The notes: generated by a model from the sequence alone, not told the origin. Shown: positions 1 to 34,326, numbered from the stretch's first letter. The stretch: DNA of 34,326 bases from a virus (IMGVR_UViG_3300010883_000184:1-34326); one strand, 5' to 3'. Numbers and translations are program-made.

Positions 1-248
1 AGCCGTGATTTTAAGTTTGAAGTGTTGTTCGTGAACGCCTCCAAAACAGGTGTCTGTAAAATCTCTAGATCATAGTAAGCGCTGCCGCTAGCATGATCCT
101 TGTTATACAAACCATAATTGATCTCGTCATCACCCAATGCGAACTTGGTGATTTTAAAACTGCCGTCGCCCTGGGCCAACCTCAGTCTTCCAGTATCTGT
201 TAAGACCGCATCTAAAATGATGTCTCCAGAGTTGTCTAAAAATGCCAT
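1..248 (-). CDS. Virion structural protein, N-terminal part only (runs off left edge)
   Basis: The gene starts at ATG 246-248 and stays open to base 1, giving 82 complete codons with no stop. I translated it by hand; it begins MAFLDNSGDIILDAVLTDTG. A perfect AAGGAG ribosome site sits at 255-260, six bases before the ATG, which fixes the start. The N-terminal ~45 residues (LTDTGR, then an FK pair, then a DDEINY motif) resemble the N-terminus of the 335-residue protein at 7405-8412, so both may carry the same mounting domain. It lies 39 bases after the 997-residue gene and belongs to the same operon. From memory, proteins with this N-terminus occur in marine phage genomes as uncharacterised structural proteins; I could not check this. 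The molecular role is unknown. Confidence 0.8.
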   Translation of the reverse strand, partial: MAFLDNSGDIILDAVLTDTGRLRLAQGDGSFKITKFALGDDEINYGLYNKDHASGSAYYDLEILQTPVLEAFTNNTSNLKSR

Positions 249-254
249 AATCTA

Positions 255-260
255 CTCCTT
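255..260 (-). promoter_or_regulatory. Shine-Dalgarno AAGGAG for the left-edge gene
   Basis: On the minus strand the sequence reads AAGGAG, six bases upstream of the ATG at 246-248. It supports a separate translation start in one of the few real gaps of the window (249-287). Confidence 0.8.
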
Positions 261-287
261 GCAAATATAAATAGTGCTAATTCTTAA

Positions 288-3281
288 TTATTCTTTTGTT
301 ACCTTCTTCTTGTTGAAGGCAAGGTTAATATCGAGTTTTTTGCCCGTCGATTTAGAAGTGACTCTAATTTTAAATTTTCGCTTCTTAGTATCGTCTGGTC
401 CGTTAAACATATGGTCAAGCTCGGATTTCTCGTCATAATAGACTTGTTGCAAACTTGGTCTTATCATTAAATATTTTTGACATTCCTTAACGGACTCAGA
501 ATAGTTCGGTTCTTCAAAATTAATTACGCGTATCATAGGTTTGACGGCGCCTTTGTCATCTATTAACTCAACTTCATATACCACAGTTGGGTTAGAAATG
601 TGTCCATGGGCATCGACTGCTCTAAACGTATAATAGTATCTTTTATTGGGAGAAATCTTTTCATCGTAATGTGTGCTTGCTATTGTAGCATACAATTCAA
701 AATCTTTATAAGAATTTGGTTTTTTATCAGTTCTAAATATTTGAAACTGTTTTACTGGGTCATCAGAAGAGAACAGTACCTTGTCATCTGGCGACATCTG
801 GGCGCCCTTGATAAAATCGTATTCTGTCTCATCTCCTGGTAACATTATAACCGGTTTAGCTCGGTAGGTGTCGACTAACCCGTCTAACAGTATTAAGATT
901 TTATTGTTAATAGCTCTGTAAGGCACTATGTTAACATCAGGAGGCACAGGAGGGTTGTCGGAGATCACAACGTCTGGTGATTGGAAGTATAAGTCCTCCA
1001 TTAAGACGATATCAGGCACAATATCGACACCAAAAGTAGCAGAATATTGTTGGCCAGCGGCGCCGCCTCCTGGTTTACCGACGTCGGGCTTTGGAGCGCG
1101 CTCTAGGTCTTGCCAATTGTTGGCCTTGTATATGCCGTCTGGGTTGGCGACGTCGACTGGTTCAAATCCTTCTTTTGAATCGTGCCAAATATAATTGTAC
1201 TTGCAACCAAAAACAACTTTTATTTCGTGTACATTATATCGATATATTTTGTCTTTGCCATACATCAGTTGTGTGTCGACGTATTTGAACAAATCTAAAT
1301 CAGATGTATTTGGTATAATGAAGTTTTGAACGATAACAAACTTATCGTCGGATTGCCCGGGAGTTTTTTGAAGTTTTTCAATTTTGTAAGCAACAACCTC
1401 ATGATACGCAGGCTTTCCTTCCATCAAATCACGAAAAGTACGATGATGTTTTTTGTATATGTTTAGAAGCTTGGTTTTTAATACTCCTCCGAGCACTATT
1501 TTCCACATTTGATTAAACTCATCGACATTCATTGGTTCATGTATATCGTGACGTACATAAGTTACGTAATCTTGTATGTCATGACTGGCGCTTGCACCGT
1601 CAGGCGCCCCGTAGTAGTTGGGATCTTCGGTGTAGTCTTTGATATCTCTTATCAAATTGTGGACTTTTTTCGGTGATGCTACGACAGTCTGCCCAAGGTC
1701 GTTGCCCGTCTTGTAGATTAGATTCCCATCCATAATATTGTCGTAGTGATGTTCTGAATAATAATCGAAGAAAGGCACGGTCAGATACGATCGGTTGACC
1801 ACCTCACCGGCTTCGTCCAGAGCTGTTATATTTGCGCCCTGTTCGGCGTAATCGAGCATATCGTTCGTGTTGAACTCGGCTATTTTATTGACAAAAAACT
1901 TAGTAAAAAGAAGCTGTTTGATCAAATCTCCAATTTCAGTAAAAACTTTTGTTTGAAATTCTATTTCCGAGTAAAATGGAAAATGTTTTTTAATTTCATG
2001 TACTTTTTCAAGATTTTTTAATAGATGCGGACTAAAAGCTAGATTGCTAAGCCTCTGGTTGACTCCCACGATTTGGATTGTGTGCACAAGCGCGTCCAGG
2101 TAGCCGAACTTACCATCGGCAACCAAGGTTGATATTGATCTTATTGAGGCTGCCCAAATATTAAAATAGGATTCATAAAGTCCGGAAAGATCTAAACTTT
2201 TAGATTTCATTTTTATAAACTTGGATATTAAGTCAGGTGGAACGCGGCCGAAATTTGTCGTTAATATTTCCAAGGGAAAGCGCGGGGCCCAGTCTTCTAG
2301 AGTGCCTAGGCTATGTGGGAACATATTCTCTGCTGGGCCAACGTATTGACCTGCTTCATTGTAATATGTACCTGCAGATTCTAGGTCATAAAGATCTTCA
2401 ATTTCAAACTTATTTAGCAGCATTCTTAAAAACCCATATGGAGTCGGCAAAAAAGTATCGCGCGCTGAGTTGGGTACCCAATCTAACGTACTCGATAATT
2501 CTTCTTCGTATGATTTACTATTCAATCTGCTATTGTAGTAAGTTGAAACTGAAGCGTGTGCTGATTTGCCAAAAGGTTGCTTTGACAGCATCTCTTTCGG
2601 AGTGAACGGGGTAACAGATACGTGATGATGATCGTAATAGGCTCCGCCCGGGGCGGATCCTGCATTTCTAATGATCGGCTCATAGTAGTTAGCGCCTTTG
2701 TTGATACCACACTTTATAAACCCAGACCAAAGGTTGAAGTTTGGTCTCTTGTTCTTAGCTAACTCTGGTTTCTCTGCTTCTTCGTCCGTTAAAGGTGCGT
2801 CTTTTGCCGTAAGCCCCTTAACGTTAATAGTAACCTTCTCGCGCCAGACAGCAGAAAAGAAAAAAGGATCTTCAATATTCCCGTTTAAGTAACCAACGTT
2901 GTCATCATTAAAAAATCCCGGATACTCTGAATTTGTTTCCGGTGCGCAGTATCCTATCTCAAGAGGTTTGTTATAAAATACGTTTAGGGGGCCCCAGTTA
3001 TTACCAACTGTAACTGGTGATTGTGCTTCATAAGGATCTGAAGGAGCTTCGTTCCAAGAGCGCCCTAAAGCTATTCTTAAATTGTCTTGGTTAACGAACC
3101 CTTTTGAAGATCCACCGTTGTTGTACGTTAAAAAAAACATACCGTTGTTATTGCCAACAGATCCGCCGGTAGATACATATTGTTCAGGTGTTGAAGCAAG
3201 AGGGGTGGAGCCGGTCCTCTCTGGGGCGCCCCAAGACTCTTGATTTATAATCAATTTCTTTTTTCCAACTAAATCAGTCAT
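288..3281 (-). CDS. Large virion structural protein with FN3-like domain (997 aa)
   Basis: The family is not recognised as a whole. Residues ~795-908 look like a fibronectin type III fold: a LILLDGLV strand, a QIFRTD strand, then YYYTFRAVDAHGHISNP, which matches the usual FN3 F/G-strand pattern. FN3 domains are common on phage tail and baseplate surfaces and often bind carbohydrate or mediate packing. Residues 218-220 are a His triplet (DHHHV). The central part (~330-480) is rich in amphipathic helices. The C-terminal ~35 residues are Lys-rich and end in a beta-like segment. The ATG overlaps the stop of the 1374-residue gene as TAATG. A strong GGAGGAGA ribosome site lies within the last codons of that upstream gene, so the two are coupled. 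There is no signal peptide or clear membrane segment. A peripheral baseplate or fibre-attachment role is inferred from position only. Confidence 0.7.
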   Translation of the reverse strand: MTDLVGKKKLIINQESWGAPERTGSTPLASTPEQYVSTGGSVGNNNGMFFLTYNNGGSSKGFVNQDNLRIALGRSWNEAPSDPYEAQSPVTVGNNWGPLNVFYNKPLEIGYCAPETNSEYPGFFNDDNVGYLNGNIEDPFFFSAVWREKVTINVKGLTAKDAPLTDEEAEKPELAKNKRPNFNLWSGFIKCGINKGANYYEPIIRNAGSAPGGAYYDHHHVSVTPFTPKEMLSKQPFGKSAHASVSTYYNSRLNSKSYEEELSSTLDWVPNSARDTFLPTPYGFLRMLLNKFEIEDLYDLESAGTYYNEAGQYVGPAENMFPHSLGTLEDWAPRFPLEILTTNFGRVPPDLISKFIKMKSKSLDLSGLYESYFNIWAASIRSISTLVADGKFGYLDALVHTIQIVGVNQRLSNLAFSPHLLKNLEKVHEIKKHFPFYSEIEFQTKVFTEIGDLIKQLLFTKFFVNKIAEFNTNDMLDYAEQGANITALDEAGEVVNRSYLTVPFFDYYSEHHYDNIMDGNLIYKTGNDLGQTVVASPKKVHNLIRDIKDYTEDPNYYGAPDGASASHDIQDYVTYVRHDIHEPMNVDEFNQMWKIVLGGVLKTKLLNIYKKHHRTFRDLMEGKPAYHEVVAYKIEKLQKTPGQSDDKFVIVQNFIIPNTSDLDLFKYVDTQLMYGKDKIYRYNVHEIKVVFGCKYNYIWHDSKEGFEPVDVANPDGIYKANNWQDLERAPKPDVGKPGGGAAGQQYSATFGVDIVPDIVLMEDLYFQSPDVVISDNPPVPPDVNIVPYRAINNKILILLDGLVDTYRAKPVIMLPGDETEYDFIKGAQMSPDDKVLFSSDDPVKQFQIFRTDKKPNSYKDFELYATIASTHYDEKISPNKRYYYTFRAVDAHGHISNPTVVYEVELIDDKGAVKPMIRVINFEEPNYSESVKECQKYLMIRPSLQQVYYDEKSELDHMFNGPDDTKKRKFKIRVTSKSTGKKLDINLAFNKKKVTKE

Positions 3282-6200
3282 TAGTAGTCTCCTCCGGCGC
3301 CTGGCTCTCCACCAGATCCTCCTTGACCCATTTGATTCATAGAGTCTTGAGCTTCGTCGCTCAAGAGGGTGCCCTGTTGCATTTGTTGCATACCCCCAGC
3401 AATAGCGGCGTTACCAGTAAGCATATCAGCTCCCGGCAAAGAGATTGGAGACGGATCGGGCCCAGTCTGAGGCATATCTAACACGCCTAAATTTGTCATA
3501 CCTTTTGTAAGCGTGACCATCATATCTTGCAACATTGCTTGGTTTTGTGCTTCGAAAAAAGCAAGCATTGAGGGTAGGGAGCCGAGGAGATCAACCTCTG
3601 GCAATGGTACCGGTGGAGGCACAGAAGCTTCTTCTGGATTATTGGTCAACATGAAATAACGGTCTACAATCGGAAAGTCCTCGATGCTATGGAGGAAACG
3701 TGGGCGCCAATACTTTACCCTGCAAAACAAGGTTTGCGAAGAAGACAGATCTTCTGCCTGCAAGAGCGTCCACTTGTCTGCCATCGCAAGCATACTCTGC
3801 TGCCCGTCCGTTGGGTCGCCGACGCCATGGCCGGTAAATTTCTCAATTGCTGCTACCATGTTGAAATTAAAAAACTTTAACGCATTGTTCTGAGGCGAAG
3901 AAGTTTCAAACATGTCCTGCATAAGTGGCCTCATGAAATTAGGGTTAAGTCCATGTTTCTCAAAACGTGAATTCACAAAGAAAAGCTTGTAGACGTTTGG
4001 ATAGTCTTCTTCCCAAACACTCTCCGCGGTGATCGCGCCCTCGGGTATATCCAATTCACTCTGTTTGTTCGAAGATATAAAGTCACGGAAAAAGTCGTTT
4101 GGTATTGTCATACCATCAGAATAATAATCACTTGTTATTTTATCATAATCAGGTGGATCGTGTTCCAAACCGCGAACGGCGCCAGGTTCTTCGACTGAGC
4201 CATGACCAAAGAAGAAATTATGTTTTCCTAGGTCGTGCACCGTTATATTATATTTAGAAAAATACGATTTATAGGCTTCTCGTTGGTTGACCGGTATTTT
4301 TGCCCCTTCGTACGCAGCAGGCGAGGTCAAATCAGAAGCTTTAGCATACGAGTCAGAAAGGTCTGCGTATCCTAGATCATTTTTGTTTTTAACAAAATTG
4401 GCCAGGCTGATTAGAACACTGTTCATCAGATTGGAATTGAAATAATTCGGGCCATAAATACTAGTAGTGCTTGCTCCCGTTGTGCCGGCTAACACATTTT
4501 GAATTTGGTCGCTGAAGGCCTTGTATCGAAAGTTAAAGGACGTGCCTTGTTTCGACGAATCTGACAGTTCTATAATAGAAGGAGTTAAATACGAGTACAT
4601 TTGATTAGAAAGGACGTCGTAGGACCCATCTTTGTTCTTCGTCTTCTTCGTCGCGCCCAGGCCTTGTGTTGCGAACGCGACCGGCGCAATGACGCCTCCA
4701 TCGTTTTTTCCTTGCGATTGGCCTGACAACAAAAGAGGGTCTGCTAACGCATAGGTTGTGTACTTCGCCAGATCCGCTAAGCAACGGTTAGAAAAGTAAG
4801 GTTTTGTTAGTATACGTATTCCACCGTAAGATGAGAATAACTCGTTCCCAAGAGATAAGAAATCCACATAATAGTTTTTATTAGCAGTTGCCTTAAAGAT
4901 TTCTCGGGGATGATCAAAAGTATGACTTTCATTGATTATACCCTGGGTACTACACAGTTTACCGATATAAAACGATTCTGGAAGTGCCTGATCGTCCGAA
5001 ATTGTTGTTTTGTCTTGTAAACTATTTGAATTATTGTTTTTTTTCTTTTTAGCAGAATTTAGTAGCTTGTTTAGTTGGCTTATCATATTATCATAGAGTT
5101 TGCCAACAAGCAAAATTCCCTCCGGGCTGCCGTTTACAGCGGGCCCGGGATAAAGCAGCTTAGTATATTTTGCTGCCATGGGGCCGAGGTCTGCGTATGA
5201 TTCTATCGTAGAGAACAACTTCATGTAATTCATTATGTGGGCGGGAGCTTTAACCCACACAGGGGCCTTGTTATCATCATGGAAATTCCCGACGCCAGCA
5301 TCGTCATATGCAAGCTTAGAAAATTCGGGGCGGAAAGATTTATAATTATTGTCATAGTAAGGAACATACAGCGATTTTTTAGTGTGTTTTTCGTCGCCGA
5401 TCTGACCGGTGGCTTTAGAGATAGTTGTCTCGCTTAACACTTTTGTTGGTACACTAGAAGATGCCAGTTTGTAGTAAGCGTCCAGCTGTTGCCTGATCTC
5501 TTTATAAAGTTTAAGATGTTTTCTTATAAAAATAGGAGTACCATCATAAAATTCCAGCTCCACTTCGTACTGGTATTCTCCGCTGGTGAAACTTGAAACT
5601 TCGTTGTCTGAAAAAGTAAAATATCTGGTGGTGTCTGCGTTTTTTGTGTTTAGGCCAATCTCGCTGAAGGTAGCTTCGTCAATTTTATAAGTTGTTTTAT
5701 AACTTTTAAAGGCGTCGGTATCTTTTAGGCAGGCCAGAACTCTAGTAGGCTCCTGATATGCGGACCGGTCGGCAAAACATTTATACCCGTTGCGGTAAGA
5801 GCTTGGTTCGATTCTTTTTCTTTTAATCTTCAAGTCAATAATTTTAGAATAATTTAAAATCTGTTTTATGTAGAAAGAGTGTTGAGTGGCTCCTCTGTTC
5901 AAAAAACCCAAGTAGTATGAATTATTCATCAGAAGATTATGAAAATCGATGTAGAACATGCCGTGAGCAGCGTTATCCTTGCTTCTTGTTAAATAAAGAC
6001 TAGAATATTCGTTGTCGTTGTCTTTTTTATCTTTATAGATGTCTTTTATTGTTGCTTTTTGGTATTTGACACCCAAAGTGCCGCCGATAAGAGCCAGTTC
6101 CTCCTCGATCTCCTGGTACGCAGGCAGTACGTTCGACGTTGCACTTACTCCCGTTATAACCACCGTTCCGTCTGGCTTCGTAACAAACATTTCATCCGGA

Positions 6201-7405
6201 ATTTTTTGGTTAATAGGGTCAACGTTGTCGTGCACTAGGCCGTTGGGAGCCTGGATTACGCTTAGTTTGGCCTGATTCGTGCCGGCGTGGTGGTTTGAGC
6301 CTGCCATGTATCCAACATACCCATCAGCGGATGGTGCACCTGCCACTTGTCCGTCAGCGGTAGTGGGGCCGTGGTAATGCACAGGTCCGGACCATTCGCG
6401 ACCATCGTTGTCAATAAATGCTTCTCTTGTGGATGCTACTTTGTCTCCTCTTAAAATAATTTCTGCGCTTGGAGGGCCTTCCATGTCTAAACTGTCTTTC
6501 CACTTAGATGCACCGGCGGGTATATCTATTACGTTGCTTAAATTCAAGCTAGCATAAACTATCACACCTAAATTTGGTGCAATATAATTACCGTTTTCGT
6601 CTTTATCAACAAGGTTGGTCCATTTTTTATTATTGTTGTTAATAATCTCTGCCTCTAAACCCGTGGCGGACGGTGGGACTACATTCAAGCGGTCAGATAG
6701 CTCTTCTGACGTAAGTTTTGACTTCCACGAAAAAGAATATTCATATGGTATGGCATAATACACATCACCCTTGTAAATTTCCTCTCTGACCTTACCGGGT
6801 CCAATATCAATGCCTGGATTTCCACCGAATCCGGTCTGTGACATACCAACCAAGCCAGATAGGTGCAATGGAGTTCGTTTTAGGCACGCAAAAGGATCAC
6901 CTTTGGCTTTCTGGCCCTCCCCCATTCCATATATTTTGCCAGAAGTCGGGTTATAACCGCCTATTATGCTCCAATAATCTAAATTTCTAGCTGGTATCTT
7001 TGTGCCACCCCAATTTTCAGCATATGCCAATTGGTTTTTCATAAAAATAGAGTACTCTCCTTGAATCTTTGTCAAGGGACTTGACTTTCTCATATACGAA
7101 AGTCCTCTATTAGACTGTAGAGTTATGATGTTGAGATTAAAACAATCAAATATGCTAGTTATGCCATCATCTGTCAGATTTAAATCGACATCCGCTAACC
7201 AAGAGTTAGTCAGAAGGCTATCTTTACGTTGATATAGCTCCATCTGCAGTGTTATTTTTTTTTCGCCAGTGTTAACTCTATTGTAGACACGCACTCCGGG
7301 CGCAGGAGCTTGAAACGTGGGTGTGTCTTCTTCAACAATGATCTTTTTAATCCGCACGTGCGGTAAAATATCACCGACCATGGTATCTAGTACATTTGTC
7401 GCCAT
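3281..7405 (-). CDS. Large virion structural protein with His cluster and Met/Gln/Gly-rich tail (1374 aa)
   Basis: No family is assigned. After a short N-terminal lead the protein is mostly mixed beta and loop. A WSGPVHYHGP motif contains His343 and His345, with an HH pair at 372-373, so four histidines fall within 31 residues. HxH motifs bind iron in some contractile-tail spike tips, but nothing else here says spike. Around residues 630-660 a YEVELEFYDGTP strand pattern is followed by a Leu/Tyr-rich helix. Residues ~787-795 are a Lys/Asn low-complexity stretch. The last ~115 residues are disorder-like: a Pro-rich linker, then Met/Gln/Gly-rich repeats ending GGDY. The start is ATG 7403-7405 in a TAATG overlap with the stop of the 335-residue gene, and GAGGT at 7412-7416 is the likely ribosome site. 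It is a virion component by context; the role is unknown. Confidence 0.7.
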   Translation of the reverse strand: MATNVLDTMVGDILPHVRIKKIIVEEDTPTFQAPAPGVRVYNRVNTGEKKITLQMELYQRKDSLLTNSWLADVDLNLTDDGITSIFDCFNLNIITLQSNRGLSYMRKSSPLTKIQGEYSIFMKNQLAYAENWGGTKIPARNLDYWSIIGGYNPTSGKIYGMGEGQKAKGDPFACLKRTPLHLSGLVGMSQTGFGGNPGIDIGPGKVREEIYKGDVYYAIPYEYSFSWKSKLTSEELSDRLNVVPPSATGLEAEIINNNNKKWTNLVDKDENGNYIAPNLGVIVYASLNLSNVIDIPAGASKWKDSLDMEGPPSAEIILRGDKVASTREAFIDNDGREWSGPVHYHGPTTADGQVAGAPSADGYVGYMAGSNHHAGTNQAKLSVIQAPNGLVHDNVDPINQKIPDEMFVTKPDGTVVITGVSATSNVLPAYQEIEEELALIGGTLGVKYQKATIKDIYKDKKDNDNEYSSLYLTRSKDNAAHGMFYIDFHNLLMNNSYYLGFLNRGATQHSFYIKQILNYSKIIDLKIKRKRIEPSSYRNGYKCFADRSAYQEPTRVLACLKDTDAFKSYKTTYKIDEATFSEIGLNTKNADTTRYFTFSDNEVSSFTSGEYQYEVELEFYDGTPIFIRKHLKLYKEIRQQLDAYYKLASSSVPTKVLSETTISKATGQIGDEKHTKKSLYVPYYDNNYKSFRPEFSKLAYDDAGVGNFHDDNKAPVWVKAPAHIMNYMKLFSTIESYADLGPMAAKYTKLLYPGPAVNGSPEGILLVGKLYDNMISQLNKLLNSAKKKKNNNSNSLQDKTTISDDQALPESFYIGKLCSTQGIINESHTFDHPREIFKATANKNYYVDFLSLGNELFSSYGGIRILTKPYFSNRCLADLAKYTTYALADPLLLSGQSQGKNDGGVIAPVAFATQGLGATKKTKNKDGSYDVLSNQMYSYLTPSIIELSDSSKQGTSFNFRYKAFSDQIQNVLAGTTGASTTSIYGPNYFNSNLMNSVLISLANFVKNKNDLGYADLSDSYAKASDLTSPAAYEGAKIPVNQREAYKSYFSKYNITVHDLGKHNFFFGHGSVEEPGAVRGLEHDPPDYDKITSDYYSDGMTIPNDFFRDFISSNKQSELDIPEGAITAESVWEEDYPNVYKLFFVNSRFEKHGLNPNFMRPLMQDMFETSSPQNNALKFFNFNMVAAIEKFTGHGVGDPTDGQQSMLAMADKWTLLQAEDLSSSQTLFCRVKYWRPRFLHSIEDFPIVDRYFMLTNNPEEASVPPPVPLPEVDLLGSLPSMLAFFEAQNQAMLQDMMVTLTKGMTNLGVLDMPQTGPDPSPISLPGADMLTGNAAIAGGMQQMQQGTLLSDEAQDSMNQMGQGGSGGEPGAGGDY
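3288..3295 (-). promoter_or_regulatory. Shine-Dalgarno GGAGGAGA for the 997-aa gene
   Basis: GGAGGAGA on the minus strand lies just upstream of the ATG at 3279-3281. It also encodes part of the Gly-Gly-Asp end of the upstream protein. It is the strongest ribosome site in the window and implies heavy translation of the 997-residue protein. Confidence 0.75.
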
Positions 7406-8412
7406 TAACAGACCTCGCCTGGCTCATCGGCCTCGTCTTCATAGATATCAAATATCTTTTTGTTGTCTTGGTTCAGGATATCTACGCACTCCTGTGTCTT
7501 ACTATCAGTAAATACCCCTTTCTTCAAGTTATCCGGGTCTAAACGACATATTTCCTCTGTAACCTCATCGTCTGCTAGGACATCCATATAATATTCTACG
7601 TTGTCTTGCATAATCACAGGTGGGGTGTGTTGCATGAAGTCGAACTCGTCTACCATCGTCAAAGGTTTGTTAAAATGTAGGGGTCTTAGATGTTCAATAG
7701 TATTGTCCCCTTTCACTTCTTCTAAAATCTCATATATCTCAATATCAAAATTCTTTTTTTGATAAGGAGCGTTCTGTTCTAAGATTTTTATAAATAACAT
7801 TATCTCTTCTTGTTTCGTAACAACACCAAAAGAGATAGAAGGATCTTCTATTTCATAAAAATCGTCGCCCTCGGTTTCAATGTACTCTAAAGTTATTTCG
7901 CTCGCAAGTTGTGGTATTTTTAATGTATTTTTTCCTCCACTCTCCTCTTTTAAGTCTAAAAAACCAACAGAACTGTTAATTTGTCCTTGTAAGAAGCTCG
8001 CCTGCATCGCAGGTGCGTTTTCTTTTCTGATGTCGCTTGTTCCAATAGGTTGCGGCATAGCATAGTTCTTAATAGCGGTCGGCTGCTGGCTTTTTCCGCC
8101 TAGTTCCTCCTGACCTGACAAAACTTTGTTGTAGTTGTTTAAAAATTGCTTCTCTAAACTGCTGAAGGAGATTTGAGGCTTTGATCGAGGGGCTCCGTAG
8201 TCAGTGGAAGCAGAGCCATCCCAAGCTTTATAAATTCTTTCATGAGAAGAGTTCTGCTCTTCAGTCCCTCCTCCTGCTTCAACGTTGTAAAGGATATCTT
8301 CATCAAAAAAGGAGTAAAATGTTGGCTTGAAACGGCCTTTGGACAGCAGGTGGCGCCCAAACTGGGTCAACTGTAAGTCAATTACTTCTTCTTTTTCGTT
8401 GAAGAACTCCAT
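7405..8412 (-). CDS. Virion structural protein sharing an N-terminal domain with the left-edge gene (335 aa)
   Basis: The function is not known. The first ~45 residues contain IDLQLTQFGRHLLSKG, then an FK pair, then FFDEDILYN. This aligns along its length with the N-terminus of the left-edge protein (LTDTGR, FK, DDEINY), which suggests a shared domain. The rest is acidic: the middle has beta-like segments, and the C-terminal ~60 residues are Asp/Glu-rich (for example DIYEDEADEPGE). There are no membrane segments. The start ATG 8410-8412 overlaps the stop of the 3272-residue gene as TAATG, with an AAGGTG ribosome site at 8421-8426. It is the smallest protein of this half of the cluster, lying between two giants. 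An adaptor joining larger pieces would fit, but that is inference from size and position. Confidence 0.7.
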   Translation of the reverse strand: MEFFNEKEEVIDLQLTQFGRHLLSKGRFKPTFYSFFDEDILYNVEAGGGTEEQNSSHERIYKAWDGSASTDYGAPRSKPQISFSSLEKQFLNNYNKVLSGQEELGGKSQQPTAIKNYAMPQPIGTSDIRKENAPAMQASFLQGQINSSVGFLDLKEESGGKNTLKIPQLASEITLEYIETEGDDFYEIEDPSISFGVVTKQEEIMLFIKILEQNAPYQKKNFDIEIYEILEEVKGDNTIEHLRPLHFNKPLTMVDEFDFMQHTPPVIMQDNVEYYMDVLADDEVTEEICRLDPDNLKKGVFTDSKTQECVDILNQDNKKIFDIYEDEADEPGEVC

Positions 8413-11400
8413 TATGATCCCACCTTGAATTCAATCTCAATTTTTGCCTTTTCGATCAGTGAAAAGAAGTCGTACGGCCAATTTGAGCCATATAATTCTT
8501 GTGTCCCAAGGCTGTTCAACAACACGAATTGTGCATCGCCGGTTTGGTGCGCTTCGATACCTTGTTCTTCCAAACACATGTCAACTTGACGACTTTTGTA
8601 TGTATCGTAGTTCATAGCCGACCTTTGCTTCACTTTAAACACCATCCAACGTAATTTTGCATAAAAATCAGATGGAGTGGTCGGTGGGGATCCCTTGAAG
8701 GTTATTTTTCCGGGGTTGGCAGCTTTAAAACCCGGTGCTAGCGGCGATGCGTTCAAGAACTGGCCAGGCGCGTTCAGCGAGAACGCATCAGGCTGTATCG
8801 CATCCTTTCCTACAAGATCTTCAATCACTCCACCCTCAAAAATAACTCCATCGCCGGTCGGGCGCAGCGTAACGCCGGTGCGCACCTTCGACGCTCTGTT
8901 GACAGGATCAGGTGCGAGATTTTGCCAAATATTCGAAAGATCTGTCTTATCTAGATCTTGATAAAAAGGAGCAACCACCATTTGAAAGGGCGTAACAGCA
9001 GAGTTGTTCATAAAATCAAACTCTGGAGGTAAGACATACCCCAGGCCAGCGGACCCCCCTTCACCAAGAAGCGTACGCATCATTTGTCCTACGTCCATTT
9101 CTTGTAAAGCGTTTTGTGTCCCGGCAAAGTCTTTGTAAACAGATCTCAATTCTGTGTTTCGGCCGGAACCCTCTGGTGTCAGGCGGTCGACCATCATAGC
9201 GCCAAGAGCTTTTTCAAAAAACGTCTCGTCAATTTTTAAGAAATGATATCCCGGTATTATTTCTACCGTCGATAACAGATCTCTATCAACAGTGCCGACA
9301 AATGCGCCGGCAGTCGGATTGGGGGTGCCGTCTTCGTTCATGTTAGGTGAACCCACCGACTGTTTGCTCTGTACAGCGAAACTGGAGTCAAAATAAGGAA
9401 TTGCTACGATCGCCTCATGTACTCTTTTTGAATCAGCGATCTGTCCGATCGGGCGAGGGCCGGTTCCAGAGGTTTTATCAAAGCCAAGCAAGCTAACCAA
9501 AGATCCTGTGTTCGCGGCTCCAAATACCTCTTCTCTGTTGGTGTAGTATCCGGATTGATTGCCAGAACCAGAAAACGGAGTTGCAAAAGTGACAGAAGAG
9601 CCGATGTCTCCTCCAAAAGACTCAGGAAACGTTTCTGATATTTGTAAATAAATGCCTTTTTTGCCAGGTGTGCACGCGTCGGGGCCTTGGCTTGGATCAA
9701 CAATATGAACGACTGGTTTACCTTCCATTCCTGCGATTTCATGTTGTTCAAAAAAGTTTTCAATTTCGGCAATTTTTTGCTTTTGGTCCTCTAGGTGTGC
9801 TTTGAGTGCTGACAAATCATTATTGTCATAAGGATCCACACCATATCCAAGCCACATTGATCTACCTGTGCAATAATTGTAGAAGGCTGTTGTGTTTTTG
9901 ATACTGTCTGCTCTGTTAGAAAGTATTTTTTTGTCATTTGAGTTATACGAAGTTGGCTTTCTTACAATTGTGGCCGGTAAGCCAAAATCCAAGACAGGAC
10001 AAACCCACTTGGGCGCCATTATCCATGCCCGTGAAGGTACCTGATTTCCTGCTAAACCGCCAAGGGGCGCAATATCAAGTAGACTAAAACCGTCTTTCCA
10101 AACGTCAACAGACGCTTCAAGCTTCATTCTAGCCGCGGAGCCTGTAGAAACAGAGTTTTTCGATGGCACTTTGGGGCTCAAAGACGAAGTTGGAAATATC
10201 GCCGGCGAAGTGTTATGAGCTACTTCAGAAATAGGATCTATCTCGTCGATGGTCATTCCAGTGACATATTCTTCAAAATACAAAGATGTCTTTTTCGAAG
10301 CTGAATATATGTCGTCAATAGTCGCCTGGCTTCCAGTAGCTTCGTACTTAATTAGTAAAGACGAGGGCCCATAAAAGTATGGTGGGGTAACGTGATGGTA
10401 AGCAGGATCTGTTAAGTTTGAAGACATTGCTTCAGCTTCTGTTTCGTATCCACCGGTGGTCGGTCCGTTTAACGTGCTGTCTCGATGTATGACTTCCATT
10501 GGGGAGCCGAAGAACGCGCCGCGCATAGAAGCAGAGGCCCAGTTCCCCGCGTGCGGAAGATTAGCAAATCGGGGGCCCTCACACATTACATGGCTCTCAC
10601 CCATGTAAAGGTTAACACTCATATAATATGTTGTTCCGCTAACAACATTGAAATTAGTTTGTTTAACCGTAGATGCGACTATCGGCATCTTAAAGTCGTA
10701 ATACCTGCTGGTCGAAGACTGTGCTTTTATAAAGAAATTCACTGTTTCTGCTAAGAAATTATTGATAGAACTTTCATATATTCTTTGTTCTCTGTTGCTG
10801 CCGGCAGTGATCGGATTCATATGAACGTGTGGCTTAAAATTATGCGCTGCTATCTTGACTGCAACATTACTTCTCGGATCTTTTGTCGCATTAGGGTTAG
10901 TAGAATCAGTACCTCCAGGATCATACTCATTTTTTTCAAGACCGGTAGATTTGAAATATAGTTTTATGTCTTTTGCGTTTCCAGCCGCGTTATCGTAGAC
11001 AGAAGCTGATAGCGCAGAGCCGGCGGTTGTGGGGATCCCATAAGAAGCAGTTGGACTTGGCAAGGTAGTCTGGCCGTAGATTTGAAATACTGTGTTATGA
11101 GGCGCCACTAGCGGATCGACTGTGTGGATGCTAACACCTGATTCTCCGTTTTGGTAAGTGATGACAGAGGCAGTGAACAGTTGCACATTTCTATCAGTGA
11201 ACACCGGTTTCAAACCGGTGGCGTCTAGAACACCAGTGTCGACATGGAATGGGAAGTGTGAACCAGTGCTGTTAATAGCAGCTGCTAAGTTTGTTGCGTA
11301 TTCCGCAGAGCTAGTACCTATTTTAAAATGATGCTGTAGGTGGTGCAACACCAACTCACCATTATAATTTGAATAGGCAGTAAGTGTTTCTTGGCCAGTC

Positions 11401-14400
11401 TTGACATTTTCATTATTTTTCGTTGGTATGTACTCTACATAACGTCTGGTTTGGCCGACGGACTCGTCTAAAAAGTATTGGCCGCCGCGAAAATACATTT
11501 TATATTCGCCATGGTCTAAGTGGCCGACTGCGGTGTCTGGTAAGCTCCAATGCAGCCTAAACGGCAGACCAGTTGCAGTGTCACCTGCAATAGGAATCAT
11601 TGTTGCTTCTCCGGAATGTGTAATCGCTATTTGTACAGAAGAGGTTGGGTATGTCCATCGGTTGGGCGCAGTTGTGAGATTGCCTGCAACAAACTCTCCT
11701 CGATTTTGATCAAAAAAGTCATCAACCATATATGTTTTAAATTTAGACATGAAATTTAAACTATCTGGCTTATAAATTGCCTCAAAAGGCAACTGCGTCG
11801 TGGGGCGCCTCATAAGATATGTGGGCGTTGATTTTGAGATTCCCATGCTCCAGCCCAAGCCATAGCCTAGGAGATACTTGGCATCCCTCTTCATCTCTTT
11901 GTCGCTAAATTGAGAAGACATTATATTCACCGGCTTAGACAAGCTAGAGAATGGAGAGGGGCCCCAATCGCCATGAGGGTGTGGATCTCCATAATATAAG
12001 GGGTGTTGATCTGAGCCGTTGTCGACAAAGATAGGATGACTGACGCCCATGCCTGATTTAATTGAATTATAAAGAATCCCGGGGGCCATAAGCGGTTCTA
12101 AAAAGCTTTGAGTAGCTGCTGCATTTTTATGACTGTCAGTAACTCCCGTGTGAGCATTTTTGTAGTCGTTTTCCGAATATCCTATTGAAGCAGAAAAAGC
12201 ATCAATTAACTGAGAACCTAATGTCACTGTCCTGTTGACAGGATAGAAATCTTTTTCAGGAAGCATCTTCCTAATCGCTTTAAAAGTCAAATGTATTTCC
12301 GAAGGTACAACGTTCTCATCGTCTGTAAACCCGGCTCCATTTTGTCGACACAACTTAGCAAAGTTTGCTGATGTATCGGTTTGCATGTATTTTGGCATGA
12401 ACTTTGCGCTTTGCATGTCGGAGCGCCAGTGTTCTAGAGCATGCTCAGACAAAGCTTTGATATTCCCTGGAGTTATTGAATAGTCGGCGTATTCTAAATC
12501 ATAAAATTCTTTAGACGAAGCATACTCGCTCGTCATTGCACTGTGAGAAAGAGAGTTAGGAGAGTTACCGTCGGTGTCGACAATAATCGAGTTCATATCG
12601 ATAGGAGTACTAGACGTTTCTATAGAGGAGACAAAATTAGAAGATCCTATTATCTTTGCAAAGTTTGCCACATAGTCTACTTGCCTCATCAGATTTCTTA
12701 CAATCTTTCGATTTTCATCAAGCGTATAAAGCGGCTTAGGAGAATGATTTGTTTGCGACAGAATATCTTGGTAAGTTTTCAAGTGGTCAGAAATACAATA
12801 TTCTGGTAAGACAGAGTAATCTCTTGCCATCGTATGCACGTCGTTAGAAAAGTCTAAGTAAGAGTTGTGCATTGGCGAGCGCCCAGTTAGTTTGTCTAGA
12901 CGCCAGATCGGTTGATAATATGGGTAAGCATGTCTTAAAAACTGCATGCTAGCTGTTGCCGTGGAATAGCCAGCAATACTATCTTGCGATTCAGAAAACA
13001 TTGTCCACATGTGCATCTTAGCTACTTGAATCACTGGGTTGTCCGGATCAAAATCAATATAACCGTCAGTGTTATACATCGACAATGTAGAGTTAGCCGG
13101 TGAAGACACGTCGGTCGGCGGCATATCGTCTTCTAGATAGTCCGCGACGCCGTCGAAGTCGTAATCGATTGCTTTCGTGTAAAAGTTATAAGGATCTTTT
13201 GATTTCTCAGGCATGTTATGCGGAGCAGGGTATCTATAACCTTGATTTCTGTCATAAAGAGTGATTGTAGGTTTGGTACTGAATATTAGTTCTCCGGCGG
13301 CTCCAGTAACTTGAAACTTTGAATTTGAATGATTTCTTATTAAAATTTCTTCGGAAGTCGCGGGCTTGTCTGATATATTGGCTTCGTAATACTTTTCCGC
13401 TAGTTTTCTCATAGCGTTCTGCTTAGCGAACCATCCTTCTTTAGAAGATTTTGCAGAAAAATCATGACCTACTTGGTTTGTGCCTTGGTAAGGCATAAAA
13501 ATATGGGCGCCGGCGTGGACCTCTTCGTCTGCTGCTCCGGTGGGCTTGTACACGGCATCTGTTAATTTATGCACAGAGTTAGTGTTGATCGCGATTCTGT
13601 TAGGCGCGATCCCGACGCGTTGGATTGCCCCAATGAAAGGCCCATCTTCAGCCGGATTTAGTTTCCCTCCGGCGAGGGGGTCGGCGCGGGTATGAGTCGA
13701 GTACAAATGTTCAGGAAAATCTAAAGGCCACATGCTTACAAGACTGAAATCATAAGGTTGGTGAAAAGACATTTCTGTAAGCGAAGCTGCAGCAGCGGCG
13801 CCGAGGGCTTGCGTTGTTTTTCGAATAAAGATCATCGAATCGTTAAAATCTTCTGGAAATATAGCTCCGCCGGGATTAACAGTTTGTAAATTAGTGTCTG
13901 TTGTTGTCGCGATAATAACAGAAGAAGTCACCGGAAAAAGGGTTTCCTTGTTATGAACCGGGGGTGAGTGTATAATCGCGGCTCCGATCTGGGCCGGTAC
14001 GGGGTGCCATTCGTTAACTGCAGGGCTATTAAATTTAACGACTCCTGCTGCAAAGTGCCGCTTTGAAAGAGGGCCCGGATCGGGGGCGAGACCTATTGCG
14101 TTGACGGGAAGCGCTCCCGGCGTACTTTGATGCTCCCAAAAGTGGTAGTTGCTCACCTCGTTGGGCATCATAAGCTTGCCGTCAAGGGTAACAGGGGAAG
14201 GCAGATACGGTATGTCTAGAGAACTTGTGGGGATGTTAACCAAACTGAATATTTTTACAACTTGGCCGATCACCTCGCCGGCGATCTTTACATCGTATAT
14301 ATTCCTTACACGGTCTCGTTTTTCTGTCTTCCAGAAACTTCTTATTTCCGACAGGCGGTGAGAGGGGGACAAATAATTGGTTGCCGATCGGCGTAGGAGA

Positions 14401-17400
14401 GACGCAGTTACAGGTATTATAGTACCGTTGTTGCTACTGGCATTATAAAATAGTAATTCTTGCTCTTCGTACTCTGGCTTAAGTTGGTTAACTGATCTTC
14501 TACAATTTAGTTCACCTGGGTAAATCCTCTCTCTAAAGTAAAAATTTCTGCCGGCGGCGGTGTGGCGCGCTGTTTTAAAAAAGTCATACAAGAAAGAGTT
14601 GTTTAAGGATCCAGTAATATAGTTTCTTGCCTCGCCGTCTTTCAACTTATAAATAGAATTTAAGCTCTTGTTCGTAAAAAAGTGTAAACCGTTAAAAAGA
14701 GTTTGTCTTGCCATGGCAGGTGCTTGCCCGACTAACGTCTGCGAGGTGAATTCATAAAGAAGCGGCTTGTGCCGACTCTCAACAGCAGGTTCATAATATA
14801 TTTGTGTGGAACGTAGTCTCTTGAGTTTTGTTCTTTTAAAAATAGAGGGTAGCTGTAACATTCCATCATCGTCGCCTATCAGGGCTAGCCCAGTAAATAT
14901 TGTTTTTGACGCGCCGTCTGTAATTTCATCACACCATTCAGGAGGATTGTCGCCGTAACAAAGTTGAATAAGAGCATTCTCATCGCCATCTCCTTGCATG
15001 AAACTATAGTTTGTGTCATAATCATCTTGTGAAAGCGGGGGTACAGGTTGCTCAGGAACAACAGAGATTAAACTGTTTTTCTCTAATTCTTGCAAAATTT
15101 TCTTTTTATCGCTTGATTGATTCCACATTTTCCAAGTGGGCGCGCCGTAGATGCCGTTACGATTGTTAAGGATCTCGTTCAGGAAACCACCAGAGTTGTA
15201 CGTCGTACGGGCAGGAAAAAAGCTTTGATACGAAGGGTTAAGATAAGCCAGCTGCCCTGCCACGGTTGAGATTTCCGAGCCTCCGCCAAGTGTCAGATCA
15301 AAGTTGTTTAGTTTTGAAGTTTTTGTTTGTGTAAACGAAGTCATTCTGGGGTTGACGAAAGATGTCAGGCGCGGGTCGCCGCCAGAAGATCTGGTAAGAT
15401 AAATTGTGCCTGTGTTGCTAGACGTCACAGAATACATGGAGGCATTGACGTTGCGTTGGGTGGTTATTCTTACCTGAGAAGAAGTAGGCGCAGAAAAACC
15501 TGCGACAGCTAGGTAGCTGCTTGTAGCTGTTGAAGTTATTGTATTATATCCGACTGAGCCTGCTCTTCTCTGCGTCAAATATAAGGTTGAGCTGCTAAGT
15601 CGAGAATAAATATATCTTCTATGACCGTCCTGGTGGTTGAGAGCTGCTAAAAACTCGTCTGCATATCCTACAGATGCACTAGAAGTAACGTTACCTAAGT
15701 ACACAATCACGCTACCAGAAACAACCTCTCCTGTTTCTCCACAGTTGCTAGAAAACTCATACGCTTTTGATATTCCATTTGAGCTAGTAATGCTTACTTT
15801 TCCGGCTGAATAGTTGCTTGCCGTATTGTTTAGAAAAGCAATCGTGCCTGTTGCTCTAGAACCAGTCATAACAACTTCTGCTAGCACACTGGCTGAAAAA
15901 GAAGCGGACGCGTCTGTATTAACAAGAGCCGCTAGGTTTGTTGCATAATCAGCCCGTGAGGTGCCAACATAAAATTTACTCAAACCACCAGAAAAAACAC
16001 CGTTGTTTGTAGTAAAGTCAGATTGCAGTGTGCCGTCAATTGTCGCATTTCCTCTAGCTCCTGCAGAACTCATTGTAACAACAACAGTTTTGTCTGACAC
16101 AGAAGAAGAAACTGCTAGCAAGGTTCCACTTGCCGTGGATCTGGAGCTTGAGTTAACACCGTAAGATACCGCTTGCGCTATAGACTCGTTTAAAGCAGAT
16201 GCTAGAACAGATCCTGGCGTTTCTGAAGAGAATACATTTGTAACGCCGACTGAAGTTGCTGTGCTTATGTTGTCAGTAGTTCCGCCTGTAAAATTTGTAG
16301 CAGATATTGCAGTGTTCGCACTGTTGGCCGTGCTTTGTAGTTTTATTGAACTGGCAGCAATTGTATTACTGGTGTCATTAGAATCTACGCCCAAGTTAAA
16401 AGCAATTGTTGCTGAATTGCCGGAAGTTCCTGGCCTTGTGCTAAGTACTGTTATTCCGGTCTCGTCACAGTTCGTAGCTACTGGCAAGTGGCGCGCGTAG
16501 ACGTCCTTGTTCAGCCTAAGCGAGCGATTAATCCTGTCAAGAACCCCGTTAATACTGTTGGCACCACCAGATAAATATTTATCCGATATTGTGCCGCTTG
16601 CTGCGTTTTGTAAGCCTTGGATGGCAACCTGTGCTGCTGGTACGGAGCTTACAGAAGGACTCCAAGAGACAGAAATAGTGTTTCCAGAGATACCAATAAT
16701 ATCTGACGTCAACAAAACTCTGTTTCCAGAAGCAACTGCCGTAAGATGCGAAGACAACGTTGAGCTATTATTAACCGCACTGGCTAGTTCTGTTGCCGCG
16801 GCGTCAAGGTTGGATGCAGCGGACATGGTAATAGCAACGTTAGAAAAAAGACTTGGGCTTGAAGAATTGCTAAAAGTAAAAACGCTAGCACTTACATAAG
16901 TTTTTGAGTCGAAACGTATTTCACCAGATGCTTTCTTAAAAGAACTCTGCAATTCTACTGTATCAGAAGCTCCGCCAGGCATGGAGATAGTTAAAGAATC
17001 TCCAGATTTGCCACCAGAAAAACTTGTTACTTCCAGATGAGAAATTGCAGAATCAGTTGAAATTGTAGTATTTCCGTTTAGCCCAGAGGTTTCGAACTGA
17101 TCTAGATATACAATAGGTTTTAAGCCTGTGGCCGTATAATTTGCCACGTAGGAATTTAAGCTAATGCCAGAAATTGCAATTGCTTGTTGAAGGCGTGTTG
17201 CGATGTCATACGAGCTAGTTAAACCGTTTATTTGTACGTATATTTCTTGTTGGTTATATTGGCCTGTTTTAGTGTCACCGTTGTCTAACGGCACGGTAAG
17301 GTTAATTGAGTCTCCGCTATCATCAAGAGAAGTTACTGTTTTCGTTGCTGTAGTGGTCCAAACAAACTTTTTTGTTTGTGTTGGGCCGGCCAAAGTAATA

Positions 17401-18230
17401 TACTCACCGTTGAGGTCACTCGCAGTGGCTGTTTTTATTTTTATTTGTCCCTTTGCGATGGCTGCAGAAGTATAATTGCTGGGCTGGTCAAAGGAAACGC
17501 TGGCGCTTGCATTAATGCCCGTACTTAGGCTAGCAGAATATGCGCCGCCGGCGGTGAAAGCTAAGCTTCTTCCGGAGAGGTCGGCGTAACCATTCCCACC
17601 AGAGAACCCTAAAGTGTAATTAGCAATTCCGGTGAACCCACTGTTGGGAATACTGGTATTTCCTAGTTGGCCCGGGACGTCCTGCTTACAAGTGACCACA
17701 GATCCACTAGATGTGGCTGTTATTTTCAAAGTACTGACTGAATTGATACATGATGCTAATTTTGTTGCCATAGCGGTATCTGTTGAAATGCCGCTAAGAC
17801 CAAAAGTTGTCGTCGCGCTTGTGCTAGAAGTACTATAAGTAAAAGTCGCTTCTGTGCCCAGGGTATCTTTAAAGAAGATCTTGGCGCCTTGAGTCTGGCT
17901 TATAACAGATGCTGCGCCCGATAATTCAATCGCTGCAGAGGCTGTAGACTCGACTGTTCTAAAGCGAGCAGTGGCTGCTTCACTAGGAGTTGAAGAAGTT
18001 GATGCAACAAAGTTGTAATTTGCTGCGGCGCCTGATAATATCAGATAACTATCAGAAGAATAATCGCCGATAAGCGCGGTGATAGAAGGTGTGTCGGAAG
18101 ATCCGACGACTGGATCACGCACAAAAGTATTTGAACCTATACTATTAGACGAGATTACATATGTTTTTGTTGCCGTCGTAGAAGTTGTGCCGTGACGTGC
18201 GCTAGCTGTGTCATAAATTGTTCTAGCCAT
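8412..18230 (-). CDS. Giant virion protein with N-terminal module array and Ca-type loop (3272 aa)
   Basis: This is the largest gene of the window. Residues ~1-1000 are Ser/Thr/Ala-rich and poor in charge and Trp. They contain about six copies of a degenerate module: beta strands, a helix of the type ATxLAxxIN, then a strand ending in a G-x-x-GNTxI turn (near residues 188, 387, 517, 606, 730 and 898). From ~1010 onward the composition changes to a mixed, aromatic-rich globular protein. One further module copy (YATNLAAAIN) lies at ~2310-2367. Residues 1689-1700 read DYDFDGVADYLE, a textbook EF-hand/thrombospondin-3 type calcium loop. A short coiled coil lies near 2810-2835. The ATG follows an AGGAA ribosome site and a TATAAATG box in the 72-base gap upstream. 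A distal baseplate, fibre or receptor-contact role is inferred from size, repeats and position downstream of the wedge genes. Confidence 0.75.
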   Translation of the reverse strand: MARTIYDTASARHGTTSTTATKTYVISSNSIGSNTFVRDPVVGSSDTPSITALIGDYSSDSYLILSGAAANYNFVASTSSTPSEAATARFRTVESTASAAIELSGAASVISQTQGAKIFFKDTLGTEATFTYSTSSTSATTTFGLSGISTDTAMATKLASCINSVSTLKITATSSGSVVTCKQDVPGQLGNTSIPNSGFTGIANYTLGFSGGNGYADLSGRSLAFTAGGAYSASLSTGINASASVSFDQPSNYTSAAIAKGQIKIKTATASDLNGEYITLAGPTQTKKFVWTTTATKTVTSLDDSGDSINLTVPLDNGDTKTGQYNQQEIYVQINGLTSSYDIATRLQQAIAISGISLNSYVANYTATGLKPIVYLDQFETSGLNGNTTISTDSAISHLEVTSFSGGKSGDSLTISMPGGASDTVELQSSFKKASGEIRFDSKTYVSASVFTFSNSSSPSLFSNVAITMSAASNLDAAATELASAVNNSSTLSSHLTAVASGNRVLLTSDIIGISGNTISVSWSPSVSSVPAAQVAIQGLQNAASGTISDKYLSGGANSINGVLDRINRSLRLNKDVYARHLPVATNCDETGITVLSTRPGTSGNSATIAFNLGVDSNDTSNTIAASSIKLQSTANSANTAISATNFTGGTTDNISTATSVGVTNVFSSETPGSVLASALNESIAQAVSYGVNSSSRSTASGTLLAVSSSVSDKTVVVTMSSAGARGNATIDGTLQSDFTTNNGVFSGGLSKFYVGTSRADYATNLAALVNTDASASFSASVLAEVVMTGSRATGTIAFLNNTASNYSAGKVSITSSNGISKAYEFSSNCGETGEVVSGSVIVYLGNVTSSASVGYADEFLAALNHQDGHRRYIYSRLSSSTLYLTQRRAGSVGYNTITSTATSSYLAVAGFSAPTSSQVRITTQRNVNASMYSVTSSNTGTIYLTRSSGGDPRLTSFVNPRMTSFTQTKTSKLNNFDLTLGGGSEISTVAGQLAYLNPSYQSFFPARTTYNSGGFLNEILNNRNGIYGAPTWKMWNQSSDKKKILQELEKNSLISVVPEQPVPPLSQDDYDTNYSFMQGDGDENALIQLCYGDNPPEWCDEITDGASKTIFTGLALIGDDDGMLQLPSIFKRTKLKRLRSTQIYYEPAVESRHKPLLYEFTSQTLVGQAPAMARQTLFNGLHFFTNKSLNSIYKLKDGEARNYITGSLNNSFLYDFFKTARHTAAGRNFYFRERIYPGELNCRRSVNQLKPEYEEQELLFYNASSNNGTIIPVTASLLRRSATNYLSPSHRLSEIRSFWKTEKRDRVRNIYDVKIAGEVIGQVVKIFSLVNIPTSSLDIPYLPSPVTLDGKLMMPNEVSNYHFWEHQSTPGALPVNAIGLAPDPGPLSKRHFAAGVVKFNSPAVNEWHPVPAQIGAAIIHSPPVHNKETLFPVTSSVIIATTTDTNLQTVNPGGAIFPEDFNDSMIFIRKTTQALGAAAAASLTEMSFHQPYDFSLVSMWPLDFPEHLYSTHTRADPLAGGKLNPAEDGPFIGAIQRVGIAPNRIAINTNSVHKLTDAVYKPTGAADEEVHAGAHIFMPYQGTNQVGHDFSAKSSKEGWFAKQNAMRKLAEKYYEANISDKPATSEEILIRNHSNSKFQVTGAAGELIFSTKPTITLYDRNQGYRYPAPHNMPEKSKDPYNFYTKAIDYDFDGVADYLEDDMPPTDVSSPANSTLSMYNTDGYIDFDPDNPVIQVAKMHMWTMFSESQDSIAGYSTATASMQFLRHAYPYYQPIWRLDKLTGRSPMHNSYLDFSNDVHTMARDYSVLPEYCISDHLKTYQDILSQTNHSPKPLYTLDENRKIVRNLMRQVDYVANFAKIIGSSNFVSSIETSSTPIDMNSIIVDTDGNSPNSLSHSAMTSEYASSKEFYDLEYADYSITPGNIKALSEHALEHWRSDMQSAKFMPKYMQTDTSANFAKLCRQNGAGFTDDENVVPSEIHLTFKAIRKMLPEKDFYPVNRTVTLGSQLIDAFSASIGYSENDYKNAHTGVTDSHKNAAATQSFLEPLMAPGILYNSIKSGMGVSHPIFVDNGSDQHPLYYGDPHPHGDWGPSPFSSLSKPVNIMSSQFSDKEMKRDAKYLLGYGLGWSMGISKSTPTYLMRRPTTQLPFEAIYKPDSLNFMSKFKTYMVDDFFDQNRGEFVAGNLTTAPNRWTYPTSSVQIAITHSGEATMIPIAGDTATGLPFRLHWSLPDTAVGHLDHGEYKMYFRGGQYFLDESVGQTRRYVEYIPTKNNENVKTGQETLTAYSNYNGELVLHHLQHHFKIGTSSAEYATNLAAAINSTGSHFPFHVDTGVLDATGLKPVFTDRNVQLFTASVITYQNGESGVSIHTVDPLVAPHNTVFQIYGQTTLPSPTASYGIPTTAGSALSASVYDNAAGNAKDIKLYFKSTGLEKNEYDPGGTDSTNPNATKDPRSNVAVKIAAHNFKPHVHMNPITAGSNREQRIYESSINNFLAETVNFFIKAQSSTSRYYDFKMPIVASTVKQTNFNVVSGTTYYMSVNLYMGESHVMCEGPRFANLPHAGNWASASMRGAFFGSPMEVIHRDSTLNGPTTGGYETEAEAMSSNLTDPAYHHVTPPYFYGPSSLLIKYEATGSQATIDDIYSASKKTSLYFEEYVTGMTIDEIDPISEVAHNTSPAIFPTSSLSPKVPSKNSVSTGSAARMKLEASVDVWKDGFSLLDIAPLGGLAGNQVPSRAWIMAPKWVCPVLDFGLPATIVRKPTSYNSNDKKILSNRADSIKNTTAFYNYCTGRSMWLGYGVDPYDNNDLSALKAHLEDQKQKIAEIENFFEQHEIAGMEGKPVVHIVDPSQGPDACTPGKKGIYLQISETFPESFGGDIGSSVTFATPFSGSGNQSGYYTNREEVFGAANTGSLVSLLGFDKTSGTGPRPIGQIADSKRVHEAIVAIPYFDSSFAVQSKQSVGSPNMNEDGTPNPTAGAFVGTVDRDLLSTVEIIPGYHFLKIDETFFEKALGAMMVDRLTPEGSGRNTELRSVYKDFAGTQNALQEMDVGQMMRTLLGEGGSAGLGYVLPPEFDFMNNSAVTPFQMVVAPFYQDLDKTDLSNIWQNLAPDPVNRASKVRTGVTLRPTGDGVIFEGGVIEDLVGKDAIQPDAFSLNAPGQFLNASPLAPGFKAANPGKITFKGSPPTTPSDFYAKLRWMVFKVKQRSAMNYDTYKSRQVDMCLEEQGIEAHQTGDAQFVLLNSLGTQELYGSNWPYDFFSLIEKAKIEIEFKVGS
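11125..11310 (-). repeat. Isolated repeat-module copy inside the 3272-aa protein
   Basis: Translated residues ~2310-2367 contain AEYATNLAAAINSTG followed by alternating strands and an ESGVSI turn. This matches the second half of the modules in the N-terminal array of the same protein and in two upstream proteins. It stands alone, more than 1300 residues from the array. Confidence 0.5.
13131..13166 (-). other. EF-hand/TSP3-type calcium-binding loop in the 3272-aa protein
   Basis: Residues 1689-1700 are DYDFDGVADYLE: acidic residues at loop positions 1, 3, 5, 9 and 12, Gly at 6 and a hydrophobic residue at 7. This is the full DxDxDG pattern. Calcium binding is inferred from the motif alone. 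No paired helix-loop-helix is obvious, so a thrombospondin-3-like loop is as likely as an EF-hand. Confidence 0.6.
15525..17960 (-). repeat. Array of ~6 degenerate protein modules (start of the 3272-aa protein)
   Basis: The encoded segment repeats a pattern of about 90-200 residues: a strand pair, an Ala/Leu helix (ATKLASCIN, ATRLQQAI, ATELASAVN, ATNLAALVN, DEFLAALN) and a strand ending in a Gly turn (GQLGNTSI, GLNGNTTI, GISGNTIS, GTSGNSATI, GARGNATI, SVGYNTIT). Several copies end in an F-S/T-GG segment. The similarity is at protein level; I see no long DNA identity between copies, so the duplications are old. Confidence 0.6.
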
Positions 18231-18302
18231 ATTGGGTTCCTATCATCAAATAAATAGATTATACATTTAATATCTTTTCAAGTTAAAGACATTTATACTT
18301 TT
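18231..18302 (-). other. Largest intergenic gap (72 bases)
   Basis: This is the only gap above 40 bases in the window. It is AT-rich and holds a TATAAATG box near its upstream end and the AGGAA ribosome site of the 3272-residue gene. I see no convincing stem-loop terminator in it. It divides the operon into a wedge half and a downstream half. Confidence 0.7.
18290..18297 (-). promoter_or_regulatory. Candidate T4-type late promoter box TATAAATG
   Basis: The minus strand reads AAAAGTATAAATGTC. TATAAATG differs at one position from the T4 late consensus TATAAATA. It lies 60 bases upstream of the ATG of the 3272-residue gene, in the only sizeable gap and in the correct orientation. T4-type late promoters need only this -10 box plus phage sigma/co-activator proteins. 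One 8-base near match in AT-rich DNA is weak evidence by itself. Confidence 0.4.
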
Positions 18303-21300
18303 CTAAGGGTCTAATTGGATCAGGCCGGCTAGTTGTAGATCACTGGCGTCATCTAACTCTAACCAAAGTTCTTCTTGTATAAGCCCGGTAACTGTTCGAA
18401 TCCATTTGGGGTAATCATTTGTTCTTGGTATTGCATGACTGATATACGCGTTGTCATAAACTGAGCCTCTGGCAATCTGATCATGCGGCAGTTGTGTACT
18501 TCCGCTAATGAGATATTCCCAAGATTCTTGTGTATTCCTACCCAGGACTAACTTGTCACCCCTATTCCTATGATACTTATGAAAACTAGCGCTTACAACA
18601 GTATAGTCAGCTTTAGACACTGAGCCTGTTTGTTGTACCGGGTAGATTGCCTGGCTCCTCACTACCTTAGCTGTTGGGTTTTTTCCTCCGTTAAGTGAAA
18701 CTACCTGCAAAATAGTTGAATCAATTGGATCGTCAAACTCGCCAGTTTCAATTATACCATCTGCATTTGCGTCAAGAGCAATAAGGCCGGCCTCGCCAGT
18801 GCGGATAGGCGTATTTCCTGCCCAGCCTGCAACATTATATTGCGATAGGCCGGCGGTGTCAGCATTTGCAACAAGAATCACCTTTGTAGCATCACTAGGA
18901 TCAAGACTAGAATAAATGTCTAGGTAATCCGGGTTAGTTGCTTCCTCTGCGTCGGCCGGATCGGGTCCGCCACCTACTAGTATTCCTGCTTTAATATTGT
19001 CGGCTGTCTCTTGAGCCGTGGCGCCAATTTTCACAGCAACAGCCCACCGGTAAGGTTTAGCTCCGATTTTGACAATAGTAGCAAGAGCAACGTTGTCTGG
19101 GTTTGCAGCTGGTACAAGACTTAAATATAGTGTCACTCCTTTCCAGTCAACTAACTGAATCGCCGGTCTGGTCAGTGCACCGGCTGCGGCGGACAGCGCT
19201 TCGAGAGCTGTGTTTCCCGCCACTTTGATACTGCCAGAAGCAACAATCCCATCTTGAGTATGCGCGCCGACGCCAAAGCGGCCGCAATGTGCCGTTAGAG
19301 ATGACTTTAATCTTTGTCTTATGTGATAGTTTCTCCATGGAAGCGCGTTGTAAGCAGAGTACGTGCGGTGTGCTTCATCTCTGAAGCCGGCACATGAGTC
19401 TAAAATATCGCCTGGTGCAGAGAATATATTTACCATTCTTGTTTGTTGCTTGTACTCTCGGTAGGAAGGTCCAGAGACTAGTTCATGTGTGTTCTGCCTA
19501 TCTTTACCAGGTATTGGCTGGACCTCCGCGTCCTCAACTTTGTTCAAAGTGACAAAATTTCCAATATCTTGTGCTACAGTCCTATATCTAGCTAGACGTC
19601 CCTCTGTGCCATACTGTGTTTTTTGGAATAACCACGGAGTTGCTACTACTCCTGACTCATCACTAGCCCAACCTAAGTACATAGAGGAGATTTCTTGCTT
19701 GCCCTCTTTTGGCTGACCAGCAGGCACGTCTTGAAACTCTAAAACAATTTCTTTAAACGTTTTGTCGTTTGCTTCGTTGCCTACCGTGTTAAAAATTTCA
19801 TAATTATTGCGATAGTTTCCAGCGATTGTTCTCTGTAACGCTTTAAAGTCTCCGTGAGATAGATCTTTTTTGGACCCAACTTGAACATTTTTGATGTTGA
19901 CTGGTCTTTTTGCAAATTCTTCTCTCATCCATACAGCATAAGGCCTAGTGGCATCGTCGTGCGTTGGGTGTAGGAGTTTAAAAGAAGTTTCAACGTTGCC
20001 GCCTAAATCTATTTTAACGCCGTCGATGGCGCAAGTAGCCTCGAAGAAGGCTGGTGCCATCCAAACGAATCTTATATAAAATCTAGTTCCGGCGTATGCA
20101 GCCAGGCTAACTTCTGCTCTTTTCCACGCCTCGTCTTTTGAAAGTTGTTGATTTCCCTGGATCGATTCTGCATCGAGCGCTCCTGCTCCACCCTTGTCCC
20201 ACGAGACAGTCAAGGCTGTTACATTAGTAACGAAATTTGGATCTTGAGAATGCAAAAGGTAGAACTTACCATTCGCACCTTTACTAAACATATGGTAATA
20301 AAAGGTAAGAAGCATTGAATCTCCAGACTTTGAATCTAGAAAATCTATTAGCGGTGACCTAAATCCAAAAGCTGCTAGTGGATTGTCTGCGTCTAGCGGT
20401 CCTTTCTTCGCATAAGCAAAATATTTGTTGCCAGTGACGCCCTCTTGCGCGTCGGTTGAGTCTACATTGGGGCCGCCAAGTGGATCAGGAATATTGTCAG
20501 CAAAACGCCAGCCAGTCTTTGAAGCATTGAACTTTTCATGCACAGGGACGTTAACCCAACGGTCATGCTCGCTTGGATCATCGGATCTTCCTTCTTGATT
20601 TGTCGCGCCAGGAGACGGATCCGAACCCGACATCTCTGGCGGCATATTGAATGGGGCAAAAGGGATATTAAACGGTAAATAATTTGTAGTTGAGGAGCCG
20701 GTATAACCAACGTTATCGGTTCCTCCGTAAGATAATTCCCATCCTTCAGGGCGTGTGTTATTTCCGTCCAAAGGAGAGGCTGTTGAGTTTTCTCCTCCGC
20801 TGTAGGTAACCGCGTTCAAAGATATGTGCCGATGCTGGTTTCCTCCAACGTGCTGTCTTGCAAAAGGGCCCTGCATGGGCACTTCGTACGTCGGTCGGTA
20901 GACATCGTGGTGCAAATTGTTAAACTCGACGCGGGAAGTTCTTCCGTGACTAACTCCATGCGTATACGAAGTATAATCGCGGTCGAAGTATTGATCATAC
21001 TCCATTGTATAATCGTTAGCCACCTCATTGCTGTTATTCCCATAACTTTGTACCTTACCTGTCCGGTTTGCATACATAGAAAATGGCATTATCAGTTTGT
21101 TTGTTGAGTCTGTGTATCTGTAATCATCATCTCCGGTACCCGACGCGTTTGATTCTATAATCTCCGTAGCTGTCATCGTAAAAACTTTAGCTGGAAACTC
21201 TTTTTTGTGGGGAAGATAAAAACCTTCAGCAGAAGAACTACCCTCCGCCTTTGTAATGTCAAGAGTATCGACTGGTGGTATAATGTGGTCTTTATCTAGC

Positions 21301-24300
21301 CATATATAATCGTTATCACTACCAAACTTAATAACACCCTTATAAAAATCATGTAATTTTTGTCCATCAGGGTTGGGGCCGGCCTTATATGTTTTTACAA
21401 AGTCTTGAGTAATTCTAACCGGAGTACTTGTCGACCGATCTCGGTAGTAAGACGCGGAGTATTTTATTTTATTAGCCGTCTGCTTTCCATATTGACCATC
21501 TTTTTTGTCGATGGTACCGACTGGATATGACAAAGTAAGATTATCGTTACCAGAGGTTTCGGTTATGATTGTTTTTAAGATAATATTTTTATCTAAATCG
21601 AGTGGTGCGTCTCCAGATGTCAATTCGCCGCGGCGAGTGGCTCGCTCTTTCCACCAAAAGCTATTGCGATTCTGATTTTCAGTTGCATGAGGGGCTTGAA
21701 CTGCTCCATCTTTGCCAATAACTGGCGGGGATCCTAGTTTCCAGTTGTAAACAAGCTCGTTAATCCCTTTTAACGCCTCATCTGGCTTAGGATTAAACAT
21801 TTCAATGGTTGGAAACTTGTTAAAGTGTTTGCTTCGTTCTAAAACATGACTTTCAACCATATTTCTTAAAAACTCTACCTTGTTCGAAGATGCCGGCAGC
21901 AGTTGGAAGATAAAAAGCGATATTGCGTCGTCGATCCACTTGAAATATTCGACATACTTCTCTAAATCGGGTACATTTTCGACGATCTCGAAGAAAGTGC
22001 TTCGTAACTTGGCTAAATGTTTGTACTCTTGTCTGTATCTGTTAACCGGTTCGCCAATTATGTTGTTAAAGTCAACAACGGTTGCAAACATGCGCATCAT
22101 TTCTTCAGAAATTGATTGATACATACTCTTTTCAACAGATATTATGTGTTGTATGTACGTTGTGTCTCTTGTAAACACCACATCGTCTTGCTGGTTGAGA
22201 ATTTTTATCATGTCATCACTGTTCACAACCTCTGGAAGACGTTGTTTTGCGGTAGGAACGAACTCTATATCAACAGCTTGGTCACTTGAAGCCTCAAAAA
22301 GATCTCCGCGGGCGGAATAATGATATGTGTTGACGTTGCTAAGGACTCCATAACGTGCGTTTGTTCTATCGTCGGCGGATCCTGACGAAATGTCTAGTAC
22401 TAAAAACTGCCCATTTGTATCAGAGCTTGTAACATTCTCAAAATTCCAATGAAAAACAAGTGTGTCAATTTCTGGGACGCGTGCGTTAAACAAGCTTGTC
22501 ATCCCTGCAACATTTGCTTCATTGAAAGCTGCATTTTTGTATGGGTGTTGCCGGCCAAAGTTGCTTGCGTCGCGAGCATGAGCTTTAATATCCTCATCGT
22601 TAAGATAATCATACCACATTGCAACAGAAGAAATTTTTGCATCTGACGCTCGAATTAATGTTCCGTTGTAGTTAGTACGATGGGCACCGGCATAAACTCT
22701 CTTTGCTTTTGTAAAGAAGGCTCTTGCATCTGTCTCAGATATCGTAGCGGACAGCGTAAACTCGTTCTGCAGATAATCTGACACGTAATTTACACCATAA
22801 AACTCAACTGTATACGCGGTGTCGGCCGGGAGAAGTGAACCATCAACATCGTTTGCCAAAGAAGAATGAGGCTTAATAAGCTGGTTGCTGATTGCTTTTG
22901 TAGGCCGTAATCTGAAAGCAAAATTCCATTTTTCATTATCGTATACGTCGTATGAGCCAGAAGTTGTAAGTTCAGGTATTACGGAAGAAGCATTGGAAGT
23001 TAACTTAAATTTAACTCTTCTATTATCAGCAGGGTTTTTAATCGCGATTACATTAAAATTGATAGTGTCATTTAACCAGGTTAAGACGGTATTTGACTCC
23101 GCTACTGCATGCAATCCAAACAAAGATACTTCGTTTCCTGGAAACAGTCCAAATAAATCATCTTTCTCTGGAGATCTTTTTGGAAATATAGCCTCTGCTT
23201 CAAGTGTGGTAGATAAACCATGGGCAACGTCGTTCAGCCCAACAATATAAGATTTTGAATTAGAATTTGTTAAATCGTAATACTGATATACTGTTGCTCC
23301 GTAGGAGCCAGCATAGATACCATTTTTGTTATACCGCGACTCGGCGTCGTCGAAGTCTGCATATTTTTTTCTAAAAGCCGTGTGAGATACGTTATCTTTA
23401 AACTCGTACGTATCGTTCTTCGCATAAATATTTATTTTTACTAATTCTTCGTCCACGCCAAAACAGCGCAGTAAGTTTCTAATTGATTTAGTAGTGCCTT
23501 TTGATTTTTGTATATATGTTAAGTTGTTGTATATATTTTGGTAAATCGTGTTCTTTACTTCATACAGCTTCTTCTCAAAAAGCTTTTTTTCATCTCTCTC
23601 TAGAAATTTAGCCATGGCGGACGCGTCGGCAAACAGTTCAGGAGCGTCAATGCCACGCGAGGATAATAAACGATCAGCGAAAGGAAGAGGTTTTTCAAAA
23701 TCTGCATCGTAGGGGTAATTAACATCTTTTAATTTTGGGAGCGCTTTGATCTGCAGCTGCATTTCATCAAAAGTACTAGCCATGATCTGTGTTAGAAATT
23801 TTAAATTACCAGATTTTTTCTCGTCCTCTTCGGCAATCCAACCTGGGATTGACTTAAAAATAGAAGTTGCATTTTCATGATCATGAACTGTACCTTCTAT
23901 TCTTTTTTTCTCAAAAAGGGTTACAACATCCGGATGAGCTGAATATATGATAGGATCTTTAAACTCTTTTTCTGCTACGCCTGCTAGAACCATCGCTGAT
24001 CCGGTATTTCTGGAAGTTCCACTTTGATAATTAACAAATGTGCCGTTTGAAACGCGGCCTGAATAGTCTAACACAGTAGAATCAAATGTATTATCGCCGG
24101 TTACACCCTCGTTAAATTTAAAGTACACACCTAAATCTACAGGGTTGTGCGTTTTGTTGTATTTAATATTGTCAGTGTTTGTGCCTCCGCCAATTTGATC
24201 TCTGAAATGGCGGCCAATTTGTTGAGCATCTCTTTCTGTTTTCCAATATCTAAATTCGTCAATAGATGCAGATACCAAGCCTCCCCAGCCGCGATCGGCT

Positions 24301-25277
24301 GTAGTGAGGTTTAAGTCTTTTGGGCCGGCGAGGGCGCCAATGGTTGCGACCATCTTGCCGGTGATTGCACCAATAGGGTTTGCTTCGTTTTCTGTTGATT
24401 TGTGTATACCATCAACATATAGTTTTGCAACGTTTACTGACCCGCTAATTTTAAAAGACACCGCATAGTGATGCCATTTTCCGTCGGCCAAGCCGCCGGC
24501 TGCGCCAGCAGTTAGTCCTGTAGCCAAAGTAGAGGCGTTTTGTACTGAGCCTGAATCAGCCGTCAGATAAATATTTCCAGGCTGGGCTCCATAAACAGCC
24601 ACTCTTAAGTTGCCATATTTAGCGCCTGTGGACCCGGAAGCAACGTTATTGAAAACATATTCAAATTTATTCGAATCTGTTGCTGCCCAGCCGTCCTTCT
24701 TCATCCAGAATTCAATTGTCAAGCCTTTAGCTGGATCTAACTCTAAGTTGTTTGTTCTGTAGCTGCCTGTCTCATAAATATTAGCTTTCGAAACGCCGAC
24801 TCCAGAAGGGCCTGCTGTTGCAGGTTGTTTATAATTACCACTTACATCAGCGTGTGGGTTGCCAGTAAAGAAAACATATTGAGGGGCGTTACTGCTATAA
24901 ACGCTTGATTCTACAGTTGTAGTATATTCGTTACTTATATATATAAAACCGTTTGATCGAGGATATTCATTCTCGAACATATAAAGATCTAGATAAGTAC
25001 TGTCATTTTCCCACTCAACTTTTTCAGCTAAAGATCCATCGTAAGGGTAGGTCTTGTATACTCTTTCTATAGACTGCTTATAGTATAATTCTGCTAGCCC
25101 ATATGCAGCAAAATTAGAAGCGGTTGCGAAATCAGTGTCAGGTATGAACCGATCGCGACGCGTAGAATATGCATCGACATACCTAAAAGATTCAACATCA
25201 TCGCGGAAGTTAGCCTGCGTTTTGTTCTTGAGAAACTTTAGAGAGTACCCTTTGTCAAAAAAATCTTTAGTGCCCAT
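18303..25277 (-). CDS. Giant baseplate wedge protein, gp7/tail protein I-like core with lectin-like domains (2324 aa)
   Basis: Domains seen in order: a short N-terminal domain; a LamG-like jelly roll at ~175-410 (IEFWMKK, DGKWHHYAVSF, LYVDG, IDEFRYW); a helical core at ~450-625 with YIQKSKGTTKSIRNLLRCFG, matching the KGT...IR...LG signature of phage tail protein I (P2 GpI, the T4 gp7 role); a second LamG-like domain at ~690-960; a helical segment at ~1050-1190; a MAM/cleaved-adhesin-like domain at ~1575-1755 (LAAYAGTRFYIRFVW, then AIDGVKIDLG); a repeat module at ~2014-2165; and a calcium-type loop at 2169-2180. P2 GpI is under 200 residues, so this is about 13 times larger. Its position after gp25- and gp6-like genes supports a wedge role. 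The start is ATG 25275-25277, 18 bases after the previous stop, with only a weak ribosome site (GCGGGTAA). Confidence 0.65.
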   Translation of the reverse strand: MGTKDFFDKGYSLKFLKNKTQANFRDDVESFRYVDAYSTRRDRFIPDTDFATASNFAAYGLAELYYKQSIERVYKTYPYDGSLAEKVEWENDSTYLDLYMFENEYPRSNGFIYISNEYTTTVESSVYSSNAPQYVFFTGNPHADVSGNYKQPATAGPSGVGVSKANIYETGSYRTNNLELDPAKGLTIEFWMKKDGWAATDSNKFEYVFNNVASGSTGAKYGNLRVAVYGAQPGNIYLTADSGSVQNASTLATGLTAGAAGGLADGKWHHYAVSFKISGSVNVAKLYVDGIHKSTENEANPIGAITGKMVATIGALAGPKDLNLTTADRGWGGLVSASIDEFRYWKTERDAQQIGRHFRDQIGGGTNTDNIKYNKTHNPVDLGVYFKFNEGVTGDNTFDSTVLDYSGRVSNGTFVNYQSGTSRNTGSAMVLAGVAEKEFKDPIIYSAHPDVVTLFEKKRIEGTVHDHENATSIFKSIPGWIAEEDEKKSGNLKFLTQIMASTFDEMQLQIKALPKLKDVNYPYDADFEKPLPFADRLLSSRGIDAPELFADASAMAKFLERDEKKLFEKKLYEVKNTIYQNIYNNLTYIQKSKGTTKSIRNLLRCFGVDEELVKINIYAKNDTYEFKDNVSHTAFRKKYADFDDAESRYNKNGIYAGSYGATVYQYYDLTNSNSKSYIVGLNDVAHGLSTTLEAEAIFPKRSPEKDDLFGLFPGNEVSLFGLHAVAESNTVLTWLNDTINFNVIAIKNPADNRRVKFKLTSNASSVIPELTTSGSYDVYDNEKWNFAFRLRPTKAISNQLIKPHSSLANDVDGSLLPADTAYTVEFYGVNYVSDYLQNEFTLSATISETDARAFFTKAKRVYAGAHRTNYNGTLIRASDAKISSVAMWYDYLNDEDIKAHARDASNFGRQHPYKNAAFNEANVAGMTSLFNARVPEIDTLVFHWNFENVTSSDTNGQFLVLDISSGSADDRTNARYGVLSNVNTYHYSARGDLFEASSDQAVDIEFVPTAKQRLPEVVNSDDMIKILNQQDDVVFTRDTTYIQHIISVEKSMYQSISEEMMRMFATVVDFNNIIGEPVNRYRQEYKHLAKLRSTFFEIVENVPDLEKYVEYFKWIDDAISLFIFQLLPASSNKVEFLRNMVESHVLERSKHFNKFPTIEMFNPKPDEALKGINELVYNWKLGSPPVIGKDGAVQAPHATENQNRNSFWWKERATRRGELTSGDAPLDLDKNIILKTIITETSGNDNLTLSYPVGTIDKKDGQYGKQTANKIKYSASYYRDRSTSTPVRITQDFVKTYKAGPNPDGQKLHDFYKGVIKFGSDNDYIWLDKDHIIPPVDTLDITKAEGSSSAEGFYLPHKKEFPAKVFTMTATEIIESNASGTGDDDYRYTDSTNKLIMPFSMYANRTGKVQSYGNNSNEVANDYTMEYDQYFDRDYTSYTHGVSHGRTSRVEFNNLHHDVYRPTYEVPMQGPFARQHVGGNQHRHISLNAVTYSGGENSTASPLDGNNTRPEGWELSYGGTDNVGYTGSSTTNYLPFNIPFAPFNMPPEMSGSDPSPGATNQEGRSDDPSEHDRWVNVPVHEKFNASKTGWRFADNIPDPLGGPNVDSTDAQEGVTGNKYFAYAKKGPLDADNPLAAFGFRSPLIDFLDSKSGDSMLLTFYYHMFSKGANGKFYLLHSQDPNFVTNVTALTVSWDKGGAGALDAESIQGNQQLSKDEAWKRAEVSLAAYAGTRFYIRFVWMAPAFFEATCAIDGVKIDLGGNVETSFKLLHPTHDDATRPYAVWMREEFAKRPVNIKNVQVGSKKDLSHGDFKALQRTIAGNYRNNYEIFNTVGNEANDKTFKEIVLEFQDVPAGQPKEGKQEISSMYLGWASDESGVVATPWLFQKTQYGTEGRLARYRTVAQDIGNFVTLNKVEDAEVQPIPGKDRQNTHELVSGPSYREYKQQTRMVNIFSAPGDILDSCAGFRDEAHRTYSAYNALPWRNYHIRQRLKSSLTAHCGRFGVGAHTQDGIVASGSIKVAGNTALEALSAAAGALTRPAIQLVDWKGVTLYLSLVPAANPDNVALATIVKIGAKPYRWAVAVKIGATAQETADNIKAGILVGGGPDPADAEEATNPDYLDIYSSLDPSDATKVILVANADTAGLSQYNVAGWAGNTPIRTGEAGLIALDANADGIIETGEFDDPIDSTILQVVSLNGGKNPTAKVVRSQAIYPVQQTGSVSKADYTVVSASFHKYHRNRGDKLVLGRNTQESWEYLISGSTQLPHDQIARGSVYDNAYISHAIPRTNDYPKWIRTVTGLIQEELWLELDDASDLQLAGLIQLDP
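18738..18773 (-). other. EF-hand-type calcium-binding loop in the 2324-aa protein
   Basis: Residues 2169-2180 read DANADGIIETGE: D1, N3, D5, G6, I8 and E12 of a canonical EF-hand loop (DxNxDG...E). It directly follows the repeat module and lies about 145 residues from the C-terminus. Confidence 0.6.
18785..19240 (-). repeat. Repeat-module copy near the C-terminus of the 2324-aa protein
   Basis: Residues ~2014-2165 follow the same plan as modules in the 607- and 3272-residue proteins: a GSIKV strand, a KGVTLYL strand, an ATAQETADNIKAGI helix, a KVILVANADTAG strand, then a WAGNTPIR turn. It is more diverged than the copy in the 607-residue protein. Confidence 0.45.
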
Positions 25278-25295
25278 TAAATTACCCGCTTATAC

Positions 25296-27119
25296 CTATG
25301 TTTCTACTCTAAATTTAAATACTTCTTCCTGTTCTCTCCAGCCCCCTGCGACGTAATAAGCTAACTTAACACCGTACATATATCCAGATCGTAGCAAAGA
25401 CATGTCAAAATCAAAATAACTGCCAGAGTTATCATAGGACATAAAAGTTTCAAGGTCTGTGCTTCCGGTACTATGTTTAAAAATAGTTTCGTTGTCTGCC
25501 ATCCTAATAATCGAGTATGACGCGCTTACAATTGTTTCGCCTTCTACAACACTGTTTGCGACTGTATAAAGTGTAGGTTCGAAATTTCGTTTTCTTGCAA
25601 AAACTCTGAATCTTGCTGTTTCTTTGTTGTCGTACATATCTTTTAGATTTGTTATCTTGTTAGCATACTGATGATACTGATTTGAATCACTAAAGCTTCT
25701 TGCTATCACACTAATAGTGCCGGTATGAATTGCGGTGGCGCCCGGCAAAAACCAAACATCATGAAGAACACTTTCAGATGTCGCCAGAGTAAGCGCGGCC
25801 TTGTATATCCCAGTTGAAACCTTAGTACAGTTTGCATCGGTCAAGGTTGATCCAGAAGGAACGGAAGCTGAGCTAGCATACAAATTTACGCTTGGCAAGC
25901 CAGAACCGTCTGTTGCAAAATCAGTTAAAGTTCCGTTCACGTAATTGTATAAATACAAGTTATTAGCGTTGTTAGCAATTGCAGAACTACTAGCAAAAAA
26001 TTTGTTTCTATCATCGGTGATTCTACTGTCCCAGCGAACTTCGATAACAGGTTTCTTAAAGAAATACTCAGAACTTCTTGCATAAAATCGTTTTGTATAA
26101 AATGACTTTTGTTGGCCGGCCGTGTTTTGTAGTTCAGATCCAGAATCTCCGGTCGAAGAAGAAAAATAAGCCTCTTGGCTGCTTGTTAGCATAATACCAA
26201 AGCCATAATCGTCTAGTCCGGTACCGTTAGCGAAATCTGATTTTGTCATACCGGCTGCGCCGCCGTCGGTGAGAGCAATTGTCGTATTACCCTGTGTGCC
26301 GGCAGTGGCCTGGTATATTGTAACCACAGCCGCGGGCGCGGAAGCAGAAAACTTTGCACTTGCATTAATTTGCGCAGCCAAATTAGTGGCCGTCGTATTG
26401 TTGTTTGTTTCGGCTATCCAGGTACCTCCGCCTGCGACGTCGCCAGCTGTAAAGTCGTGAGAGGTCCCATCAGTGGCGACCAAAGTAACTTTATCGCCAT
26501 TGTTAATTTCAGCGAGAGCGCTAATCGTCACTGATCCAGTTGCAACCACGTTAGTTGCTATCCATTCTTCAACAAGGGCAGTAACGTCGACTTCTAGATC
26601 TTCCGAGCCGGTAACAAAGCTAGCTGTGAAAGAAGAAGTAGAATACGCACTACCAGAAAGATAATCGCCGCCCTCCCTTGTCCAGGCGACTCCCTTAGTC
26701 CTGTTGACCCAGTTCGAGCCGGGTATGACATCTTTTGTGTCATCACTGTGGTTAATAAGGTCAATTCCTGTCCCCTCTTCCCAACCTCTAGCAACTGGCA
26801 GAATACTCAAGGTAAAATTCTCTGGTATTTGCTCTGAGTGACGTGCGTTGAAAAGACGTAAATAAAATTTTGCGCTTCCGGAGGCGGGAATCAGGCTTGC
26901 ATCGCGGTCAGTTTTGATGCTTGTGGTACCCGTTACGGGAAACTTAATAAGGATTCTTGATAATTCTGACGAGGCAGATGCGTACTGGCCGTATACAGAA
27001 AATGTTTCTAAAACATCGTTGGCGCCGGCGTTGGAGCCGGTACCCCTGCCTGATAGTACAGTGTCAAAAGCGTTGTTTACCGTATTGTCGGCTTCTGCTT
27101 TGTATCTTTTAATGGCCAT
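25296..27119 (-). CDS. Baseplate-associated DNRLRE/CBM-like protein interrupted by a repeat module (607 aa)
   Basis: Residues 1-190 look like the first part of a DNRLRE/carbohydrate-binding jelly roll: ADNTVNNAFD, an SRILIKFPV strand, LRLFNARHSE, a GWEEGTGID motif and a DVTALVEEWIA helix. Residues ~193-293 are a repeat module (NGDKVTLVATDG, ATNLAAQIN, GTQGNTTIAL). The jelly-roll pattern then seems to resume at ~298-365 with DYGFGIML, FYARSSEYF and KPVIEVRWDS. The C-terminal ~240 residues are beta-rich and unassigned. DNRLRE domains usually occur on secreted or surface polysaccharide-binding proteins. The gene lies between gp6-like and gp7/GpI-like wedge genes, so it is probably an outer wedge decoration. 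Its ATG overlaps the gp6 stop as TAATG; AAGGA at 27131-27135 is the likely ribosome site. Confidence 0.65.
   Translation of the reverse strand: MAIKRYKAEADNTVNNAFDTVLSGRGTGSNAGANDVLETFSVYGQYASASSELSRILIKFPVTGTTSIKTDRDASLIPASGSAKFYLRLFNARHSEQIPENFTLSILPVARGWEEGTGIDLINHSDDTKDVIPGSNWVNRTKGVAWTREGGDYLSGSAYSTSSFTASFVTGSEDLEVDVTALVEEWIATNVVATGSVTISALAEINNGDKVTLVATDGTSHDFTAGDVAGGGTWIAETNNNTTATNLAAQINASAKFSASAPAAVVTIYQATAGTQGNTTIALTDGGAAGMTKSDFANGTGLDDYGFGIMLTSSQEAYFSSSTGDSGSELQNTAGQQKSFYTKRFYARSSEYFFKKPVIEVRWDSRITDDRNKFFASSSAIANNANNLYLYNYVNGTLTDFATDGSGLPSVNLYASSASVPSGSTLTDANCTKVSTGIYKAALTLATSESVLHDVWFLPGATAIHTGTISVIARSFSDSNQYHQYANKITNLKDMYDNKETARFRVFARKRNFEPTLYTVANSVVEGETIVSASYSIIRMADNETIFKHSTGSTDLETFMSYDNSGSYFDFDMSLLRSGYMYGVKLAYYVAGGWREQEEVFKFRVET
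26245..26545 (-). repeat. Repeat-module copy inserted in the 607-aa protein
   Basis: Residues ~193-293 form the cleanest single copy of the module seen in the window: GSVTISALAEINNGD, VTLVATDG, TATNLAAQINAS, VVTIYQATAGTQGNTTIAL. It separates two halves of what otherwise reads as one DNRLRE-type domain. Confidence 0.6.
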
Positions 27120-28918
27120 TATCTTATGGTTCCTTTAATATCCAAATTAGGATACTTAATTTCATAAATAACATCCTGCGGTGCGTGCAGGATCCTTCCA
27201 TCAGCCGAAAGATACTCAGCCAAACTAAGCGAATAGTCAGAGTAATTTCCAGTAAATTTTAACGTAATATCCACGTCGACAACGTCAACTATCTCGTCTA
27301 GGTTGTTTAACAAGTCATAGACTTTTGTAATATAGATCGGCTGACCGATGTCAAATTTTTCAGCTAACATATTCTCTTTTATTGTGTTGATCGCGATGCT
27401 TAATGCTTCAAATTTGTCTTGACCCGGGTCGATAATTGCAACAAAGTCTATTGCTACATTTACAACTTTGGCGTCTAAAATATCTATTGTGTCGTTAATC
27501 ATTTTATAATCTTGCAAAAATGTCTTGATATTGTTTTTTAGTACGTCGCTGCTTGTTATTAAATTTCCTTCATTATCTTCAGAGATAACATACAAATTAA
27601 GGTTTCTTTTAAAAGAGTCTTGATCTCTTAATACTTTTGTACGCTTGACTCTACCAAGTTTAGGTGGCATTCTGTATATTAAAGAGCGGTAGTCGTCTTC
27701 AGTAACCGCTCTGTTCTGCGTCGCAAACAAATCAGTTATACGCTGCTTAAGTTCATTGATCGTCGGACGGGAGACGTCTCCTGTTATTGGTCGTTCATTC
27801 GTGACCTCTAAAGATCCGCGGACAGTTGCTATTTTCGAAGGGTTTGTGGCTTCTTCAGGAAACACAAATGTTTGGTCGCCCATAAAAGTGAGACTGTGAA
27901 CAGAAGCGTTGGATGTGGTATTCGTATTTGCTCTGTACCCTACAGTTAACGTGGTGTCCGAGGGGGCAATACCAAATTTATCAGTCTCTAGAAGTTTCGA
28001 AGGGTCGAAGCCAGTATCTGTTTCGTAATCCCGACCATGCATTTTCAAGACAACGTTAGAAGGGTGCGAAGTATTGTCTGTTTTCAACGTCGACTCAGAG
28101 CCATATCCAAATTTTAAATGTGCTTTGCCCTCGCGAACAAAAGTGGTATATCTTCGTGGAACAGAAGTTGTCACTAGCACGTTAGGAACGTAGCGTCGAG
28201 TGTTAGGATCTTTGTTTAACACCGTTTTAAAGATTGTATCTTGAGACAAAAACGGAACTTCAAAATATTCATGACCTTCTACATCAAGAACCGAAACCAC
28301 CTCTGTAATATTTTCGTTTGCTAAAGGGATAGTTAGAAATCTAGAGAACGCTCCGACGTTTACAGACTCTTCAAACTTTTCGCCTGACATAACTTTGCCG
28401 TAAGCCTTAACGATAAAGGATGTTGCGGCGCCGTCTTGCTGATTTTCGGTGCCTGCAACAACCTCGTTGTCAGGATTCGCGAAGTCAACATCGTCTATCA
28501 ATTCGAACATGTCGCCGGCTGCTGTCAGATACTTGCTTCCTTTTGTTACAACCGGAAGATAATCTGTGTCCGGGCCGGTACCGTTGGGGGAGGTGGGTAC
28601 CATTAAAAACAAGGAAAGCAGTCCGAAAGAACTTGATTTGAGCCCCTCGTTGTACCCAACTTGTTCACCCAATCTTAGCACGTTGTCATATTCTACAGCA
28701 GTATCGATAAAAGACTCATTAGCCTGATAATCTAAGTAGAAAGATAGAACATCGCCTACGTAGGCAACAGTGTCCATCATTAAAGAGCCGAAAGAAGCTT
28801 CAGAAAAATCTTTATAAATATCTGGATAATATCTTTTAGCGTAGTTAACTAAACTTTCTTTAATAGAGTTGAACTCTCTATCTGTATATCTAATAATTTT
28901 TTTACTTTTTTTGTTCAT
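27119..28918 (-). CDS. 6: Baseplate wedge protein, gp6/baseplate J-like (599 aa)
   Basis: The N-terminal ~100 residues match the T4 gp6/GpJ pattern: a helix ending YYPD, DFSEASFGSLMMDTVAYVGD, FYLDYQANESF, then a GYNEG turn. A KFGYGSES motif follows (the FGxG turn usual in this family), and later NRAVTEDDYRSLIYRMPPKL at ~405-425, the conserved segment before the C-terminal domains. T4 gp6 is 660 residues and P2 GpJ is 302, so length fits the gp6 type. gp6 forms the ring of the baseplate inner wedge and contacts gp25 and gp7. The start ATG at 28916-28918 overlaps the gp25-like stop as ATGA. Only a weak ribosome site precedes it, so translation probably depends on coupling. The gene order gp25-gp6 agrees with the P2 W-J order. 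Confidence 0.88.
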   Translation of the reverse strand: MNKKSKKIIRYTDREFNSIKESLVNYAKRYYPDIYKDFSEASFGSLMMDTVAYVGDVLSFYLDYQANESFIDTAVEYDNVLRLGEQVGYNEGLKSSSFGLLSLFLMVPTSPNGTGPDTDYLPVVTKGSKYLTAAGDMFELIDDVDFANPDNEVVAGTENQQDGAATSFIVKAYGKVMSGEKFEESVNVGAFSRFLTIPLANENITEVVSVLDVEGHEYFEVPFLSQDTIFKTVLNKDPNTRRYVPNVLVTTSVPRRYTTFVREGKAHLKFGYGSESTLKTDNTSHPSNVVLKMHGRDYETDTGFDPSKLLETDKFGIAPSDTTLTVGYRANTNTTSNASVHSLTFMGDQTFVFPEEATNPSKIATVRGSLEVTNERPITGDVSRPTINELKQRITDLFATQNRAVTEDDYRSLIYRMPPKLGRVKRTKVLRDQDSFKRNLNLYVISEDNEGNLITSSDVLKNNIKTFLQDYKMINDTIDILDAKVVNVAIDFVAIIDPGQDKFEALSIAINTIKENMLAEKFDIGQPIYITKVYDLLNNLDEIVDVVDVDITLKFTGNYSDYSLSLAEYLSADGRILHAPQDVIYEIKYPNLDIKGTIR

Positions 28919-29316
28919 TGACTTAATGTCCCGTCGTTAATTGTAATCGCTGATTGTAGGTTCAAGTCAGGAACAATATATACTATTTTTATTGACAAGA
29001 TTTGACGGTCTTCTAGCGGAACCCCTAGATCATCTGCGTGATCAAAAATAACGTTTTGTAAAGTAACAAAAGGCATATACCTTTCTACTTGACTGTGTAA
29101 CCTTTGTTCTATCGCGGATTGAGCAGTAGCATGCGGTTCAAAAAGATAGTTTCTTATACCAACCCCAAAATCAGGGTTCATAACTCTTTCTCCTGGTGAA
29201 GTTAAGATTAAATTTTTAAAATTTTGTTTTATTTCCTCTTCGTAGGACGTTATCAGAGAGTATACTCCCATTCTTGAATCCCTAGTCAAAGGCAATGACG
29301 GACCAATAGCTTCCAA
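28915..29316 (-). CDS. 25: Baseplate wedge protein, gp25/GpW-like (133 aa)
   Basis: This is the gp25/GPW (IraD-like) family, whose protein links the sheath end to the wedge. Visible hallmarks are the LILTSPGERVMNPDFG segment followed by NYLFEP, an amphipathic helix with AIEQRL, and a C-terminal hydrophobic strand (LSIKIVYIVP). The usual YEPRI motif is replaced by YMPFV. The length of 133 equals that of T4 gp25 (132). The start is TTG at 29314-29316, supported by a perfect AAGGAG eight bases upstream; the first internal Met, residue 16, lacks such a site and would cut into the N-terminus. It lies 36 bases after the right-edge gene and overlaps the gp6-like gene by four bases. Confidence 0.93.
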   Translation of the reverse strand: MEAIGPSLPLTRDSRMGVYSLITSYEEEIKQNFKNLILTSPGERVMNPDFGVGIRNYLFEPHATAQSAIEQRLHSQVERYMPFVTLQNVIFDHADDLGVPLEDRQILSIKIVYIVPDLNLQSAITINDGTLSQ

Positions 29317-29324
29317 AAGACTGT

Positions 29325-29330
29325 CTCCTT
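29325..29330 (-). promoter_or_regulatory. Shine-Dalgarno AAGGAG deciding the TTG start of the gp25-like gene
   Basis: AAGGAG on the minus strand ends eight bases before the TTG at 29314-29316. No ATG lies at a suitable distance, so this site is the reason for choosing a non-ATG start. Confidence 0.75.
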
Positions 29331-29352
29331 TTATTTAGTAAATAGTAAATGA

Positions 29353-32300
29353 CTATAATTCATCGTCACAATTAGGATCTTTTGATTCCGCAAGGTTGGC
29401 GGCCTCCTCTTCTTCATACGCATCTGATAACAATAGCGCTAAATAGATCATCCCTGGTATAGTACTTGGTGGACCAACAAAAAATGGTGGTGGAATAATT
29501 CCGCCGCCGAGGGGGATCATAGATGGCATAAACGCCGCCCAAGTTGCTGGCAGTAACCAAGATGCTCCAAATATTGAGTCCATCTCGTCTTTAACTTTCT
29601 TAAACTCCGCTTCAAAGTCCGCAATAAGTTCTTTCATTTCTTTCTCTGCGTCGGTGACAGCTGTCTTCGCAGTCTGATATACAACCAGCGATTCTTGTAT
29701 TGTCGCTGCAGCTGTGCTGAAAGCGCTCCAGGGCGCCGCAAGGGATTCATCAGGAGTATAACTTAACGTTACATCGATAGACCACAGTGAGGGGTCGTCT
29801 CCCTCAATATTCCAACTTTTAATCGCAGGGCCTTCAGTTTCAAAGTTTGCAGCGTCGGGCTCCACGCCTGCTTGCTGCGCTTTTTCAGCTGCAGTTTTTA
29901 GTGTGTCTAAACTCATCTGTGTAGAAGGGCCGATTATAGCTAGATTGACCTCTACCTGCATCATACTAGACTTTGCAGTGTCTATCGTTTGCTGTAACGT
30001 TTGTTTAGTAATCTGAAGGCCCATTTCAATACCAATTATAATTGTGTCATAGACTAATTTGGCGACGTCTAAGACTGATTTTGCCGTGATAATGGCAGGA
30101 TCAGTCAATTCTACAAAGCCTTTCAGTATCATTAGAAGGCATTTCCAGATTATTTCTAAGATCTGCTTTGATAGGTTTGGCTGTTTTATATTTGTTCCGC
30201 GCAAACCAGCAGCAATGTCGTTAACCATCTGGTTTTTGACCGCAGGTGGTATAAAAGTGTAGTCGTTTGATGATTCCAGGTTATCTAAAATGCTTAAGAT
30301 TGTAGCCTTAGTCCTGTCTAGCACATCCGTTGGCTCTCCAATAAAGTCTAAAATAGCGTCGCTAGAATATAAAAATCCCAGGGCCATGTATCTTCTGATA
30401 GGGAACAAGTGCTGGAATAATAACTTGAATTCTGGACTGCTTTGCAACTCTTGTAAGAGTCCATCAGCGATATGCTTAAAATAGAAGTTAGAAGGTGTTT
30501 GCGTTAAGCACTTGTACATCTCCTTGTTTTCTTGCTTAAAAAAGTCTTTAACAGTATACGACTTTGCTGTGTTATAAGCCTCTGTAGGATTGTTACCGAA
30601 TTGCGTGCTTCCCAAGAAAGATACCTTGTTAGTATAACAAAAATCATCAAACGATGTGCTAATTCCGGCGACTCGGATATGCCCATTAGAAACGTTGATA
30701 TCTTTTTCTATCTCAACAACAGGAATGTGCAATTCGTTAAATAGCAAGGGGATTCTCTGTGCGTGCTTGTTTGTTTCGAAATAATAACCACCCCCGATGC
30801 CAGGTTTGGGACCGCCGCGGGTGAGCAACCATCCTTCTTCCTTTTGTTCATCTTCTATAAAATAAGTTCTAGAAACCAAGCCCGCCTTCGCATTTTTTAG
30901 CCCTCCGACGCCAAAAGAATCTTTTAATTGCTGTTGAACATTGGGGCTCCCATCGTAAGGCATGCCGTCGCTGTCCGCCATGACTCCTACAGTATCGGTC
31001 ATAGCCAAGGGTCCAAACTGACTAACGTAGACTAGCCGCATGCCAAATTTCACCTCTTTGAAAAACGGCTTGAACCCGTGATCATTATACAACAATTTAA
31101 TTTTTTCATTACCTTCCTTATTTATCCATGGAATGAACGAGTCTGTCATAAACCAAGAGAACACAGATAAAGGTACGACGTCATATATCCAGGCTTTGAA
31201 CGGATTGTTCTCAGAACGAGTGTTCGAGAGTACCGGGCCCGAGCCTATTTCAGTAAGCGCTTCGGCGATATTTCCTTGAGCGATATCATCTATCGCGCAT
31301 GGCTCAACTGGGTTTCCGAATGAAGACCGTGACTTAAAACCTGCGCGTACGTCGTCATCCTGATCAGTCAGACGAACGTATGGCTGCATAATAAAATTCC
31401 CCAAATGAGAATTAACAAGATTGCCAGCAAGATATTCATGCTGATTGATCATTTGGCCGGGATCACACAAAAGTTTTGAAGATAAAGTTCTTTTTATTTT
31501 TTCTTCTACCCAAATAATCGAGTTTAAAACTGAAAGAGAAGTGTCTTCGCCGCCGGGGGCGTCGACGACCCAATCATCGTTTATTAGCTTTTCAGTGCCA
31601 CAAATATCAACATAGTGCCGCATATATTCGTAAAAAGCGTCCGGCTTTGATGAGGGGTCGTTGCCATCGGGACGGCCCGGGCCGTAATCTCCAGAATATA
31701 TTAATTTGTTTTCAAGATCGCTCCACGTGCCGGCGGTTGTATCCGTAAGAAGCTCCTTTGAGGTGGAATAAGAGTTCATTGTTGCAGATGGATAATAGTT
31801 TAAAGGTACAGAATGCAAAAAGTTTCTCTGCGACAAATCTTGTGCTAACCCACTAAAATCTTGAGAATCTGGAGAATGCAACTCGGCCGAGAGCGCAACA
31901 ATAGAATCACCATCAACTGGAGGCCCCATGGGGCCTCCGAGCTTGGTGCTGAAAATCTTACAGTTCGCGGGACTGAAGACGGGATTGTAATTATATCTGT
32001 TTTGTATTGTTCCGTCAGAGTAGTTGTGCGTATAAATGTTGTCCGTTAAATAATTAACTGCTGGGTATGCTGCGCCTTCCTGCGAATTCGCGGCGCTTCG
32101 AATCTCGTAAGCTACTGCTTCTGCGCGTTGGAGGTTCTTACCCTTGGGAAAGACACCTTTTGAGGCCGGGTACAAAGTCTGAAGGGCTGCTTTCGGGCTA
32201 GAAAACATTCTTTCCAAAGCTTTCGTTAACTCGGGTTCTTCCGAAGTAACGGTGTTCAAAGACAGCTTTGTACTAATCGGCTTTGAATTAGTGAAGATGG

Positions 32301-34326
32301 AAGCGATGGTTCTGTTAATGTTGTCGGCTTCAGCTTCAATAATGTATTCAAGGCCGCTAGAATTAGAAACCATAACGTGTGCTGCTGTGCTTTTAATATT
32401 CTCTTGTTTTCTTAGATAATCGTTAGCGAAGTTTATGATTATGTCGAAGTTATTGATTTCTGACTTCATGTTTTTTATAAGAAGCTTCTTAACAATGGGC
32501 TCTTTAAACACGTCACTTAAATCGTAGGCGTCCCACGAAATAATACCTGCAAAACACATTTCTAAACAGTACACTCTTACCAAAAGAATAAGTGCCGCTT
32601 CTGCGAGCGCTCGCTGCGAAGCAGTGTATACATCTCCACTCGACTCGTACACATCACGGCAAACAGAATTTCTATAAAATTCCATTACCTCTGGCTTGAT
32701 ACTATCAATGTTAAAGAAATCTGTTTCCGTGTTAGCTAAATCGGCTTGGGTACTTGCAGTTAACTTATCAATAAGTCGTTTACACTGTGGGTTACCGGTA
32801 GAGTTTATCGGTGTTTTTAACACTTTCGACCACAATTTTTTCATATATTTACGCTGGTTTAAGCGCGACAAGCGAAGTTTACCAAATATCTTGCTAGTAT
32901 AGGCGAATTTACATGCAGAATACTCGCTAGTAGCAAACGAATATCCTAACGCGCGGAGCGCTGGTGAAGTTGACGACTGTAAGGGGCTAGCCGCGTATTT
33001 GCTAGATAAACTTTCTAGCTTAGAAACCATAAGTTTACTAAAGATCATAGACCTTGAGTTTTTAATATCCGGGGTGCGCATATTCTCTGGAAACGTTCTT
33101 TTAGCCCATGAGAGATCTAGGCCCGCGGGAGCGCGCGGGTTGACGTAGCTAATCTTATTAGAATATTCGACTAGGTCGCTCATATCCTTAAGACCTATCT
33201 GCTCTAGCAATACGTATACATCTTTATCAAAGTCTTCTACGAATTCAAAGTTAAACTCTGGATCTCGTATCTGTTTTTCGATTATTGGTGAGTCACCTTT
33301 GTAATTCGTCGAATGGGCCGCATTGATCTTAGAAGAGTTTGAGTTCGCAACGCTCCGAGATAGCAGCTTACTCTTGCTTATCTTATAATCATCTTTTATC
33401 TGTGTGGTGTGTCCGCTTTTCAGGGCGGCGGCGATGCCGGCGGAGGTCTTAAGATCATTGTAAAACGGGTTAAGTGTGTACTCTTGGTACAACAACACAT
33501 TATCTAAATTTGAAGTTCTTATTCGATCTGTAATCGTGACAGAGTCTTTACCTATCGCATCAAATTCCAAGTTGGTCATCGTATTGATAATCTTTTCAGT
33601 CATCGCTTTTACACGCGGTACCGCAAGAGGATTTTTAAACGGCATGGGAAAATATGATACATCCGGATTAAAATTTGTCCAGTAATAACTATTTTTGCTT
33701 GAGGTACCATTATATGCTAGCCCTGCGAGCGTCGAAGCGTAAGTTTGTTCGCCGGCTGCTGTAGCGCCGGGGTTGCTTGTTGGCATGGGAATGTACAGAA
33801 ACTTTGGAAAAACTGGATGGAAAGTAGGTTCATCGAAGGCTTTAGACAGTTTGGGACTGGTGGGGCGCGTGCTTAACCTAGGTATCACGTCTTCTGGCTT
33901 TAGAGTTTCAAACGCATTGTCAGTGTCTCTAAAAAAGTTTTTAAAACCAACCGCGACCGGTCGTAGTTGTAGTCCTCCAAACCAAAGAAGCTTTTTAAAA
34001 AGGGCCTCATACGAATCTGCGGTGTATCCTGCACCATCGACATCTTCGAGATCGAATTTTACAGACTGATAAACGCCTAACTCTGCCGGCACAAGATCAA
34101 AGTAAACGCCGCCCTCCTCAATATTTTCGTAAAGGCTGAGAAAATCTGGAAGTATGCTTCGGAGATTCTGTTTTGTTATTCCAAGCGCTTCGCCGATCGG
34201 CATGTTCAAAAAAGCGTTAACAAACGTGTCATCGTCGCCGTTGGCATAACCTAGAATGTTAATGACCGCGTCGACGCCGTCGTCCGTTAGAACCCCTGGT
34301 TTGGAGCCGCCCAGGATCAAGAGGCG
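29353..34326 (-). CDS. Giant virion structural protein, 5' end beyond window (at least 1657 aa)
   Basis: The frame is open to the right edge. The leftmost possible start inside the window is a TTG at 34318-34320 with open codons before it, so the true start is almost certainly outside. No family is recognised. Most of the length is mixed globular sequence. Residues ~1385-1490 are strongly helical, with hydrophobic stretches (IIWKCLLMILKGF, then LVYDTIIIGIEMGL) and an amphipathic repeat-like helix. A charged coiled coil follows (~1543-1583; KEMKELIADFEAEFKKVKDE), then a hydrophobic Pro/Gly-rich tail with an acidic end. It precedes the gp25-like gene by 36 bases. A baseplate or hub role is inferred from position. 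A tape measure is unlikely, because most of the protein is globular rather than continuous coiled coil. Confidence 0.7.
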   Translation of the reverse strand, partial: RLLILGGSKPGVLTDDGVDAVINILGYANGDDDTFVNAFLNMPIGEALGITKQNLRSILPDFLSLYENIEEGGVYFDLVPAELGVYQSVKFDLEDVDGAGYTADSYEALFKKLLWFGGLQLRPVAVGFKNFFRDTDNAFETLKPEDVIPRLSTRPTSPKLSKAFDEPTFHPVFPKFLYIPMPTSNPGATAAGEQTYASTLAGLAYNGTSSKNSYYWTNFNPDVSYFPMPFKNPLAVPRVKAMTEKIINTMTNLEFDAIGKDSVTITDRIRTSNLDNVLLYQEYTLNPFYNDLKTSAGIAAALKSGHTTQIKDDYKISKSKLLSRSVANSNSSKINAAHSTNYKGDSPIIEKQIRDPEFNFEFVEDFDKDVYVLLEQIGLKDMSDLVEYSNKISYVNPRAPAGLDLSWAKRTFPENMRTPDIKNSRSMIFSKLMVSKLESLSSKYAASPLQSSTSPALRALGYSFATSEYSACKFAYTSKIFGKLRLSRLNQRKYMKKLWSKVLKTPINSTGNPQCKRLIDKLTASTQADLANTETDFFNIDSIKPEVMEFYRNSVCRDVYESSGDVYTASQRALAEAALILLVRVYCLEMCFAGIISWDAYDLSDVFKEPIVKKLLIKNMKSEINNFDIIINFANDYLRKQENIKSTAAHVMVSNSSGLEYIIEAEADNINRTIASIFTNSKPISTKLSLNTVTSEEPELTKALERMFSSPKAALQTLYPASKGVFPKGKNLQRAEAVAYEIRSAANSQEGAAYPAVNYLTDNIYTHNYSDGTIQNRYNYNPVFSPANCKIFSTKLGGPMGPPVDGDSIVALSAELHSPDSQDFSGLAQDLSQRNFLHSVPLNYYPSATMNSYSTSKELLTDTTAGTWSDLENKLIYSGDYGPGRPDGNDPSSKPDAFYEYMRHYVDICGTEKLINDDWVVDAPGGEDTSLSVLNSIIWVEEKIKRTLSSKLLCDPGQMINQHEYLAGNLVNSHLGNFIMQPYVRLTDQDDDVRAGFKSRSSFGNPVEPCAIDDIAQGNIAEALTEIGSGPVLSNTRSENNPFKAWIYDVVPLSVFSWFMTDSFIPWINKEGNEKIKLLYNDHGFKPFFKEVKFGMRLVYVSQFGPLAMTDTVGVMADSDGMPYDGSPNVQQQLKDSFGVGGLKNAKAGLVSRTYFIEDEQKEEGWLLTRGGPKPGIGGGYYFETNKHAQRIPLLFNELHIPVVEIEKDINVSNGHIRVAGISTSFDDFCYTNKVSFLGSTQFGNNPTEAYNTAKSYTVKDFFKQENKEMYKCLTQTPSNFYFKHIADGLLQELQSSPEFKLLFQHLFPIRRYMALGFLYSSDAILDFIGEPTDVLDRTKATILSILDNLESSNDYTFIPPAVKNQMVNDIAAGLRGTNIKQPNLSKQILEIIWKCLLMILKGFVELTDPAIITAKSVLDVAKLVYDTIIIGIEMGLQITKQTLQQTIDTAKSSMMQVEVNLAIIGPSTQMSLDTLKTAAEKAQQAGVEPDAANFETEGPAIKSWNIEGDDPSLWSIDVTLSYTPDESLAAPWSAFSTAAATIQESLVVYQTAKTAVTDAEKEMKELIADFEAEFKKVKDEMDSIFGASWLLPATWAAFMPSMIPLGGGIIPPPFFVGPPSTIPGMIYLALLLSDAYEEEEAANLAESKDPNCDDEL

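Follow-up and report, generated by a model that had tools for sequence, protein, structure and literature searches.

Extra domains on the tail sheath proteins of phages are already known. In the survey of Evseev et al. (2022; PMC9230969), types 2 and 3 are beta-rich add-ons placed away from the contact with the tube, extra sheath domains are more numerous in large phages, and either adhesion or virion stability is proposed as their role. A solved example comes from the Agrobacterium phage Milano, with an external sheath extension domain (SED) that occupies residues 91-203 of the sheath protein gp20 in the published structure and whose Cys182 forms a disulfide to the body of the adjacent sheath subunit (PMC10811340). 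Of the parts of the phage Mu sheath, the outward domain III differs most from one sheath to another (PMC11915804). Ig-like phage domains have been described as promiscuous add-ons, exchanged horizontally among structural proteins of phages, for which weak carbohydrate binding is proposed (Fraser et al., 2006, as cited in PMC9230969), and shuffling in phage tail genes is a known trend (PMC10684548). A search of the open-licence literature found no description of one module family shared by the sheath and by genes of the baseplate region, and the tracking of one such module across both, as reported here, appears to be new.

The module was traced from an environmental, contractile-tailed virus, represented by a linear contig of 34,326 bases (the whole of this stretch is called the window) in which the large genes all lie on the minus strand. 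The genes for a gp25-like and a gp6-like baseplate wedge protein are followed by those for proteins of 607, 2324, 3272 and 335 aa. The first three of these have no above-threshold Pfam match and no informative PHROG annotation, and a scan of the 335-aa protein against PHROGs was likewise uninformative. The record has no sheath gene, and all module copies in the window sit in other genes. The features are as follows, from the baseplate wedge genes onward.

28915..29316, minus strand: gp25-like baseplate wedge protein, genomic context (phrog_261, E 1e-16)
27119..28918, minus strand: gp6-like baseplate wedge protein, genomic context (phrog_10646, E 4e-17; phrog_219, E 6e-16)
25296..27119, minus strand: 607-aa host protein (P0001), with a core of about 500 aa
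26214..26546, minus strand: module copy in P0001, residues 192-302, between ...VEEWIA and NYGFGI; absent from most of 40 relatives (HMM E 5e-12)
18303..25277, minus strand: 2324-aa host protein (P0002)
18681..19238, minus strand: candidate degenerate module copy in P0002, about residues 2014-2199, at insertion site A; insertion common to L002 and L028
8412..18230, minus strand: 3272-aa host protein (P0003)
17592..17939, minus strand: P0003 module copy 1, residues 98-213 (E 4e-14; profile-profile P 3e-20)
17010..17387, minus strand: P0003 module copy 2, residues 282-407 (E 4e-5; P 2e-8)
16623..16904, minus strand: P0003 module copy 3, residues 443-536 (E 3e-10; P 4e-11)
15984..16259, minus strand: P0003 putative module copy 4, divergent, residues 658-749 (P 5e-6, profile-profile only)
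15513..15854, minus strand: P0003 putative module copy 5, divergent, residues 793-906 (E 2e-4, just over the best of 500 shuffles; P 3e-5)
7405..8412, minus strand: 335-aa protein (P0004), which lacks the module; the corresponding protein of the L003 phage (491 aa) has one

The module is an insertion. Relatives of the 607-aa protein, 40 in all, were collected from viral contigs; these are uncultured contigs, several of them near-identical duplicates, and are designated here by L numbers. Most of the relatives are about 500-520 aa long and have VEEWIAxxQ directly joined to NYGFGI, without the module of about 110 residues. Within this family, 11 of the 12 insertions of at least 30 aa are the module, the twelfth being an FG-GAP stretch, and they fall at three sites: after residue 145 (L008, L016, L018, L021, L025, L033 and L041), after residue 191 (the window, L002 and L003) and after residue 450 (L041 again). 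Because L018 and L021 are near-identical, these amount to about ten distinct cases. The 2324-aa family has the module at site A in the window, L002 and L028, at site B in L014, and near residue 1185 in L041; at site B, L006 and L022 have a Laminin_G_3 domain instead. In the 3272-aa protein, residues about 1-960 form a module array that only the window and L002 have; the proteins of five other relatives begin where residue ~1000 would be, and that of L022 has a single module elsewhere. Counted across relatives, the module sites number at least three in each of the 607- and 2324-aa families, two in the 3272-aa family and one in the 335-aa family.

How firmly can the copies be recognised? The initial annotation had proposed that one module recurs in the 607-, 2324- and 3272-aa proteins, and had suggested a profile of the 607-aa copy as the way to find the others. 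Run in that form, the one-sequence HMM was too weak: its best match in the 3272-aa protein had E 0.009, and the 2324-aa protein gave none. I used an HMM seeded with two copies from outside the window and iterated on the proteins of other phages only, with the window excluded. This out-of-sample HMM recovered the single copy predicted for the 607-aa protein (residues 192-289, E 5e-12, 35 bits) and four copies in the 3272-aa protein, at residues 97-202 (E 4e-14, 42 bits), 443-527 (E 3e-10, 30 bits), 282-397 (E 4e-5, 13 bits) and 793-906 (E 2e-4, 11 bits). Against the maximum of 10.6 bits from 500 local shuffles of residues 1-1000 of the 3272-aa protein, with the Ser/Thr/Ala bias kept, the strong copies at 30-42 bits go well beyond composition, and those at 13 and 11 bits barely exceed chance; reversed-protein decoys gave no domain match below E 0.015. 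Profile-profile comparison, in which the 3272-aa protein was aligned with its relative from L002, used a model that contains the 607-aa copy and two 3272-aa copies, so that only the remaining copies are independent of it. It added a copy at residues 658-749 (P 5e-6) and again found those at 302-407 (P 2e-8) and 807-900 (P 3e-5), besides copy 1 (P 3e-20) and copy 3 (P 4e-11). By sequence, then, the N-terminal third of the 3272-aa protein has support for five copies, four from the HMM and one more from profile-profile comparison, which falls short of the count of about seven given earlier.

The third gene of the initial proposal is a weaker case. The HMM found no match at about residues 2014-2199 of the 2324-aa protein, and a profile of the window and L002 sequences, with L028 left out, gave P 0.001 where unrelated segments gave P 0.09-0.85. 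The window insert shares its site with the unmistakable copy of L028, and L014, L033, L022 and L040 are empty there. It is this common insertion site that makes the case for a copy near the C-terminus, since the sequence signal is weak.

Known families offer little for the module itself. No Pfam or NCBIfam family covers it in a set of 22 copies, and its alignment is too divergent for a pattern search. Flg_new_2 (InlB B-repeat) was rejected, being below the Pfam cut-off and matched by 1 of the 22 copies (the window copy); an intein was rejected on finding no Hint or intein match from Pfam or NCBIfam in any of the 22; Laminin_G_3 (PF13385) was rejected as the identity of the module, as it matches only the alternative inserts of L006 and L022; and the single weak match of a profile search of PDB sequences, 8fjf (H10), was rejected too. 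Searches of phage and plasmid collections gave no match for the 607-aa protein, a hand-made consensus or one module, and a low-complexity filter may hide such queries; the gp6-like protein used as query in viral contigs found no relatives. DNA repeats in the window form short families only, of no use for the question.

The nearest described system is suggested by structure. An AlphaFold2 model from 22 aligned copies (pLDDT 82, pTM 0.80) is predicted to consist of strands, one helix over NTTATNLAAQINAS, and strands again, in agreement with the strand-helix-strand plan of the initial annotation. By Foldseek, its matches to solved structures are modest overall (E 0.01-0.04, rmsd above 5 A); the best is the Milano tail sheath (E 0.012, TM 0.55-0.58), and next come podovirus nozzle proteins and the sheath of PhiTE. 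Among predicted viral proteins (BFVD) the top match is a protein of RcTitan (E 2e-7, TM 0.76), and baseplate-J-like, sheath and major tail proteins also appear, the phage 7-7-1 sheath at E 8e-3. Run on the Milano sheath alone, the module HMM gives an envelope of 91-216 with a domain E of 0.07, which coincides roughly with the SED. Supporting this, hhalign against 11 Mu/Milano-type sheaths gives P 3e-6 and a probability of 88% over 42 columns, and the module and these sheaths have in common the core motif A..iA.aIN....TA....G.VTLT...G..GN. By its core motif the module belongs with the SED; the predicted fold may be of this kind too, and the sequence likeness to Milano's own SED is modest. The two are also similar in size (113 residues in the SED of Milano), and the SED too is inserted within the sheath body, in an external position. 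They differ in that the SED is one fixed domain in one gene, the sheath, whereas the module occupies several tail genes and several sites, its copy number ranges from one to five or more, and one close relative may have it where another lacks it. Like Ig-like domains, the module is exchanged between unrelated structural genes; unlike them, it has a predicted central helix. The add-ons in the Evseev et al. survey are mostly Ig-like sandwiches within sheaths. An Ig-like fold was rejected, there being no match to a Pfam Ig family and only poor Foldseek matches to antibodies and other immunoglobulins (TM 0.27-0.38). The module is also contained, by HMM, in gp13 and gp17 of RcTitan (E 7e-6 and 5e-4), a non-contractile Rhodobacter siphophage in which the module genes adjoin capsid and tail genes and are functionally unannotated.

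A whole-contig scan of 14 relatives connects the module to a sheath directly. The nearest relative, the 180-kb contig L002, has a copy far from its baseplate genes, in a tail sheath protein of 1318 aa (phrog_23, E 4e-57; PF17482), and the tail tube gene comes next. Of the sheaths of two further relatives, one has a divergent stretch in that segment (1154 aa) and the other lacks the segment (986 aa). Another sheath copy is in L089. Because the sheath of the closest relative carries it, the module is not restricted to the baseplate cluster, to which the initial annotation had confined its shuffling; the shuffling itself stands, with insertions in four neighbouring gene families and incongruent kinship. 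Taken together, sequence comparison and model describe the module as a real, shared, small and self-contained beta/alpha domain of the SED kind, and domain shuffling across structural tail genes is well supported.

What would such a domain do? Its repeated insertion, in more than one gene and at more than one position, suggests that it is an exchangeable part with which the tail surface is changed. In this lineage the domain behaves as an exchangeable add-on: it lies in-frame in the 607-, 2324-, 3272- and 335-aa families and in the tail sheath, is gained, lost or replaced from one phage to the next, and has multiplied to the tandem array with which the 3272-aa protein begins. I consider it probable that this SED-kind domain faces outward and has an accessory surface role in which weak glycan binding is likely. 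Recombination, to judge from the kinship of the copies, may copy it between genes and between phages and so diversify its sequence; it may project outward from the sheath and the baseplate periphery and, most likely, bind weakly to glycans of the host surface or the environment. AlphaFold2 predicted the whole 607-aa protein poorly (pLDDT 62; its PDB matches, TM 0.10-0.19, were not used), so that the exposure of the insert in the window virus is a proposal; binding and benefit are proposals likewise. Both the sheath domain related to the module, which faces outward, and the lectin-like domains that occupy one shared site would suit the diversified surface contacts that the initial annotation had envisaged.

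The most serious competitor is that the module is a structural cement or spacer, which stabilises the tail through neighbouring subunits and is scattered over genes with changing packing needs, host contact playing no part. The disulfide between Milano subunits speaks for it, and would suit cementing as well as adhesion, and virion stability is among the roles proposed for extra sheath domains. Many relatives, however, do without the module, the whole-contig scan finding no canonical copy in contigs of 186 kb and 131 kb; a lectin-like domain replaces it at one site; and the module sequences at one site diverge more than the host protein does. A pure cement seems to me rather unlikely, if not lightly dismissed. 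I favour the accessory surface role, with probable weak adhesion, because the sheath relative faces outward, site B accepts a lectin-like domain, the module is not an obligatory part, and the core of the 607-aa protein resembles carbohydrate-binding sandwiches. This last resemblance, to beta-sandwiches of the Disaggr_repeat/CBM96 type, is weak and concerns the N-terminal part; at E<0.01, 17 of 28 family members match PF06848 and 2 of 28 match CBM96.

Selfish or neutral insertion, in which the module edges tolerate in-frame recombination and the module spreads without selection for a function, is unlikely. Neither site nor copy number is fixed, and the near-invariant positions are a few G, N and F rather than a conserved polar motif of a catalytic kind, all of which this explanation would accommodate. 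Yet open frames and the core motif are kept over large divergence and all identified recipients are tail structural genes, which suggests selection on the protein.

The kinship of the copies bears on whether the module moved at all. Along the 607-aa protein, the window and L002 are about 80% identical up to the insert, 32-50% within it and 75% beyond; the core is 71% identical, the module at the same site 34%. L032 carries, in another gene, a module with 60% identity to the L002 module of this family, although the 607-aa core and gp6 of L032 are 48% and 46% identical to those of L002. The two sheath copies group with a baseplate-gene copy of L003 (98/88) within a group of baseplate-gene copies, to which they are 57-75% identical in amino acids, their host proteins being unrelated. 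This tree omits four very divergent copies and has several long branches and poorly resolved deep splits, and the gene of residence changes eight times on it against 8-11 times (mean 10.1) with shuffled labels. AU tests reject a single clade for the window and L002 copies (p 0.003). The kinship of the modules follows neither gene nor site. A claim of recent exchange of the L025/L033 module (88% against 70% in the core) was dropped because the DNA identity showed no sharp break.

Inheritance from an ancestor with modules at all sites, lost differently in different lineages and never moved between genes, is accordingly hard to sustain, and I regard it as quite improbable. The L025, L033 and L008 copies at site 145 do form one clade, and the first array copy is common to the window and L002, as vertical descent would have it; against it stand the nested sheath copies and the rejection by AU test of one clade for the three copies at site 191 (p-AU 6.7e-8), for the 607-aa family copies taken together (p 5e-65) and for four of those at site 145 (p 0.017). 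A compositional artefact, in which Ser/Thr/Ala-rich stretches merely look alike, is very improbable as a general account: the bias is evident and a one-sequence search barely finds the other copies, but the out-of-sample scores, the clean insertion boundaries and the confident AlphaFold2 model refute it for the strong copies, and it may hold for the weakest.

With the accessory surface domain as the preferred reading, a bolder form of it can be put forward tentatively, namely that the tail surface is diversified through a dedicated cassette. A single family would circulate among sheath genes, baseplate-region genes and genes that form arrays, inside one phage as well as from phage to phage, and would alternate with lectin domains at a shared site. 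With sheath copies nested among baseplate-gene copies, domain exchange can here be traced site by site in a concrete example, and the module helps to account for the large size and high variability of these tail genes. Its profile fills a gap left by the Pfam and NCBIfam models, and the question of adhesion versus stability becomes testable on a single small domain. If the cassette is real, the exchange of this one part would let a virus alter the coat along its entire tail.

At one insertion site in the family of the 2324-aa structural protein (site B), two relatives, L006 and L022, carry a Laminin_G_3 lectin-like insert, and the module, a beta/alpha domain of about 110 residues, occupies the same site in a third, L014. 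The 607-aa family has an insert of another kind: in the counterpart encoded at L035:8124-10652, residue 49 is followed by approximately 367 additional residues with FG-GAP repeats. In the 2324-aa protein of the window itself (18303-25277), residues ~190-345 read like a concanavalin/LamG domain (GLTIEFWMKKDGW...WHHYAVSFK), judging from the sequence, and Pfam at E<1 makes no call for this stretch.

The module is also found in a siphophage, Rhodobacter phage RcTitan (L043), close to the capsid gene:

8559-9128 and 10535-12748 (L043): RcTitan gp13 and gp17, both containing the module

The gp17 protein holds two tandem copies, both of them weak. The tail sheath of the relative with the 186-kb contig, L086, has some 170 residues at the sheath insertion site that resemble a module, highly diverged and extended internally; a scan of that whole contig with the module profile left this stretch undetected.

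Two further products of the window have no recognisable match in the relatives' loci that I compared, all of which end short of the corresponding region:

288-7405: 997-aa and 1374-aa proteins, downstream

Finally, the more distant relatives (L003, L016, L029-L032 and L037-L039) appear to encode the counterparts of the 2324-aa and 3272-aa proteins as a single fused ORF of approximately 3,000 aa or more. Thus, at window positions 8412-25277, the gene appears either to have been split in the window or to have been fused in these more distant relatives.
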